A stretch of DNA of 64,000 nt from Pedobacter sp. MC2016-15 (GTDB lineage Bacteria; Bacteroidota; Bacteroidia; Sphingobacteriales; Sphingobacteriaceae), in NCBI RefSeq assembly GCF_026239695.1, contig NZ_JAPIVS010000008.1, positions 62,001 to 126,000 on the forward strand, written 5' to 3'. This document shows, piece after piece, positions 1 through 64,000 of this stretch. Within the stretch, counting starts at the first letter, position 1. Each line of letters opens with the position of its first letter. The position numbers were made by a program, and so were the translations under genes. The notes beneath the pieces were generated by a model. That model worked only from the letters and a program-made list of their open reading frames with translations, made no database searches and had not been told where the DNA came from.

Positions 1-2018
1 TCCATGAGAATCAGGTCGTAATTTTTGCGTGTATACATTTCCACCGCTTCCCTGCCATTTTGTGCAAAGTCAGGGTCATATCCCAGCTTATTAAGGATTT
101 TCATAGCGAGCTTCAGATTGATAGGATGATCTTCGGCAAGAAGGATCTGTAAAGGATAGCTGATCGCAAAGTCTGCTTTTAATAAGTTTGTGGTTTTTTC
201 TTTTGCCTGGTTAGCAGAAGTTTGAACATGTAAAGTCTGGTGAATAATCCCTCTGAGCTGTTTGGTTTTAGCGGGTTTATTCAGCACTGCTGAGAACAGT
301 TCGGGATATTTATGTTTACTTTCATCCCCAACTGAGCTCAGTAGAATAATTGGAAGGTCTTTATGCGTGGTCCTTATTCTCTGCGCCAGATCTACGCCGT
401 CAATGTCAGGCATTTGCATATCCGTAATGACAAGGTCGAAATTTGAAGCGGCAGAAAGAAGTTCAAGCGCCTGCATTGGTGTATTGCAGATGGTAGGAAC
501 AAAGCTCCATAACTCCAGCTGACCTTTCAATATCCTGAGATTGGTATGGTTATCGTCTACCACGAGGACTTTCTTTCCGACATTCTGACCAGGATCATTA
601 AAAGCCGTTAATTGCTGCTCAGCAGTACCGGCCAGTGCCTTTATCGTAAAGGAAAACACAGTTCCATGATGTTCTTTGCTTCTTACGCTGATCGTACCCT
701 GCATCAGGTTCACCAGTTTCTCACTGATGACCAGACCCAGTCCTGTACCTCCAAACTTCCGGGTATTCGAAGAATCTACCTGTGAGAAAGGCTTGAAGAG
801 CTTGGAAAGTTTCTCTTCAGGTATGCCCATACCTGTATCCCTGATTTCGAAAAGGATACTGACCATATCCCCCTCGGCTGCCTGTTGTTTCACGCTGAGG
901 TGGACCTCACCCTGCTTCGTAAATTTCATCGCATTACTGACCAGGTTGATCAGGATCTGGCGGAGCCTGAAACCATCGCCGATGAGGATTTCCGGCAGGT
1001 TATGGTCTATTTCATAGAGCAGGTCAAGTTTCTGCACTGCTGCCCGCTTGGTGAAAAGATCGATTACATCCTCGATACATTTTACCAGCTCAAAACTTTG
1101 CTCCTCGAGGTCGAGGTGGCCTGACTCAATTTTGGAATAGTCGAGAATATCATTGATCACATTCAGCAGCGCTTCACCACTGGTGCTGATGACATTTACA
1201 AAATCACGTTGTTCATCATTCAGAGGCGTTTCTGTGAGCAATGATGTCATGCCCATCACTCCATTCATCGGAGTCCTGATCTCATGGCTCATCGTGGCCA
1301 GGAAAATACTTTTCGCCTGTGCTGCCCGTTCGGCATCTTTCCTTGCATCAACAGCCACCTGATTTGACACCTTTAGCTCATTGTTTAACTTTTCAAGAGC
1401 CTCCTGATGTTCCTTTTTTTCATTGATATAGGCAAGCATGGCCGACTGGGTGCCGTTATATTTATTTAAGTGGTGCGCCCATAAACCGCATATAAAGAAA
1501 ATTACTGCTGTCAGTATGATATGGATAAAGATTGTCTGTGACTCCAGGTAGTCGAATGTGGTAAAGTAAACCCCGCCATATCCCACACTTTGGAGATAGT
1601 TAAGCCCCAAATGATGTATCGCTACAAAAATGAGCATAGGTACCTGTAACTTCCAGTTCTGATAGGTAATCAGAATAGCACTTCCGATGTAGGCGAAAAA
1701 ATGCATTTCGAACATGCCATGCATCTGGTATATAAACTGTGCCATGAAAATGCCGAGGCAAACGCTGAGTACATACTGGTAGAGCGTTGAATCGGGCATC
1801 AGCCATTTGATGGAATAATAAGCGAGAAGCGTGAGGCCCCCAACACCAATAGCAATATTCCAGGTGTCGTAGAATTGAGCCAGGATCAGCCCAGAGATAA
1901 AAAACGCAATCAGGAAATAGTTGATCAGCTTATCTGATCTTTTTTTAACATCAAACCTGTAGGCTTCCAGTGTATCGGTTACGTCATGGAAGGGGTTGCT
2001 GAGAGGTATGCCGGCCAT
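1..2018 (-). CDS. hybrid sensor histidine kinase/response regulator, 3' end outside window
   Basis: My reading of the complementary strand from the ATG at 2018 gives about 672 residues running off the window edge. The N-terminus has roughly six membrane helices (about 1450-1950) containing MHGMFEMHFF and, further on, an HHLGLNYLQ stretch. A coiled coil follows, then a HisKA box MSHEIRTPMNGVMG, a HATPase with IRDTGMGIP and FGGTGLGL, a first receiver (VLVVDDN, DLVITDMQMPD) and the start of a second receiver (ILLAEDHPINLKL, cut at DLILM). It should autophosphorylate on the H-box histidine and relay to the receivers; the membrane part is presumably the sensor. The start codon overlaps the stop of the upstream gene in a TAATG, so the two are probably translationally coupled. 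The ligand is unknown. Confidence 0.93.
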   Translation of the reverse strand, partial: MAGIPLSNPFHDVTDTLEAYRFDVKKRSDKLINYFLIAFFISGLILAQFYDTWNIAIGVGGLTLLAYYSIKWLMPDSTLYQYVLSVCLGIFMAQFIYQMHGMFEMHFFAYIGSAILITYQNWKLQVPMLIFVAIHHLGLNYLQSVGYGGVYFTTFDYLESQTIFIHIILTAVIFFICGLWAHHLNKYNGTQSAMLAYINEKKEHQEALEKLNNELKVSNQVAVDARKDAERAAQAKSIFLATMSHEIRTPMNGVMGMTSLLTETPLNDEQRDFVNVISTSGEALLNVINDILDYSKIESGHLDLEEQSFELVKCIEDVIDLFTKRAAVQKLDLLYEIDHNLPEILIGDGFRLRQILINLVSNAMKFTKQGEVHLSVKQQAAEGDMVSILFEIRDTGMGIPEEKLSKLFKPFSQVDSSNTRKFGGTGLGLVISEKLVNLMQGTISVRSKEHHGTVFSFTIKALAGTAEQQLTAFNDPGQNVGKKVLVVDDNHTNLRILKGQLELWSFVPTICNTPMQALELLSAASNFDLVITDMQMPDIDGVDLAQRIRTTHKDLPIILLSSVGDESKHKYPELFSAVLNKPAKTKQLRGIIHQTLHVQTSANQAKEKTTNLLKADFAISYPLQILLAEDHPINLKLAMKILNKLGYDPDFAQNGREAVEMYTRKNYDLILM

Positions 2019-2614
2019 TAGTTTACGCAGTTAGGCAAAGTACAACCATAAGCTTTCAGTGCGTACTGATCTAGCCTGAGTGTGGTATTTTTATGCAGAA
2101 TGTTCATGAGTGCGATATTGGCATAGCTGGTTTTTTTATCGGTGCAGTACCTGCTTTTGTTGTAGTTACCTCTGTAATATAATTTCTTTTCAGCAGTTAG
2201 AACCACCGCCTGTGGAGTAGAATATACCCCGCATGACATTGCGATTGTACTGTCAGCTACGATCGGCACGGTGATGCCAAATTTGTTTTGAATATCTGAG
2301 GAGGTATAAGGTTTATCAGTCATCAGAACCACAGCAAAGTTCACCTGACTGCGATATGTTTTTACCAGAGATTTAAACTGGTCAATATTGAAGCGTGAAC
2401 AAGGGCAGTCGGGATTAAAGAAATGTAGAAAAACCGGTTTATCATTATTAAACTGCAGCTTCTGGCGCAGCATGATCTTTTTTCCATTCTGCACAGATTT
2501 ATAATCAGCAGGAATTGGGGTAGGTAGACTGTATTTCAGTTGATTATGCCAGAAAAAAGCAAAAATGATACCTGCTAACAAGATTAACCAGGTAACAGCA
2601 ATCCATTTTCTCAT
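2018..2614 (-). CDS. membrane-anchored thioredoxin-like protein with CxC motif (DUF6436-like)
   Basis: The 198-residue protein has one N-terminal membrane helix (about residues 5-22) and a thioredoxin-fold domain in the periplasm. The redox site reads NPDCPCSRF (C70, C72), a CxC instead of CxxC. A cis-proline loop is visible as STPQAVVL, and a second Cys pair lies near the C-terminus (GCTLPNC). The CxC spacing and the length fit the DUF6436 redoxin-like family; the substrate is unknown. It overlaps the downstream hybrid kinase by one base (TAATG), so it could modulate or accompany that sensor, which is inference from the coupling only. Confidence 0.8.
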   Translation of the reverse strand: MRKWIAVTWLILLAGIIFAFFWHNQLKYSLPTPIPADYKSVQNGKKIMLRQKLQFNNDKPVFLHFFNPDCPCSRFNIDQFKSLVKTYRSQVNFAVVLMTDKPYTSSDIQNKFGITVPIVADSTIAMSCGVYSTPQAVVLTAEKKLYYRGNYNKSRYCTDKKTSYANIALMNILHKNTTLRLDQYALKAYGCTLPNCVN

Positions 2615-2921
2615 GTCAAATGGGAGCTATTAGAGAGCGGAATCGAATTCATAAACACTGGCTAAATATACGAGGTTGGGCAATGTTTAGATTTCTTTTT
2701 TTTCAAATAATTGCCAATTTATTGCACGTCAGTCGGATTTCATTCAGGAAATCCTTAAAAATGGATGAAAGGGGTTGACGATCTCGTATTATTTTAGAGA
2801 TAATTGTTGGATTATTTTATGAAATTCATAATTTTCCCACATTATTCCGAATGATATGCCCGGAATAATGCGTTGCTAAATCCTTTTAAATATTTGAAAC
2901 GTGATAAGAAAGAAATCTGAT
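2615..2921. other. intergenic region between divergent genes
   Basis: This AT-rich gap of about 300 bp separates the minus-strand redoxin from the plus-strand CBM9-like gene and must hold both promoters. I see long A/T runs and no convincing TTG/TAnnTTTG pair; the nearest match is AATATTTG just before the CBM9-like gene, which lacks the first T. No ORF or strong hairpin was found. Confidence 0.4.
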
Positions 2922-4016
2922 ATGATGAAAACGACAGTTTTTGCATCACTCGCCTGTCTGCCATTATTATTTAGCGGTTCTGCCCATGCGCAGGATTCTT
3001 TTAAAGGCCTGGAGCCGCTTTTTACTGTACCAAAACATTACTCTGCAGGATTTGCTGCCAAGGCACCGGTTATTGACGGAGAACTCAATGATGCCGTATG
3101 GTCCAATGTGCCATGGACAGATGATTTTACAGATATTGAGGGCGACAAACAGCCCGAGCCATATTACAAAACAAGGTGTAAAATGGTCTGGGATAAAGAC
3201 TATCTCTATGTGGCAGCGGTGATCAAAGATCCGGACGTTTGGGCATATGTGAAGAATCATGATGAAGTGGTTTTTCAGGATAATGACTTTGAGATTTTCA
3301 TAGATCCGGTAAATAATACACATCAGTATTTTGAGATTGAAGTGAATGCAATCAATACCATATGGGATCTGTACCTGCCAAAGGCTTACCGTAACGGAGG
3401 GTCAGGGCTGAACAGTTGGGAGTCTGGCGTACGTTCTGCTGTGAAAGTACAGGGTACGCTGAACAGACCCGGGGACAAGGATCAGGGTTGGACGGTAGAA
3501 CTTGCAATTCCTTATGCACAGCTCAATGTAAAGAAAAGTCCGGAACAGGGAGATTTCTGGAGGATTAACTTCTCACGAGTGCAGTGGGGTACTACAGTGA
3601 GTAAGGGTAAATATGTTAGAAATACTGATGCATCAGGAAAGAGACTCCCTGAGCACAACTGGGTATGGTCGCCCCAAGGGCTGATTGCCATGCATTACCC
3701 GGAGCGATGGGGATACCTGACTTTTAGTCCTGCTGCGGATGGCGTTTCCCAGAATGACTTTGTGATGCCATACGCAGAGAAGCAACGTAACTATTTATGG
3801 CTTACCTACTATCGTCAGCAGGAATATCTGGAAAAAAACGGCAAATATGCAGGATCATTTAAAGATTTGGGGATTAGTCCTGAGTTTGCAATTGATGGGA
3901 AGAGCAACCTCCTGGAGATGGAAGCTACCGATCATCAGTTTTACCTGTCTGTAAAATCAAGTGGAGAACGTGTAATCAGTATTAATCAGGAGGGTCTGGT
4001 CAAAGTATTAAAATAA
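2922..4016 (+). CDS. secreted CBM9-like carbohydrate-binding domain protein
   Basis: The protein begins with a Sec signal (MMKTTVFASLACLPLLFSG, cut after SAHA), which favours the ATG at 2922 or 2925 over a GTG at 2901. Residues about 40-270 match the CBM9-like beta-sandwich of Bacteroidota outer proteins: APVIDGELNDAVW, a CKMVWDKDYLYVAA strand, DNDFEIFIDP and a WRINFSRVQW strand. The last 90 residues have no domain I recognise. Such proteins bind sugars or act as glycan-locus accessories. Its stop overlaps the start of the next gene (TAATG at 4014-4018), so it forms a coupled pair with a putative glycoside hydrolase. Confidence 0.85.
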   Translation: MMKTTVFASLACLPLLFSGSAHAQDSFKGLEPLFTVPKHYSAGFAAKAPVIDGELNDAVWSNVPWTDDFTDIEGDKQPEPYYKTRCKMVWDKDYLYVAAVIKDPDVWAYVKNHDEVVFQDNDFEIFIDPVNNTHQYFEIEVNAINTIWDLYLPKAYRNGGSGLNSWESGVRSAVKVQGTLNRPGDKDQGWTVELAIPYAQLNVKKSPEQGDFWRINFSRVQWGTTVSKGKYVRNTDASGKRLPEHNWVWSPQGLIAMHYPERWGYLTFSPAADGVSQNDFVMPYAEKQRNYLWLTYYRQQEYLEKNGKYAGSFKDLGISPEFAIDGKSNLLEMEATDHQFYLSVKSSGERVISINQEGLVKVLK

Positions 4017-5107
4017 TGAATACAAGAAGAAATTTTGTTAAATCGGGACTGTTGGCCGGAATTGCGGCTACAGTGCTCCCATTGACAGCAAGTGCAGCGG
4101 CATTGTCCGCAGCAGAAAAGAAAAAGTGGAAACACTGGGTGTGGACGAATCCTGATCTGAAAGATAAGGAAGAAGATCTGGCCGTGTTGTACAAAAAATA
4201 TTATGATGCCGGAATACGCGGAATTTTCTTTGAAGAGGACAGCGAAAAACATTTCCGTGCAGCAAAAGCGCAGAAGCTAGAAGCACATCGATGGATGTGG
4301 ACGATGAACAGAAGGGTTGAGTCGCTGATGGCCGCACATCCTGAATGGTACGCTGTAAACCGCAAGGGGGAGAATTGTATTACTCATCCACCATATGTAG
4401 ATTATTATCGCTGGTTATGTCCATCGAAACCAGAAGTACATCAGTATCTTGAAAATGAAGTGCAGCAGATATTGGATAAGGATTACGTAGACGGAATCCA
4501 CCTTGATTATGTGCGTTACTGCGATGTAATCCTACCCGTAAACCTCTGGGAGAATTACAAGATTGAACAAACTAAAGAACTGCCTGAGTACGATTATTGC
4601 TATTGCGATGTCTGTAAGGAAAAATTTAAGGCTTTCAGGGGACAGGCACTCGACAGTGTGGCTTTTCCTGAAGCAAGTCTGTCCTGGAGACAGTACCGGT
4701 ACAATGCCATCACGACCATTGTCAATAAACTTGCTGCAGTTGCTGCAAAACATAAAAAACAAATTACGGCGGCCGTTTTTCCTACCCCTGAAGTAGCACG
4801 CAGAAATGTTCGTCAGGACTGGACCAACTGGAACCTGAGTGGCGTTTGTCCGATGATCTATCACGGGTTTTATAAGGAACCGGTGGAATGGATCGGGGAT
4901 GCCGTAGCTGAAGGTGTACATTTTCTTGGAGGTAAATTCCCTCTTTATGCCGGTCTTTACCTTCCGGATTTTAAGTCCAATGAAGAACTGAAGCAGGGGA
5001 TGCAGCATGCGTTAAAACATGGTGCTAAAGGGATTTCGCTTTTTGGGAAGATTGATGAAGAAATATTGGCATCATTAAAATCTGTATCTGATAATAGTTA
5101 TATTTAA
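4016..5107 (+). CDS. Tat-exported GH10-like (GHL10/DUF187-type) putative glycoside hydrolase
   Basis: The 363-residue protein starts with a twin-arginine signal (NTRRNFVKSGLLAG, hydrophobic run, cut near ASA). The body looks like a TIM-barrel glycosidase: a WVWTNPDL beginning, DAGIRGIFFEEDSE, then DGIHLDYVRYCDV, close to the DGIHxDYxRYP signature of the GHL10 family, and later strands YAGLYLPDF and KGISLFG. Acidic residues in these strands are the likely catalytic groups. It is coupled to the upstream CBM9-like gene, which suggests joint action on a glycan outside the cytoplasm. A CYCDVCKEKF insert with paired Cys could bind a metal. Substrate unknown. Confidence 0.8.
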   Translation: MNTRRNFVKSGLLAGIAATVLPLTASAAALSAAEKKKWKHWVWTNPDLKDKEEDLAVLYKKYYDAGIRGIFFEEDSEKHFRAAKAQKLEAHRWMWTMNRRVESLMAAHPEWYAVNRKGENCITHPPYVDYYRWLCPSKPEVHQYLENEVQQILDKDYVDGIHLDYVRYCDVILPVNLWENYKIEQTKELPEYDYCYCDVCKEKFKAFRGQALDSVAFPEASLSWRQYRYNAITTIVNKLAAVAAKHKKQITAAVFPTPEVARRNVRQDWTNWNLSGVCPMIYHGFYKEPVEWIGDAVAEGVHFLGGKFPLYAGLYLPDFKSNEELKQGMQHALKHGAKGISLFGKIDEEILASLKSVSDNSYI

Positions 5108-5112
5108 AAATA

Positions 5113-5120
5113 TAATTTTG
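5113..5120 (+). promoter_or_regulatory. candidate Bacteroidota -7 box (TAATTTTG)
   Basis: TAATTTTG matches the TAnnTTTG -7 consensus and ends four bases before the ATG at 5125. The leader would be nearly absent. No TTG -33 element is present at the usual spacing, so the call is weak. Confidence 0.35.
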
Positions 5121-5124
5121 CACT

Positions 5125-5739
5125 ATGGCTGTAACGAAGTATGCGAAGGAGGATATCATCCCTATTGTAATTCATATTTTGAGTTTTTCTACAGTGAAAT
5201 TTGCAGAGTACGGATACAAATCTGTGTTGGAAAAGGATATGCCCGAATTGCTGTCCATGGAAGAGGATGACTTTGACGTGAGCCTATATTTTCAGTTGCT
5301 GCTGGCTTCTGATGATGATGTTTCCAGGGCAATCAATAAATGTATTGCCCTGATCGATCAGGCTATTGATACCTTTCGTATCATGTATGCCATTGATCTT
5401 GAGGAGCTTTATACTGATGAAAGAATACATGAACTGGCAAACCAGATCTATGCGGATCTGTACTACTATGCAGACGGGCTGATTGAGGACAACATCTCTT
5501 CTGCTGTAATGGAGCTTCCTTTTACAGCAGCCAATGCTTTCTTCTTTTTATGCAAGCTCATTATAAACCAGGAGATTGATGCTGAGCAGTCTATGGATGA
5601 AGGATTTTACGGCACAGGCTGGGAAGAGTTTGAATTTATGGATACTTCGGACAATAATGTAGCCGTTTTATATGACCTGATCCAGGAAATACTTAAAATG
5701 AATATCGAGATCAGCGATATTTTTGCCAGTCGGGAATGA
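5125..5739 (+). CDS. acidic cytoplasmic protein of unknown function
   Basis: The 204-residue protein has no signal peptide and is mostly helical and strongly acidic (SMEEDDFDVSLYF, ASDDDVSRAIN). I recognise no domain. It overlaps the next gene by four bases (ATGA at 5736-5739), and that gene encodes a membrane DHp-domain protein, so the two are almost certainly co-translated. Its acidity and coupling would suit a partner of that signalling protein, which is inference only. Confidence 0.75.
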   Translation: MAVTKYAKEDIIPIVIHILSFSTVKFAEYGYKSVLEKDMPELLSMEEDDFDVSLYFQLLLASDDDVSRAINKCIALIDQAIDTFRIMYAIDLEELYTDERIHELANQIYADLYYYADGLIEDNISSAVMELPFTAANAFFFLCKLIINQEIDAEQSMDEGFYGTGWEEFEFMDTSDNNVAVLYDLIQEILKMNIEISDIFASRE

Positions 5740-6212
5740 GTACTGGCAAATATAAAATACCCTTGATTTATGTTGCGATAGGGATACTCTGGATTGTGTT
5801 AAGCGATACGGCAGCTTTGTGGTTGTCTGAGCACATTCCCCGCAGTCTGCTGAATTACCTGAACGTTGGTAAAGGAGTGTTGTTCGTCCTGTGTACAGGC
5901 TGGGTGCTATTTGTGCTGATGGATAAAGAGCAAAAAAAACTCATCCATCAGAAGGAACAACATAAGGAACGTGAAGCCGTGATCGGCTTGCAAAATGAAA
6001 AGCTGAAAGCCGTATCCTGGTTAAACTCTCATGAGATCCGTAAGCCGGTGGCTTCTATTCTGGCGCTTGCCCAGCTGATGAAAAGTTCTGATAGTGAAGA
6101 GGAAAAATCAGAATTGCTCGAACTGCTGCATCGCTGTGCGGTAGATCTGGATGATATTATCCTGGAAATCAATGCTGAAGCATCGGGGCGCAGTGCGGTG
6201 AAAAAGAGTTAA
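5736..6212 (+). CDS. membrane protein ending in a histidine-kinase DHp (HisKA-like) domain, no ATPase domain
   Basis: The 158-residue protein has two membrane helices (about 8-27 and 44-62), a charged coiled coil (64-92), then an H-box reading LNSHEIRKPVASILALAQL with H99 in the phosphoacceptor position, and a second helix LLHRCAVDLDDIILEI. This is a full dimerisation/phosphotransfer hairpin. The protein stops where a HATPase domain would begin, and the following 70 bases encode no ATPase remnant in any frame I checked, so it does not look frameshifted. It could be a phosphotransfer or inhibitor protein acting with another kinase. It overlaps the upstream acidic protein by four bases. Confidence 0.8.
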   Translation: MSTGKYKIPLIYVAIGILWIVLSDTAALWLSEHIPRSLLNYLNVGKGVLFVLCTGWVLFVLMDKEQKKLIHQKEQHKEREAVIGLQNEKLKAVSWLNSHEIRKPVASILALAQLMKSSDSEEEKSELLELLHRCAVDLDDIILEINAEASGRSAVKKS

Positions 6213-6253
6213 TTACAACAATATTACTTTCCCCATCTTTATAATCCGTAATT

Positions 6254-6261
6254 TAGCTTTG
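6254..6261 (+). promoter_or_regulatory. candidate -7 box (TAGCTTTG) of the GAF-protein gene
   Basis: TAGCTTTG fits TAnnTTTG and lies 27 bases before the ATG at 6289. It suggests the GAF gene can be transcribed apart from the two genes upstream. No clear -33 TTG at the right distance. Confidence 0.4.
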
Positions 6262-6288
6262 CTGAATTGATTTGATTTTCCCACCACT

Positions 6289-8577
6289 ATGAATTATCTC
6301 GATACCCCTTTTTTAGTACAGCTGTCCTTTGATGATGTTATAGCTGAATGGGAAAAAGTAGCTGCTGATCAGCGGGGCGGGCGTGCAGGTGAAGCCCGGG
6401 CTTTACTGGAGGAGGTCTGCCTACATCCAGAACTGAGAGAGGGACTAAAAAACGAACTCCAGATCACAGAAAATGCGGATTTAATCAGGCGTCTGATGCA
6501 TGATTATTTTCCGGATGTATTGCGCAACAATGAAATCAAGGCAATCAGTCTTCCCTACAGAAAAGATATATTTAATCATACTGACAGGTTTACCAGCATC
6601 CTGGCTGCTGCAGGGCCTGATTTTGAACTCAATATCAGGGATCTGGATCCTTCACAATCATACATTCTCAGCTGCTGCATCATTCTGAACGAATTTTACG
6701 GCACACACCTGGATTTTTTTAAACCCCTGTTTTGTGATATCCCAACAGCTGACGGGATCATCAGACATTACAGGATTCTCTACAATGCCGATAACCTGGA
6801 AATATCACCAACGGATAAAGCCTTGCCAATCAGTCAGGAGGAGATAGACTTGCTGCTGGATAATTATGATGACATCGACATGTGGCGGGCTAAGTTTCCC
6901 AAAGAAAGCTGGCTGCTGCGGGGGTTTTCATTGATTACGCTGGTAGACGTCACGGTCGAAAATGCGGTTTCCATATTTAAGGAGAAACTGCTGGTGCTCA
7001 ATGCCGGCAATTTTCAGCAAAGTGTGGAAACAATTTTCAGATCAATCTATAAAATTGCTGATATCAGGGTGGGCTTTACGGTATTTAACCGCTACAAGGG
7101 AATATTTAAAGCAGCGAACTTTGGCCATAGAATGAAGAGTTTTATCCTTTCTGATGATGAAGATAGCTGCAGCGAAGAAGTGCTCTGTGTAAACTCTTTT
7201 CAGGAGCTGATCCGGGGAAAGGAGTTTTTCGCAGTTTCTGACGCTACAGCCTACCTGGCTGCGAATCTGCAGAGCCGCCTTGCAGCACAATTATTGTCAC
7301 AGGATATTGAAAGTTTTATTCTCGCTCCTGTAACTAAGAATAATAACTTACTGGGGATTCTTGAACTGGTATCTCCGAGAAAAAAAGAACTCAACAGTAT
7401 CAATGCCAATAAACTGCAGATAGTAATGCCTTTTCTGACTGATTCTATCGACAGGCTGATAGGGGACTTGCAGAACCAGGTACAAGCGTTGATACAGGAG
7501 AAATATACGACCATCCACAGTAGTGTATATTGGAAATTTCAGGAAGAAGCGGAGCATATACTTGCCCGTATGAGTCAGGAGAATCCGGATGTGATGGAAG
7601 AAATTGTCTTCCCGGATGTTTTTCCGCTCTATGGTCAGGTTGATATCAAGGGATCTTCAGAAGTACGCAACTCGAGTGTGCAGCATGATCTTCAACATCA
7701 GCTGAAGAGTTTATTATCTCTGCTGGATGAGATCAAAACTATTTCTCCTGAAGAATCTTTTGATGAAGAAGAACTACAGCTGAATGCATTCCTGAGTGAT
7801 TTGATCATGCCGCTGAAAGCCAACACGGAACAGTTGATCCATAATTATGTGGTCAACAAAGTTCAGCGCTACCTTCGCCAGCTGAAAGACATCAGACTTA
7901 AGCCGCTGATCAATGGTTATTTCTCAGAAGATGAAAAAGAAGGGGGAAGCTTTCATCATCACCGCAGAAAATATGAAACTACTATTGCCACGATCAATGA
8001 GAAACTGGCGGCGGTTATAGACCATAGACAGGTGGAGGCACAGGCGATCTTTCCTCATTATTATGAAAGGTTTAAAACTGATGGGGTAGAGCATAACCTT
8101 TATCTTGGCGCTACCATCGCTCCGCGGAAGAACTTTCACCTTCAGCTGCTCCACCGGCTGCGTTTGTGGCAGATCAGGGTGTTATGTGAGATGGAAAAGA
8201 CGCATCATGATCTGAAGGACAGATTACCCTATCCTTTGGAAGTAACTACGCTGATTCTCATTTACAATACGGAGATAGATATACGTTTCAGGATGGATGA
8301 GAAACGTTTTGATGTGGATGGCAGTTACAATGCACGTTTTGAGATTGTAAAAAAACGTATTGATAAGGCGCATGTGAAAGACACGGCGGAACGCATAACT
8401 GCACCGGGTAAAATTACACTTGTCTATGCCGGCGACAATGAAGAGGACGAGTATATCCGTTATCTGAGGATTCTGCAGGATGAAGAAATTCTGGAGGAGG
8501 GGCTGGAGCTCTTTGAGGTGGAGGATTTACAGGGTGTTTCAGGGTTAAAGGCATTACGTGCAAAAATTGCGCACTAG
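6289..8577 (+). CDS. GAF-domain protein, 762 residues
   Basis: The protein is cytoplasmic with no signal peptide or membrane helix. The central part (about residues 235-400) has the pattern of a GAF sensory domain: DIRVGFTVFNRYKGIF, a variable loop, ESFILAPVTKNNNLLGILEL. The rest is helical and charged and resembles large GAF proteins of Bacteroidota of unknown role. The last 70 residues contain a GKITLVYAGDNEEDEY strand. There is no kinase, cyclase or HTH domain, so output must go through partners, perhaps the DHp-only protein encoded just upstream. The TAG stop lies in the loop of a hairpin (8564-8586). Confidence 0.8.
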   Translation: MNYLDTPFLVQLSFDDVIAEWEKVAADQRGGRAGEARALLEEVCLHPELREGLKNELQITENADLIRRLMHDYFPDVLRNNEIKAISLPYRKDIFNHTDRFTSILAAAGPDFELNIRDLDPSQSYILSCCIILNEFYGTHLDFFKPLFCDIPTADGIIRHYRILYNADNLEISPTDKALPISQEEIDLLLDNYDDIDMWRAKFPKESWLLRGFSLITLVDVTVENAVSIFKEKLLVLNAGNFQQSVETIFRSIYKIADIRVGFTVFNRYKGIFKAANFGHRMKSFILSDDEDSCSEEVLCVNSFQELIRGKEFFAVSDATAYLAANLQSRLAAQLLSQDIESFILAPVTKNNNLLGILELVSPRKKELNSINANKLQIVMPFLTDSIDRLIGDLQNQVQALIQEKYTTIHSSVYWKFQEEAEHILARMSQENPDVMEEIVFPDVFPLYGQVDIKGSSEVRNSSVQHDLQHQLKSLLSLLDEIKTISPEESFDEEELQLNAFLSDLIMPLKANTEQLIHNYVVNKVQRYLRQLKDIRLKPLINGYFSEDEKEGGSFHHHRRKYETTIATINEKLAAVIDHRQVEAQAIFPHYYERFKTDGVEHNLYLGATIAPRKNFHLQLLHRLRLWQIRVLCEMEKTHHDLKDRLPYPLEVTTLILIYNTEIDIRFRMDEKRFDVDGSYNARFEIVKKRIDKAHVKDTAERITAPGKITLVYAGDNEEDEYIRYLRILQDEEILEEGLELFEVEDLQGVSGLKALRAKIAH

Positions 8578-8586
8578 GCGCAATTT
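8564..8586. terminator. bidirectional hairpin terminator holding a stop codon in its loop
   Basis: AAATTGCGC (8564-8572) pairs perfectly with GCGCAATTT (8578-8586) around the loop ACTAG. The loop contains the TAG stop of the GAF gene, and the right side runs into the 3' end of msrB, whose stop is at 8588. A-rich flank on one side and TTTCTT on the other fit intrinsic termination for both converging genes. Confidence 0.7.
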
Positions 8587-8587
8587 C

Positions 8588-9025
8588 TTAGCCGGGCTCA
8601 AATTCCAGAGATACAGAATTCATGCAAAATCTTTTAAAGGTAGGTGCAGGGCCATCATTGAAAATGTGTCCGAGGTGGGAGTCGCACCTACCACAGGTCA
8701 CTTCAATCCGGCGCATGCCGTAAGTATTGTCTTCTTTATAAATCACACTGTTGGGCTTGATGGCTTCAAAAAAGCTGGGCCATCCGCAGCTGCTGGCAAA
8801 CTTTGCATCAGATTTAAACAGGTGATTTCCGCAAACCGCGCAATAATAATCTCCGATTTCGTCACTATCCCAGTATTTACCGGTAAAGGCGCGTTCTGTA
8901 GCCTGCTCCCTTGATACAGCATAAAGATCTGCCGGCAGGATCTTTTTCCATTCAGAATTGTCTACATGAAGAATGGTGTCGTCTGTTCTCGAATAATATG
9001 GGTTCTCTCTTTGTGTCGTATCCAT
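8588..9025 (-). CDS. msrB: peptide-methionine (R)-S-oxide reductase MsrB
   Basis: MsrB reduces methionine-R-sulfoxide in proteins. From the ATG at 9025 (preferred to a TTG two codons upstream) the protein has 145 residues. It shows both zinc CxxC pairs (CAVC, C62/C65; CGRC, C111/C114), the SSCGWPSF segment with C80, the GMRRIEV strand, DSHLGHIFNDGP and the catalytic RFCMNSVSLEF with C134. No signal peptide, so it is cytoplasmic. It sits 12 bases downstream of the DUF1624 gene on the same strand, probably in one transcript. Confidence 0.96.
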   Translation of the reverse strand: MDTTQRENPYYSRTDDTILHVDNSEWKKILPADLYAVSREQATERAFTGKYWDSDEIGDYYCAVCGNHLFKSDAKFASSCGWPSFFEAIKPNSVIYKEDNTYGMRRIEVTCGRCDSHLGHIFNDGPAPTFKRFCMNSVSLEFEPG

Positions 9026-9037
9026 GATCAATATATT

Positions 9038-10210
9038 TTATATATACTTTAACCACCACTGATTATGCTTTGTTTTATATCTTTTGAACCATAAACAAGG
9101 CAGGTACAGCGAAGCTACAACAAATAACCAAATGGCATAAACTACCGGCAACTGAAAACCAAATCCTGCAGGCTTGAAAAATATGGGTGACTGTATAATA
9201 TCTTTTACCTGGTATCCGCTCAGGAAAAAAGCAACTGCAAGAAGTAAATGGAGGTAGTAGAAATGTGCCACATAATAAAAGAAGGGTACATTACCATAAA
9301 CAGCTATGACCCGGGTAACCTTGTTGGATACATTTTCCAGCGCTGCCAGGATCAGGAGTGCAGGCCCTATGGTCATACAGAAAAATAACAGGGAAGGAGG
9401 ATATTTACTCAGGTTCATAAAGGAAAATACATTTTGGATGAACGTCGGATATTCCTGATGTGGAGCGGGATCGCCATACACATTTATTGTCCTGAGGATG
9501 ATAAAAATCAGGCATAATGCCAGGCCTGACCTGATCAGGTATTTCCTTCTTGTGATCTCACTAAAGTCTTTTTGATACCATGTACCGGCAGCATAACCGA
9601 GAAACATCATACCCGTCCATGGGAGTACGGCGTAAAAAAAGCCGATCAGATGTGTTGGCGAGAGGGGTAGAATAGTTGCTGCACCTGTAAAAAATATTTT
9701 GATGAGAAATGCGGGGGTACCTGTCTGAGGGAGATCTGCAAAGTCGAGGAGATTATGCCCAAAGACGATTAGCATACCCAGGACGGTAACCACTTTCCCG
9801 GAGATTTTGCTAAAGATGCCCAGCAGGATCATACTCCAGCCGATAGACCAGAATACCAGCAGAAAAATAAAAGAATAAACAGGATTGAAGGTCAGTGCAA
9901 AGGTCATGATGATGATCTCAGCGAAGATGAGCCACAGGCCTCTTTTGATCATAAAGATACTTGCCTGCGAGGAGTCTTTTTGTTGTGAGGAGAGGAAGAC
10001 TGAGATGCCCGAAAGAAAAATAAATATTGGTGCACAGAAATGGGTAATCCACCTCGTGAAGTACAAACCTGCATGTGTAGTTGCAGGATTAAGCGGATCT
10101 GCTGAAGCCGCCGAAATATGAAAGAAGTCCCTGGTGTGGTCTAAAGCCATGATGATCATCACAAGGCCCCTCAGGATATCGATGGATTGGATACGGGTAG
10201 TCTTTTCCAT
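9038..10210 (-). CDS. DUF1624 multi-pass membrane protein (HGSNAT-like acyltransferase family)
   Basis: The 390-residue protein opens with RIQSIDILRGLVMIIMALDH, the hallmark of the DUF1624/heparan-alpha-glucosaminide N-acetyltransferase-like family, then HTRDFF and about ten hydrophobic helices. Family members are thought to carry acyl groups across the membrane; the acceptor here is unknown. It leads a two-gene minus-strand unit with msrB. Confidence 0.88.
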   Translation of the reverse strand: MEKTTRIQSIDILRGLVMIIMALDHTRDFFHISAASADPLNPATTHAGLYFTRWITHFCAPIFIFLSGISVFLSSQQKDSSQASIFMIKRGLWLIFAEIIIMTFALTFNPVYSFIFLLVFWSIGWSMILLGIFSKISGKVVTVLGMLIVFGHNLLDFADLPQTGTPAFLIKIFFTGAATILPLSPTHLIGFFYAVLPWTGMMFLGYAAGTWYQKDFSEITRRKYLIRSGLALCLIFIILRTINVYGDPAPHQEYPTFIQNVFSFMNLSKYPPSLLFFCMTIGPALLILAALENVSNKVTRVIAVYGNVPFFYYVAHFYYLHLLLAVAFFLSGYQVKDIIQSPIFFKPAGFGFQLPVVYAIWLFVVASLYLPCLWFKRYKTKHNQWWLKYI

Positions 10211-10321
10211 AAGTTCTGATTAAAATAATGCTGATGAATTATTTCTACAAATTAAATGTTTTTATCTTAATATAAACTTTATATAGGTGGTATATTTTTA
10301 GGCAACCAACTATTAACTTCT

Positions 10322-11689
10322 ATGAAGATAAGTTCTCAGGTGCTTAGATGGCTGATGGCAGGCCTTTCGCTGCTCGGTAGCATGGGCTGCCGCAAGGCAA
10401 ATCACCGCCCTGAATTTCCTTCTGGATCTTCCGAAAGCGTCAACTCCTGGGTCCTGGACAGCATGCAGGTTTATTATTACTGGAATGCTGCTTTACCAGA
10501 CTATATTAAATTTAAACAAAAACCTGCAGATTTTTTTAAGAAGATCATTGATCACTCAGATCGTTTCTCAGCACTGGTAAATCCTGACCTTCCGGAGAGT
10601 TACCCTCCCTCACTGGTACATACGATGGGCTTCGACCTGATTAGCGTGCAGAATGGTGACGGAACCGTAGCCACAATGGTCAGTCTTGTCGTTCCCGGAG
10701 CAGATGCCGATGTTAAAGGTCTGCACAGGGGAGATATGATTAAAACTATTGATGGAGTTACTCCAACAGCGGCAAATATCAGTACACTGACAGCAAAGGT
10801 AATTGAAAGCCGGACTGCCGTACTGCAAATTGCAGATGGGGCGGCCCCCCTAACTATCGGGCGACTTAGAAACAGCGAACCGCCTGTCTATCTCTATAAA
10901 GTATTACATTCCGGAGCGAAGAGTTATGGGTACCTTTTTTTGAATTCTTTCGAAGATGCCGCGCTGAATCCGCTACTGGAGTCATTTAGCTATTTTAAGC
11001 AGCAGCAGGTGCAGGAACTGATACTGGATCTTCGCTATAATCCTGGCGGCAGTGTCCCTGTTGCGGCTGCGCTTGCTTCCATGATCGCAGGATCTGCCAG
11101 GGAAACTGATGTTTTTGTGGATTACCGGGGCAATTCCAAAGCAGGTGTAAAGAAAAGGAGTTTCGCGGATGAACTGGCAAGACTCCCTCAGAGCATCAGG
11201 AAAAGTTTTGCGCAACTCAGCGCGTACCGGCTCGGGATTAACAGGATATTTATCCTTAGCGGAAACCATACCGCATCCGCTGCCGAACTGACCATTAATG
11301 CTTTAAAGCCCTATTTGAACGTCATCCAGCTCGGGGGGAAAACCTTGGGCAAAGACATGGCCAGCTTTGTGATCAAAGATTACCGCAATCCCCAGGTAGT
11401 GCCCAAATGGGAGATTTATCCGATGGTGTTCAAGTTGTACAATGCCGCAGGCAAAGGTGATTACAGCAGCGGGCTGGTTCCGGATCAACCGGTAGAGGAA
11501 CTTTCAGTATTGCCCTTCAAACCTTTCGGTGATCTCAGTGATCCACTGATCAGGCAATGTTTGGTTGTCTCGGGAGGAGCAGTAATATCCGCTTCAAGGA
11601 AGAGTTCTGAAGTAAACTCCCGGACTTTAATATTTGATTCAAGGGAGATAGTTGATAGGAGGTCCGGAATAAGGATTTCAAAAAACTAA
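10322..11689 (+). CDS. S41-family (C-terminal processing) peptidase, lipoprotein
   Basis: The N-terminus has a lipobox (SLLGSMGCRK), so the protease is probably membrane-anchored on the periplasmic side. An S41 N-terminal helical part (VLDSMQVYYYWN) is followed by a PDZ-like segment (about 95-185, GADADVKGLHRGDMIKTIDG) and the S41 core: LILDLRYNPGGSV, the serine in GNHTASAAEL, and GGKTLGKDMASF with the candidate catalytic lysine. At 455 residues it matches Bacteroidota S41 lipoproteins. Substrate unknown. It precedes the ECF sigma gene but is separated from it by about 80 bp. Confidence 0.9.
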   Translation: MKISSQVLRWLMAGLSLLGSMGCRKANHRPEFPSGSSESVNSWVLDSMQVYYYWNAALPDYIKFKQKPADFFKKIIDHSDRFSALVNPDLPESYPPSLVHTMGFDLISVQNGDGTVATMVSLVVPGADADVKGLHRGDMIKTIDGVTPTAANISTLTAKVIESRTAVLQIADGAAPLTIGRLRNSEPPVYLYKVLHSGAKSYGYLFLNSFEDAALNPLLESFSYFKQQQVQELILDLRYNPGGSVPVAAALASMIAGSARETDVFVDYRGNSKAGVKKRSFADELARLPQSIRKSFAQLSAYRLGINRIFILSGNHTASAAELTINALKPYLNVIQLGGKTLGKDMASFVIKDYRNPQVVPKWEIYPMVFKLYNAAGKGDYSSGLVPDQPVEELSVLPFKPFGDLSDPLIRQCLVVSGGAVISASRKSSEVNSRTLIFDSREIVDRRSGIRISKN

Positions 11690-11756
11690 AAATATGTATT
11701 CATTTAAGTTAACATTTATTTAATCTTTGGTTGATGTGTTGCTTCATATTCAAACT

Positions 11757-11764
11757 TAAATTTG
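11757..11764 (+). promoter_or_regulatory. candidate -7 box (TAAATTTG) for the ECF sigma gene
   Basis: TAAATTTG fits TAnnTTTG. A TTG at 11731-11733 gives 23 bp spacing, the upper end of the usual range. The start ATG at 11771 lies only six bases after the box, so the transcript would be almost leaderless. Confidence 0.45.
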
Positions 11765-11770
11765 CAGTGT

Positions 11771-12370
11771 ATGACTGTGTTATCTAAAAGTAAGATTCTG
11801 GATTTCATTGCGGGCGACGAAACTGCCTTTGCCCATATCTATAACCTGTATTACAGGGATATTAAGTCGTACTGCTTTAAGCATACGCGCTCTGCTGAAA
11901 CTGCTGAAGAACTGGTCAGCGATGTGTTTCTCCGCTTTTGGGAAGCACGTGCACAGTTTGACCCTGAACGTGATGTAAAACCATACCTGCTTACGATTAC
12001 GAAAAATGTAACTTTCAGCTGGCTGAAGAGAATGCTTAGTGACCAGAAGATGAAATCTGAATTTCGGGGACGCTATCTTTCTGATCAGGATGCTGCCAAC
12101 CAGGATGTGGTCATGACCGCCGCTATGGATCTGAGCGTATTGCGCGGAATCATTGGACAGCATATGCCGCTGAAGAGGAAACAGGTGTTTGAGCTCTGTA
12201 AAATCGATGGTCTCTCGTACGCCGAAGCGGCCAATGTCCTTGCCATCAGTAAAGAAACGGTAAAAGAGCACATGAGTCTGGCAAAAAAAGATATGAACAG
12301 ACTCGCGGATGCCGCAGATTATCTTTATCTTCTGATACCTGTTGTGGCTGCAGTAAATTATTTTTTTTAA
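11771..12370 (+). CDS. ECF RNA polymerase sigma-70 factor (FecI-like, Bacteroides expansion type)
   Basis: From the ATG at 11771 the protein has 199 residues. Region 2 is visible in FAHIYNLYYRDIKSYC and AEELVSDVFLRFWEAR, region 4 in LSYAEAANVLAISKETVKEHM. It would direct polymerase to its own regulon. Next to it is a FecR anti-sigma gene, and then a TonB receptor with an N-terminal STN domain, the usual three-part surface-signalling arrangement: occupied receptor, FecR, sigma release. It ends in a hydrophobic tail (LYLLIPVVAAVNYFF). Confidence 0.95.
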   Translation: MTVLSKSKILDFIAGDETAFAHIYNLYYRDIKSYCFKHTRSAETAEELVSDVFLRFWEARAQFDPERDVKPYLLTITKNVTFSWLKRMLSDQKMKSEFRGRYLSDQDAANQDVVMTAAMDLSVLRGIIGQHMPLKRKQVFELCKIDGLSYAEAANVLAISKETVKEHMSLAKKDMNRLADAADYLYLLIPVVAAVNYFF

Positions 12371-12412
12371 ACTGATCCCCCCTACGCCTGATGCTCAGTA
12401 GTATATAGGAGT

Positions 12413-13345
12413 ATGAAGTTGAGTGATAAAAAGAATCTCTATCAAAGATTTTTGAATAAAGAATTAGATACAGCAGAGCTGGATGAGTTTTTCCAGTTGG
12501 TGGAGAACGGGGAATTTGACGAAGATTACCTGGAGGTAATGCCGGATCTGGATGAAGAAGGAAGTGTCGCTGCGCCTGTGGTACAAAAACCTGTATTCAA
12601 ATTTTTCAGCAGAATCGCGATCGCTGCGTCACTGCTCCTCGTTGCCGGTTTTGGCTACTGGTCTTACCGCAAGGCTGAAAATATCAAACAACAATCAACA
12701 TATACCGTCGTACAGGTTCCTGTAGGTTCCATGAAGATCATTACCTTGAAGGATCATTCTGTCATTACGCTCAATTCCGGATCTGTCTTCAAATATCCTG
12801 CTGCTTTCGCCGATCATCACCGCCGGGTATTTCTTTTGAAGGGGAAAGCCTTTTTCCAGGTGGCTAAAGATACAACCAAACCATTTACCGTCTTCTCTGC
12901 CAAATTATCTACTACCGTTCTCGGTACTTCCTTCACAGTGGAAAACTACCGTAACTATGGTGTGGAGAAAATACGCCTTTTTACAGGAAGGGTGCAAATA
13001 GGCAGCAGGGATAAAGATTTTGCACCGGTGCTGCTCAATCCTGGTCAGCAATATATCCAAAGTGGCCTTTCCGGTATCAAATCTATTTTTACGAATACCA
13101 CTGAAGTTAAGCCACATTCGGAAGATGGTACGCTGGAATTTGATGGTACCACGCTTTCTGAAGCCTTAATTCGGGTAGCTGACTATTACAATACTGATTT
13201 GCATTTTGACCAGCACCAGCTGTCATCCTTTGCCATTAGTGGCAGGTTCAGCAATGAACCCATCGAAGATGTGCTGCATACATTACTATTTACTCACCAT
13301 TTAAAGTTTAAAAAAATCCCTGAGGGGTATCGGATTATGAAATAA
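12413..13345 (+). CDS. FecR-type anti-sigma factor with DUF4974
   Basis: The 310-residue protein has a cytoplasmic N-terminus that would hold the sigma factor, one membrane helix (about 64-82, IAIAASLLLVAGFGYW), a FecR domain (VPVGSMKIITLKDHSVITLN, FLLKGKAFFQVAKDTTKPF) and a C-terminal DUF4974 (LEFDGTTLSEALIRVADYYN). It should sense the STN domain of the TonB receptor encoded next. A strong hairpin follows its stop. Confidence 0.95.
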   Translation: MKLSDKKNLYQRFLNKELDTAELDEFFQLVENGEFDEDYLEVMPDLDEEGSVAAPVVQKPVFKFFSRIAIAASLLLVAGFGYWSYRKAENIKQQSTYTVVQVPVGSMKIITLKDHSVITLNSGSVFKYPAAFADHHRRVFLLKGKAFFQVAKDTTKPFTVFSAKLSTTVLGTSFTVENYRNYGVEKIRLFTGRVQIGSRDKDFAPVLLNPGQQYIQSGLSGIKSIFTNTTEVKPHSEDGTLEFDGTTLSEALIRVADYYNTDLHFDQHQLSSFAISGRFSNEPIEDVLHTLLFTHHLKFKKIPEGYRIMK

Positions 13346-13380
13346 GGCAGCAATAGATCAGGTACAACCTGAAAATAAGA

Positions 13381-13407
13381 AGGAGTACTGCTGGCGGCAG
13401 TACTCCT
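13381..13407 (+). terminator. hairpin between FecR gene and TonB-receptor gene
   Basis: AGGAGTACTGC (13381-13391) and GCAGTACTCCT (13397-13407) form a perfect 11 bp stem with a 5-base loop. Only a weak CTTAATT follows, so it could be a terminator, an attenuator or a processing site. It separates the sigma/anti-sigma pair from the structural genes. Confidence 0.6.
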
Positions 13408-13481
13408 CTTAATTATCGGCAAAGCCGACAAAAAACAATGATAAATTACGATTCACAGGCGCAATAAACCATTCCAAAAGT

Positions 13482-16400
13482 ATGATTATATCTTTACTGT
13501 CCAAAAAAAAATATGCAGTATATCCTAATAAAAATCTAAAACTTATAACTTTTTTAATAGTTTTTTTATCAATTAACAAGCTTTCCAAAAGTTTTGCTCA
13601 GTCTGGTAACATCTCTCTAAATTACAAGAGCTGTAATGCGCAGCAGTTGTTAAAGGAGCTGGACCGGCAGTCTCCATATACTTTCTTTTTTGATCCCGGT
13701 CAAATGAGTGGGCTGCAGCTGCAGAATATCAGTTACAAAAACACCCCAATCAAAGCAGTGCTGGAAGATCTGGAGAAAAAAACAAATCTTAGCTTTTCAA
13801 TACTCAATTCGAATATCTCTGTAAGGCTGGTTGCAAAGATTCCAGTAAAAAAGCAGGAGCCGGGCAAACTCAGCGGCAAAATCACAGATGAAAAGGCACA
13901 GGATTTTCCAAGTGCGGGGATCCGGGTTGCGGAGCTGGGCAGGGGCATGCAGAGTTCCCTTGACGGAACGTATACGCTTGAGCTTCCTCCCGGAACCTAT
14001 ACCCTCGAAATTAGCTATGTCTCGTACCAAACCCAGCGAATAACAGGTGTGCAAATCAAACCGGGGGCGGTAACTAAACTGGATGTTTCCATGAAACCTG
14101 CAGCTAATGCGCTGAAGGAAGTAGTGGTTACGTCTGGTTTTCAACGTGCTTCAGCAGCTGGATTGTATGCAAGACAAAAAAATGCTGCTGGTATCACCGA
14201 TGGTATTTCTGAGGCCCAAATTGCCCGAACACCTGATAACAACGTAGGGGCGGTGTTAAAAAGAGTCAGTGGGTTAAACGTGGTGGATAACCGATATGTA
14301 GTAGTTCGTGGTTTGAGCGATCGCTATAACCAGGCCCAGATTGATGGGGTAACGCAGCCGAGTACGGAGATGAACCAGCGGAATTTTGCGTTTGATGCGA
14401 TTCCGGCGGAGATTGTGAGTAGTGTAGTCGTAAACAAAACAGCGACGCCGGATCTGTCTTCAGAATTTGCCGGTGGTCAGGTTAGTGTGAATACTTTAGA
14501 TGTACCGGTACAGAATTTCACGCAGTTCCAAATCGGCACAGGTTACAATACCAACACCATAGGAAAAGATTTTATCCAGGCCGGCAAAAGGGGCGGGGCA
14601 GAGTTTTTTGGTTTTCCTGCTAGCGGACACAAGCTGGCGCCAGGTATGAAAAGCTGGAATTTTAGTACTATCCCTATTGCTCCCGCGTATACTGTTGCAC
14701 AAAGCAGAACATTTGATCCGGAGGGATTCAGGATGTACAGATATGGTTTCCAGCCCAACCAAAATTATAGGTTCAGCTTTGGTCGTGTCTATCCGCTAAA
14801 AAACAATCTGAATTTTGGTTTTGTGGGTGGTGCAACTTTACGAAATAGTCAGGAAATAAATGAGTATATCAGTAGAAGGGCCGGTGCGCAGCCCACATAT
14901 ATCGATAGTGTAAATCACCGTCAGAACGGAATAATCTACAAATTCAACTCTATGCTCAGCGGTTTGCTAAATCTTGGTCTGCAAGGAAAAGCATTTAAGC
15001 TAAGTTTCAGGAACCTGTATTCTCATACTTACAAAAATGACAACTATACTTATGAAAGTGCAGATCCTGATAACCTAAGTAATACTTCGCCTGACTTCAG
15101 AATAAAGTTTAACCTACAGTCTCCGGAAAGCACCACCATTTTACAACACAAATTGGAGGCTGAGCATAATATTGGCGAAAGTGGTATCAAATTTTCCTGG
15201 AATGCCTCCTATACGAGTGTCAGGCAGACAATAGATGACCGGCGCAGATCCAAAGCGAGGGGCTCAGGAAAAATTAATGGTATTCAATACTTTCAGCGTC
15301 ATGTTGTGAATAATCCTTCCGCCATGGATGGAGATGCAGATTACCGTCTTTATATGGATACCAAAGAAAAAGATTACAATTGGGGGGCTAATCTATCAAG
15401 GAGCTTTGACGTTTTAAATGATAAAATCCTGTTCAAAATCGGTTATAGCGGCTTTAATAAAAAGCGTAAGCTAAAAAATACCACGGCAGAAATATACAGT
15501 ACAGATAGGGCGGTAATTCCTGTGGGCCCCTATGAATACAGTTTGCGGCCTGACAAAGTCGGAACAGGACCAGGACAAATATTTTACTATATACCCGGAA
15601 ACAGTGGTTCCCAATTCGATGGTGTGGCAACATCGAATAGTGCTTATGCGATGCTTGATCAACATTTTTTTAAGAAAATCAGGCTAGTATATGGGGTTAG
15701 AATGGAATCCTACAATCTGGCTAACTTGTATTATGCTAATCCGGATTCTATAGCGGGGACTAACAAGGATGTACGGAAGAATTATTTGCCTTCGGTAAAT
15801 GCAACTTATAGCATCACGGAAAATATGAATCTCAGGGCCTCGTATGCAGCTACCGTCGTTAGGCCTGATTTCAGGGAAACTTCGAATTTTAACTTGTATG
15901 ATCCTGTGCTCGACGCAACGATTCAGGGAGCAAATGTGATAAGTACGCTCATCAAAAATACGGATATAAGATATGAATGGTATCCGACACCTGGGGAGAT
16001 CATTTCTATTTCAGGATTTTATAAAAGATTTGATAAACCAATAGAACTCGTTTTTCTTCAGGAGGGAATTGTAGACCGTTATGCATTTCAGAATCAGAAG
16101 TCGGCCACAAACTATGGTCTTGAAATGGAAGTCCGAAAATCACTGGCCTTTATTTCTGACCTGTCCTGGCTTAAATATTTAACGATTTTTGGAAATGGTA
16201 CCATCATCAGATCAAAGGTTAATGCATTAGTCTACACGGGTACTCCAGATAAGCCTATAGTGCAGGAGGGTAAATTTAAAAGACCGCTTTTCGGCCAGTC
16301 ACCCTGGATTGTAAACGCCGGTATCACTTATTCCAGAGAGCAGTATGGATTGAATCTGGTTTATAACAGATCTGGGTACCGCACCTATACCGTTCATAAT

Positions 16401-16688
16401 TCACCAAGCCAGGTCGAATACGAAATGGGACGAAATCTGGTGGATTTGCAGTTGTTTACCAGGATTTTTAAGCAAAAAGCTGAGTTGAAACTCAATATCG
16501 CCAATCTTTTAAATGCTAAAAGTTTCTATTATCAGAATTGGGAAGGATATGATGGTGGAGGTTCTGGAGGGGTGACCACCTTAAAACCGGGAAAGTCTGA
16601 TAAATACAAAAAGGAAGAGGGAGATTATATTAGCTACAGGATTAACTACGGCACTAACGTAAGTATGGCTTTTACTTATAAATTCTAA
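13482..16688 (+). CDS. TonB-dependent outer-membrane receptor with N-terminal STN domain
   Basis: After a signal peptide (to about residue 40, SKSFAQS) come an STN domain (SLNYKSCNAQQLLKELDRQ to ISVRL, about 45-118), a carboxypeptidase-regulatory-like beta domain (LSGKITDEKAQDFPSAGIRV), a plug (NNVGAVLKRVSGLNVVDNRY, VVRGLSDRYNQAQIDGV) and a beta-barrel ending NVSMAFTYKF. STN-bearing receptors transduce to FecR-type anti-sigmas, which fits the upstream pair. No SusD-like gene follows; two lipoproteins stand in that place. The 1068-residue length is normal. Ligand unknown. Confidence 0.95.
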   Translation: MIISLLSKKKYAVYPNKNLKLITFLIVFLSINKLSKSFAQSGNISLNYKSCNAQQLLKELDRQSPYTFFFDPGQMSGLQLQNISYKNTPIKAVLEDLEKKTNLSFSILNSNISVRLVAKIPVKKQEPGKLSGKITDEKAQDFPSAGIRVAELGRGMQSSLDGTYTLELPPGTYTLEISYVSYQTQRITGVQIKPGAVTKLDVSMKPAANALKEVVVTSGFQRASAAGLYARQKNAAGITDGISEAQIARTPDNNVGAVLKRVSGLNVVDNRYVVVRGLSDRYNQAQIDGVTQPSTEMNQRNFAFDAIPAEIVSSVVVNKTATPDLSSEFAGGQVSVNTLDVPVQNFTQFQIGTGYNTNTIGKDFIQAGKRGGAEFFGFPASGHKLAPGMKSWNFSTIPIAPAYTVAQSRTFDPEGFRMYRYGFQPNQNYRFSFGRVYPLKNNLNFGFVGGATLRNSQEINEYISRRAGAQPTYIDSVNHRQNGIIYKFNSMLSGLLNLGLQGKAFKLSFRNLYSHTYKNDNYTYESADPDNLSNTSPDFRIKFNLQSPESTTILQHKLEAEHNIGESGIKFSWNASYTSVRQTIDDRRRSKARGSGKINGIQYFQRHVVNNPSAMDGDADYRLYMDTKEKDYNWGANLSRSFDVLNDKILFKIGYSGFNKKRKLKNTTAEIYSTDRAVIPVGPYEYSLRPDKVGTGPGQIFYYIPGNSGSQFDGVATSNSAYAMLDQHFFKKIRLVYGVRMESYNLANLYYANPDSIAGTNKDVRKNYLPSVNATYSITENMNLRASYAATVVRPDFRETSNFNLYDPVLDATIQGANVISTLIKNTDIRYEWYPTPGEIISISGFYKRFDKPIELVFLQEGIVDRYAFQNQKSATNYGLEMEVRKSLAFISDLSWLKYLTIFGNGTIIRSKVNALVYTGTPDKPIVQEGKFKRPLFGQSPWIVNAGITYSREQYGLNLVYNRSGYRTYTVHNSPSQVEYEMGRNLVDLQLFTRIFKQKAELKLNIANLLNAKSFYYQNWEGYDGGGSGGVTTLKPGKSDKYKKEEGDYISYRINYGTNVSMAFTYKF

Positions 16689-16727
16689 GTATTTAAGGTA
16701 AACGTCTGATTGTTAGATAAAAATTAA

Positions 16728-16779
16728 TATTAAATTAACATAAATGTATATTAAATTAAATATTGTTCTATTAAATTTA
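16728..16779 (+). repeat. three phased AT-rich 11-mer repeats upstream of a lipoprotein gene
   Basis: TATTAAATTAA occurs at 16728-16738 and 16749-16759, and TATTAAATTTA at 16769-16779. The starts are 21 and 20 bp apart, close to two helical turns. They lie 36-87 bp before the ATG at 16815, where a promoter or operator would be. Function is inferred from spacing only. Confidence 0.6.
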
Positions 16780-16814
16780 TGATATAACAAAAACCATAAA
16801 CCAATTAAAAAACA

Positions 16815-18200
16815 ATGAAACAATTCACAAAACAAGCACTGGCGATTGTAGCAATTGCCGCATTTGCAGTAGCAGGATGTAAGAAAGGCGCTGACGGGAA
16901 TTTTGATCGTTCAAACGGAGCTGGCGGGCCCTTTGACGGAGCAGACTCAGTAATCACCGGAAACATTACTGCAAGCAGAACATTAAGTCCTGGTAAAGTT
17001 TACAAATTAAATGGCGTAGTTTATGTAACTGGCGGAGCAAAACTAACCATCAAACCAGGCACCGTAATCACCCGTGGAGAAACTGTAAACTACAAAGTTG
17101 ATCCTGCAACATCAGTTATCAATGCAATTGCAGGAGTTTTGGTAATCACAAAAGATGCGACAATTGATGCAGTGGGTACGCCTACACAGCCAATTGTATT
17201 TACTACGCCAAATGACATCGGTTCACGTGTAGCAGGTGATTTTGGTGGTGTAATCATCCTGGGTGAGTCAACTACAAACAAACCAACGGATCAGATTATT
17301 GAAGGTTTACCAAGGTATGATGCCAATGGAATTTCTTTAGGTGTCGATATTACTTATGGTGGTTCAATCCCTGCTGATAACTCAGGAAGATTCAGGTATG
17401 TACGTATCGAGTACGCTGGTTATAAACTGGCAGAGAATAACGAAATCAACGGTCTGACGCTGGGTGGAGTAGGATCAGATACACAATTGGATCACGTTCA
17501 GGTTTCATGGGGTGCTGACGATGCCTTTGAATTCTTCGGTGGTACAGTAAATGCAAGTTACCTGGCTGCAGTTGGAAATGATGATGATGATTTTGATACT
17601 GATTTCGGTTACAGCGGCAGCATTCAGTATGCATTTGGGTTGAAAGATCCTTCATCTACACATAGTTCAAGTGGTACTGTATCAGATTCTAACGGTATCG
17701 AATCTGATAACGACGGAACGGGTTCATCGGCCCCTCCAAGGACAAAACCTGTCTATTCAAACTTTACTTTGCTTGGATATGCTGCGCAAACTACAAGTCT
17801 TCGTTCCGGAAATCGCTGGAGAAGAAATACTGACCTTTCAATCAGCAACTCGATCATTGCCGGTTACAATACAGGTGCTGAATTTGAAGCCGGAGGACCA
17901 GCCGCCAGTGCAACAGGATTTGTAAATAACAAGCTTCATGGTTACACAGTGGCTTCCGCTACCACTTTACCAACATCAAACAGTTTGTCAACAGCTGCCG
18001 ATGCTACCTCATTTATAGACCTTGGTGGTACTACGGCTAATCCATTGAGTCCGTTCTATTCGTCAGCAGTACGCGGAACGTATACTGTACGGAACTTACT
18101 GGCCAGAACGGATAATACAAAAGGTGCAGTGATTGTTTCAAACCTATCAAACTGGAATTCAGGATGGTTGAATTTCAATTTCCAGGAAAGTTATGACTAA
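16815..18200 (+). CDS. surface lipoprotein of the Bacteroidota beta-repeat family, function unknown
   Basis: The 461-residue protein has a lipobox (AAFAVAGCKKG). It then reads ITASRTLSPGKVYKLNGVVY, GAKLTIKPGTVITRGE, DATIDAVGTPTQPIVFTTPN and GDFGGVIILGES. I recognise this set as a widespread Bacteroidota lipoprotein, often encoded next to TonB receptors and probably a right-handed beta-helix. A DDDDFDTDFG stretch (about residue 257) could bind calcium. Its position directly after a TonB receptor suggests that it helps capture that receptor's ligand. Annotations of related proteins as multidrug transporters have no support in the sequence. Confidence 0.8.
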   Translation: MKQFTKQALAIVAIAAFAVAGCKKGADGNFDRSNGAGGPFDGADSVITGNITASRTLSPGKVYKLNGVVYVTGGAKLTIKPGTVITRGETVNYKVDPATSVINAIAGVLVITKDATIDAVGTPTQPIVFTTPNDIGSRVAGDFGGVIILGESTTNKPTDQIIEGLPRYDANGISLGVDITYGGSIPADNSGRFRYVRIEYAGYKLAENNEINGLTLGGVGSDTQLDHVQVSWGADDAFEFFGGTVNASYLAAVGNDDDDFDTDFGYSGSIQYAFGLKDPSSTHSSSGTVSDSNGIESDNDGTGSSAPPRTKPVYSNFTLLGYAAQTTSLRSGNRWRRNTDLSISNSIIAGYNTGAEFEAGGPAASATGFVNNKLHGYTVASATTLPTSNSLSTAADATSFIDLGGTTANPLSPFYSSAVRGTYTVRNLLARTDNTKGAVIVSNLSNWNSGWLNFNFQESYD

Positions 18201-18230
18201 TCAGTCAAAAGTAATTTAGAAATTTTATAC

Positions 18231-18267
18231 AGGAATAGCTTGTCCTCATTTGAGGACTGCTATTCCT
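18231..18267 (+). terminator. long hairpin between two lipoprotein genes
   Basis: AGGAATAGC (18231-18239) pairs with GCTATTCCT (18259-18267), and GTCCTC (18242-18247) with GAGGAC (18252-18257) inside it. This is a 15 bp stem with a small internal bulge and a 4-base loop. No T-run follows, so it may be a partial terminator or an mRNA-stability element that sets the high expression of the upstream lipoprotein. Confidence 0.55.
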
Positions 18268-18279
18268 TATTCGTGCATT

Positions 18280-18996
18280 ATGAGAATAAATTTATACCTA
18301 ACACTATGTCTTCTCGTCTGCTGCATTTTGTTTTCCTGCTCTAAGGGAAGTCCGGTAGACGAGCCAGCATTTGGTGGTTTATTGTTAACACATTTCACTT
18401 TCGAAAAAATAGATGCTATTGCCGGCGATGATCAGAAAGCTCTGCTGCCAGGTAGTAATGTGAACTTAGTATCGGGTAAAAACCGGTTCAGATTTTATAA
18501 TAATGAGGTTTTACTATTGGATACCATGCTCAATGTCAAACCATTTGTGGTGACAAACTACTATGTATTCAAACCCGGGGATAGGGATCAGCTCAAAATT
18601 CTGGACAGGCAGTTCAACGGATTGGAACATGAGAGTTTGCCAGATTCGGGTTCAGTAAAATTCAGCCTTGCCAATTTAAATTACGCCTTACCTGACAAAG
18701 TCAATATTGTCCTGAGCACCATCACCTATGTAAATGGCATAGCAAGGGAAATACAGGCTGGTGAATTCCTGAATGTTTCCAGATCATTTTCATCCTTCCA
18801 AAAAGTTCTGATAGGAAAAGGTCAGATAGTGGGCTCGACGGAACTCATAAAAATCACGGTAAAGGACCTCAATCAGAATGTGATAGCTACTTCTTCGGTG
18901 ACATTTCCGGTCGGTCCGGGAAACCTATTGACAAGTTCCGTATTTCTCATCTATATCGGTGTCAATAATGCATCGACCATTTTGATGAGCAAATAG
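18280..18996 (+). CDS. lipoprotein of unknown function
   Basis: The start is taken at the ATG at 18280, which gives a clean lipoprotein signal (YLTLCLLVCCILFSCSKG); an upstream alternative would overlap the hairpin. The 238-residue mature chain is beta-rich and unknown to me (FGGLLLTHFTFEKIDAIAGD, GKNRFRFYNNEVLLLDT). It sits between the lipoprotein and the T9SS adhesin genes and may be part of their surface complex, by position only. Confidence 0.75.
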   Translation: MRINLYLTLCLLVCCILFSCSKGSPVDEPAFGGLLLTHFTFEKIDAIAGDDQKALLPGSNVNLVSGKNRFRFYNNEVLLLDTMLNVKPFVVTNYYVFKPGDRDQLKILDRQFNGLEHESLPDSGSVKFSLANLNYALPDKVNIVLSTITYVNGIAREIQAGEFLNVSRSFSSFQKVLIGKGQIVGSTELIKITVKDLNQNVIATSSVTFPVGPGNLLTSSVFLIYIGVNNASTILMSK

Positions 18997-19040
18997 ATTA
19001 TGCTTAATCCTTAGTCAATTAACGTACAAAAAATTTTCAA

Positions 19041-22000
19041 ATGAAAAATATTCTACTTTTTTTCTTAACTCTTTTCAGCATTTCAGTATTCGGTCAGACG
19101 AACATGGAAATGCAGATGATTATCTTCCCAAAATATATTGAGGGTGGTGCTGCTCAGGGGCGGGGTGGCATTCCCTATGTTTACAGGGCAAAAATAGCAG
19201 GTTTAAAACCAAACCTTACCTATAGGTACAATAATAAAATTGCAGTGGCTACCACGACTTCAGCCAGGGCACTTACTTATGTTTATCTCCTGCCGCCAGA
19301 GAACGCAGTGACCGATCCGGCTTTCCCGTCTAAAAATTATTATAGACCTCCGTCGAACACAAGCAGTAATGGTCCTCCGGCGGGGACGCTGATTTCTGAT
19401 TATGGAGAATTCAAAACAGATGCTACCGGAGCATATGAGGGTTGGTTTATCCAGGAAACAGTTGCTGGTCGCGCAGTGGGTTCTGCAGTATTACTCCGGA
19501 TAAATTTAAATGATCCTGAAAATACCGCAAACCTTGGTGCAATTGCTACTGTTGTCCATTCTCCTGCTGATCAGCCCCTGATTGTAACATCCATTCAGGG
19601 AGATGCAAATGATGGATTAGCTGAAAATTCATATGGTACAGCAATCAGAAGCACGAGCGTCGCTGGCGGTAAAGCAACAAATCTTGTTTTTTTATATGAT
19701 AATAAAGAAGGTACGGGCCGCCCGGTTTCGGGGACATTCCTTGAGGATGACGGTGTTACAAGTACCAGAGCTGAAGGTGGGACTATAGGTTATGCTCCTT
19801 TTTACTTCGATCAGGTGAATGGTGGCGACCGTACCTGGGGATCTATGATCTATAATACAGATGCAAAGGGTATCCGTCGTATCGAACAGCGTAGCCTCGA
19901 AACCGGAGAAGTGGTTGGATACAACACTTCGGAAGATGGTTCATGGCCTGATGGTTTACATCAGGGGCAAACAGTTTCTACAGTAAATATAAAACTAGGT
20001 TCTGGTACAGACGGGCTGGAGGCGATCGTGATTGATGGTTCGAAAGTAACGTTAGCACCCGTATTATCTTCGCAAACGGTAACTTTTACAAATACCTTCC
20101 CTGCGACATTTAAGGTAGGGGATCCTGATTTTACGTTGTCTGCAAGCAGTACAGCAGGTTTAACTGCCTTTCAATACACTGCTGCTCCTGCTGGAATACT
20201 TGAAATTACTGGCAGCAATGTAAAAATTGTGGGCGCAGGAACAGCTGTAATTACGGTTACTGAACCGGGAAATGCCAGTACCAGTCCGGGAACAGCTACG
20301 AAAAGCATCGCCGTGGAGGGAGCGCCACAGGCGATCAGTGGACTTTTACCTACCTACGCAGCAACGTATGGTGATCCCAATTTAGTGTTGTCCGCTACCG
20401 GCGGAGCAAGTGGTAATGCTGTTGTTTATACTTCTGATAATCCGGCAATCGCAGAGATAACTGAAGGTAATCAGGTGGTGTTTAAAAAAGCAGGTACTGT
20501 TGTGATCAGGGCTACGCAGGCTGGAAATGCTGTTTATTCTCCTGCACCAGAAGTTACAACCAGCCTCAGCATTGCAAAAGCCAGCCTAGATGTGATCGCT
20601 GAAAACAAGACAAAAACACAGGGGGCTCAAAATCCCGTTGCTACTTATGTCTTCGGCCCCTTCAAAGGTAATGACGATGTAAGTGCTGTGACCGGAACTC
20701 CCGTGCTAACCATTATGGCAGATGCCAGCACAAGGCCGGGAGTGTACGACATCGCTGTGGATGTCTTTGGAATGACCTCAGAGAAATATACTTTCAATCC
20801 TGTCAGGGGAAGCTTAACTATTGTAGCAAAAATCGATCAGATCATCAGCTTTACAAACTTTCCACCTGCGGCAACATATGGTTCCCAGGCTTTGCCTTTT
20901 CAGGCGAGTAGTAATTCTCCGAACGAGATTACCTTTGCCACAAGTGATGCCAATTTGGCAACCGTAGAAAAGAATGCACTTGGGGAATGGGCAGTAAGTA
21001 TTAAAGGTGCGGGTGAAGCTGATATTACAGCATCACAGGCTGAAGATGCCGAATATGCTGCGGGGTCTGCTGTACAGCATATTAGCGTGGCAAGGGCTCC
21101 GCTAACAGTGATTGCAGAAGATAAAGCCAAACTTACAGGTGAAGCGGATCCTGCTTTTACGGTGCGTTATGAAGGTTTTGTCAATAATGAAGGTCCGGCC
21201 AGCCTCAGTGGTAATCTTTCATTTAACAAGCAGGCTGATGTTGCCAATTTCCTGATCGTTCCTTCGGGACTCAGTGCTGCTAACTATACCATCACCTATG
21301 TTAATGGAAAGCTCAGCGAGGGTAACGTCGCTTTTGCAAATTTACATAAGGTTTATGGTGATGCGGATTTTAACCCGGGTGCCAGAAGTTTGTCCGGAAT
21401 TACGCCTACCTATACCATCGCAGACCCGACTATCGCGATACAAAGTGCTGGTATTGTTCATATCCTGAAAGCAGGCAGCACAACGATTACGGCAAACTTT
21501 GGTCCCGGAGAAACGGCGGTAGCACAGCTGACCATTGATCAGAAAATGGTGACTGTTACGCCGGATGCGCAGACAAGAATTTATGCGCAGCAGAATCCTG
21601 AATTGACGGTAAGATACGATGGCCTGGTCAATGGGGAATCTGATTTCGTCTTTACCAATAAACCCAATGTATCTACAACTGCTACAGCAGCCTCATCAGT
21701 GGCGAAATATGCAATCACTGCATCAGGTGCGACCGCCGCAAATTATCAGTTTACTTACCTGCCTGGTGTATTGACAATCACCCCGGCGGCCTTAATGGTA
21801 AAAGCTGAGGACAAAACTAAATTATACGGGCAGGCAAACCCGGAATTCACATTAAGTTATGCGGGACTTGCCGCGCAGGATGACCCTGCAAGCCTGAACC
21901 TGCAGACAGCACTGGCAACGACTGCTACGGAGGCTTCGAAGGTTGAGCTATATCCAATTACTGTGACAGGCATAGCAAATACCACCAACTATGCTGTTTC

Positions 22001-23795
22001 CTATACCAATGGTATACTATCGGTAACGCCAGCCTCACTGAATATTAAAGCAAATGATCTTGAAAGGGCGCAGGGCCAACCCAATCCGGTATTTACCTTT
22101 ACTTATACTGGTTTTGTAAACGGAGATCTGGCATCCGGGCTGACTACAGCTCCAATAGGCAGTACAACCGCTATACAGAGTTCGGTGAAGGGAGTTTATC
22201 CGATAACAGTAACCGGTGCCACATCACCTAACTATGCAATCAACTATACCGATGGGCAGTTATTTGTAAAAGGAGTTCAGACTATTGTCTATAATGACCT
22301 GCCAGCTGTAGCTTATGGAGAGGCACCTTTTACCCCTGGAGCTTCTTCAGAAACAGGTTTGCTGCCAACATTCAGTTCAGATAATCTGAACGTCGCCATC
22401 ATTGAAAATGGAAGAGTAAAAATTATCTCAGCCGGTACTGCCAATATCAGTGCGACTTTTCCGGGGACAAGTGATTTTGTTGCCTTGACAGTGACGAAAC
22501 CTTTAATTGTCACCAAAAGAACGCTTATTGTCAGGGCAGACAGCAAGTCGAAGACTTATGGTCAGGCTAATCCTGCACTGACTGCTTCATATGAGGGCTT
22601 TGTCAACGGCGAAACCGTATCTACAGCACTTTCTGCTCAGGCAATCCTGACTACTGCCGCCACACCTTTATCATCAGCAGGAACCTACCCGATTACAGGT
22701 ACTGCAGCTTCTGCACAGAATTATAATCTGGTGTATGAAGCAGGTGTACTGACAGTAAATAAAGCGACGCTGACTGTTAGTGCAGATAATAAGTCGAGAG
22801 CTTTTGGTCTGGAGAACCCTGTTTTTACCTTTAGGTACAGCGGATTTGTAAATGCAGAAAATGAATCTGTAATTCAGATTGCACCTCTGGCTACTGTTAC
22901 GGCGGTGACAGATTCTCCGGCGGGTACTTACCCCATTACACTTTCTGGAGGAGCAGATGAGAACTATTCCTTCACCTATATAAATGGTATCTTAAATATA
23001 GTTTCCACAACAAGAACACTGGTCATGAATGCCTTGCCGGTAAAATCCGTAGGAGACCCTGATTTTGTACCTGTGGTAACATTGAGCAGCGGCGAAACAC
23101 CTGTCTTTACAAGTTCCGATGCTGCAGTAGCATCTATTGTAGACAATAAAATCCATGTCATCGCTGCAGGTAATGTGACGATTACTGCTACCGCTCCGGA
23201 TAATATCAGCTATTCAAGTAAACCAACTGCCAGTCAGCTGTTGGTAGTGAATAAAGTAAATCAGACTATCACCTTTGAAAGTATTCCGGCGCTGAAAACA
23301 AATGGTACCTATACACTCAAAGCAACAGCAAGTTCAGGATTGCCGGTAACATTTACTGTTTCTGAACCCTCTCGTCTGACATTAACCAATGGAGAGATCA
23401 AAGCTATGCGCATTGGCAGCGTGGAGGTATCTGCAACACAGGCCGGGAATAACCAGTATGCGGCAGCAAAAATCGTAGTCCGCCAGGTGGTCATTACCGA
23501 TGCTGATGGGGATGTGCTCAAAGTTCATCCTGCATTATCCCTCAATGGAGATGGACTGAATGATTTCCTCACTATTGACGGTATCAAAGATTATCCCCTG
23601 AATAAGGTAACGATTATTAACCGGACTGGTATCAAAGTATTTGATATCGAGAATTATGATAATGATCAGAACGTGTTTACGGGTAAGTCTAAGTCTGGAA
23701 CACTGCTGCCTCAGGGTACATATTTCGCATTGGTGGAATATAATGACGACAGCAAGGTGAAACGTAAAACAGGTTATTTTATTCTTAAATACTAA
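19041..23795 (+). CDS. giant T9SS-secreted adhesin-like protein with MBG repeats and type B sorting domain
   Basis: The 1584-residue protein has a Sec signal (FLTLFSISVFGQ) and an N-terminal domain of about 320 residues of unknown fold. Then come alternating Ig-like modules and seven MBG-type repeats, each beginning like VIAENKTKTQGAQNP, VTPDAQTRIYAQQNP or VRADSKSKTYGQANP and continuing with a YxGFVNGE-type strand. The last 90 residues are a gliding-motility-type C-terminal domain (ALSLNGDGLNDFLTIDGI, NRTGIKVFDI, LPQGTYFALVEY), the type B signal for T9SS. It should be exported across the outer membrane and may attach to the cell. The PorP/SprF gene follows after five bases. Confidence 0.93.
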   Translation: MKNILLFFLTLFSISVFGQTNMEMQMIIFPKYIEGGAAQGRGGIPYVYRAKIAGLKPNLTYRYNNKIAVATTTSARALTYVYLLPPENAVTDPAFPSKNYYRPPSNTSSNGPPAGTLISDYGEFKTDATGAYEGWFIQETVAGRAVGSAVLLRINLNDPENTANLGAIATVVHSPADQPLIVTSIQGDANDGLAENSYGTAIRSTSVAGGKATNLVFLYDNKEGTGRPVSGTFLEDDGVTSTRAEGGTIGYAPFYFDQVNGGDRTWGSMIYNTDAKGIRRIEQRSLETGEVVGYNTSEDGSWPDGLHQGQTVSTVNIKLGSGTDGLEAIVIDGSKVTLAPVLSSQTVTFTNTFPATFKVGDPDFTLSASSTAGLTAFQYTAAPAGILEITGSNVKIVGAGTAVITVTEPGNASTSPGTATKSIAVEGAPQAISGLLPTYAATYGDPNLVLSATGGASGNAVVYTSDNPAIAEITEGNQVVFKKAGTVVIRATQAGNAVYSPAPEVTTSLSIAKASLDVIAENKTKTQGAQNPVATYVFGPFKGNDDVSAVTGTPVLTIMADASTRPGVYDIAVDVFGMTSEKYTFNPVRGSLTIVAKIDQIISFTNFPPAATYGSQALPFQASSNSPNEITFATSDANLATVEKNALGEWAVSIKGAGEADITASQAEDAEYAAGSAVQHISVARAPLTVIAEDKAKLTGEADPAFTVRYEGFVNNEGPASLSGNLSFNKQADVANFLIVPSGLSAANYTITYVNGKLSEGNVAFANLHKVYGDADFNPGARSLSGITPTYTIADPTIAIQSAGIVHILKAGSTTITANFGPGETAVAQLTIDQKMVTVTPDAQTRIYAQQNPELTVRYDGLVNGESDFVFTNKPNVSTTATAASSVAKYAITASGATAANYQFTYLPGVLTITPAALMVKAEDKTKLYGQANPEFTLSYAGLAAQDDPASLNLQTALATTATEASKVELYPITVTGIANTTNYAVSYTNGILSVTPASLNIKANDLERAQGQPNPVFTFTYTGFVNGDLASGLTTAPIGSTTAIQSSVKGVYPITVTGATSPNYAINYTDGQLFVKGVQTIVYNDLPAVAYGEAPFTPGASSETGLLPTFSSDNLNVAIIENGRVKIISAGTANISATFPGTSDFVALTVTKPLIVTKRTLIVRADSKSKTYGQANPALTASYEGFVNGETVSTALSAQAILTTAATPLSSAGTYPITGTAASAQNYNLVYEAGVLTVNKATLTVSADNKSRAFGLENPVFTFRYSGFVNAENESVIQIAPLATVTAVTDSPAGTYPITLSGGADENYSFTYINGILNIVSTTRTLVMNALPVKSVGDPDFVPVVTLSSGETPVFTSSDAAVASIVDNKIHVIAAGNVTITATAPDNISYSSKPTASQLLVVNKVNQTITFESIPALKTNGTYTLKATASSGLPVTFTVSEPSRLTLTNGEIKAMRIGSVEVSATQAGNNQYAAAKIVVRQVVITDADGDVLKVHPALSLNGDGLNDFLTIDGIKDYPLNKVTIINRTGIKVFDIENYDNDQNVFTGKSKSGTLLPQGTYFALVEYNDDSKVKRKTGYFILKY

Positions 23796-23800
23796 TTCAA

Positions 23801-24712
23801 ATGAAACTATTTAAATCGGCGCTGCTTACTGGTGTTATGCTCATGATCAATATGGTCGGCCGGGCACAGCAGGCCACTTCATATACACAATATTCAGATA
23901 ACCAGGTTCCTTTTAACTCCACCTATTCACTATTGGATAAAGCCGGGTCCGTCAACATGAACAGCAGAAAACAGTGGGCAGGCATCGAGGGGGCGCCCTA
24001 TACTTTTCAGTTGAATGGTAGTTTGCCCATTGAAAGCATCAATGGTGCAGGGGGCTTGTCAGTTACTTATGATAAGTTTAATATTGAAAAACTGACGGAA
24101 GTTTCTGCATTTTTTGCAAAGGCAGTACAGCTGTCTGAAAGTAATTTCTTTGCAGCTTCATTTAATGCGGGATTCAGAAATTACAGGGCCACCTACTCTG
24201 AAGTCGATGGAAATGACCCAAGTTTCAGGGATGATATCCGGGAAACCGTAGGGACTGTAGGATTGGGATTGATGTTATATAGCCCTGAAAAATATTACAT
24301 TGGTGCTTCCATTCCACGCCTGAGTATCCGTAGTCTGGGCAGTGCATCAGCAGAAGACCGCCGTAACTATAGCAATACCTATTATTTTAGTGGGGCTTAT
24401 CTGTTTACTTTACATGAGGATGTTAAACTGAAACCGGCAACAATGGTCTCCTACAGCCGTGCCTTTGATACCCAGGCAGACGTTTCTGCAACGGTGTATT
24501 TAAAAGACAGATTTGGGATTGGAGCAAACTATAGAACAACGGATGAGATTGCCGGCATATTATCTGTAACCCTGAACAATAATATCAGGATAGGCTACAG
24601 TTATCAGACCGGATTTGGAAATGATAATATTGGAAGAGTGAGCAACGGTTCGCATGAAGTGTCAGTAGGCTTCCGTTTCGGCAAAACGAATATCCTGCCA
24701 AAGCTGCTATAA
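23801..24712 (+). CDS. PorP/SprF-family T9SS outer-membrane protein
   Basis: The 303-residue protein has a signal peptide (LMINMVGRAQQ) and the family pattern: YTQYSDNQVPFNSTYSLLDK, RKQWAGIEGAPYTFQLN, a GLGLMLYSPEKYYIGASIPR segment and repeated amphipathic strands of a beta-barrel, ending NGSHEVSVGFRFG. SprF-like proteins are needed for secretion or surface retention of a specific type-B-sorted partner, normally encoded next door. Here the partner is the adhesin ending five bases upstream. Confidence 0.93.
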   Translation: MKLFKSALLTGVMLMINMVGRAQQATSYTQYSDNQVPFNSTYSLLDKAGSVNMNSRKQWAGIEGAPYTFQLNGSLPIESINGAGGLSVTYDKFNIEKLTEVSAFFAKAVQLSESNFFAASFNAGFRNYRATYSEVDGNDPSFRDDIRETVGTVGLGLMLYSPEKYYIGASIPRLSIRSLGSASAEDRRNYSNTYYFSGAYLFTLHEDVKLKPATMVSYSRAFDTQADVSATVYLKDRFGIGANYRTTDEIAGILSVTLNNNIRIGYSYQTGFGNDNIGRVSNGSHEVSVGFRFGKTNILPKLL

Positions 24713-24725
24713 TATAAGTATAGCG

Positions 24726-24761
24726 ATTAGCTAATGTTGTCATCAGACAGCATTAGCTAAT
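24726..24761. terminator. bidirectional hairpin terminator
   Basis: A 16 bp stem with one G-T wobble (left arm centred on AGCTAATGTTGTC, right arm GACAGCATTAGCT) and the loop ATCA lies between the PorP/SprF stop and the UBP-finger stop. It closes both converging units. Confidence 0.75.
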
Positions 24762-24763
24762 GC

Positions 24764-25036
24764 TTAATATTCTACCATTTCTTCGTCAATGTAACACCAC
24801 AACCATCTTTCTCCCGGTTGTGCTGAGGCAATCACGGGATGCTGGGTCTTTCTGAAATGCTTTGTCATATGAGTCTGAGGACTCTGATCACAGCATAAAG
24901 TAACTCCACAGGTCTGACATGTACGTAAGTGTACCCAAAGAGAGCCTGTTTTTACACATTCTTCACAGACATTCTCATTACTAAGCTGAACGGAAGTAAT
25001 TGAACTCAGGTGAGAGCATAGGTTTTGATCACTCAT
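24764..25036 (-). CDS. UBP-type zinc finger protein
   Basis: The 90-residue protein carries a Cys/His set typical of the ZnF-UBP fold: CSH near the N-terminus, NVCEECVKTG, HLRTCQTCGVTLCCD, HMTKHFRKTQHPVIAS and the closing WLWCYIDEEMVEY. In eukaryotes this fold binds the C-terminus of ubiquitin; bacterial copies are short stand-alone proteins of unknown role. It is monocistronic, between two terminator or spacer regions. Confidence 0.88.
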   Translation of the reverse strand: MSDQNLCSHLSSITSVQLSNENVCEECVKTGSLWVHLRTCQTCGVTLCCDQSPQTHMTKHFRKTQHPVIASAQPGERWLWCYIDEEMVEY

Positions 25037-25377
25037 AATTTATCGATTTGTCTTATAAATATACAGCAATAGCATTTGTTTCCAATATAAATTACCACTT
25101 AAACGGAACCACTCCGGAATTTTTATTCAACGGTGACATATGGATAAAAACGCGTAAACATATGTTTTTCTTCATTTGACCAGTGAAATTCTGCTGTTAT
25201 TGAATTGTTTGTAGGATTTTATTGTTGAATTTTGTTTATTTTTTGATTATAATATCAATAAGTAACGGAATTTTGTATTATTTGCGTTGTTTTGTCACTT
25301 AAATAGATCAAATTATCAATATTGTGATATTATAAATTTATTTTTAGCTAAATTTATAAGAATAACTCTCAGATATT
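25037..25377 (+). promoter_or_regulatory. control region of the Tat/Tat/Hint operon
   Basis: This 340 bp gap is AT-rich and has no ORF. It holds TATCA-N6-TGATA (25314-25329), a palindrome centred about 55 bp before the start at 25378, which could be an operator. TATTATTTGCG (about 25277) resembles a -7 box with one extra base. It also carries the promoter of the divergent UBP-finger gene. Confidence 0.4.
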
Positions 25378-26970
25378 TTGAAATCTTTAACCAGACGCGA
25401 TTTTCTCAGTAAAAGCACTATGCTCGCGGGCAGTGCTTATCCTGCAATGCTGGCCTTAGGCTTAATGAAAACAGTACCAGCTCACGCATTTGATCTTGAA
25501 AGAAAACCAAACGGAAAAAAGGTAATCATCTTAGGTGCCGGATTAGCCGGAATGACTGCTGCCTATGAGCTCAATAAGTTAGGATATCAGTGCACAGTAC
25601 TCGAAGCAAGAGAAAGAACAGGAGGTAGATGCTGGAGCATCAGAAATAATTCCAGTCATACAGAAACCGACCGTCCTCCAGTCACTGCCAGATTTGATGA
25701 AGGACTTTATTTTAATGCGGGACCATCGCGCATTCCGCATAATCATGAACTTACTCTTCACTATTGTAAAGAACTGGGTGTTCCCATCCAGGTATACAAC
25801 AACGTGAATGAGAGTGCCTATTTTTTTGCAGAAGGCAAGGGGACTTTGTCCAACAAAAAAGTCCGTAACCGTGAGGTTCACAATGATGTCAGAGGTTATA
25901 TGGCAGAAATGCTGGCTAAAAGTATGGATCATGGAAATCTGGATGCTCCTTTTACCAAAGAAGATAGTCAGAAGGTTATAGAATACCTGATGGCCGAAGG
26001 GGGGCTTGATGCAGATAAGTTGTATAAAGCATCAGCACGCAGGGGTTATATTGAATCGCCTGGAGCAGGCGATAAGCCGGGAAGGATTGCTGATCCACAT
26101 AAACTAGCAGATATTCTGCATTCGGGCTTAATGGATCCGGATTTTTACAATGTTGCAGAGTATACTCATGAACTGCAGATGACCATGTTTCAGGCAGTTG
26201 GCGGCATGGACAGGATCGCCACGGCATTGGAAAAAAAGATTGCCCCCATGATCAAAAAGGGAGCGGAGGTTACCCAAATTCATAATGTAACTGAGGGTGT
26301 AAAAATAACCTATAAGGATCAGGCTGGTACTCAGGAAATGCAAGCCGACCTTTGTATCTGCACCATTCCATTACCTGTGTTAAGTAATCTTGATACGAAT
26401 TTCTCATCTGATGTGAGCAGGGCTATTGATTATATCGCCTATAATCAGACGGGCAAGATCGGGCTGCAGTTTAAACGTCGTTTCTGGGAAGAGGATGAGC
26501 ATATTTATGGCGGCATCACCCATACCAATAACGAGCTTACCCAAATATTTTATCCTTCAAATGACTATCTGGATAAGAAAGGTATCCTGATAGGATATTA
26601 TAATTTTAACGAGAAGGCGCAGCAGGTGGCTGAACTCAGTTATGCCGACCGTGAAAAGCTGGCTTTGCAAAAGGGAAGACTTATTCATCCGCAGTACGAT
26701 CAGGAGTTTGAGCGGTCATTCTCAGTGAGCTGGCATAAAACGAAATACAATATGGGAGGCTGGGCTGTTTACACCAGTGAAACGCGTAAAAATGCTTACC
26801 CCGCTTTATCTAAACCTGATGGTCATATTTATTTTGCGGGCGAGCATCTGACCTACCTGAACGCCTGGATGGCCGGAGCATTTGAATCGGCGAGAAGTGT
26901 CGTGGCAAGTATTTATGGCCGGATAACAGAGGCACAAATCGCATACCCTACCAAATCAACCAAAGGATAA
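25378..26970 (+). CDS. Tat-exported FAD-dependent amine oxidase (flavin monoamine/L-amino-acid oxidase family)
   Basis: The start is the TTG at 25378: it is the only candidate that keeps the twin-arginine motif LTRRDFLSKS, whereas the first ATG comes after it. The Rossmann FAD site reads KVIILGAGLAGMTAAYEL then EARERTGGRCWS, and the flavin-binding C-terminus HIYFAGEHLTY and WMAGAFESARS. The family oxidises amines or amino acids to imines with release of hydrogen peroxide; the substrate here is unknown. Tat export suggests folding with FAD in the cytoplasm first. It is first in a tight three-gene operon with an exported aminotransferase and a Hint protein. Confidence 0.9.
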   Translation: MKSLTRRDFLSKSTMLAGSAYPAMLALGLMKTVPAHAFDLERKPNGKKVIILGAGLAGMTAAYELNKLGYQCTVLEARERTGGRCWSIRNNSSHTETDRPPVTARFDEGLYFNAGPSRIPHNHELTLHYCKELGVPIQVYNNVNESAYFFAEGKGTLSNKKVRNREVHNDVRGYMAEMLAKSMDHGNLDAPFTKEDSQKVIEYLMAEGGLDADKLYKASARRGYIESPGAGDKPGRIADPHKLADILHSGLMDPDFYNVAEYTHELQMTMFQAVGGMDRIATALEKKIAPMIKKGAEVTQIHNVTEGVKITYKDQAGTQEMQADLCICTIPLPVLSNLDTNFSSDVSRAIDYIAYNQTGKIGLQFKRRFWEEDEHIYGGITHTNNELTQIFYPSNDYLDKKGILIGYYNFNEKAQQVAELSYADREKLALQKGRLIHPQYDQEFERSFSVSWHKTKYNMGGWAVYTSETRKNAYPALSKPDGHIYFAGEHLTYLNAWMAGAFESARSVVASIYGRITEAQIAYPTKSTKG

Positions 26971-26990
26971 ATTACTTTAAACTCTCAACC

Positions 26991-28163
26991 ATGGCAAACT
27001 CAATCAACCGACGCAGCTGGATTAAATCCACAGCTATACTGGCCGGAGGCACGGCCTTTTTCTCAGGAGCAATTACCAAGCTCGCAGCGATGCCCAAAAA
27101 GATACAGCAATCGGTTCTGAATGACCGGTTTGCAGATAAAGCTGCCGTACTGAATTCGCCCCCGGTGATGAAGGCCCGATTGTTGGCAAATGAAAATCCA
27201 TTTGGACCTTCAGCAACAGTAAAAAAAGCTATCCAGCAATCTCTGGATTCCAGCTATCAATACCCATTCATGCACATGAAAGAACTGACAGGTAAGATTG
27301 CTGCTTACGAAGGTGTCCAGGAATCAAATCTGCTAATGGATGCAGGCTCATCTCCTATACTGCTTGCCTCAGCAATGTTCTATGGAAAAGGAGGAGCAGA
27401 AATTATCACTGCAGATCCATCCTACAACAGCCTGCCTTCGGATGCAGCAGCACTGGGTGCAACATGGGTAAAAGTACCTCTAACGGCAGATTATAAACTG
27501 GATCTGGATGCTATGGAAGCAAAAATTACCGCTAAGACGGGACTTGTATATATCTGCAATCCAAATAATCCTACAGGTACAGTTCTGGACACGGAAAAAC
27601 TAAAAGCTTTTTGCGAGCGCGTCAGCAAGAAAGTTCCCGTATTTGTAGATGAAGCCTATATCGATTACCTGCCTGATCCACAGGCGGCAAGTATGATCAG
27701 CCTGGTGAAGGCAGGTCACAATATTATTGTTGCCAGAACATTCTCCAAACTTTATGGCTTTGCCGGCTTGCGCTGCGGATATGTGATTGCACAGCCTGAA
27801 GCGGTTAAAGACCTCATGAAATATTCCGTAGGAAATATGAGTATATCTGCACCTACAGTCGCTGCCGCCATAGCGGGCTATCAGGAAAAAGCCTTTTTAC
27901 AGGATGCATTGAAGAAGACCCTGGCTTCCAAAGAATTTCTTTATACGGTACTCAAGAAGGAAGGATATGATTACATCCCTTCTTCAGCTAATTTCGTTAT
28001 GTTCCAGATCAGAATGGAGGGTTCCCGTTTTGCTTCAGAAATGTCTAACAGAGGTGTGGGTGTCCGCTTCTGGAAGTTCAACGACAAAGACTGGTGTCGT
28101 GTCAGTATTGGCACAATGGAAGAAATGCAGCTCTTTGCCGATGCGTTTAAACAGATATCATAA
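26991..28163 (+). CDS. Tat-exported class I/II PLP aminotransferase (histidinol-phosphate aminotransferase-like)
   Basis: The 390-residue protein has a twin-arginine leader (INRRSWIKSTAILAGG). The fold-type I core shows LLANENPFGPS, SPILLASAMF, ICNPNNPTGTVLD, FVDEAYIDYLP with D220, and ARTFSKLYGFAGLRCGY with K253 as the PLP lysine. It resembles HisC but is exported, so a role in histidine synthesis is unlikely. It lies 20 bases after the amine oxidase and 13 bases before the Hint gene. The two exported enzymes could act on the same amino-acid-like substrate outside the cytoplasm, which is inference. Confidence 0.9.
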   Translation: MANSINRRSWIKSTAILAGGTAFFSGAITKLAAMPKKIQQSVLNDRFADKAAVLNSPPVMKARLLANENPFGPSATVKKAIQQSLDSSYQYPFMHMKELTGKIAAYEGVQESNLLMDAGSSPILLASAMFYGKGGAEIITADPSYNSLPSDAAALGATWVKVPLTADYKLDLDAMEAKITAKTGLVYICNPNNPTGTVLDTEKLKAFCERVSKKVPVFVDEAYIDYLPDPQAASMISLVKAGHNIIVARTFSKLYGFAGLRCGYVIAQPEAVKDLMKYSVGNMSISAPTVAAAIAGYQEKAFLQDALKKTLASKEFLYTVLKKEGYDYIPSSANFVMFQIRMEGSRFASEMSNRGVGVRFWKFNDKDWCRVSIGTMEEMQLFADAFKQIS

Positions 28164-28176
28164 TTCATCAAATCAT

Positions 28177-29178
28177 ATGTATAAAAAAATCATTTTTACT
28201 TTATTAGTTAGTACAGTATTCTGTACCGCCCGGGCACAGGAAAAAAAGACAAATCCCCGTCCTCTGACAATGGCAGAATATGATATAGCTAAAAACTATA
28301 CAATTGCCGATCTTGATAAGGATACGTATGTGAAGTTTAATAATGCCTACATTCTGGATCGTTACGAGGCAAGGAAACCATTTTTTATTACTGGTGACGA
28401 CGGACTGAAAAAACGGATTGATCTTTATAGATTAGTTGCTAAGGAGGGGATGCAGGAAATCGGAATGATGGTTTTCTATACTAATGAAAAGGGGAAGATC
28501 TTTAAGGCTTTAGTTCCTGACTATACCGCCGATGGAAAAGTCTGGGAAAAATACTTTCAGGATATTGATAACATCAATAAGGAAGAAAAAAACTTCGTGC
28601 TAAAGCTCTCCTATATTTTATCCAGAGAGCTGAGTTTCCAGCAATACAAAGTGTTGAACAATGGTAAAGCTCCATCAGAAGAAGAGGCTACCTATGGAAG
28701 TGATATCTGTTTTCCGGGGGATGAAGAAGTGGCAATGGCCGGAGGATTCAAAAAGATGCTGAAAGATGTTAAGGCAGGGGATGAAGTGATTACCGTTGAC
28801 CCCTTGACGAAGGCTGCATCTGTAGTAAAAGTGAAGGGGCTTAGTACACATGAGGCAAAAAACTATGCATTGACAAGTCTTGTACTGATTGCTACGACGC
28901 ACCATCAAAGCCCTGCCGGAACAGCTATCCATTTAAGTACAAAAGTTATCCAGGCAACGCCCAATCATCCAATGATGACTCAGGAAGGTAACCGGAAGAT
29001 GGCGGAACTTGCGGTTGGACAGGAAGTATTGTGTCTGAATGATCTTACCGGCAGGTATGATGCCTATCAGATATGGCAAAAGGACGAACGTGCTGGAGGA
29101 AGGCAAAAAGTATACAATATAGTAGCTGACGGAGGAACTACATTTATCATGAATGGGGTGATGGTGATGCAGAAATAA
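28177..29178 (+). CDS. secreted protein with C-terminal Hint (Hedgehog/intein) domain
   Basis: The ATG at 28177 gives a clear signal peptide (KKIIFTLLVSTVFCTARAQ); a longer upstream reading would overlap the aminotransferase gene. Residues 25-175 are an unknown domain. Residues 176-333 are a Hint domain: ICFPGDEEVAM with C178, KAGDEVITVDP, the TPNHPMMT motif (T261, H264) and the closing VYNIVADGGTTFIMNGVMV. The nucleophile and TxxH are intact, but the His-Asn needed for intein splicing is absent, so I expect Hedgehog-like N-terminal cleavage or transfer, not splicing. Third gene of the Tat/Tat operon. Confidence 0.88.
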   Translation: MYKKIIFTLLVSTVFCTARAQEKKTNPRPLTMAEYDIAKNYTIADLDKDTYVKFNNAYILDRYEARKPFFITGDDGLKKRIDLYRLVAKEGMQEIGMMVFYTNEKGKIFKALVPDYTADGKVWEKYFQDIDNINKEEKNFVLKLSYILSRELSFQQYKVLNNGKAPSEEEATYGSDICFPGDEEVAMAGGFKKMLKDVKAGDEVITVDPLTKAASVVKVKGLSTHEAKNYALTSLVLIATTHHQSPAGTAIHLSTKVIQATPNHPMMTQEGNRKMAELAVGQEVLCLNDLTGRYDAYQIWQKDERAGGRQKVYNIVADGGTTFIMNGVMVMQK

Positions 29179-29338
29179 TGGCGCGTATGCCCCTTTCATC
29201 CAATTATAATTATACCTAACTTAATTGTTGATAAAAATAATCAGCATTACCAGTATACTCAATATTTTTTATGATGTCTGGCCCTGTTAAAAACGTGGCA
29301 TCAATTTGTAAATCATTCTTTGATTGAGATCGCTAGTA

Positions 29339-29364
29339 TTGAGGGTCAGTTTACTGACCCTCAA
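29339..29364. terminator. perfect 11 bp hairpin downstream of the Hint operon
   Basis: TTGAGGGTCAG pairs with CTGACCCTCAA around a TTTA loop. It is 160 bp after the Hint stop. Only CAAAAC follows on the plus strand, so it is a stem-loop of terminator type without a T-run. Confidence 0.55.
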
Positions 29365-29458
29365 AACAGGTGTTGTCCTCCCCCGGAAACGATGATAAAC
29401 ACGATTTGTATGTTTAATGTTAATATATTATACCATTATGATCAATGTTAACGTTATT

Positions 29459-29479
29459 GTCACACAATAATAGTGTGAC
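29459..29479. promoter_or_regulatory. inverted repeat GTCACAC-N7-GTGTGAC just before the Crp/Fnr start
   Basis: Two perfect 7 bp arms are separated by AATAATA and end seven bases before the ATG at 29487. TTATTGT-CAC-ACAATAA (29453-29469) overlaps it as a second palindrome. It could be an autoregulatory site for the Crp/Fnr protein or a hairpin covering the start. Confidence 0.5.
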
Positions 29480-29486
29480 TCAACCT

Positions 29487-30083
29487 ATGCAAAATCCCTT
29501 TACAGACTATTTAAGATCGATAGCCCATCTTGATGCCGAAAGTATTTCAATGATTGAGGAAAGGACCAGAGAAGTGTTTTTTCCAAAAGGCCATATCATT
29601 TCAGCGGCAGGAACTGTCAGCCGTAATGCATATTTTCTGATTGAAGGCGAAGCGAGGTCTTTTTATACTAATTTTTCTGGAAAAACAATTACCTGGACCT
29701 TCCACTTCAACCGTCCGGTCAGTAATATTAAAAACCTGCTGATCGTCGATTACAAGAGTTTTCTGAATGGTCAGCCGGCCTCTCTGACAAATGAAACACT
29801 TTCTGACATCAGGGCGATTCAAATCCGTAAGTCAGATCTCGACTATACACTGGAACACTCCCTGCTATGTGAACGTGCGATGAGAAAAGTTAGTGATCAA
29901 TCTTTTATTGTAGCGTATGACCGCGCGTTTACGTTACTCACTATGTCTGCTACGGAACGTTATCAGAAGATGCTGCAAGAAGAACCTCATTTGTTGGAGA
30001 TGTTTTCTAACCAGTATATTGCTTCTTATCTAGGGATAACTCCGCAATCGATGAGTAGAATCAGGAGAAACTATATCTCGTAG
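29487..30083 (+). CDS. Crp/Fnr-family transcriptional regulator
   Basis: The protein is 198 residues from the ATG at 29487. It has a cyclic-nucleotide-binding-like beta-roll (REVFFPKGHIISAAGTVSRN, YFLIEGEARSFYTN) and a short C-terminal HTH (IASYLGITPQSMSRIRR). It lacks a cysteine cluster, so it is not an FNR-type oxygen sensor, and the effector is unknown. Bacteroidota Crp-like proteins of this length often control nearby metabolic genes; next here is a degraded aldehyde dehydrogenase gene. Confidence 0.88.
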   Translation: MQNPFTDYLRSIAHLDAESISMIEERTREVFFPKGHIISAAGTVSRNAYFLIEGEARSFYTNFSGKTITWTFHFNRPVSNIKNLLIVDYKSFLNGQPASLTNETLSDIRAIQIRKSDLDYTLEHSLLCERAMRKVSDQSFIVAYDRAFTLLTMSATERYQKMLQEEPHLLEMFSNQYIASYLGITPQSMSRIRRNYIS

Positions 30084-30204
30084 AAATATTAAAAAGTATG
30101 TTATAGACAATATTTATTACCAAATGTTCATCTTATTCCGGAAGCAATTTCGGAAATTTGAAATACACTGTGGCACCCAGATTCATAAAAAACAAAACAT
30201 AGCT

Positions 30205-30690
30205 ATGCTTCCATTCCTTGATTTTTTTGGAAAACCAAAAGTAAACCTTACAAGCAGTATCAGGAAATCTTACCATTGGCGTATCAAACAATTAGATCAT
30301 CTTGAACGAATGCTTCTGGAGAACAAGAATGCTTTGTGTGATGCCATAAGAAAAGATTCTCAGGTGCCTGCCTCAGAAGCTGTCTGTGAAATCAGTGCTC
30401 CGCTTGCGATCATTGAGTTCACCCGCTCACAGCTCAGGGAATGGGTAGCGCCGTCAGAAGTGAAAGCTGATTGTCCCTGTGAGCTTTATGATTTGTCCCT
30501 GAGAGACACCTCTGATAGCTCATTGATCCTGTTACTCAATCCCGCGATTACTGCCATATCAGCTGGCAACACCGTTGTGTTTAAGGCTGATCTGGAGACT
30601 CCCGCTACTAACGCTATACTTGATGATCTGCTTCCTCTGTATTTTGAACCTGCAGATGTAGCTATTATACAAATTGCTAAAACCTTTTAA
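30205..30690 (+). pseudogene. aldehyde dehydrogenase N-terminal remnant
   Basis: The 161-residue reading from the ATG at 30205 aligns by eye with the N-terminal third of class 3-type aldehyde dehydrogenases: QLDHLERMLLENKNALCDAI, SEAVCEISAPLAIIEF, AITAISAGNTVVFKADLETP, ATNAILDDLLPLYFEP. The usual PWNYP segment is missing, and after QIAKTF it stops before the NAD-binding glycine motif and the catalytic Cys. No continuation is seen downstream in any frame. It cannot be an active enzyme and is probably a decaying gene, though a short product could still be made. Confidence 0.7.
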
Positions 30691-30740
30691 ATGGTCAATA
30701 AAGTAGTTTTAACAGTCTGAATGGGCTTTCAGAGATTTAA

Positions 30741-30758
30741 TTTGGGCTTCTGCCCAAA
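30741..30758. terminator. short hairpin TTTGGGC/GCCCAAA
   Basis: A 7 bp stem with a TTCT loop lies between the aldehyde dehydrogenase remnant and the DUF2490 gene. It lacks a T-run and may be a weak terminator or a leader structure. Confidence 0.4.
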
Positions 30759-30776
30759 ATATATTATTATTACTTG

Positions 30777-31487
30777 ATGCGTAATTCACTCACTTTTCTT
30801 GCTCTGATCATATTATTCGGGGCGCCTGTTTATGCCCAAACCCAACATCAGAATAGTGGCTGGCTGTTCTTACTTAATAATACTAAAATCACAGATAAAT
30901 GGGGTGCTTATCTGGATGTACAGGTAAGGTCTGCCGATGACTGGGCCAATGTCAGAAATTTTCTATTCAGGCCCGGGATCACGTATTATGCTAATGGAAA
31001 AAATGAATTGACTCTGGGTTATTTGTTAAATCAAACATTTACCCATATGGATGGAGCTGCAGATAATGTACTGACGGAACATAGAATCTGGGAGCAATAT
31101 GTTTATAAACACAAAGCCGCAACTACTATTATTGCTCAGCACCGTTTCCGCCTTGAACAGAGATTTATAGAGCGGGCAGGTAGCGATCAGCTTTTTGCAC
31201 AGCGCTTCCGTTATTTCGCAAGGTTTATTATCCCCCTGAAGAAAGGTGCTAAAAACTTTGAGGAAGGACTTTTTGTAGCTTTACAGAATGAACTTTTCTT
31301 CAATGTTCAGCATAAGAATGAGCTGAACGGCAGTTTATTTGATCAGAACAGGGCATATGCTGCTGCCGGTTATCGTTTGAACAAAAACTTTGATATTGAG
31401 GCTGGCTATCTTAACCAGTCAATAAAAGGGCTGAACAACAATACCAGTAATAATGTTGTTCAGCTCGCTTTATATACTAAATTCTAA
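30777..31487 (+). CDS. DUF2490 outer-membrane beta-barrel protein
   Basis: From the ATG at 30777 the protein has 236 residues with a signal peptide (LALIILFGAPVYAQ). Alternating strands such as SGWLFLLNNTKITDKWGAYLDVQ, split by loops, and HRIWEQYVYK and HRFRLEQRFI are typical of DUF2490, a small outer-membrane barrel family of unknown role. Its TAA stop overlaps the stop of convergent purL by three bases. Confidence 0.85.
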   Translation: MRNSLTFLALIILFGAPVYAQTQHQNSGWLFLLNNTKITDKWGAYLDVQVRSADDWANVRNFLFRPGITYYANGKNELTLGYLLNQTFTHMDGAADNVLTEHRIWEQYVYKHKAATTIIAQHRFRLEQRFIERAGSDQLFAQRFRYFARFIIPLKKGAKNFEEGLFVALQNELFFNVQHKNELNGSLFDQNRAYAAAGYRLNKNFDIEAGYLNQSIKGLNNNTSNNVVQLALYTKF

Positions 31488-34400
31488 GCTTCAAGCCATT
31501 TGCGGGCATTTACGAATGCCGCAATCCATGGTGTAACTTCGTCATTGCGATCTTCAGGATAATTTGCCCAGTTCCACTGGAAGATTGATCGTTCAATGTG
31601 TGGCATAATCACCAGGTGTCTTCCGGTAGTATCGCACATCATCGCAGTATTGTAATCTGATCCATTTGGATTTGCAGGGTAACTTTCATATCCATATTTA
31701 CCGACAATCTGATATTGATCTTCTGCATAAGGTAAACTGAATTTTCCTTCGCCATGTGAAATCCAAACCCCCAGTGTAGTACCTGCAAGCTCTGAGAGCA
31801 TCACAGAATTATTTTCCTGGATAGTTACAGAAGTGAACCCACTCTCATGTTTATGGCTGTCATTGTGCAGCATCTTCGGTTTTTCTTCATGGTCCTTATT
31901 GATAAGTCCTAGCTCTACAAATAACTGGCAACCGTTACAGATACCGATAGATAAGGTGTCTTCACGTTTAAAGAAGTTCTCCAGGGTCAATTTGGCCTTT
32001 TCATTGTAAAGGAAGGCTCCGGCCCAACCTTTGGCAGATCCTAAAACATCGGAATTGGAGAATCCTCCAACAGCACCGATGAACTGGATATCTTCCAGCG
32101 TTTCCCTGCCTGAGATCAGATCTGTCATGTGTACATCTTTCACATCAAAACCCGCAAGATACATCGCATTGGCAAGTTCCCTTTCAGAGTTACTTCCCTT
32201 CTCGCGGATTACCGCGGCTTTTGGTCTTGGTTTTGAAGGATCAATTACTGGTTTTTTTCCGTCAAAAGATAGAGGGAAAGTATATTCCAGTATGTGATTT
32301 TTATAGTTATCATAACGTTCCTTCGCTTTTACAGCTCCGCTTTGTTTCTGATCCAGCAGGTATGACGTCCTGGCCCATACATCACGCAGATGATCGATAT
32401 CAAAGCTCAGGCTGCCTGCATTGTCTTTCAGTTCCAGAGTAGCTGTATCAGTAACCGTCCCTATCTTGTGGAACGGTACCTGATTAGCTGCAAAAATTTC
32501 TTCAGCAGATGCATCGGCCTGGAACACAATTCCGATATTCTCGGCAAATAGTTTTGCGATCGTATCCTGATCACCCAATGCACTGAGGTCAATTGAAGCT
32601 CCCAGGTTGCGGTCGGCAAAACAAAGTTCCAGCAGGGTCGTAATTAAACCTCCACTGCCAATATCATGACCGGCTTGTATTTTACCGGCTTTAATCAGTT
32701 CCTGTATTGTATTAAATGTGGTTTTGAACTGTGCAGCATTAACAACATCAGGGGTTTCTTCACCAATCTTATTCAGGATCTGTGCAAATGAAGATCCGCC
32801 TAATTTATAAGTGTCGCCTGATAAGTTGATATAATAGATAGCTCCGCCTGATTTTTTCAGGACAGGCTCAATTACACCTGTGATATCGTCGCAATGACCA
32901 GCGGCAGAAATAATAACAGTTCCCGGAGAGATTACCTCTTCGTTTTTATATTTCTGTTTCATGGACAGTGAATCTTTACCTGTCGGTATATTGATTCCCA
33001 GGCTGATAGCAAATTCTGAACAGGCCTTTACTGCCGCATATAAACGGGCATCTTCACCTTCATTTTTGCAGGCCCACATCCAGTTGGCAGAAAGAGATAC
33101 ACTCTCCAAACTATCTTTCAAAGGCGCCCAAACCAGGTTAGATAAAGATTCAGCAATAGCATTACGGCTTCCTGCTGCAGGATCAATCAATGCCGACAGC
33201 GGAGCATGGCCAATGGAAGTAGCAATACCATCTTTTCCCTGGAAGTCAAGTGCCATTACACCACAGTTATTTAAGGGTAGTTGCAGCGGACCAGCACATT
33301 GCTGTTTGGCCACGCGTCCACCCACACAGCGGTCAACCTTATTCGTTAACCAGTCTTTGCTTCCTACAGCTTCCAGCTGCAGCAGCTGTTCCAGGTAAGC
33401 ATCAATCTTTGCCAGTTCATAAGTCACTGGCGCATATTTTCTTTCTATGGTTTTATCCTGCATGATCACCTTAGGTGAACTGCCAAACATATCGTCCATT
33501 TTAAGGTCCATCGGTTTGGCTCCGGTCGTGGCAGATTCAAAAGTAAATCGGTGATCACCGGTCACTTCACCAACCGTATACATTGGGGCACGCTCACGGT
33601 CTGCAATTTTCTGTAAGGTATCAAGGTGTTCTTTGCCAATCACCAGACCCATGCGCTCCTGAGATTCGTTTCCGATAATCTCTTTGGCAGAAAGGGTAGG
33701 GTCACCTACAGGCAGTTTATCAAGATCTATCTTGCCACCGGTTTCTTCAACCAATTCAGAAAGACAATTCAAGTGACCACCTGCACCGTGATCATGGATG
33801 GAAACGATCGTGTTGTTATCACTTTCCACCATTCCGCGGACAGCGTTGGCAACACGTTTTTGCATTTCGGGATTTGAACGCTGAATGGCATTCAGTTCGA
33901 TCCCCGAACCCATTGCCCCGGTATCTGCAGAAGAAACTGCGGCACCGCCCATTCCGATTCTATAATTTTCTCCGCCAAGAACAACAATTTTGTCATCCAC
34001 AGCAGGTGTCGCTTTTTTTGCCTGGTCAGCCTTGCCATATCCTATACCGCCGGCCTGCATGATGACCTTGTCGAAACCCAGTTTCCTGGCATCTTCTTCA
34101 TGCTCGAAAGTAAGCAATGAACCTGTAATCAGCGGCTGCCCAAATTTATTACCAAAATCAGAAGCCCCATTCGAAGCTTTGATGAGGATATCCATAGGCG
34201 TCTGGTATAACCATTTCCTTTCGGTCATCGCTTGTTCCCATGGACGGTTTTCTTCCAGCCTTGAGAATGAAGTCATGTATACTGCTGTCCCCGCTAATGG
34301 CAGGGAACCCTGACCACCCGCAAGCCTGTCGCGAATTTCCCCGCCTGATCCTGTAGCAGCACCGTTGAAAGGTTCTACTGTGGTAGGGAAATTATGTGTT

Positions 34401-35140
34401 TCTGCTTTCAGTGAAATAACAGATTCAAAGTCTTTAATCTCGTAATATTCTGGTACATCAGCACGTTTCGGTGCAAACTGCTGTACCGTTGGACCTTTTA
34501 CAAAGGCTACATTATCTTTATAGGCAGAAACAATCCCGTTAGGATTAGCTTCAGAAGTTTTACGGATCATCTTAAACAGTGATACCGGCTGTTCTTCACC
34601 ATCAATTACGAAAGTACCATTGAAAATTTTGTGGCGGCAATGCTCAGAATTGACCTGCGAAAAGCCGAAGACTTCAGAATCTGTCAGTTTTCTGTCCAGT
34701 TTTACTGCAAGGTCATTTAAATAATCGATTTCCACATCACTAAGTGAAAGCCCTTCCTCCTGGTTGTAGGCGGCGATGTCAGCAATCTCAAGAATATGCT
34801 CAGGCTGAATGCTGATCGTGTATAAGTCCTGGTTCAGCTCCGTGTATTTCTGCGAGAGCATCGGATCGAAATCGTTATCATCTGCATCTACTTTTGTAAA
34901 CTCCTCAATCCTTACGATGCCATGGATGTCCATATTTTGAGTGATCTCCACTGCATTGGTACTCCAGGGAGTAATCATTGCAGCACGGGGGCCGGTGAAA
35001 AAGTCTGTCAGAACAGATTCTTTGTTCAACTGGGCACCGCCGAAAAGCCAGCTTAATTTTGAAATATCAGACGAGGTGAGGGTTCGTTCTATTTGTACAG
35101 CAAAAACAGTATTGCTCTCGTTGGAGAAGAAATAAATCAT
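31484..35140 (-). CDS. purL: phosphoribosylformylglycinamidine synthase, large single-chain form
   Basis: The enzyme converts FGAR, glutamine and ATP to FGAM in step four of purine synthesis. At 1218 residues it is the fused form. N-terminal region, linker (GLSLSDVEIDYLNDLAVKL), two AIRS-type halves (FSQVNSEHCRHKIFNGTF, ETHNFPTTVEPFNGAATGSG, DHGAGGHLNCLSELVEETGG) and a C-terminal class I glutaminase with ICNGCQLFVELG and PHIERS are all present. It is single-copy housekeeping DNA between DUF2490 and small hypotheticals, with ATG at 35140. Confidence 0.97.
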   Translation of the reverse strand: MIYFFSNESNTVFAVQIERTLTSSDISKLSWLFGGAQLNKESVLTDFFTGPRAAMITPWSTNAVEITQNMDIHGIVRIEEFTKVDADDNDFDPMLSQKYTELNQDLYTISIQPEHILEIADIAAYNQEEGLSLSDVEIDYLNDLAVKLDRKLTDSEVFGFSQVNSEHCRHKIFNGTFVIDGEEQPVSLFKMIRKTSEANPNGIVSAYKDNVAFVKGPTVQQFAPKRADVPEYYEIKDFESVISLKAETHNFPTTVEPFNGAATGSGGEIRDRLAGGQGSLPLAGTAVYMTSFSRLEENRPWEQAMTERKWLYQTPMDILIKASNGASDFGNKFGQPLITGSLLTFEHEEDARKLGFDKVIMQAGGIGYGKADQAKKATPAVDDKIVVLGGENYRIGMGGAAVSSADTGAMGSGIELNAIQRSNPEMQKRVANAVRGMVESDNNTIVSIHDHGAGGHLNCLSELVEETGGKIDLDKLPVGDPTLSAKEIIGNESQERMGLVIGKEHLDTLQKIADRERAPMYTVGEVTGDHRFTFESATTGAKPMDLKMDDMFGSSPKVIMQDKTIERKYAPVTYELAKIDAYLEQLLQLEAVGSKDWLTNKVDRCVGGRVAKQQCAGPLQLPLNNCGVMALDFQGKDGIATSIGHAPLSALIDPAAGSRNAIAESLSNLVWAPLKDSLESVSLSANWMWACKNEGEDARLYAAVKACSEFAISLGINIPTGKDSLSMKQKYKNEEVISPGTVIISAAGHCDDITGVIEPVLKKSGGAIYYINLSGDTYKLGGSSFAQILNKIGEETPDVVNAAQFKTTFNTIQELIKAGKIQAGHDIGSGGLITTLLELCFADRNLGASIDLSALGDQDTIAKLFAENIGIVFQADASAEEIFAANQVPFHKIGTVTDTATLELKDNAGSLSFDIDHLRDVWARTSYLLDQKQSGAVKAKERYDNYKNHILEYTFPLSFDGKKPVIDPSKPRPKAAVIREKGSNSERELANAMYLAGFDVKDVHMTDLISGRETLEDIQFIGAVGGFSNSDVLGSAKGWAGAFLYNEKAKLTLENFFKREDTLSIGICNGCQLFVELGLINKDHEEKPKMLHNDSHKHESGFTSVTIQENNSVMLSELAGTTLGVWISHGEGKFSLPYAEDQYQIVGKYGYESYPANPNGSDYNTAMMCDTTGRHLVIMPHIERSIFQWNWANYPEDRNDEVTPWIAAFVNARKWLEA

Positions 35141-35173
35141 GATTTTATTTTATGCCGCAAAGGTAAGTTAAAA

Positions 35174-35392
35174 TTACGAATGCCCCAACTCTTCTATATC
35201 GTTGCTGTCCTGCTCTTCATCAGTATCTTTCTCAATAATTAACGTACCTGAAGTGGGCACCGGGCGATTTGAGCCGGTACCAGTAGTATCAGGCAGATCT
35301 TCTGAACTACCATCCTGTACCAGTTTATCCAGTTGTGATGTCGGATTTACGTCTTCCTGATTGTGCAGTTTATCTGAATTTTTCTCTTCCAT
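35174..35392 (-). CDS. small acidic disordered hypothetical protein
   Basis: The 72-residue reading is rich in Asp, Glu, Ser and Thr with no hydrophobic core (KNSDKLHNQEDVNPTSQLD, EKDTDEEQDSNDIEELGHS), so it is likely disordered. It is upstream of purL by about 30 bp on the same strand. No family recognised; expression is unproven. Confidence 0.5.
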   Translation of the reverse strand: MEEKNSDKLHNQEDVNPTSQLDKLVQDGSSEDLPDTTGTGSNRPVPTSGTLIIEKDTDEEQDSNDIEELGHS

Positions 35393-35477
35393 AATCTTCG
35401 TTTTTTAAAATAAACAGCCCAGTGACTGTTCTGTTTCAAAAAAATGGCAGGGGATAACGTATGGAGGTGCCGCAAGA

Positions 35478-35660
35478 CTACTTTTTGACAGTGATCGTCC
35501 TGCCTGTAACTAAATGAAATGTATATATCTTATGGAATCCGTCGTCAGTAGTTTCGATGCTTTCCACCAAACCTGTCTTACTAAATGTATCAGTAACCAT
35601 GCTGCCTTCTTTAACATCATCTAGTATACTGCCTGGAGTTTCGCTATTTAATCTGATCAT
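35478..35660 (-). CDS. small hypothetical protein, 60 residues
   Basis: The ATG at 35660 gives MIRLNSETPGSILDDVKEGS followed by a beta-type pattern ending TFHLVTGRTITVKK. It looks like a small cytoplasmic beta protein. An upstream alternative start adds residues with no family support. Function unknown. Confidence 0.5.
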   Translation of the reverse strand: MIRLNSETPGSILDDVKEGSMVTDTFSKTGLVESIETTDDGFHKIYTFHLVTGRTITVKK

Positions 35661-36057
35661 AATATGGATGCTTAAAGCATAGTTATAAAGGTAAGAAATT
35701 GTGAACAACCTGGGCAAAACTAAAAGGTCGATTTTGCGTTTTCCCCAAAAAATTATGGCTAACTATCTACTTTATTTCATTACAAAATTTAGTCAAATGC
35801 CATAGTGTTCAGCAAGTTGTTTTGAAAGACATTACAGTCATTAACGTTATTGACAATGACTGGGGGCAATAGTTAACAACATGTGTTGATAACCCCGACT
35901 TATCCACATTAAATTCCTCAAAAAATTTATATATCATTTATTTTTAGTGAGTTATGTCTAAGTATAAGTTTCTCTTTTTTTGTTTACTATTTTCTAGATC
36001 TTCGCAATCCCCAAAAGGGAAGGAAGAATTTTTTAGACGATAATCAACAATATAATT
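35661..36057 (+). promoter_or_regulatory. dnaA upstream region, candidate oriC
   Basis: This 397 bp AT-rich gap carries a perfect DnaA box TTATCCACA (35900-35908). Eight bases earlier starts a near-perfect 22 bp palindrome, GTTAACAACATGTGTTGATAAC (35872-35893, 10 of 11 base pairs), whose right half contains TGTTGATAA, a one-mismatch DnaA box on the other strand. CAGTCATT/AATGACTG (35835-35862) is a further inverted repeat. A long T/A-rich run follows (35930-35995). This fits an origin or a dnaA autoregulatory region, but in many Bacteroidota the origin is not next to dnaA. Confidence 0.5.
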
Positions 36058-37497
36058 ATGCAGAATACTTGTACTACAGTGTGGAATAACTCACTCCAAA
36101 CTATCAAAGCGAACATTCCGAATCAGAGTTACAGAACCTGGTTTGAACCGATCTCTGCTTTGAAGCTGGAAGGAAATGTTTTGACTGTACAAGTGCCAAG
36201 CTTATTTTTTTATGAGTGGCTGGAAGAACACTATGTTGGTCTTTTGCGCAAAACTGTAAAACAGCAGTTAGGAGAAGACGGACGTTTGGAATATAACATT
36301 GTAGTTGATAACAAATCATCCAACAGTGGTTCTCCCTATACTGCCAAGATGCCATCGGCAGGTAACACTGCATCACCAAATCCTCAATCTCCGGCGGTAC
36401 CAACTGCTGCAGCGGCGGGCAAAGACATCAGAAATCCTTTTGTCATTCCCGGTGCAAAAAGAATGAACGTTGACCCTCAGCTGAATTTCAATTACACTCT
36501 GGAAAACTATGTAGAGGGAGATTGCAACCGTCTGGCACGTTCTGCAGGATTTGCTGTGGCAGCCAAACCGGGAGCAACATCATTCAATCCGCTGATGATC
36601 TATGGAGCTGTAGGATTGGGTAAAACCCATTTGGCACAAGCTATTGGCAACGAAATTAAGCGTACTCATCCTGAAAAGCTTGTGATTTTTGTATCATGCG
36701 AGAAATTCTGCCAGCAGTTTGTAGAGTCATTGAAAAACAATACCATCAATGATTTTGTAAACTTCTATCAGGCAATGGATGTAATTATCATGGATGATGT
36801 CCACAATTTCGCTGGAAAAGAAAAAACGCAGGATATCTTTTTCCATATATTCAACCATCTGCACCAGTCGGGCAAACAGATCATCATCACTTCAGATAAG
36901 GCACCAAAAGACCTTTCAGGTTTAGAAGAAAGATTACTAAGCCGTTTTAAATGGGGCTTGTCTGCGGATCTTCAGATCCCTGATCTGGAAACCCGTATTG
37001 CAATCCTGAAAAAGAAAATGTTTGCTGATGGTATTGATCTGGCATCAGATGTAGTGGAGTACGTAGCACATAATATTGACAATAATGTACGTGAGCTGGA
37101 AGGGGCAATGGTATCCCTGCTTGCCCAGTCGACACTAAATAAAAAAGATATTGATCTGCCCCTGGCAAAGTCGATGTTAAAAAACTTCATTAAAAATACC
37201 TCCAAAGAAGTTTCCATGGATTTCATCCAGAAGCTTGTGTGCGAGTACTTTGAAGTGCCGGTAAATCTGGTGAACTCACCAACGCGTAAACGTGAAGTGG
37301 TACAGGCGAGACAAATCTCGATGTACCTCTCCAAAAGTATGACCAAGTCATCGCTGAAAAGCATTGGGGCATATCACGGTGGACGTGATCACTCTACAGT
37401 GATTTATGCCTGCCAGACAGTAGATGACCTGATGGGTACTGATAAAAAATTCAAAGGGTACGTAAATGATATCCAGAAGAAACTACAAATGAACTAA
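36058..37497 (+). CDS. dnaA: chromosomal replication initiator protein DnaA
   Basis: DnaA binds 9-mer boxes at oriC and melts the DNA with ATP. The 479-residue protein has domain I (TTVWNNSLQTIKANIPNQSY), a variable linker to about residue 130, the AAA+ core with Walker A GAVGLGKTHL (183-192), Walker B VIIMDDVHNF and arginine segment LSRFKWGLSADLQ, and the domain IV box-binding signature GGRDHSTVIYACQTV. The neighbours are purL on one side and a hypothetical on the other; no dnaN follows, as is common in Bacteroidota. Confidence 0.98.
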   Translation: MQNTCTTVWNNSLQTIKANIPNQSYRTWFEPISALKLEGNVLTVQVPSLFFYEWLEEHYVGLLRKTVKQQLGEDGRLEYNIVVDNKSSNSGSPYTAKMPSAGNTASPNPQSPAVPTAAAAGKDIRNPFVIPGAKRMNVDPQLNFNYTLENYVEGDCNRLARSAGFAVAAKPGATSFNPLMIYGAVGLGKTHLAQAIGNEIKRTHPEKLVIFVSCEKFCQQFVESLKNNTINDFVNFYQAMDVIIMDDVHNFAGKEKTQDIFFHIFNHLHQSGKQIIITSDKAPKDLSGLEERLLSRFKWGLSADLQIPDLETRIAILKKKMFADGIDLASDVVEYVAHNIDNNVRELEGAMVSLLAQSTLNKKDIDLPLAKSMLKNFIKNTSKEVSMDFIQKLVCEYFEVPVNLVNSPTRKREVVQARQISMYLSKSMTKSSLKSIGAYHGGRDHSTVIYACQTVDDLMGTDKKFKGYVNDIQKKLQMN

Positions 37498-37501
37498 TCA
37501 T

Positions 37502-37780
37502 TTAATAGGTCAGGTTCAGATAATTTACATGAACATTTTCAATCATATACAGGTAGAAGACACTAAGTATATGATTGACTTCATTTTCAATTTCTGTTTT
37601 AAGATCATGGTTATAAAGATCGATCTGTAAAATGGGAACATTATCTTTGAATTTCATATACAGTCTGTAGGGCATAATCCTGCCTTTCAGGGTTATCGTT
37701 TGTTCTGAGACAGACTCGATCAGCACAGGACAGATGAGCGCAATTTTGTTGGCCAGGGCATTTAAATCAATCGTATTCAT
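37502..37780 (-). CDS. hypothetical protein, 92 residues
   Basis: The ATG at 37780 gives a small alpha/beta protein (NTIDLNALANKIALICPVLI, ITLKGRIMPYRLYMKFKD, PILQIDLYNHDLKTEIENEV). It is convergent with dnaA with only four bases between stops. No family recognised. Confidence 0.6.
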   Translation of the reverse strand: MNTIDLNALANKIALICPVLIESVSEQTITLKGRIMPYRLYMKFKDNVPILQIDLYNHDLKTEIENEVNHILSVFYLYMIENVHVNYLNLTY

Positions 37781-37905
37781 GGCGGTAGATTTTAATAATG
37801 AATAATGTCTGTACCAATATCTTTTTATGGACAAATGTTTGATGACTCAAAAAGTTGAACAAATTGAACGATGTCTGTTTTAACTTATTATTTTAAAAAG
37901 AGACC

Positions 37906-39189
37906 ATGAAAGAACATGAGAATAAGTTTCTTTACGGAATTGATTTTGGCACTACTAACTCTGCACTGTCAATTTACGACGACGAAAAAAAAGAAATCAT
38001 CAGCACCATTACGGTTCCTTCCCTTATTTACTTTCAGTACGAACAAGGAGGCGCGGACTCCCTTGGTTATGTGATCGGTGAACACGCAGTAACCTCTTAT
38101 CTTAAAGAGGGAATGAGAGGTCGTTTTATCAAATCTATCAAACAGATCCTCTCCAGAAGCAGTTTTATCGAAACAAGTATCCATAATAAAAGATATACGG
38201 CTTCTGATCTCGTTACGCTCATTCTCAAAGACCTAAAGGCAAAAGCAGATGAGATTATTGGATATGATTGCAAAAAAGCTATCATTGGCAGGCCAGTATT
38301 TTTTGACGATGATAGCACGGCGAAAGATACCCTTGCGCAAACACGGCTGAGCAAGGCTGCTGAAAATGCAGGTTTCTCGGAAGTACGTTTCCAATTTGAA
38401 CCCATCGGTGCCGCTTTTGCCTATGAAAGAACGATCAGTAAAAAGGAAAAGGTGCTGGTAGCCGATCTTGGTGGAGGTACCACAGACTTTACCTATCTGA
38501 CATTGGATCCCGAAAAGGCGGGGAACAAAGACAGAAAAGGTGATATGATTGCCAGCGGTGGTATCTACATCGGCGGTGATAGCTTTGATTCGGCATTTAT
38601 GTGGGATAGGGGAACACCGCATTTCGGCAAAAATACCCTTTATGAAGCCACACCAGGCAAGGTGCTGACCGTCCCAATTTCTCTGTTTGCCAATATCTGT
38701 ACATGGGACCAGATGAACTTTTTTAATAGCCTCCGGATTAAAAGAGATATGGAAGACTATTATCATTATTCCAAAAAAGATAAGAAATTCAAAAACTTGC
38801 TCACACTTATTGATCATAACCTGGGTTATTCTGTTTTCCAGTCTATCGAAAAGACTAAAATTGAACTTTCCGAACAGGAAAAATCACAGTTTTCCTATTC
38901 CAATATGGAAATAGAGATTGATGAAGAGATTTCTATTGCACAATATGAAGCGATCATTGAAAAGGATATCAGGAAGATTAGTATTTATTTGGATGAATTT
39001 ATGGTGAAGAATCATATCAAAGCAGAAGATATTGACAGTCTGTTTCTCACCGGCGGAACCTCGTTGGTTGCTTCGGTACAAAATCTTTTCCGTACCAGGT
39101 TTCCCCATGTTCCTGTAAATTCCGGGGATAACTTCACAAGCGTTGCCAGGGGGCTTGCCTTAAGTGGCTATTTGTTCGCAAATGAGTAA
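37906..39189 (+). CDS. Hsp70-like ATPase (YegD type), nucleotide-binding domain only
   Basis: The 427-residue protein has the Hsp70/actin-fold signatures: phosphate 1 YGIDFGTTNSALSIY, phosphate 2 LVADLGGGTTDFTYLTL and adenosine site LFLTGGTSLVASVQ. It ends there, without the substrate-binding beta domain and lid of DnaK, which matches YegD-like proteins. No co-chaperone gene is nearby. Its client and function are unknown. Confidence 0.9.
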   Translation: MKEHENKFLYGIDFGTTNSALSIYDDEKKEIISTITVPSLIYFQYEQGGADSLGYVIGEHAVTSYLKEGMRGRFIKSIKQILSRSSFIETSIHNKRYTASDLVTLILKDLKAKADEIIGYDCKKAIIGRPVFFDDDSTAKDTLAQTRLSKAAENAGFSEVRFQFEPIGAAFAYERTISKKEKVLVADLGGGTTDFTYLTLDPEKAGNKDRKGDMIASGGIYIGGDSFDSAFMWDRGTPHFGKNTLYEATPGKVLTVPISLFANICTWDQMNFFNSLRIKRDMEDYYHYSKKDKKFKNLLTLIDHNLGYSVFQSIEKTKIELSEQEKSQFSYSNMEIEIDEEISIAQYEAIIEKDIRKISIYLDEFMVKNHIKAEDIDSLFLTGGTSLVASVQNLFRTRFPHVPVNSGDNFTSVARGLALSGYLFANE

Positions 39190-39230
39190 TTATGTTGTAT
39201 TTTTATCGCTGATCCTGATAAGATTTTTAT

Positions 39231-40268
39231 ATGAAGAAGTTTTTTCCAGTTGCCGTTATTTACGCGCTCAGCCTGCTTTCTGTTTCTTACGCCCAGTCTC
39301 CCTGGATTAAATTAAAGGAAGAGCTGGTTTTCAATAACCCACCATTTAAGCAATGCCATGCTTCTACGATGGTGGAGATCGCTCCGGGAAAGGTTTTGCT
39401 GTCTTGTTTTGGCGGATCGGCCGAAGGAAAGAAAGATGTAGATATCTGGCTGTCATCAATTGATGATCAGGGTATCAGCAGTCCTCAGGATGTGGCCAAT
39501 GGAATTGTTAGTGATACTTTAAGGTTCCCTGCCTGGAACCCTGTCCTCTTCAAAAGCAATACCGGAAAGCTCTTCCTTTTTTACAAGGTTGGTCCTAATC
39601 CAAGAGAATGGTGGGGCATGCTTAAAACGTCTGATAACGACGGACAAAGCTGGTCGCCCGCCAGTCGCCTTCCTGAGGGAATACTGGGGCCGATAAAGAA
39701 TAAACCTGTGCAACTGGCCGATGGCACTATCTTATCTCCATCCAGTGTTGAAGTAAACGAAAACCGCTGGACAGCCCATATGGAGAAGTCGGCCGACGAT
39801 GGAAAGACCTGGAAGCTTATTCCGGTAGATCCAGATTCAAAATTTGATGTGATACAGCCCAGCGTACTCTTTTACGGAAAAAATAAGTTGCAGATCCTGT
39901 GCAGGAGCAAACAGGGCAGCGTGGTGCAGGCCTGGTCCGCCGATGGTGGCAACACCTGGGGCAAGCTTAGCAAAACATCGCTCTTAAACCCTAATTCAGG
40001 AACTGATGCAGTGACACTCAAAGATGGTACACAGCTGATTGTTTACAATCCTGATGTACCTGGCAAAGATTGGTTTAACGGTAGAGGCAAGCTGAGGGTT
40101 GCCAGTTCTAAAGATGGTAAAACATGGAAAGATGTGGTTGTCCTTGAAAATGGTACTAAAGAAGAATTTAGTTATCCGGCCATCATCCAGACCAGGGACG
40201 GACTGGTGCATATTACTTATACGTACGACAGGAAGAATGTCAAACATATCGTGCTCAAAAAAGGGTAA
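39231..40268 (+). CDS. secreted BNR/Asp-box (sialidase-like) protein
   Basis: The 345-residue protein has a signal peptide (YALSLLSVSYAQ) and several Asp-box-like turns (SDNDGQSWSPA, SADDGKTWKLI, SADGGNTWGKL, SKDGKTWKDV) of a six-bladed beta-propeller. The start CHASTMVEIAPGKVLLSCFGG and the FGGSAEGKKDVDIWLS strand fit the BNR_2 family, which contains sialidases and other glycan-active enzymes. I cannot verify a sialidase Arg triad, so the substrate stays open. Confidence 0.82.
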   Translation: MKKFFPVAVIYALSLLSVSYAQSPWIKLKEELVFNNPPFKQCHASTMVEIAPGKVLLSCFGGSAEGKKDVDIWLSSIDDQGISSPQDVANGIVSDTLRFPAWNPVLFKSNTGKLFLFYKVGPNPREWWGMLKTSDNDGQSWSPASRLPEGILGPIKNKPVQLADGTILSPSSVEVNENRWTAHMEKSADDGKTWKLIPVDPDSKFDVIQPSVLFYGKNKLQILCRSKQGSVVQAWSADGGNTWGKLSKTSLLNPNSGTDAVTLKDGTQLIVYNPDVPGKDWFNGRGKLRVASSKDGKTWKDVVVLENGTKEEFSYPAIIQTRDGLVHITYTYDRKNVKHIVLKKG

Positions 40269-40271
40269 TGA

Positions 40272-40279
40272 TATCTTTG
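40272..40279 (+). promoter_or_regulatory. candidate -7 box (TATCTTTG)
   Basis: TATCTTTG matches TAnnTTTG and lies 28 bases before the GTG start of the dehydrogenase at 40308, within the short gap after the BNR gene. The -33 TTG is missing. Confidence 0.45.
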
Positions 40280-40307
40280 AATCCCTAAATTTTAAAGAAT
40301 TATAGTT

Positions 40308-41129
40308 GTGAGAGCACTCGATTTTAATAACAAGTGGGTTTTAGTAACCGGAGCATCTTCTGGTCTGGGATATGAAATGGCTCAGCAGCTTGCCCATCAG
40401 CATCATGCTAACCTGATTATCGCTGCCAGGCGTGCTGATAAACTGCATCAGCTCAAAGCTGATCTGGAACACGATGCCAATGTTCAGGTTAAAGTAATTG
40501 TGGCAGACCTTTCGGTTCCTGAAGATGTGGAACGTCTTATCTCCGGGTGTTTAAATGGTCAGGAGCTTTATGCTGCAGTACTGAATGCCGGAATTACACA
40601 TTTCGGTCCTCATGCTGAGCTATCCCAACATGCTTTTGAACTGCTTGTTCAAACCAATGTGATCAGTGTGGTTCGTCTTACCGGAGAACTGGTTAAACAC
40701 TTTGAGCAGACAAGATCGGAGGGGGGCATCATGATAGTTTCCAGTATGGCCGGTATATTTCCCGTGCCTTATCAGGCGGCATATTCGGGTACAAAATCAT
40801 TCTTAATCGGCTTTGCCAATGCCCTTGCACATGAGATCCAGAGCCGGGTGCTATCTCTTACCATCTTCGCTCCGGGAGGAATTGTGACCGAAATGACGGC
40901 AACTGAGCAGTTCAACGATTTACAAAGTTGGCTTATGCCGGTACGCCAGGCAGCAAAAGAGGGGATATATGCACTAAAAACCAGGAAATTCAACTACGTA
41001 CCCGGCGCCATAAACAGAGTAGGCAATGTATTCATGAAGCTTCTGCCAAAAAAAATGATCATCAGCATCCTGGCAAAAACCTACCAGCGATCACTTTCAA
41101 AAGTAAATAAGAAGGGGAAAATTCAGTAA
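40308..41129 (+). CDS. short-chain dehydrogenase/reductase
   Basis: The gene starts with GTG at 40308. The 273-residue protein has the cofactor motif VLVTGASSGLGYEMA, NAGITHFG, catalytic SSMAGI serine and YSGTKSF (YxxxK). An RR after ASS-type loop (AARRADKL) suggests NADP use. A basic, slightly hydrophobic C-terminus (MKLLPKKMIISILAKTYQR) may be membrane-associated. Substrate unknown. Confidence 0.9.
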   Translation: MRALDFNNKWVLVTGASSGLGYEMAQQLAHQHHANLIIAARRADKLHQLKADLEHDANVQVKVIVADLSVPEDVERLISGCLNGQELYAAVLNAGITHFGPHAELSQHAFELLVQTNVISVVRLTGELVKHFEQTRSEGGIMIVSSMAGIFPVPYQAAYSGTKSFLIGFANALAHEIQSRVLSLTIFAPGGIVTEMTATEQFNDLQSWLMPVRQAAKEGIYALKTRKFNYVPGAINRVGNVFMKLLPKKMIISILAKTYQRSLSKVNKKGKIQ

Positions 41130-41147
41130 TATCCCCATATTTGGGCG

Positions 41148-41178
41148 TTGTACCTCCTGTTCATAAACCTCACCTTTG
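41148..41178 (+). promoter_or_regulatory. promoter of the YceI gene (TTG-N20-CACCTTTG)
   Basis: TTG at 41148-41150 and CACCTTTG at 41171-41178 are 20 bp apart and the ATG is 18 bases further. The first base of the -7 box deviates from TAnnTTTG. Confidence 0.45.
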
Positions 41179-41196
41179 ATTCAAAGACAAAGATTT

Positions 41197-41760
41197 ATGG
41201 CTACGTGGAAACTCGATACTGATCACAGTTCAGTGATGTTCAGTACAAAAGATTTAATGCTCACAACGATTACAGGATACTTCACAGCATATCAGGCAGA
41301 AGTACATACAAAGGGCGATGATATTACAGCAGATCCATTGGTAGATTTCAGTGCTGAAATCAATTCTATACATACCAATCAGCCCCAGCGTGATCAACAC
41401 CTGCTTTCTGCAGATTTTTTTGATGCCGCAAACTTTCCTCAGATCAGTTTCAAGGCAAGGTCTATGGAACAAATCAATATCATAAAAAATCCCTTTCCTA
41501 TTGGTCCTTATCAAAAAAGTTATGACCTGGAGGGCGATCTGACAGTCAGAGGTATTACAAAACCGGTTAGTTTTAGAGTAGAACATCAGGGTAAGATAAG
41601 CGATCAGCACAACCGTACTGTTGCCGGATTTACCCTCAGTGGGAAAATCTCCAGAACGGAGTTTGGCATGACATGGGGAGAGAAGACCGCTGCTGGAAAG
41701 GCAATAATAGGTGATGAAGTACGCATTCATTGCAGTCTGCAGTTTATCCTGTATATTTGA
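41197..41760 (+). CDS. YceI-family protein
   Basis: From the ATG at 41197 the protein has 187 residues. It shows the family start TWKLDTDHSSVMFSTKDLML, then DPLVDFSAEINSIHTNQPQR, HLLSADFFDAANFPQISF, DLTVRGITKPVSF and a GFTLSGKISRTEFGM strand. YceI proteins form a lipocalin-like barrel that binds isoprenoid or similar lipids. There is no signal peptide, so this copy is cytoplasmic. Confidence 0.93.
   Translation: MATWKLDTDHSSVMFSTKDLMLTTITGYFTAYQAEVHTKGDDITADPLVDFSAEINSIHTNQPQRDQHLLSADFFDAANFPQISFKARSMEQINIIKNPFPIGPYQKSYDLEGDLTVRGITKPVSFRVEHQGKISDQHNRTVAGFTLSGKISRTEFGMTWGEKTAAGKAIIGDEVRIHCSLQFILYI
41730..41759 (+). promoter_or_regulatory. promoter TTG-N19-TATATTTG inside the end of the YceI gene
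   Basis: TTG at 41730-41732 and TATATTTG at 41752-41759 have the ideal 19 bp spacing of Bacteroidota vegetative promoters. The next ATG is at 41767, so the following gene can be transcribed separately with a very short leader. Confidence 0.55.
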
Positions 41761-41766
41761 CCCATT

Positions 41767-42084
41767 ATGGGTTACGCAAAAGAAAGAGGAAAGCTTGAGA
41801 ATATATTAACCAGGCTTGTAGGTGTCAATATTTACAATGAAAAAAGTCTGGGCATTCTTCATGATTGCCATGAGAAATATTCACATACGGTGAGAATATT
41901 GAAGAATAAGCAGCCTGAGATCTTTATTGAGCTATACAATAATGAATTGCAGGAAGTAAAAGAAGGGAAGAAAGCTGTCAGGGAAGATGACGCTATCGAA
42001 GACCGTCAGAATAACTTTCTTGCTTATAAAGATGCGATTATTCGTGCCACAGAAAAAACGATTCAAGCAACCCTTGAGGCTTAG
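41767..42084 (+). CDS. hypothetical helical protein, 105 residues
   Basis: The protein is charged and helical (GYAKERGKLENILTRLVGVN, HTVRILKNKQPEIFIELYNN, EKTIQATLEA). No domain recognised. It lies six bases after the YceI stop with its own promoter candidate, and a hairpin terminator follows. Confidence 0.65.
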   Translation: MGYAKERGKLENILTRLVGVNIYNEKSLGILHDCHEKYSHTVRILKNKQPEIFIELYNNELQEVKEGKKAVREDDAIEDRQNNFLAYKDAIIRATEKTIQATLEA

Positions 42085-42089
42085 TCAAT

Positions 42090-42114
42090 AACAGGAAATT
42101 CTGGGTTTCCTGTT
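42090..42114. terminator. bidirectional hairpin terminator
   Basis: AACAGGAAA (42090-42098) pairs with TTTCCTGTT (42106-42114) around TTCTGGG, followed by TTATATTTT. It ends the hypothetical gene on the plus strand and touches the stop of the glycosyltransferase on the minus strand. Confidence 0.7.
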
Positions 42115-43343
42115 TATATTTTCTTCACATTAAATTTCCTCTTAGGGCCGCAATAGTTCAGACAGGATTCTTCCAGTTTAAGTACTCCACGTTTTACGAG
42201 CGTAAAATCTGTTACCCAGCTGTTGATCAATGCTGTGCGTACCGCCGAGCCAATGCTGGTGGTGGCGGATGTAGTTAGTGACCCGGGATGTGACCTTCTG
42301 ATATACAGGAACTCGTCGATGTTTTGTATAGTATCCAGTTTGAAGTAGCAGTAATACAGGAATTTTGTGTCATTTGCAAAAATCCGATCCTCTGAGAGTT
42401 TCTGGCAGGCATAGAAAATTCCCCGTGCAACTGCCGATGAAGGATGTAACAAGGCATGTGCAGGTCCGTTCTTCAAAGCGCTGACCACATCTTTTGGATA
42501 ACGCACAGCCTGTACAGTTCTTTTAAAATAATCCATTTTGATTTCATGAGAGCCGCAAAGCGGGATACTATGATTATTCATGTAGGTGGAAAGTCGTTCA
42601 AACCTGTCTGCACATGAGATATCATCAGAATCCTGGAAAAACAGGATATCAGCATCTCCCTGATCTGCCAGCCAGTTTCGGATAATATATGGGCCCACTG
42701 GATTTGGACTAAAGGCATAATAGGAAATATAAGGATACTGATTTTTAATCGTCATTAGCTCTTTGAACATGGGCTGATCAGCACCCAAGTATACATTGAT
42801 ATTTTCTGTGTCAGCCAAAAACTTCAGTAAATCTTTGAGATATGCCAGGTTTCCCCGGTGCGGAATCACCACATCACAGTGGTTTGAGGATGAAACCTCA
42901 GTGATCCCTGTTGGCAACTGCCGTACCAGCACCCTGTTTATTGCTGTATTACCCAGAGTATCCAATAGTTCAAAGAGCAGATTGCCCTTACGAATTATAC
43001 CAGAGTTCTGTCTTCTGATCAGCTCACGGAAATGGACAAAGGTACAACTGAATGAATAGATATATTCATCCATGCTTACCTGATACTGTGGTGCCGCCTT
43101 TCTTTGAGTCAGCAGAATAAATGTATGTAGTTGTTGTTCATAAATAGCCTCCAGCGATTTCCTCAGTTCATCCATATCGGGCTGAAAAATATCAAGAGGC
43201 GGATCAAATTTCAGGCATATGATATAATCAAAATCCTGGTCGAGAAATTCAAAACTCAAAAACATCATTTCATAATGCATCACCAGTCCTTTCTTTTTCC
43301 AGGCTATAAAATGATAATGTGTATAATCATTGATAAGTCTCAT
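42114..43343 (-). CDS. glycosyltransferase with GT-A (family 2-like) domain
   Basis: The 409-residue protein has an unknown N-terminal part (1-150) and a GT-A domain (about 155-345): HCDVVIPHRGNLAYLKDLLK, NINVYLGADQP, then ADILFFQDSDDISCADRFER with the metal-binding DSDD at 238-241, and FANDTKFLYYCYF. It has no signal or membrane helix. It would transfer a nucleotide-activated sugar to an unknown acceptor. It is second in a minus-strand pair with an ATP-grasp gene. Divergent neighbours encode a Cys-rich peptide and its apparent maturation proteins, so a peptide acceptor as in glycocins is possible but unproven. Confidence 0.8.
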   Translation of the reverse strand: MRLINDYTHYHFIAWKKKGLVMHYEMMFLSFEFLDQDFDYIICLKFDPPLDIFQPDMDELRKSLEAIYEQQLHTFILLTQRKAAPQYQVSMDEYIYSFSCTFVHFRELIRRQNSGIIRKGNLLFELLDTLGNTAINRVLVRQLPTGITEVSSSNHCDVVIPHRGNLAYLKDLLKFLADTENINVYLGADQPMFKELMTIKNQYPYISYYAFSPNPVGPYIIRNWLADQGDADILFFQDSDDISCADRFERLSTYMNNHSIPLCGSHEIKMDYFKRTVQAVRYPKDVVSALKNGPAHALLHPSSAVARGIFYACQKLSEDRIFANDTKFLYYCYFKLDTIQNIDEFLYIRRSHPGSLTTSATTSIGSAVRTALINSWVTDFTLVKRGVLKLEESCLNYCGPKRKFNVKKI

Positions 43344-43379
43344 AGTTGCTTGGTTTAGGGGTTGATAAACGTCTATGAG

Positions 43380-44624
43380 TCAGAGCATCAGACAGGGCTC
43401 TTCTCTGATGAGCTCAGATGCTTTCTGAAGGCAAGCCTGCTTCCTCCCATTTTCCTCCAGCTTTAGCACATGAGCGTATTCGTCTGCTGGAAATAACATA
43501 TGTTCTGTCAGGTGTCTGATCTGATTTCCCCTGAACATCTTTTCCGCATCGGGCTGTAGTTCTTTTGGAGAAATGATATAATATAGGTGTGCAAATTGTG
43601 CAACCTGCATATAACTGATCAGTTTAATCATTAAAAAATCTGTTTTTTCACCCAGGTAGATATATAAAGCTGCTACAGTTCCTTTTCCCTGCTGAAGTGC
43701 CAGGATGTGATTTTCTTTGAATATAGAAAGGTAGTAGGAGAGCTCTTCCATATATGGAGCCTTTGTGACCAGATTATGGTCGACAGTGGTGATAGCCAGG
43801 TCATATTTATTTTTAAAGTATGCATTCAGCAATGCACAGAGGATGGGACCACAAAAGCTCTCCTCAAAGTATCCGCTGGTCTGAAAGCCTGCATGGTACT
43901 GTGGATGAAATCCGGTAAAATTGGCCTCTATGACATAGTATTTTCCTCTGTGAGTAAGGGCAATGTCCCATCCGATCAAAGTACCTTCTAAAAGCGATGC
44001 GGGCAATTTTTCCAGCATCAGCTCAACAAACTCTTGTGTGCCATCAAAATCCCCCTTTTCTGCCTGTCCGCTAATCATCAGCGTCATGCCATACAGCACA
44101 TCCTGACCAAAGCTATGTACCCTGAACTCCTTTTTCAGCTTTAGTTTTTTCTGTATGATCCATTTCTCATTGCCTGCTGATTGCTCTTCATGCTCATTCA
44201 GAATATGCTCAATTTCTGAGGTCCTGTCAAAGCTTTTAGTCCTGCCTGAGCCAAAACCGAGGGTTGCTTTGATAAAAAAACCTGAGCCTATGAGTTTCCT
44301 GATCCTAGGCACCCATTGGTCTTGTTTCAGCATTCGGCTCAGCCCCAGGGTTAGTGGCATGCAGCCCGGAACATAATGACTGAACAAGAGATATTGCACA
44401 AATTTATTTTCAGGCCGCCATTTGAAGATATGGTGTTCATCAATCTTTAATTGTCGCAACATTGCTCTCACAGTAAATGCGCCCAGCCATCCCGATAAGT
44501 TTGATAACAGCACCGGGTCGCTATTAAGTTTGAAGCTTTTTATCACTCTTCTCCTTGGCGCCCTCACAACCGCCTTGTCTATATCACGTAACAATTCTTT
44601 CAAATCATCATCTTTCTGCGTCAT
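43380..44624 (-). CDS. ATP-grasp-type protein
   Basis: The 414-residue protein contains ATP-grasp hallmarks: GFFIKATLGFGSGRTKS (K119, glycine-rich loop), WIIQKKLKLKKEFRVHSFG, GWDIALTHRGKYYVIEANFT with E233 and N235 as the likely metal ligands. N-terminal lines such as NKFVQYLLFSHYVPG recall sugar-transfer-associated ATP-grasp proteins. The family ligates a carboxylate to an amine or thiol with ATP. The C-terminal 150 residues are unknown. It is first in a unit with the glycosyltransferase, 36 bases apart, and is divergent from the peptide-maturation genes. Substrate not known. Confidence 0.72.
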   Translation of the reverse strand: MTQKDDDLKELLRDIDKAVVRAPRRRVIKSFKLNSDPVLLSNLSGWLGAFTVRAMLRQLKIDEHHIFKWRPENKFVQYLLFSHYVPGCMPLTLGLSRMLKQDQWVPRIRKLIGSGFFIKATLGFGSGRTKSFDRTSEIEHILNEHEEQSAGNEKWIIQKKLKLKKEFRVHSFGQDVLYGMTLMISGQAEKGDFDGTQEFVELMLEKLPASLLEGTLIGWDIALTHRGKYYVIEANFTGFHPQYHAGFQTSGYFEESFCGPILCALLNAYFKNKYDLAITTVDHNLVTKAPYMEELSYYLSIFKENHILALQQGKGTVAALYIYLGEKTDFLMIKLISYMQVAQFAHLYYIISPKELQPDAEKMFRGNQIRHLTEHMLFPADEYAHVLKLEENGRKQACLQKASELIREEPCLML

Positions 44625-44826
44625 TTTCCTATGGATTTATACTTGCCCGATCTTCAATTTACTTACAATAGCTGGCTGATCAGAACTCATAAGCAACAAA
44701 AGTCCGGAGCCTGTTTTTATTGGGTAATCTGTCACTTTAACCAGCTTCTATATTTTGTAAATTCAATAGAATTCCCTTTCCATAGCCCCCGTGAAAAGGG
44801 AGATGGCAATTCTAAAATCTTTAAAA
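44625..44826. promoter_or_regulatory. divergent control region of the two halves of the peptide locus
   Basis: This 200 bp gap separates the ATP-grasp/glycosyltransferase unit (-) from the C39-like/VKOR/thioredoxin unit (+). It must hold both promoters. Alternative upstream starts for the plus gene exist at 44791 (GTG) and 44803 (ATG). I see no clear operator and no precursor-like ORF. Confidence 0.4.
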
Positions 44827-46410
44827 ATGAACCTTCTCAACAAAAAGAAAAGCAATATCCTATCTGTAACCTACCAGTTACTACGCGAGATAAATGTGAA
44901 TGTGAATCCGGAGACCCTGTTAAAAAAAATGGAATCGCACCCGGAATATCCTGGTTTACTGACTATTTGCGACTGCCTTAAAATTTTTAAAGTGGACAAT
45001 CATGTTTACCGTATAGAAAGGGAGAATTACAATCACCTGGATCTGCCCTTTCCATTTATCTCACATACCTCAAAGGAAGGCGGCTCCTTTTTTCTGGTCC
45101 ACGGACTAAAGAATGGCTCTTTCAGGATTTCTGATGAAAAAATAAGAAATGCAAGCGTCAGAAAGGAAGACTTTTTTGCTTCATGGGAGGGCTTGGTCCT
45201 GTATGCTAAATCCAATGGAGAAAGTGGAGAACCGGGTTACCTGCAGCATTATATCCAATTCTCGCTTCATAGAATTGCTGCTCCGGCTTTTCTCACCCTG
45301 CTCGTAACCATGTTTATCGTCATATTCCGGCTTCATCCTTTTAGTCTGGCTATCCTGGCTTTATGTATAATTAAACTTTCCGGTGCTGTAATCAGCATGC
45401 TGCTCATCGCGCAGGGATTCAGCAGTAGTCCTTCATGGGTAAAAAATGTCTGTGGCAAACACGGAAAAAACGATTGCAATGCGCTTCTTCAAACGCGCGC
45501 TGCACATATTACGCCCTGGTTCAGCTGGGCAGAGGCAGGATTGTTCTATTTTTCAGGAACCTTTCTCAACATACTTCTTCTTCCATCCCTGGCCCCGTTG
45601 CTGTTCTGGATAAATGTTTTTGCCCTGCCATACATGGTGTACTCACTGGTGTATCAATACAGGATAAAAAAATGGTGTATCCTCTGTTGTAGTGTACAGG
45701 CATTGCTACTACTGGAGTATGTTTCATTTAATTTCATCCCCGGCCGCTTCGAGATGGGTGCCCTCAGTTCGTTTAACCTGTTAGTCCCTTCTATTTTATG
45801 TTTCCTCTTCCCGGTAGTTACCTGGGGAATGATCAAACCACTGCTTCAGGAAAATTCCATGCTAAAAACTACGGGCTGGCAACTCAAACAATTCAAGTAC
45901 AACAGCGAATTGTTTACACTGGGACTGATGAACCAGCAGCACTATGAGGCGGGCGATGAGCTTAAACCCATTGTACTCGGAAATCCGAATGCTGAAATTG
46001 TCATCACTCTTGTCAGTAACCCCTATTGCAGCCCCTGTACTGAAGTCCATCACTTCTTTGACCAGTGGATGCGGGAGCGTGACGACCTACAGTTGAAAAT
46101 TCTGATGCTCGCCAGTGGCGATACAATGCAAATCAGGACTGCCGAACATATGATCGCACTGGGTTTATTAAAAGATAAAAAGCTGATTGCCCAGTCTTTG
46201 AATCATTGGTATAATCAGTGTGATAAGGTATATGATCAATGGCAGAAAAAGTATCCTGTGCTGATCACAGAAAATATAAGAACTACCTTCCGGAAGCAGC
46301 AGCAATGGTGCGAGAACGCGGGAATCAACTTTACTCCGGCCATTTTAATAAACGGTCATCTCCTTCCAGAGCCTTATGAGGTCGAAGACCTGAAATATCT
46401 GATCAGTTAA
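44827..46410 (+). CDS. C39-like / vitamin K epoxide reductase / thioredoxin fusion membrane protein
   Basis: From the ATG at 44827 the protein has 527 residues. Residues 1-130 resemble a C39 peptidase domain without the catalytic Cys and His. Residues 145-335 are a VKOR domain with about five membrane helices, the loop pair C209/C217 (NVCGKHGKNDC) and the active site WCILCC (C284/C287). Residues 380-527 are a thioredoxin-fold domain with CSPC (401-404) and cis-proline FTPAIL. VKOR-thioredoxin fusions pass electrons from substrate thiols to quinone and so form disulfides. The degenerate C39 part could hold the leader of the peptide encoded downstream. The next gene starts five bases later. Confidence 0.87.
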   Translation: MNLLNKKKSNILSVTYQLLREINVNVNPETLLKKMESHPEYPGLLTICDCLKIFKVDNHVYRIERENYNHLDLPFPFISHTSKEGGSFFLVHGLKNGSFRISDEKIRNASVRKEDFFASWEGLVLYAKSNGESGEPGYLQHYIQFSLHRIAAPAFLTLLVTMFIVIFRLHPFSLAILALCIIKLSGAVISMLLIAQGFSSSPSWVKNVCGKHGKNDCNALLQTRAAHITPWFSWAEAGLFYFSGTFLNILLLPSLAPLLFWINVFALPYMVYSLVYQYRIKKWCILCCSVQALLLLEYVSFNFIPGRFEMGALSSFNLLVPSILCFLFPVVTWGMIKPLLQENSMLKTTGWQLKQFKYNSELFTLGLMNQQHYEAGDELKPIVLGNPNAEIVITLVSNPYCSPCTEVHHFFDQWMRERDDLQLKILMLASGDTMQIRTAEHMIALGLLKDKKLIAQSLNHWYNQCDKVYDQWQKKYPVLITENIRTTFRKQQQWCENAGINFTPAILINGHLLPEPYEVEDLKYLIS

Positions 46411-46415
46411 AGCTG

Positions 46416-46847
46416 TTGCTATTGAAATATTTTCCCTTCTATTACCAGTCTTACCCCATGGATTGCGGACCAACATGCCTCAGGATGATTGCTGCCTGTT
46501 TCGGTAAAAGTTTTGATCCTGCAATGCTGAAGCACATGTCCAGGATCAGCGTTGAAGGTTCCTCTATGCTGGACCTTATGAACGCTGCCGGCAAACTGCA
46601 GCTCTCCTCTAGAGGCTTTGAGGTTACTACTGCACAGCTATCTGAGACAGTTTTACCAGCCATTCTCCATTGGGACCAGCAACATTTTGTGGTGTTGTTC
46701 AAAATCAAAAAACAAACGTATTATATTGCAGACCCTGCTATCGGTGTCATCAAATTTTGTCGTTCCGCTTTTTTAAAGCACTGGCAGAATCCTGGAAGTA
46801 TTCACCCTGCGACAGGCTTTATCCTTACTTTCTCTCTGAAGGTCTGA
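46416..46847 (+). CDS. stand-alone C39 leader peptidase
   Basis: The start is TTG at 46416 or 46422; the first ATG lies inside the conserved Cys box. The 143-residue protein has a complete C39 site: Q11 and C17 in YYQSYPMDCGPTCLRM, H90 in WDQQHFVVLF and D106 in YYIADPAIG. In typical exporters this domain is fused to an ABC transporter and cuts after GG in bacteriocin leaders. Here it stops at residue 143 and no membrane or ATPase part follows. It sits right before the GG-leader peptide gene, the likely substrate. Confidence 0.88.
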   Translation: MLLKYFPFYYQSYPMDCGPTCLRMIAACFGKSFDPAMLKHMSRISVEGSSMLDLMNAAGKLQLSSRGFEVTTAQLSETVLPAILHWDQQHFVVLFKIKKQTYYIADPAIGVIKFCRSAFLKHWQNPGSIHPATGFILTFSLKV

Positions 46848-46976
46848 GGCAAATTTATGGGTAATATGACATCTGATACACTCTGAATAATTCATAGTTT
46901 TATGGATAGAATTTAACTACTTATGCATAAGCTATCGTGCACAATTTTTATAGAGTATTGATTTAAATATGATATT

Positions 46977-47192
46977 ATGGAAGCGTATGAAATTACTTTA
47001 GGGACTATTCTAAGTAGGAAAGAACTCAGGGCAATTAGAGGTGGCGGTTCCGTTACTCCTCCAGGTACTCCAACCGGAGGAAATATTGGTCCTTTTAAAT
47101 GTTGTATTACAGGGACGAATACCTGTAGCCAGTGTGTAACCTGTACTCCAAGTTGTACCTGTGGTCCGGGAGCAACACTTGTAGCCTGTTAA
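46977..47192 (+). CDS. Cys-rich peptide with double-glycine leader, putative natural-product precursor
   Basis: The 71-residue peptide has a leader ITLGTILSRKELRAIRGG, with G22-G23 as the expected C39 cut site, close to the Bacteroidota natural-product leader LSxxELxxIxGG. The 48-residue core begins GSVTPPGTPTGGNIGPFK and then has eight cysteines (CC, C, C, C, C, C, C). Four disulfides are possible. A second GG (34-35) is an alternative cut. The adjacent peptidase and thiol oxidase fit maturation to an exported disulfide peptide. Ser/Thr/Cys residues could accept a sugar. Activity is unknown. Confidence 0.78.
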   Translation: MEAYEITLGTILSRKELRAIRGGGSVTPPGTPTGGNIGPFKCCITGTNTCSQCVTCTPSCTCGPGATLVAC

Positions 47193-47225
47193 GGTGATCT
47201 TCCGATGTAAAGTTATCCTACAAAG

Positions 47226-47259
47226 GCAGGCATTAATTGAAGATATGCCTGCTTTTTTT
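47226..47259 (+). terminator. intrinsic terminator of the peptide locus
   Basis: GCAGGCAT (47226-47233) pairs with ATGCCTGC (47245-47252), followed by seven T. It lies 34 bp after the peptide stop and ends the unit. Confidence 0.85.
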
Positions 47260-47360
47260 ATGCCGGATTAGCATCCAGGCATTGGATACCTGAGCAGGAA
47301 ATCTTATCTTACAGCACAGGAGCTTGAAGATAAGATTTATCCCACCCAATCAGAATCATA

Positions 47361-48125
47361 ATGTTGAAGAAATTTGCCGCTACTATCATTTTAGGACTAT
47401 CTTTTATTGGCAGCCATGCACAGACCACCAGACTGATCGTCAGGGCCCAGGCCAAAGACGCAAAGTTCATTGGTACAGGAATCGGAGGAGCCTTTGTGAC
47501 CGTCCGGGATCACCTTACCGGCGAAATCCTTGCTAAAGGTCTCACTGCCGGCACTTCGGGAAATACGGATCTCATGATGAAAGGAAAAGTAAGGAGGGGA
47601 CTTCCCGTTATTGATACGACTACCGCTAAGTTCGAAGCTAACATTCCGCTTTCTGAGCCAACATTTGTCGATGTTGAGGCTGTGGCACCGCTTACCAGAA
47701 GAAATGCCGCTGTTAAATCCACTACGCAGATATGGCTGATACCGGGTAAAGATATCCTCGGTGAAGGGATCCTGTTGGAATTTCCAGGTTTTATCCTCGA
47801 TGTATTATCGCCTACCACTCATGAGTTCATTAAACTGGAGGAGCTAAAGGGGAATCTGAAATTTAAGGCCAGCCTGACAATGATGTGCGGCTGCACGATC
47901 ACCAAAGGCGGCATCTGGGATGCGGATGGAATTGAAGTTAAGGCAATTGTGAAGAAAGAAGGTCTGCGGATTACAGAAGTTCCAATGAAGATTAGCCCGG
48001 TAGCAAATATTTTTGAAGGTAATCTGAAAATGGAAACAAAAGGAAATTATGAACTGACGATCTATGCTTATGATGCCAGGACCGGCAATACGGGTCTTGA
48101 TAAAATCAACTTTGTGATCCAGTAA
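47361..48125 (+). CDS. secreted protein of unknown function
   Basis: The 254-residue protein has a signal peptide (AATIILGLSFIGSHAQ) and a beta-rich mature part (GAFVTVRDHLTGEILAKGLT, KFKASLTMMCGCTITKGGIW, NYELTIYAYDARTGNTGL). The C-terminal 90 residues resemble an Ig-like or bacterial Big-type fold; I recognise no enzyme motif. It follows the terminator of the peptide locus, so it is probably a separate unit. Confidence 0.75.
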   Translation: MLKKFAATIILGLSFIGSHAQTTRLIVRAQAKDAKFIGTGIGGAFVTVRDHLTGEILAKGLTAGTSGNTDLMMKGKVRRGLPVIDTTTAKFEANIPLSEPTFVDVEAVAPLTRRNAAVKSTTQIWLIPGKDILGEGILLEFPGFILDVLSPTTHEFIKLEELKGNLKFKASLTMMCGCTITKGGIWDADGIEVKAIVKKEGLRITEVPMKISPVANIFEGNLKMETKGNYELTIYAYDARTGNTGLDKINFVIQ

Positions 48126-48168
48126 TCTGCTGGCTGGAACACAAAGTTTATTTATTTAATGGTACTTC

Positions 48169-49077
48169 TTAAACCTGGTAGTTAATATACCTTTCCTCAA
48201 AGCTGCCGTCAGCATAAAGATCTAACAGTCCGTAACCAGGTGCAGTTTCCCGGCGGTTGCCCTTCCACCATGCTCCACTTACCGCACCGTCGCAGATGTA
48301 GGTGACATTGTTATACACCACTTTATCACGCATATGTATATGCCCGCTCAGGCACAGCTTTACATTGGGATGCTGATAAAACAGTTTGATAATTTTCGAG
48401 GTATCTGTATGCATATCGCCACCCAGCATTGTCCATTTGTTGACGATATCATCTTCAATCATCAGCGTGGCCGTTAATATAGGAATGTGTGATAGAATCA
48501 GTACAGGAGTGTTTGGATCAGTAGCTTCAAGTTCCTTTTTCAGCCATTCAAACTGCTCATCACCCAGCTTACCGATATACCAGGTTTGATCGATATCCAG
48601 GTGCACACTGTCCAGCACGATAAATTTCCATCCACCCTGCTGAAAAGTATAATAAGGTTTCTGCAGCTGAAGCTGGTTCAGCGAATATTCTTTGCCATAG
48701 AAAGTATGCCCTTTACTGTTCTCATTCCACCAAATGTCATGGTTTCCCAGGCAATATTTTACAGGAATGCTGCATTCTGATTTGATAATATCATGTGTAA
48801 GTTTCCACTGATCATTGATGGTGCTCAGGTTCTCCTTGTTCATATCAAAAACCACATCACCACCGTTCAGGATCAGGTCAACTTTGGGAGATTGCTGCTG
48901 AACATGGTGCAGGCATTTTACGTAATGCCCCGGAGCACCAAGGTCATTTTTCAGGTGCACATCCGTCAGGTGGGCAATGCGTAGTACAGGTTTTGTTGCT
49001 GCAAATAAACTGCCGGTTGGCAGGGCTGTGCTCAGCGCTAATCCGCCAATGCTTTTGAGTACGGTTCTTCTATTCAT
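48169..49077 (-). CDS. exported calcineurin-like metallophosphoesterase
   Basis: The 302-residue protein has a Tat-like leader (NRRTVLKSIGGLALSTALP). All metal motifs are present: IAHLTDVHL, LNGGDVVFD, CLGNHDIWW, ILSHIPILT and LSGHIHMRD. It hydrolyses phosphoesters with a two-metal centre; the substrate is unknown. It is monocistronic and convergent with the secreted-protein gene. Confidence 0.93.
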   Translation of the reverse strand: MNRRTVLKSIGGLALSTALPTGSLFAATKPVLRIAHLTDVHLKNDLGAPGHYVKCLHHVQQQSPKVDLILNGGDVVFDMNKENLSTINDQWKLTHDIIKSECSIPVKYCLGNHDIWWNENSKGHTFYGKEYSLNQLQLQKPYYTFQQGGWKFIVLDSVHLDIDQTWYIGKLGDEQFEWLKKELEATDPNTPVLILSHIPILTATLMIEDDIVNKWTMLGGDMHTDTSKIIKLFYQHPNVKLCLSGHIHMRDKVVYNNVTYICDGAVSGAWWKGNRRETAPGYGLLDLYADGSFEERYINYQV

Positions 49078-49323
49078 CAGAATATAATTACATCATGTGC
49101 CAGCAAAATTATAGAGATTAATCATGAGAATGCAGGCAAGTATGTTAACAAAATATTAATTAGTTAAACAGGAAAGCCCGGGCGGAATATGAATAAAAAT
49201 TCATTAAGCCATTTAGTTATAATGATCTTTTTAAAAGATAAGATCAGGCATCAGACGAGGCATTGAACGTTACAACAAAGTTATTATGACCTTCACAACA
49301 AAGTATCAACTGTCTAGTCTGTA

Positions 49324-49331
49324 TACCTTTG
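49324..49331 (+). promoter_or_regulatory. -7 box (TACCTTTG)
   Basis: TACCTTTG fits TAnnTTTG, 23 bases before the ATG at 49355. No TTG at the ideal distance. Confidence 0.45.
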
Positions 49332-49354
49332 ATTCATACTAAAATGTAATAAAT

Positions 49355-50188
49355 ATGAAAAAGGTATGGTTTATCACAGGAAGTTCCAGCGGACTTGGAA
49401 GAACCCTGACAGAGGCAGCTTTAGCAGCAGGCAATATAGTAGCTGCTACAGCGCGTAACCCCAAAAATAATGATGATCTTGCTCAGCGCTATCCTGAACA
49501 GCTTTACGCTATTCAGCTTGATGTAACTTCAGCAGCGCAGATCCAAAAAGCAGTTAAAGATGTAATTGCACGTTTCGGCAGGATCGATGTGCTGGTCAAC
49601 AATGCCGGCTTCGCTGTGGCAGGTGCGGCAGAGGCATTTACAGAAGCCGAGGTACGTGAACAGTTCGAAGTCAACCTATTGACACCGGTGGAAATCTGCA
49701 GAGCGATATTGCCTTATATGAGAAAGGCAGGGTCTGGCAGAATCCTCAACATCAGCTCAGTGGGAGGGAGGGCGGCCAGTGCAGGCATCTCCATCTATCA
49801 AAGTGCTAAGTTTGGTCTCGGCGGTTTCAGTGAAGCCCTTGCCAATGAAACTGCAGAGCTTGGCATCAGGGTTACCTCTGTTGAGCCGGGTGGCATGCCT
49901 ACCAATTGGGCAGGATCTTCGATGTCCTTTGCTACTTCAGTTGAAGGTTATGAAAACACAGTAGACACCCGTATAGCGGCCTTAAAAAACAATGAGTTTA
50001 AAGCAGGAAGTGAGCTGAGCAAAGTGGCATCTGTAATCCTGCACCTTGCAGACCACCCGGAACCGCCCCTGCATCTGGTTTTGGGCAGCGATGCACTCGC
50101 ACATCTGGAAAATGTAGATAAGATCAGACAAGAGCAGCAGCAAATATGGCTGAATGTTTCTACATCCACGGATGTGTTAAATTCCTGA
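49355..50188 (+). CDS. short-chain dehydrogenase/reductase
   Basis: The 277-residue protein shows FITGSSSGLGRTLTEAAL, ARNPKNN after the second strand, VLVNNAGFAVAGAA, a NISSVGG serine and YQSAKFG (YxxxK), ending VLGSDALAHLE. Classical SDR; substrate unknown. It is followed by a GC-rich terminator and then by an AraC gene on the same strand that may regulate it. Confidence 0.92.
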   Translation: MKKVWFITGSSSGLGRTLTEAALAAGNIVAATARNPKNNDDLAQRYPEQLYAIQLDVTSAAQIQKAVKDVIARFGRIDVLVNNAGFAVAGAAEAFTEAEVREQFEVNLLTPVEICRAILPYMRKAGSGRILNISSVGGRAASAGISIYQSAKFGLGGFSEALANETAELGIRVTSVEPGGMPTNWAGSSMSFATSVEGYENTVDTRIAALKNNEFKAGSELSKVASVILHLADHPEPPLHLVLGSDALAHLENVDKIRQEQQQIWLNVSTSTDVLNS

Positions 50189-50196
50189 AGAATAAC

Positions 50197-50219
50197 CGCC
50201 CGGTGCCATAAGCCGGGCG
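50197..50219 (+). terminator. GC-rich hairpin terminator
   Basis: CGCCCGG (50197-50203) pairs with CCGGGCG (50213-50219) around a 9-base loop, nine bases after the SDR stop, followed by TAATTTG. Confidence 0.65.
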
Positions 50220-50260
50220 TAATTTGATATCTTTACTTCAACCAATACTACAGCCGAATC

Positions 50261-51106
50261 ATGGATAGCCCAATACATCATCATTACAATCAGATCACGT
50301 ATTCATGTTATTCTGATCGCTCCAGAGCAGGAGAAACGTTTGTTGCCGATCATGTTTTCAGCTTTCAGATCAGTGGAACAGTGGAACTAAAAAATGATGT
50401 CTCTATCGATGTTTTTACGGCCGGCAGTTTCAGGCTGACTACCAGAAACCAACTGATCAAATTCTATAAAGAGCCTGGCGAAGACGGTGAATATAAAAAC
50501 ATATCTGTGGTTTTCGATCAGAAAACTCTTAGAGAGATAAGTGAGGAGTTTGGTTATGCCGCTCAAAAACTCAGTGAGGCTCAAGTCGTAGTTCCTCTGC
50601 CTGGCCACAAACTACTGATCAGTTATGTTCAATCCCTACAACCCTATGATGATTTATTAAGGGAAGAAAATTTTAGTTTACGCGCGCTTAAAATTAAAGA
50701 GCTGATCCTTCTGCTGCTCAGAATAAAACCAGATCTGGCACACATATTATTCGACTTTTCTGAGCCAGGTAAAATCGATCTGGAAAAGTTTATGAACCTG
50801 AATTTTCATTTCAACGTTCCTCTGGAGCGATTTGCTTACCTGACCGGGCGCAGCTTATCTACTTTTAAAAGGGATTTTGAGAAGGTGTTTCTTGTCCGCC
50901 CCGGTAAGTGGTTAAAGGAAAAGCGTTTGAAAGAAGCGTATTACCTGATCAGGGAAAAAGGTGCCTTACCCTCCAAAATTTATGCTGAGGTAGGTTTTGA
51001 AGACCTTTCACATTTTTCTTTTGCCTTCAAAAAGATGTTTGGTGTTGGCCCATCACGTGCCGCAGAAATACAGAATATCAGAAAAGATTTCAAACAGGAT
51101 CAATAG
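50261..51106 (+). CDS. AraC-family transcriptional regulator
   Basis: The 281-residue protein has an N-terminal cupin-like sensor part (VADHVFSFQISGTVEL, DVFTAGSFRLTTRN) and a C-terminal pair of HTH motifs (PLERFAYLTGRSLSTFKRDF and KIYAEVGFEDLSHFSFAFKK). The closing FGVGPSRA is the AraC signature. The nearest likely target is the dehydrogenase gene directly upstream. Effector unknown. Confidence 0.92.
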   Translation: MDSPIHHHYNQITYSCYSDRSRAGETFVADHVFSFQISGTVELKNDVSIDVFTAGSFRLTTRNQLIKFYKEPGEDGEYKNISVVFDQKTLREISEEFGYAAQKLSEAQVVVPLPGHKLLISYVQSLQPYDDLLREENFSLRALKIKELILLLLRIKPDLAHILFDFSEPGKIDLEKFMNLNFHFNVPLERFAYLTGRSLSTFKRDFEKVFLVRPGKWLKEKRLKEAYYLIREKGALPSKIYAEVGFEDLSHFSFAFKKMFGVGPSRAAEIQNIRKDFKQDQ

Positions 51107-51238
51107 GTTTGTAATTACAGTGTCTACTTTCATCAGCAGGGCTGAAATTCGCGACTGCTGCTTGTGAATTACACTCATGGGTGTTACCAAATTGAACGTC
51201 AACCCAAATTATTTCCTACTTTGGTAAAAAATTGACAT

Positions 51239-52906
51239 TTGAAATATCTCTGCCTGACTTTACTGATTGCCATCACATTCTTCTCCTGCAGAAAAGGTAC
51301 CGAGAAACAAAATAAAGAAGATAATCCTTATTACAATATGGCTTTTGATTACCGGGAAAAGGGTATGTCTGATAGTGCCTACCTGTATTTTACAAAAGCC
51401 AAAGATTTATTTCTCGAAAAAAAGGACAGCCTCGGTGCAGGAAAATGTCTGGTAAATATGAGTATGATCGGCATTGACAAAGGTGATTATTTTGGGGCAC
51501 AGGAAATGTCGCTGAGTGCTCTTCAATACTTTGACGAGCAAAAAAAGGAACAGTTTGCCTATATCAGTTCTAATTATAATAACCTGGGAAATAGTAGTAA
51601 GTCTATCAGTGATTTTGAACGTGCAATCAAATTTTATAACCTTTCTATCAAATTTTCCGTAGATTCTATCTCCACTCTGGTTAACCACAATAACAAGGCT
51701 GTTGTCTACAAGGAAATGAAGGATTATCCTTCAGCTATCAAAATTTATGATTCTATCATTCATAAAACCGGCGGCAATCAAATTGAATATGCGAGAATCT
51801 TAAATAATAGAGCTTATACCAAATGGCTGCAGAACCCGGCTTATCATGTAATTCCGGAATATCTAAAAGCATTGCATATTCGTGAGCTGAATAAAAATTT
51901 GTGGGGGCAAAATGCCAGTTACACTCATCTCGCAGAATTTTATGGCAATAAAAATCTTGATTCTGCTTTATTCTATGCTAATCGGCGTTATCAGGTGGCT
52001 ACTGTGATCCGCAGTCCGGATGATCAGTTGAGTGCCCTCACGGATCTTATCAAATTCAGTCCGGCAACTCAAGCCAAAATTTATTTCATCAAACATCATC
52101 ATCTGAACGACAGCCTGCAAACGGCGCGCTGGAATAACAAAAACCAGTTTGCACTCATTAGGTATGAAACAGAGAAACACAAGGCCGATGCCCTGAAAGC
52201 TCAAAGAGAAAATGATCAGAAGAGGAGTAGGTTGCAAATTGTATATTTTATTGTCTTCGCTCTGATCATGAGTCTGTTATCTGTCTATTTATGGTTCAGG
52301 AAGCGTAACCGCTTATTGCAGCAGGAAAAGGAACTGGAGGTGAAAAATACGGAGCTGAGGTACGTAAAAAAGATTCACGACAGAGTAGCGAATAAGGTTT
52401 ATCATCTGATGTCTGAAGTTGAAAACACACCAGGCATCAACAGGAATCTTATCGTAGATAAGCTCGAAGCGTTGTATGATATCTCAAGAGATATTTCGTA
52501 CGATAGTCCAGAACCCACAACTGAAGGGAGAACTGCTGCGGAGATCTCGGCAATGCTCCAGTCTTATTCTTCCGCATCTACAGAGGTGCTGATTGTCGGC
52601 AACGAAGAAGAAATCTGGGAGGGTATCCCTGAAATATCAAAAACAGAGCTGTTCCTTGTCATGCAGGAACTGATGACCAATATGAAAAAACATAGCAGGG
52701 CACAGCGCGTCGTCATTAAATTTCAGCGCAATGATAACTGTATAACCGTTCTGTATGCAGATAACGGAGTAGGATTGAATAACGCTGCCAAAAGGAATGG
52801 GCTGCAGAATACGGAAAACCGTATAAATCATATTCGCGGTACTATTACTTTTGAAAGTATACTTGAGGAAGGTCTGGAGATCAATATTTCTTTTCCTGCC
52901 AACTAA
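51239..52906 (+). CDS. lipoprotein TPR sensor histidine kinase
   Basis: The start is TTG at 51239; it gives the lipoprotein signal CLTLLIAITFFSCRKG. Residues 25-290 are TPR-like helical pairs (AYLYFTKAKDLFLEKKDSLG, AIKFYNLSIKF), then one membrane helix (about 330-352) and a NarL-type kinase: dimerisation segment VKKIHDRVANKVYHLMSEVE and HATPase motifs ELFLVMQELMTNMKKHS and YADNGVGLNN. It should phosphorylate the response regulator encoded 15 bases downstream. The TPR part is the likely periplasmic sensor. Confidence 0.9.
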   Translation: MKYLCLTLLIAITFFSCRKGTEKQNKEDNPYYNMAFDYREKGMSDSAYLYFTKAKDLFLEKKDSLGAGKCLVNMSMIGIDKGDYFGAQEMSLSALQYFDEQKKEQFAYISSNYNNLGNSSKSISDFERAIKFYNLSIKFSVDSISTLVNHNNKAVVYKEMKDYPSAIKIYDSIIHKTGGNQIEYARILNNRAYTKWLQNPAYHVIPEYLKALHIRELNKNLWGQNASYTHLAEFYGNKNLDSALFYANRRYQVATVIRSPDDQLSALTDLIKFSPATQAKIYFIKHHHLNDSLQTARWNNKNQFALIRYETEKHKADALKAQRENDQKRSRLQIVYFIVFALIMSLLSVYLWFRKRNRLLQQEKELEVKNTELRYVKKIHDRVANKVYHLMSEVENTPGINRNLIVDKLEALYDISRDISYDSPEPTTEGRTAAEISAMLQSYSSASTEVLIVGNEEEIWEGIPEISKTELFLVMQELMTNMKKHSRAQRVVIKFQRNDNCITVLYADNGVGLNNAAKRNGLQNTENRINHIRGTITFESILEEGLEINISFPAN

Positions 52907-52920
52907 CAAAATCCAGAAAC

Positions 52921-53586
52921 ATGTTCAAAAAAGTACTCATTGCAGAAGATCACGAACACGCTAATATTTCGGTAAGAAAAACGCTTGAAGATTTAGGTGT
53001 TCCCCAAAAGGATTTCAGATTTTACTGTGATGATGCATTCGAATTGATACAGGCAGGTGTACGTTTAGGTTTGCCGTACGACTTACTCATTACTGATCTT
53101 TCTTTTGATGAAGATCACAATGTGCAGAAAATCTCAGGAGGGAAAGAGCTCATCCGGGCTGCGCGTGCGGTCCAGCCAGACCTGAAAGTGATTGTCTTTT
53201 CCCTGGAAAATAACATTGGTTTGGTGGATGAGTTGTTCGATGATATTCAGGTTGATGCCTATGTGCGCAAAGCACGATATGATGCCATTGATCTCAAACG
53301 TGCTGTTGAGGCAGTATTTAACAACAAGAAGTACCGTTCTGCTGATCTGATGCACCAAAGAAAAACAGAACACTCATATGATTTCAAAACTGTCGATATT
53401 GCCATCATTACGCTGTTATGCAATGGAACGGCGCAGAAAAATATTCCGGCATATCTGCAGCTAGAAAATATCAAACCTTCAGGGCTGAGCAGTGTTGAGA
53501 AGCGTCTTAATTCTATCAAAACATCCTTAAATATATCCAGTAATGAGCAGCTCATTGCTTACTGTAAAGACAATAAGATTATCTGA
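52921..53586 (+). CDS. response regulator with receiver and C-terminal helical output
   Basis: The 221-residue protein begins VLIAEDHEHANISVRKTL and has the phosphoacceptor strand LLITDLSFDEDHN, LKVIVFSLENN and VDAYVRKARYD. The C-terminal part (about 150-221) is HTH-like (VDIAIITLLCNGTAQKNIP, GLSSVEKRLNSIKTSLNI) and resembles a divergent LuxR-type module, so it likely binds DNA. Partner is the upstream TPR kinase. Confidence 0.9.
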   Translation: MFKKVLIAEDHEHANISVRKTLEDLGVPQKDFRFYCDDAFELIQAGVRLGLPYDLLITDLSFDEDHNVQKISGGKELIRAARAVQPDLKVIVFSLENNIGLVDELFDDIQVDAYVRKARYDAIDLKRAVEAVFNNKKYRSADLMHQRKTEHSYDFKTVDIAIITLLCNGTAQKNIPAYLQLENIKPSGLSSVEKRLNSIKTSLNISSNEQLIAYCKDNKII

Positions 53587-53652
53587 TACATTTACGGCAA
53601 CCCGTAAGAAATGCTTGTTTTTCGCTGATACTTTTGTGGAATAACTGGTCGA

Positions 53653-53802
53653 ATGAGTTCGTTGTGGAGTATGAAAATCTTTAAATTAATAACCCTGCTT
53701 GCCGTAGTTGCAATGCTACTTTTGATATGGTGGTGGATCTACATTGCGATCACTGAAGATGTGATGGAAGTTCACCGTACGCATTTCGGCTATCCTTTCT
53801 AA
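53653..53802 (+). CDS. small single-pass membrane protein, 49 residues
   Basis: My reading from the ATG at 53653 gives MSSLWSMKIFKLITLLAVVA, a hydrophobic helix through LLLIWWWIYIA, then EDVMEVHRTHFGYPF. An alternative ATG is at 53671. It lies 66 bp after the response regulator on the same strand and may share its transcript. Whether it is translated is not shown by the sequence. Confidence 0.5.
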   Translation: MSSLWSMKIFKLITLLAVVAMLLLIWWWIYIAITEDVMEVHRTHFGYPF

Positions 53803-53951
53803 GATAAATCTGCTTCCGCATAAAAATTATTTACAAATCGATGCTCTCATATTGGTGTGTAATTGTTTCTGCCTTCCATCCCTTCAGATGGCCTTTTAAA
53901 GGAAATCTGGAGGGACAAGAGGTAGCTTCTGCCGTTTACAGTCACACATTC

Positions 53952-54299
53952 TTATGCCTCAATTACAAAAGCTTTTAACACATCCAGCTTGCCGTCGCGT
54001 AATTTCCAGACATCACAATAGGAGTAGTGTTTCAGCTCTCCTTCTTCATTTTTCATACTGATTTTGCCAAGAGCAGTCACAAAGTTGCCCTCTGCAATGA
54101 TCTCCTCAATATCAAATTTTGGAGGTTCCACATAGGCTTTTTTCATATATTCCCTTACTGCTTCTTTTCCATGGAGGCTTTGTTCACCTACGAAAGTCCA
54201 AACGGTATCTTCAGTGCAGTAAGCAAGAAAACCCTCATTATCGCCTGTGGTTACCGCTGCATTCGCTTTTTCAAGGATTGATTTGTTATTCACGCTCAT
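53952..54299 (-). CDS. SnoaL-like (NTF2-fold) protein
   Basis: From the ATG at 54299 the protein has 115 residues with SILEKANAAVTTGDNEGFLA, YCTEDTVWTFVGEQSLHGK, EAVREYMKKAY, VTALGKISMKNEEG and a YCDVWKLRDGKLDVLKAFVI end, the pattern of SnoaL-like small cone-fold proteins. Function of individual members varies and cannot be set here. Monocistronic. Confidence 0.88.
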   Translation of the reverse strand: MSVNNKSILEKANAAVTTGDNEGFLAYCTEDTVWTFVGEQSLHGKEAVREYMKKAYVEPPKFDIEEIIAEGNFVTALGKISMKNEEGELKHYSYCDVWKLRDGKLDVLKAFVIEA

Positions 54300-54604
54300 A
54301 AAAAAATGATTTGATTTCTGTGTTATGTTCTTATATAAACCAACATTAACCAGCAATTGTTGGAGCATTGTGTCAATACTGCTTTGGAATATTTCTCCTA
54401 CTAACTTTGTAGTATATTTTATTAATTGATATATTTACCCCGAAGGCAAACCAAAAGCCCTATACATTAACGCAGAGAGGAGGAATTTCAAGACTTTATA
54501 CTATTATCATTTTATACCAGGTTGATCCCTGATATCAATTTACAGAAACAGGTCACAATTGGCGTTGGCGCCTGTTTCAACTCACGAATTAAAACAAACT
54601 AGAT
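54300..54604 (+). promoter_or_regulatory. leader region of the SusC gene
   Basis: This 305 bp gap has no gene. GAAACAGG (54545-54552) pairs with CCTGTTTC (54571-54578) around an 18-base loop, 26 bp before the SusC start, so the SusC mRNA has a hairpin leader. The rest is AT-rich with no clear -33/-7 pair. Confidence 0.45.
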
Positions 54605-57600
54605 ATGACCCCTTTTTACTATGCCGGCTGGTTATCCAACCCGCGTGCACATGCTATATCAAAAAAATTACGACAGCATCTGCTCCAGTTATTACTGCTC
54701 AGCCTGCCCTTCGCTGCAGGAGCTCAACAAACATCCAATACTACGCTGACAGGTACAGTGGTAGATTCCAAGACAAAAGAAACACTTATCGGCGCCGTTG
54801 TCCATATTCAGGGAACAACCCACGAGGTTTCTACAGACAGGGAGGGGAAATTCAACTTCGTTACCGGACAAAAATTCCCTTATACACTCGTTGTCAGCTT
54901 TATCGGTTATGAAAAGACAACAGTGGTTGTCAATGAAAGTCCTGCGGTTATCAGTCTTAAGGAAAGTGCAAACCAACTCAATGATGTCGTGGTGGTAGGT
55001 TATGGCACACAGAAGAAAACAAGCCTAACCAGTGCAGTAAGCAGCATCAGCGGCAACACGCTGGTGCAGCGCCCGGTATCCAATGTGCAGCAATCCCTTC
55101 AGGGACTGGCACCAGGAGTGACAGTGCTCGACAGGGGAGGGTCTCCAGGCAGATCAAACGCTACCATCCGTGTCCGCGGTATCACTACCTTCAATATCAA
55201 CAGCAGCAATACCGGTGGATACGATCTCGGTAAGAACGATGCGCTGGTGATCGTTGATGGTATTGAGCAGAAACTCGCAGATATCAATCCTGATGATATT
55301 GATAATGTATCTGTACTTAAGGATGCTGCTTCAACGGCGATCTATGGTTCAAGGGCCACCAACGGTGTAATTCTGATCACTACCAAACGTGCAAAAGAGA
55401 ACAGACTCACTATCAATTATAACTATTACTACGCCTCACAGTCGGCCATCAATAAGCCGGAAATGATGGGGCTTGAAGCCTACATGAGGATGCAGCAGGC
55501 CGCATATACCAATGCCGGTGCCGCACTGCCAGCCAGGTTTACAGAAGAATCTGTAAATACCTGGATCAATGCTACCGACCGTGAGAAGTATCCGCTGCCC
55601 AACGTCTGGTTTGATAGGGTTCTCAAATCTGCACCCATGCAAAACCACAGTCTTTCCATTGCCGGTGGCGATGACAAGATCAAAGCGCGTTTAAGCACAC
55701 GCTATATGACGCAGGACGGTATTGCGGCAAATTTCAAGAGCGAGATCAAGGAGGTAAAACTGAATACGGATTACAATGCCGCAAAGATCCTCAAATTCAC
55801 GGGCGACCTTAACTACCGTAGCAACTACTCCACCAATCCTACAGTAGATCCTTTCAATAACCTCTTCCACGGTTCCCTCTGGGCGGTGCCCAAATATGCC
55901 GATGGTACCTACGGCCTCAGTACACAAGGAAACAACCCGCTCATGTTTGCCGAGATAGGTGGTCTCACTACACAGTACGATGATAACCTGGTTGCAAACC
56001 TCAAAGCGGAGCTGGAAGTACTTCCGGGATTAAAGATCTCCACCCAATATGGTGGAAGGATTCAGAATATTGAGCAGAAGAAGTTCACGAATGCTTATTC
56101 GAATACTGATAAAAATACGAATATCACGAAAACCGTCGCCAACAACAACCTTACAGAATTGCGCAATACGCTGCGTGAGTTTACCTGGAATAACCTGATT
56201 ACCTATGATAAGAATATTGATAAACATAGCTTCCGGGGACTGTTGGGGCATTCAGAAATATCCAATTCTGTAACCTACCTCACGGCTTACCGCGAACGTT
56301 TTTACAATAATGATGTGAATTCTATCGGTCAGGGCGCTAACGATGGTACCAAGAGTAATTCGGGTTACGACGCTAAATTCGGACTGCGCTCGTTTTTCGG
56401 AAGACTCAACTACAGCTATGACAACAAATACCTGTTCGAAGCGAATGGCAGATATGATGGCTCATCAAAGTTTACGGGCGACAAGCGCTATGGTTTCTTC
56501 CCTTCCTTCTCTGCGGGATGGCGTGTCTCACAGGAAGAATTCTGGAAAGGCCTGAGCAACACAATAAACGATTTCAAGATCCGGGGATCATGGGGTAAAA
56601 CCGGAAACCAGTCGGTAGATCTGTACAGCTATTACTCAGCAGTAACGCTTACTACTTACACCTTCGGGGGTGTCTCTGTACCCGGATACCGGCAGTCTAC
56701 CCTGGCTAACACAGATCTGGGCTGGGAATCTACTACGCAGCTCGATCTGGGGCTTGATGCAACCTTCCTCAGCAACCGCCTGAGCTTCACAGCAGATTAC
56801 TACCGCAAGGTTACCAATGATATTCTCCTGAATCTGGGCATACCGGCAACAGTAGGACTTGCAGCGCCGCCACAGAATGCCGGATCGGTGGAGAACAAAG
56901 GTTTTGAGTTTAACCTGGGCTACCGTGGGGGTAATGGCGACTTCAAATATAATCTCAACGGTAATTTCGCAATCAACAACAACAAGGTGCTTGATCTCAA
57001 AGGTACCGGTCCATATATCACGGGATCAGATATCGATCCGAGATATATCATCGCCACCGGCAGACCAGTAAATACGCTTTGGGGGTATAAAACCGACGGA
57101 CTTTTCCAAACGCAGGCAGAAGTAGACAGCTATCCTACCTATGCAGCGAACTCCAAACCGGGAGATGTGAAGTATGTAGACCTCAATGGGGATGGCAAGA
57201 TTGATGCGAATGATATGACAACCATAGGAAACCCTTTCCCTAAATATACTTTTGGCTTCAGCTCTGATTTTTCCTATAAGGGCTTCGACCTGAATTTCCT
57301 GTTCCAGGGTGCTGCAAATGTGGATACGAGGCTCGCCGGAGCACTCGCCGAGATGGGCAACCAGGAAGGTTTTACCTCAGCAGTATATACCAACAACTAC
57401 TGGACACCAACAAACACTGATGCCAGGTTCCCGCGTCCGCTCAAGTTTGACCTGAGGAATGTGGCTACGTCAGACAGACAGATTATCGACGGATCCTACC
57501 TGAGACTCAAGAATGTGCAGCTCGGCTACAGTTTGCCAAAAGAAGTATTTTCAAAGCTTAAGCTCAGCCGTGTCAGGGTATACGTTTCTGCCACCAACCT

Positions 57601-57715
57601 GCTTACTTTCTCCAAGCTGAACGAATGGAAACTTGATCCCGAAGTAGAATCAGGCAGGGCTACATACTATCCGCAAACCGCTTTATATACCGCAGGTATC
57701 AATGTACAGTTTTAA
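54605..57715 (+). CDS. SusC/RagA-family TonB-linked outer-membrane protein
   Basis: The 1036-residue protein has an N-terminal signal region (LLQLLLLSLPFAAGAQQ), a CarboxypepD-like domain (LTGTVVDSKTKETLIGAVV), a TonB box/plug with NDVVVVGYGTQKKTSLTSAV and SNVQQSLQGLAPGVTVLDRG, the SusC signature IDNVSVLKDAASTAIYGSRA, and a barrel ending YTAGINVQF. It imports glycans with the SusD protein encoded 25 bases later. No sigma/anti-sigma pair or hybrid sensor adjoins it. Confidence 0.96.
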   Translation: MTPFYYAGWLSNPRAHAISKKLRQHLLQLLLLSLPFAAGAQQTSNTTLTGTVVDSKTKETLIGAVVHIQGTTHEVSTDREGKFNFVTGQKFPYTLVVSFIGYEKTTVVVNESPAVISLKESANQLNDVVVVGYGTQKKTSLTSAVSSISGNTLVQRPVSNVQQSLQGLAPGVTVLDRGGSPGRSNATIRVRGITTFNINSSNTGGYDLGKNDALVIVDGIEQKLADINPDDIDNVSVLKDAASTAIYGSRATNGVILITTKRAKENRLTINYNYYYASQSAINKPEMMGLEAYMRMQQAAYTNAGAALPARFTEESVNTWINATDREKYPLPNVWFDRVLKSAPMQNHSLSIAGGDDKIKARLSTRYMTQDGIAANFKSEIKEVKLNTDYNAAKILKFTGDLNYRSNYSTNPTVDPFNNLFHGSLWAVPKYADGTYGLSTQGNNPLMFAEIGGLTTQYDDNLVANLKAELEVLPGLKISTQYGGRIQNIEQKKFTNAYSNTDKNTNITKTVANNNLTELRNTLREFTWNNLITYDKNIDKHSFRGLLGHSEISNSVTYLTAYRERFYNNDVNSIGQGANDGTKSNSGYDAKFGLRSFFGRLNYSYDNKYLFEANGRYDGSSKFTGDKRYGFFPSFSAGWRVSQEEFWKGLSNTINDFKIRGSWGKTGNQSVDLYSYYSAVTLTTYTFGGVSVPGYRQSTLANTDLGWESTTQLDLGLDATFLSNRLSFTADYYRKVTNDILLNLGIPATVGLAAPPQNAGSVENKGFEFNLGYRGGNGDFKYNLNGNFAINNNKVLDLKGTGPYITGSDIDPRYIIATGRPVNTLWGYKTDGLFQTQAEVDSYPTYAANSKPGDVKYVDLNGDGKIDANDMTTIGNPFPKYTFGFSSDFSYKGFDLNFLFQGAANVDTRLAGALAEMGNQEGFTSAVYTNNYWTPTNTDARFPRPLKFDLRNVATSDRQIIDGSYLRLKNVQLGYSLPKEVFSKLKLSRVRVYVSATNLLTFSKLNEWKLDPEVESGRATYYPQTALYTAGINVQF

Positions 57716-57740
57716 CGCAAACCCCCAATAATCACACGTC

Positions 57741-59321
57741 ATGAAATCATTCATACATAAATATACAATTGCAGTCCTGATGCTGATCGCAGCGTCTTCC
57801 TGCCGCAAAGACCTGCTGGAACCACTGCCCAACGACAGGGTATCAGAAAACATTTTCTGGAATACCGAAAACGATGCATTACTGGCTACAAACGCTTTGT
57901 ACACCAGTCTCGACAGTACCAATGTATTCACATGGGATGCGCTCAGCGATATCGCTCATACCAATCAGAATTTTGATACGCAGGCGTTCATCGAATTGGG
58001 TACTAATGATATCTCCAATGCCAAGGTTTACAATGAATGGGCGCTGGCCTACAGGGGTATCCGTGCTACGAATTATTTCCTGGAAAACGTTGACAAAGTA
58101 AAAACTACCAACACAGCGCTGATCAACCGCTACAAAGGCGAAGCCAGGGTTCTTCGCGCTTATCAGTATATCAAACTCGCAGGTTTCTATGGTGATGTAC
58201 CGCTGGTTACCAAAACTTTAACCATTGCTGAAGCTCAGCAGCTCACACGTACTCCGCTTGCGGCAGTGTATGACTTTATTGATAAGGAACTATCAGAAGC
58301 CAGTGCCCTGCTGCCGGCAAGTTATGGCGCTTCCGATAAAGGGCGCATCACTTCGGGAGCAGCCTGGGCACTCAAAGCCAGGGCCGATCTATGGGCGGGT
58401 CGTTACCAGCTTGCTCTGGATGCTACCAACCAGGTGAAAGGCTATAATTTATATACTTCTTATCAGAACCTCTTTCAGTATGTTGCTGAGAACAATTCGG
58501 AGGTTATTCTCGACAAGCAGTTCCTCAAGGATACGTATCCCCATGGGGTGTTTGCACTGCTGGCTCCCTACAGTCAGCGGAACTCCCAAAGTTATTATGT
58601 GCCGACAAAAGCACTGGTTGACTCTTATGAAACTGCGGCCGGAAAGTCTATCGCTGAAGCAGGCAGCGGCTTCGATCCCGCACGTCCGTATGACAACAGA
58701 GACCCCCGGTTACGCTTCTCGGTATATGTTGACGGCGATGTTTTGCCAAGTGGTACAGTCTTTAAACCCGCCCCAAACAGTGGTACGGCTGATGCAGTAG
58801 GCAGCACGTATATTGCTTCAACTACAGGATACAATATCAAAAAATATATCAATGCAGAAGATTTCGCCAATCCCGCTAACAGTGGTATCAATATCATCCT
58901 GTTGCGTTATGCCGAAGTGCTGCTCACCAAAGCTGAAGCTAAAATTGAGCTCAACCAGCTGGATGCTGAAGTATACAACGCCATCAATATAGTGCGCAAC
59001 GGCAGGGCGGATGTTAAACTTCCCTCAATTCCTGCCGGACTAACACAGGATCAACTGAGGCAGATCGTACGCCATGAGCGCAGCGTAGAGCTCGCCTTTG
59101 AAGGGCTCCATCTTTTTGATATCAGGCGCTGGAAAACTGCAGAAACGGTAATGACAGGCCCTGTAAATGGGATCACTTACAGGGATGCAGGCGGCAACCT
59201 CGCAACGGTACAGGTGGTATCTTTCAATCGTGTATTTAACAGATCCAGAGATTATCTGTGGCCAATTCCGCAAAAAGAAACCGATCTTAATCCCAACCTT
59301 AAACAAAATCCAAACTGGTAA
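57741..59321 (+). CDS. SusD/RagB-family glycan-binding lipoprotein
   Basis: The 526-residue protein has a lipobox ([12 protein letters not shown]) and the SusD pattern: [60 protein letters not shown] and the C-terminal [20 protein letters not shown] and [19 protein letters not shown]. It binds glycan at the surface together with SusC. Its stop overlaps the start of the first sulfatase (TAATG). Confidence 0.96.
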
Positions 59322-60733
59322 TGACAGATAGTTATATTTTCAGAAAAGCGATGCAGAGTCTGCTGCCAATCGCAGTTGTGTTATCATTTTCCCCGCAGTT
59401 ATATGCCCAGCAAGTGAAAAGCCAGAAAAGCAAGGAGCAGCGTCCTAATATCATTTTCGTGCTTGCAGATGATATGGGCTATTCAGATCTGAGCTGCTAT
59501 GGTAACCCGGTGATCAAAACTCCTTTTCTCGACAAAATGGCGGCAAAGGGCATTAGAGAAACCAACTATGTGGTGTCTAGCCCCAGTTGTACACCTTCAC
59601 GTGCTTCGCTGCTGACTGGCCGTTATGCTTCAAGGATCAACCTTCCAAGTCCGATTTCTCCGGGCTCACCACTGGGTATGCCCGACCAGGAGGTGACTAT
59701 TGCAGAGATGCTTAAGGGTGCAGGCTATCGCACAGCGATGATCGGCAAGTGGCACCTCGGCGACCATACAGATTTTCACCATCCTACAGCGCAGGGCTTC
59801 GACTCGTATTACGGCCTGCTCTACAGTCATGATTATCGCCCCCCATATGTGCCTACGGATACTACCATCAAGATCTTCAGAAACCGAACACCGGAAGTAA
59901 TCAAACCGGCAGATTCTTCGCTGGTAGATCTGTATACCAACGAAGCGGTAAAGTATATCAAAACCCAGAAGAAGGGAAGTCCCTTCTTTCTCTACCTGGC
60001 CCACAATATGCCACACTTGCCCGTGGCCATTGCCTCCTCTAAAAAGTATAAGGGCAAATCTGAGGGCGGCCACCTTGGCGATGTTGTAGAGCAGCTCGAT
60101 GCAAGTCTGGCAGAAATATGGACAGAACTGGAAAAACAAGGTCTTGCAGACAATACGATCTTTATGTTCTCCAGTGACAACGGTCCCTGGATAGAATATC
60201 CGGCAAGGATGGAAGGTGACGGCATTACGCACCGCTGGGATGCGGGTACTGCCGGAGTATTCAGGGGCAGTAAGGGTTTGTCCTACGAGGGCGGGGTCAG
60301 AGAGCCTTTTATTGTCTACTGGAAAGACCATACGCCTGTGGGAGCAACTTTAACCAGCATGGTCAGCAACCTGGATGTGCTACCTACACTGGCAGAGTGG
60401 GCAAATGTGCCGCTGCCAAAGGGAAGGACGCTCGACGGACAGTCAGTTTCTACTCTGCTACTGGGTAAAGAAACGAAGCCAAAGCACCGTGAGATCTACT
60501 ACGTGAACAATGGCATCTGTGAAGCTGTGCGTCAGGGCGACTGGAAGTATCGCGAAATCAAAGCCAGCAATACCAATGCCGGTATCAATGCAACTTCGCA
60601 AGGTAACAAAACAGAGCTTTTTAATTTAGCTTTTGATCCCTCGGAGCGTAGTAACGTCATCGAAGATTATCCTGAACTACATAAAGAGCTGAAAGTATTA
60701 TTTGATAAATTTCCCGGTAAAACCGAAAACTAG
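59321..60733 (+). CDS. secreted sulfatase (family S1), FGly Cys type
   Basis: The 470-residue protein has a signal region ([17 protein letters not shown]), [20 protein letters not shown] with metal aspartates, and the modification site [16 protein letters not shown] with C90 as the FGly precursor (CxPSR). [21 protein letters not shown] and a C-terminal [12 protein letters not shown] complete the S1 pattern. It desulfates glycans captured by the SusCD pair; substrate unknown. It is coupled to susD. A formylglycine-generating enzyme is not in the window. Confidence 0.95.
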
Positions 60734-60736
60734 AAT

Positions 60737-62227
60737 ATGAAAATACCTGCTGATTTTTCTAAACCCGTATTTGCAAGAGCAATGCTCATTTTTATCATGT
60801 GTATGCTTTGCGGTGCGGGCAGCTTTGCCCAGCGAGGACCTAATATCATTTACATCTATGCCGACGATCTCGGTTATGGAGAGCTGGGCTCCTACGGGCA
60901 GAAAAAAATCAAAACACCATATCTCGATCAGATGGCCAAAGAGGGGATGCGCTTTACACAGCATTACACAAGTACACCTGTTTGCGCACCTGCGCGATGT
61001 ATGCTGCTCACTGGCCGCCATGGGGGGCATTCCTATATCCGCGGCAACTACGAGTTTGGTGGTTTCAGCGATGCGACCGAGGGAGGGCAGATGCCGCTCC
61101 CCGAAGGGACATTTACCATTGGCCACCTGCTGCAAAATGCAGGTTACACTACGGCTGCGATAGGCAAATGGGGGCTTGGCATGAGCAGTAACACCGGCAA
61201 CCCCAACACGCAGGGGTTCGACTACTTTTACGGGTATCTCGACCAGAAGCAGGCACATAACCATTTTCCCACGCACCTCTGGGAAAATGGTAAATGGGAT
61301 ACGCTGGACAATGCAGGAATCTTTGTACACCGCAAACCGGATCTGAAGAACCCCTTCGACTATTATATCGGTAAAGACTACTCGATAGACAGGATGTCTG
61401 TTAAAGCACAGGAATTCATACGCAGCAATAAAGACAAGCCTTTTTTCCTGTACCTGCCTTTCACCGTTCCTCACCTTTCACTGCAAGCTCCCGAATCCGT
61501 GGTTAAACCTTATCAGGATCAATTCAACGACACTCCTTACCTTGGCCAAAAGGGCTACGCTGCCGCAAAATATCCCCGCGCTACCTACGCAGGGATGATC
61601 ACTTATATGGATCAGCAAATCGGAAAGATTTTCCAGCTGCTGAAAGATCTGGGCCTTGATGAAAACACCATCGTGATGTTCTCAAGCGACAACGGGGCGA
61701 CATTTGATACAGGTGGTGCCGATACGCAATTCTTTAACAGTGTTGCTGGCCTTCGTGGCAAGAAACAGGACCTCTATGAAGGGGGAATCCGGGAACCCTT
61801 TATTGTACGCTGGCCGGGCAAAGTCCCTGCGGACAAAGTCAGCGACCTCGTTTCCGTGCAGTTTGATATGATGTCTACCTTTGCTGATCTGATCGGAGTG
61901 AAGGCTCCGGCCAATGATGGCCTATCGCTGCTGCCCACCCTGACAGGAAAATCCGGACAGCAGCAGCATGAGTATATTTACTTTGAGTTTCCGGAAAAAG
62001 GTGGTCAGGTAGCGATCAGATTTGGAAACTGGAAGGGTGTGAAATCTAATATGAAAACTGACAGCGCTGCCACATGGGAGCTGTACGACCTGCTGAAAGA
62101 TCCTTCAGAAAAAAAGAACATTGCTTCCGCACACCCCGATCTTATTTTACGCTTTGATGGTATTGTAAAGAAGGAACACCGTCAGGCGCAGATCCATGAA
62201 TGGGAGTTTATCGATCCGAAGTTTTAG
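60737..62227 (+). CDS. secreted sulfatase (family S1), CxAxR type
   Basis: The 496-residue protein has a signal peptide (CMLCGAGSFAQ), PNIIYIYADDLGYGELGSYG and the site STPVCAPARCMLLTGR with C83 (CxPAR form). GKWGLGMSSN, MFSSDNGATF and an IRFGNWKGVKSN tail follow. Three bases after the first sulfatase, so the two act together on a doubly sulfated or mixed substrate. Its 3' end overlaps the convergent hydrolase by 20 bp. Confidence 0.95.
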   Translation: MKIPADFSKPVFARAMLIFIMCMLCGAGSFAQRGPNIIYIYADDLGYGELGSYGQKKIKTPYLDQMAKEGMRFTQHYTSTPVCAPARCMLLTGRHGGHSYIRGNYEFGGFSDATEGGQMPLPEGTFTIGHLLQNAGYTTAAIGKWGLGMSSNTGNPNTQGFDYFYGYLDQKQAHNHFPTHLWENGKWDTLDNAGIFVHRKPDLKNPFDYYIGKDYSIDRMSVKAQEFIRSNKDKPFFLYLPFTVPHLSLQAPESVVKPYQDQFNDTPYLGQKGYAAAKYPRATYAGMITYMDQQIGKIFQLLKDLGLDENTIVMFSSDNGATFDTGGADTQFFNSVAGLRGKKQDLYEGGIREPFIVRWPGKVPADKVSDLVSVQFDMMSTFADLIGVKAPANDGLSLLPTLTGKSGQQQHEYIYFEFPEKGGQVAIRFGNWKGVKSNMKTDSAATWELYDLLKDPSEKKNIASAHPDLILRFDGIVKKEHRQAQIHEWEFIDPKF

Positions 62228-63071
62228 ATTTTACCCACCGCAACGCGGCCTCCATAGGTTCCTGTGATTTTGAAAAGGCCGTATTGTGCCCCAATTCCGG
62301 AAAGAACTTCAGGTCATAGTGCTTGCCCTCAGCTTTGAGTACATTGAGCTTCGCTATCGATAAAGCTACAGGAACCTGTACATCCCTGCCCCCAAAAATC
62401 CAGAATCCGGGCACTGAGATGTTAAGGAGCGCCTCCTGCGGGTCTGTGGCGGTAAACTGGTAGCGGTCGGCATCATTCAGAACATGCTCCCGAACCTCAT
62501 CCTCAGTATGCGTATCCCAGAATTTGGGATTACTTTTCGTATAAAACTGAAAGCGTAATTGTTCCAGTGTTGTCACCACTGCTCCGCTAAAAATCACCAT
62601 GAAACGCAGTGACGAATCATTCTGAGCCGCGAGGGGGATGATCCAGCCCGCCTGACTAAAACCCATTAGCCCCATCGGCAGCCGGGCTTCTTTCAGAAAT
62701 GTCTTTAAAATGCCACAGGCAGCATTCACATCCGAAGCCAGCAGCCTGAGATTGGCAGCATCGATGTTATTTGTGCCAACTTCAGGTCCGGCATACACTC
62801 CGCCAGATTTCCCTACACCACGTTTATCGTAGGTCAAAACTGCAATTCCCCTGCCTGCCAAATGCTCTGCCAGCTGCAGCATCCTCGTCTCCTGGCCGGA
62901 ACCGTGAACAAGCACTATTGCGGCAAAGGGACGCTGAGGTTTAAAGATGGTACCTGCCAGCGTCACCCCGGAACTGCTAAAACGCACAGAATCTATGCTT
63001 AAGCTGATTGTTGTTTGTCCCGATACACTGTAGCCTGCAAAGGAGAGCAGTAAGATTAAAAAAGGTTTCAT
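62208..63071 (-). CDS. secreted alpha/beta hydrolase
   Basis: The ATG at 63071 gives a signal peptide (FLILLLSFAGYSVSGQ). The 287-residue protein shows AIVLVHGSGQETRML (oxyanion region), VLTYDKRGVGKSGG, the nucleophile elbow GLMGFSQAGWIIPL with its serine, a GGRDVQVP acid loop and a LGHNTAF His. Substrate unknown. The 3' end overlaps the sulfatase gene by 20 bp. Confidence 0.9.
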   Translation of the reverse strand: MKPFLILLLSFAGYSVSGQTTISLSIDSVRFSSSGVTLAGTIFKPQRPFAAIVLVHGSGQETRMLQLAEHLAGRGIAVLTYDKRGVGKSGGVYAGPEVGTNNIDAANLRLLASDVNAACGILKTFLKEARLPMGLMGFSQAGWIIPLAAQNDSSLRFMVIFSGAVVTTLEQLRFQFYTKSNPKFWDTHTEDEVREHVLNDADRYQFTATDPQEALLNISVPGFWIFGGRDVQVPVALSIAKLNVLKAEGKHYDLKFFPELGHNTAFSKSQEPMEAALRWVKSKTSDR

Positions 63072-63167
63072 AATTTGAAATATGCTATTCCCTAAACATA
63101 GCACAAAAGCAATCTTGCAAATTATAAATGTGACGGAACAGCGGAAATATGTGATGAAGTCACGGAT

Positions 63168-63560
63168 TTATTTTACTACCGTTGCTTCAAGCTCCACGTT
63201 CAGTGTTTCATTCAGGCCCACTACTTCCAAAAGTGTAACAGCCTGTTTCATTCCATGTTTTGCTACAAAAGCTTTGAAGACATCAAAACAGTTGTTGATA
63301 AATTCTTCAGACGATGTTGAATATACAGTTAGTCGCACGATATTGCCACAGTCATAACCTGCCTGGCTAACCACTGTCTCCAGGTTTTCAATTGCCAGTG
63401 CCAGTTGCGTGCGCATGTCAGCATTGCTGGATGTACCATCAGGATGAACTGCCGCCTGACCAGCAACATATAGCGTTCCTTCGGTGTTTTTCACTTCTAC
63501 GGCCTGTACGTAACTCAGTTGATCTTGCCAGGTCCATGGATTAATTATTGTCTTTTTCAT
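63168..63560 (-). CDS. RidA family (YjgF) protein
   Basis: The 130-residue protein shows QLSYVQAVEVKNTEGTLYVA, GQAAVHPDGTSSNADMRTQL, AIENLETVVSQAGYDCGNIV, RLTVYSTSSEEF and LLEVVGLNETLNVELEATVV. RidA-fold proteins hydrolyse reactive imines and enamines; the catalytic Arg of true RidA (about residue 105) is not seen in the LLEVVGL line, so the activity may differ. Cytoplasmic. Confidence 0.88.
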   Translation of the reverse strand: MKKTIINPWTWQDQLSYVQAVEVKNTEGTLYVAGQAAVHPDGTSSNADMRTQLALAIENLETVVSQAGYDCGNIVRLTVYSTSSEEFINNCFDVFKAFVAKHGMKQAVTLLEVVGLNETLNVELEATVVK

Positions 63561-63661
63561 GATATTCTTATTTTTTGTATAACAAAGTTGAAGAATATAT
63601 ATCGCAGGGGACTGTGATATTAATCACAATCGGAAGATTGCAGTTTGTATAGCTTTATTGT

Positions 63662-64000
63662 TTACATTCTCTTTGGCTCTGCAGATAGTCCTGCAGCCTT
63701 CCTCAGTCTTGCCATCGACCAGCACCACCAGGCAGACTGCTCGCCGTTGCCCGCATCTTTGGTTTTCCATACGGCCGATTTCATCTTCGCAAGATCCTGG
63801 TCACTGATCCTGTTGGAAAGCGTATATCCATTTCCCTCCAGCCAGCCCCCTTCCATATAAACAGGTTTGCTGGCATTCACCAGTTTTATTACTTCTAAAA
63901 TCTCAGCAATTCTCTCATATCCTTTTTCTGATCTTGCAAAATCGATTTCCCAGGCCATGCCTTTGCCAATGATCTCATTCGAGATTGTACTGTCAGGATA
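63662..64000 (-). CDS. C-terminal part of an unidentified protein (5' end outside window)
   Basis: The reading frame is open from the window edge (YPDSTISNEIIGKGMAWEID) to the TAA at 63664-63662, 112 residues. It has KGMAWEIDFARSEKGYERIA, SKPVYMEGGWLEGNGY and GNGEQSAWWCWSMARLRK, aromatic-rich lines that look like an alpha-helical or beta/alpha enzyme end. I cannot place it in a family. It is downstream of the sulfatase locus on the other strand. Confidence 0.7.
   Translation of the reverse strand, partial: YPDSTISNEIIGKGMAWEIDFARSEKGYERIAEILEVIKLVNASKPVYMEGGWLEGNGYTLSNRISDQDLAKMKSAVWKTKDAGNGEQSAWWCWSMARLRKAAGLSAEPKRM

What the first reader, a model, noticed from the sequence alone, without database searches (positions are those of the whole stretch)
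42114..47192. Candidate glycocin-like disulfide-peptide locus with a split C39 peptidase and a VKOR-thioredoxin oxidase
Seen: an eight-Cys GG-leader peptide, a complete stand-alone C39 peptidase, a C39-like/VKOR/thioredoxin fusion, and a divergent ATP-grasp plus GT-A pair within 5.1 kb, closed by terminators on both sides. Known: glycocins (sublancin type) need a GT2 enzyme, thiol oxidoreductases and a C39 exporter. Inference: the parts make one pathway in which a Cys-rich peptide is oxidised, cut and possibly sugar-modified. Not matching glycocins: no ABC exporter, ATP-grasp added, two strands.
Basis: partly seen in the sequence, partly recalled or inferred. Interest (0 to 1): 0.82.

Follow-up and report, generated by a model that had tools for sequence, protein, structure and literature searches.

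The report
Disulfide-peptide locus with ligase-glycosyltransferase pair
A Pedobacter gene cluster makes a small cysteine-rich peptide with its own leader-cutting protease and disulfide-making enzyme; in six related loci of this kind the usual export pump is missing from the neighbourhood and an uncharacterised ligase, in five of them with a sugar-transferase, sits opposite, which points to a new way of finishing such peptides.

Summary
Five genes lie at 42114-47192: a GT-A glycosyltransferase, an ATP-grasp protein (GRASP), a C39-like/VKOR/thioredoxin fusion, a lone C39 protease with its catalytic residues, and a 71-aa double-glycine peptide with eight core cysteines. The set recurs in five Pedobacter genomes (87% identical peptide in P. 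westerhofensis, dN/dS about 0.05). In 145 Pedobacter genomes the lone C39 occurs six times, always beside GRASP; every other listed C39 but two short, possibly truncated frames lies in an exporter-sized ORF. The lone C39s form one clade. The VKOR partner belongs to two distant lineages, so it joined the unit twice. All 12 GT genes lie beside GRASP, and all 12 pairs lie beside a precursor-like gene of one of four kinds (the 'precursor' call is mine for the Gly-rich kind). This supports one tailoring pathway, not chance neighbours. It is not a glycocin: no peptide S-glycosyltransferase match, no local exporter, different cysteine pattern. The closest known relatives are bacteroidetocin-type disulfide peptides. 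A second inference: in 57 fusion proteins the charge pattern puts the oxidase's active cysteines in the cytoplasm, beside a leader-binding-like domain. Sugar, ligase substrate, export and activity are untested.

The parts
42114..43343 (-). GT: 409-aa glycosyltransferase without signal peptide, GT-A type with FFQDSDD (DxD type) motif, about 150 aa N-terminal region of unknown kind
   Evidence: PF00535 in 6 of 7 members, best 9e-5; PDB profile hits heparosan synthase B and TarS-like GTs, E 5e-5 to 2e-4; D238-D241 invariant; 12 of 12 close homologues in Pedobacter lie beside GRASP
43380..44624 (-). GRASP: 414-aa ATP-grasp ligase near the R2K clade, with an extra C-terminal domain
   Evidence: 13 of 14 members hit R2K_2, best 1.2e-5; model pLDDT 80, pTM 0.81, matches to ArgX/LysX, RimK, TTL, Ddl, PurK; invariant K119, E166xR168, D220, E233xN235
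44625..44826 (.). intergenic region between the divergent GRASP-GT and VKOR-C39-peptide units, presumed promoters
   Evidence: direct reading; same divergent layout in L014, L015, L026, L038 and L032
44827..46410 (+). C39-like (no catalytic Cys) - VKOR - thioredoxin fusion, 527 aa from ATG 44827 (ORF opens at GTG 44791); 6 predicted TM helices; redox Cys C209/C217, C284/C287 and C401/C404 (numbered from 44827)
   Evidence: Pfam; those six Cys invariant in 57 distinct homologues, charge bias
46416..46847 (+). stand-alone C39 double-glycine protease, 143 aa, no transporter domains
   Evidence: PF03412 2.5e-31; matches PCAT1/LahT protease domains; clade of lone C39s 99/97
46977..47192 (+). 71-aa precursor peptide: 23-aa leader ending RGG, 48-aa core with 8 Cys
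   Evidence: 87% identical in P. westerhofensis, dN 0.079, dS 1.45
47222..47259 (+). terminator after the peptide gene
   Evidence: -16.4 kcal/mol, z -4.25, then a T run
42090..42114 (.). hairpin between the 105-aa gene and the GT 3' end
   Evidence: T-rich tail on the + strand only

Best explanation
The locus makes and finishes a disulfide-rich ribosomal peptide. The 71-aa precursor carries a double-glycine leader. Its leader is held by the C39-like domain of the membrane fusion protein, whose VKOR and thioredoxin domains oxidise the eight core cysteines to up to four disulfides, passing electrons to quinone. The lone C39 protease then cuts after the double glycine; in related loci elsewhere this cut is made by an export pump, which is absent here. 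The ATP-grasp enzyme and the glycosyltransferase, made from the opposite strand, then act on the peptide: most likely the ligase joins a carboxylate to an amine of the peptide (for example the new N-terminus) and the glycosyltransferase adds a sugar to the peptide or to the joined group. Shown: gene content, intact catalytic residues (except the inactive C39-like domain), conserved linkage, one origin of the lone C39, two recruitments of the VKOR fusion. Inferred from family knowledge: disulfide formation and the leader cut. Inferred with less support: that GRASP and GT act on this peptide, the order of steps, and release (perhaps by the orphan HlyD/C39-exporter elsewhere in the genome).
For: Five-gene set in five Pedobacter genomes with very different core peptides. 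Lone C39: 6 in 145 genomes, 6 of 6 beside GRASP; all other listed C39 hits but two (255 and 279 aa, perhaps truncated) lie in frames of 636 aa or more. Lone C39s are one clade among Pedobacter exporter C39s, while the VKOR fusions of the same loci fall in two distant lineages, one of whose nearest relatives (G443) has an exporter next to it. GT is never found without GRASP among its 12 close homologues. Every GT-GRASP pair lies next to a precursor-like gene: 5 double-glycine peptides, one 93-aa Cys-rich peptide, one grasp-with-spasm RiPP cassette (TIGR04192/TIGR04193), five Gly-rich ILFG proteins. ATP-grasp residues typical of peptide/amide ligases are all kept (PMC4431377). The peptide is the most conserved of the five genes between the two closest genomes.
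Against: GRASP-GT pairs also sit beside unrelated precursors, and nine intact GRASPs have no such GT, so GRASP may do something not specific to this peptide. GRASP and GT are on the other strand. No exporter is present, so how the product leaves the cell is unexplained. Calling the Gly-rich proteins precursors is my reading after the fact. No expression or chemistry data.
Confidence: 0.5

Rival explanations
1. GRASP and GT protect the producer: they modify the cell's own envelope or another target so that the peptide does not harm it.
For: No separate immunity gene is apparent in the shared five-gene set; GT profile hits include teichoic acid and capsule enzymes; the GRASP family also sits with GT10/GT2 genes away from peptides (L028).
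Against: The same pair faces a grasp-with-spasm cassette and Gly-rich proteins; one envelope change would have to protect against very different products.
Confidence: 0.2
2. The VKOR/lone-C39/peptide unit and the GRASP-GT unit are neighbours without a shared function, kept together by descent or by a shared insertion site.
For: Divergent strands; a 105-aa gene lies within about 6 kb of GRASP in several loci of different GRASP types, which hints at an old common site; GRASP occurs alone too.
Against: 6 of 6 lone C39s beside GRASP and two independent VKOR recruitments; rough binomial for 5 of 20 GRASPs beside a VKOR fusion 7e-10 (assumes independence, which shared descent breaks).
Confidence: 0.12
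3. The locus is a reduced bacteroidetocin-type system that lost its exporter and depends on an exporter encoded elsewhere; GRASP-GT is a minor add-on.
For: VKOR fusion + GG peptides + C39-exporter is the usual Pedobacter layout; the own genome has one orphan HlyD + C39-exporter.
Against: The lone C39 is intact and old enough to form one clade in six loci, so this is a stable state and not decay; exporter recognition would normally need the leader that the lone C39 removes.
Confidence: 0.13
4. A true glycocin: S- or O-glycosylated peptide made by a SunS-type enzyme.
For: GT, oxidase, C39 and a Cys-rich GG peptide together.
Against: No NCBIfam or PDB match of the GT to peptide S-glycosyltransferases; 8-9 Cys instead of 4-5; no local exporter; ATP-grasp added.
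Confidence: 0.03

Closest known systems
Bacteroidetocins (class IIf peptides of Bacteroidetes, PMC6671954)
   Same: Double-glycine leader, 42-48 aa Cys-containing core, dedicated thiol oxidoreductase gene
   Different: Bacteroidetocins have a C39-exporter and a five-TM protein and at least 2 Cys (4 in A and B); here a lone C39 replaces the exporter, the oxidase is a C39-like/VKOR/thioredoxin fusion, and GRASP-GT is present
VKOR-fusion + C39-exporter + GG-peptide loci of Pedobacter and other Bacteroidia (no description found in the papers searched)
   Same: Same oxidase family, same kind of leader and Cys-rich cores
   Different: No lone C39, no GRASP, no GT; exporter present
Glycocins (sublancin type)
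   Same: GT-A enzyme, thiol oxidation, C39 cut
   Different: GT not related at detectable level to SunS-type; Cys pattern; exporter; ATP-grasp
Graspetides / grasp-with-spasm RiPPs (PMC8939145)
   Same: ATP-grasp enzyme beside a GG-type precursor; one GRASP-GT pair even faces a grasp-with-spasm cassette
   Different: GRASP is a separate, R2K-like family, not MvdC/MvdD-like; core has hardly any Asp/Glu for lactone or lactam rings
R2K clade of ATP-grasp enzymes (CDC123, R2K_2, R2K_3; PMC4431377)
   Same: Sub-threshold profile similarity, Lys, ExR, Asp and ExN residues
   Different: Second R2K lysine not conserved; extra C-terminal domain; GT partner
Inverted VKOR used for cytoplasmic disulfides (Hatahet and Ruddock 2013, cited in PMC5471842)
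   Same: Predicted active cysteines on the cytoplasmic side
   Different: Fused to a C39-like domain and thioredoxin; natural partner of leader peptides

Membership tests
Glycocin | Peptide S/O-glycosyltransferase of the SunS/ThuS/GccA type | tested here: not met
   No such family among NCBIfam hits up to E 1 for seven members; PDB profile hits are heparosan synthase and TarS-like enzymes
Glycocin | Small helical core with two nested disulfides (4 Cys, with or without one glycosylated Cys) | tested here: not met
   8-9 Cys (6 in L032) in 32-48 aa cores; the glycocin pattern itself is from general knowledge
Glycocin | C39-ABC exporter in the cluster | tested here: not met
   Only one exporter-type C39 in the genome, on another contig
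Glycocin | Sugar on the mature peptide | not testable with these tools
   Needs mass spectrometry
Bacteroidetocin | GG leader with Cys-containing core of about 42 aa | tested here: met
   48-aa core, 8 Cys
Bacteroidetocin | C39-ABC transporter and five-TM protein in the region | tested here: not met
   No exporter in 42114-47192 and no separate TM protein gene there
Graspetide | ATP-grasp of MvdC/MvdD/GRASP_w_spasm type | tested here: not met
   No NCBIfam hit for the window GRASP up to E 0.1; Pfam R2K_2 instead
Graspetide | Core rich in Asp/Glu with Thr/Ser/Lys acceptors | tested here: not met
   0 Asp/Glu in the window core
ATP-grasp peptide/amide ligase superfamily | ATP-grasp fold | tested here: met
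   Foldseek E 3e-5, VIA Z 8-9 to many ATP-grasp chains over residues 27-315
ATP-grasp peptide/amide ligase superfamily | Lys, ExR, Asp, ExN residues | tested here: met
   K119, E166/R168, D220, E233/N235 invariant in 14 sequences
R2K clade | Two conserved lysines in the RAGNYA domain | tested here: inconclusive
   K119 invariant; position of the second Lys varies; profile hits below Pfam cut-off
VKOR family | Loop Cys pair plus CxxC in a TM bundle | tested here: met
   C209/C217 and C284/C287 in 57 of 57; PF07884 above cut-off
Inverted VKOR | Active site on the cytoplasmic side | tested here: inconclusive
   Two TMs before the Cys loop and K/R excess on the Cys side (about 11 to 0.7 per sequence); a classical VKOR-thioredoxin of the same class has one TM there and the opposite bias, but two small VKORs do not separate cleanly; AF2 model of the fusion poor
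C39 peptidase | Gln, Cys, His, Asp catalytic set | tested here: met
   Q11, C17, H90, D106 in six of six lone C39s; no such Cys in the fusion's domain

The most novel reading that the evidence does not exclude
Two linked novelties. First, the C39-like/VKOR/thioredoxin fusion, found in 69 of 145 Pedobacter genomes and in other Bacteroidia, is a leader-guided oxidase whose active cysteines face the cytoplasm: it would make disulfides in the precursor before the leader is cut and the peptide exported. Second, the GRASP-GT pair is a new ribosomal-peptide tailoring module, used with at least four unrelated kinds of precursor, which together with a lone C39 replaces the exporter in this subtype.
Probability: 0.3. 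Interest if true: 0.78.

Novelty: new variant of a known kind. Interest (0 to 1): 0.6.

Why it matters
Disulfide-rich ribosomal peptides are generally thought to be oxidised outside the cytoplasm, during or after export. A leader-binding, cytoplasm-facing oxidase would reverse that order and could be tested at once. The GRASP-GT pair, shared by unrelated precursors in one genus, would be a portable ligase-plus-glycosyltransferase module for ribosomal peptides, of which no description turned up in the papers searched.

Tried and rejected
Scan of genome contigs with the fusion protein alone: no relatives confirmed; replaced by the alignment-based scan. The downstream 254-aa secreted protein (47361-48125) was considered as part of the system and rejected: 21 of 145 genomes have it, only two beside GRASP. 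Glycocin, graspetide and bacteroidetocin membership rejected on the tests listed. AlphaFold of the fusion was too poor for topology or domain arrangement. No PDB sequence relative of GRASP. No Rfam match in 38000-52000. A Bacteroidetes-type promoter search failed for a pattern rule and was not repeated. The lone-C39 counts rest on the best-ranked matches; weaker ones are not listed by the tool. Structure libraries: the C-terminal part of GRASP (about 276-414) was barely tested.
Full report
The five genes. The finding's genes are all there. On the minus strand lie GT (42114-43343, 409 aa) and GRASP (43380-44624, 414 aa); on the plus strand the C39-like/VKOR/thioredoxin fusion (44827-46410), a lone C39 protease (46416-46847) and a 71-aa double-glycine peptide (46977-47192). 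The peptide has the hydrophobic positions -4, -7 and -12 that C39 proteases read (positions from PMC10885120; checked), and eight cysteines in a 48-aa core. No such ORF appears in 100 shuffles of the window. Between the window and P. westerhofensis it is 87% identical with dN 0.079 and dS 1.45, more conserved than its four partner genes. A strong terminator follows it.

Where it comes from. The window's genome is 5.1 Mb. Named relatives that carry GRASP are Pedobacter species and one Sphingobacteriales MAG, so the window is from Pedobacter or very near it (inference); I call the tool's 'same genus' genomes Pedobacter below.

How tightly the parts are linked. GRASP occurs in 12 of 145 genomes of the genus, about 20 intact copies, and in no other genome of a 395-genome class sample. 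The VKOR fusion is far commoner: 69 of 145 and about two dozen of 395 in the class. Usually it lies with GG-leader Cys peptides and a C39-exporter of about 730 aa. In five loci it lies beside GRASP and GT: the window, P. westerhofensis, P. cryoconitis S3M1, P. cryoconitis DSM 14825 and Pedobacter sp. L105. In those five, and in a sixth locus of L105 without fusion or GT, a lone C39 of 140-165 aa replaces the exporter. The genus-wide C39 search lists exactly these six lone copies; the other listed matches lie in frames of 636 aa or more, apart from two frames of 255 and 279 aa. The lone C39s form one clade with 99/97 support. The VKOR fusions of the same loci do not: the window, P. westerhofensis and L105 fusions group in one part of the tree, and the two P. 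cryoconitis fusions in a distant part, next to G443, where the fusion is followed by an exporter-size C39 protein. Gene order differs in the same way (fusion-C39-peptide versus C39-fusion-peptide). So the fusion came to the lone-C39/GRASP/GT unit twice, which is hard to explain if the parts do not work together.

What GRASP and GT are. GRASP folds as an ATP-grasp enzyme (AlphaFold pLDDT 80, pTM 0.81); ArgX/LysX, RimK, tubulin-tyrosine ligase, Ddl and PurK score alike (Z 8-9), so the fold does not name the substrate. Thirteen of 14 members hit Pfam R2K_2, the window protein below its cut-off. Lys119, E166xR168, D220 and E233xN235 are invariant, the set that marks peptide/amide ligases (PMC4431377). 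GT is a family 2 type GT-A enzyme with an invariant DSDD motif and weak likeness to mycofactocin MftF, heparosan synthase and TarS-like enzymes. Its 12 close homologues in the genus all lie beside GRASP. The 12 pairs lie beside four kinds of precursor-like gene: GG Cys peptides (5), a 93-aa Cys-rich peptide without GG (L027), a grasp-with-spasm cassette (L018; TIGR04192 1e-98 and TIGR04193 6e-101), and Gly-rich proteins that share an ILFGxI start (L020, L022, L023, L152, L154). Calling the last kind precursors is my own reading.

The oxidase. In 57 distinct fusions the redox cysteines C209, C217, C284, C287, C401 and C404 never vary. Two TM helices precede the Cys loop, so the C39-like domain, both Cys pairs and the thioredoxin should lie on one side. 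Lys+Arg counts per sequence are about 11 on that side and 0.7 on the other, which by the positive-inside rule means the cytoplasm. A classical VKOR-thioredoxin of the same class (L181) has one TM before the loop and the opposite bias; two small VKORs (L179, L203) do not separate cleanly. The AlphaFold model of the fusion was poor. A C39-like domain that reads the leader would also have to be where the uncut precursor is. I hold this as likely but unproven.

Most likely working. Precursor bound by its leader, oxidised by the fusion, cut by the lone C39, then modified by GRASP and GT. Shown are the anatomy, residues and linkage; disulfides and the cut follow from family knowledge; the acts of GRASP and GT, the order, and the way out of the cell are inference. 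The genome holds one orphan HlyD plus C39-exporter that could serve release.

Comparison with the known. Bacteroidetocins (PMC6671954) share leader, cysteines and an oxidase gene but use an exporter and a five-TM protein. Glycocins fail three tested features. Graspetides fail on enzyme family and core composition. Inverted VKORs are known from Hatahet and Ruddock 2013 (cited in PMC5471842). I found no paper on the C39-like/VKOR fusion or on the GRASP-GT pair, but the library holds only open-licence papers.

Verdict. A real, conserved variant of Bacteroidota disulfide-peptide systems, with a ligase-glycosyltransferase pair whose chemistry is worth testing. Interest 0.6.

Noticed in passing
L020:9433-10032, L022:9473-10096, L023:12021-12641, L152:7152-7661, L154:7109-7621: Five Gly-rich 169-207 aa proteins with a shared N-terminal ILFGxIxxP motif followed by a Gly run, each beside a GRASP-GT pair; no Pfam or NCBIfam match for the one tested.
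   Followed up: partly
L024:8041-8418 (own genome contig C1): Remnant of a third GRASP gene in the window's own genome (125-aa ORF; a stop lies in the matched frame).
   Followed up: no
window 41767-42084: A 105-aa gene lies within about 6 kb of GRASP in several loci of different GRASP types; it may mark an old common chromosomal site.
   Followed up: partly
window 47299-47338: 17-nt inverted repeat (hairpin z -4.8) just before the 254-aa secreted protein gene; function unknown.
   Followed up: no
L028:4814-8933: In P. steynii a lone GRASP neighbours four small glycosyltransferase-like genes in a row (one tested: family 2) and a family-10 (fucosyltransferase-like) one; a frameshifted GRASP of a MAG (L037) also lies near a similar family-10-like ORF.
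   Followed up: partly
L015:12352-13449 and L026:5036-6127: In both P. cryoconitis loci a secreted thioredoxin-fold (TlpA-like) protein follows the peptide gene; absent from the window.
   Followed up: no
L019:7279-7566: 95-aa protein with a cystatin-like QVVAG motif divergent from a lone GRASP.
   Followed up: no
L179 and L203: Small stand-alone four-TM VKOR proteins (133-141 aa) in Bacteroidia with K/R-rich Cys loops, possibly also inward facing.
   Followed up: no
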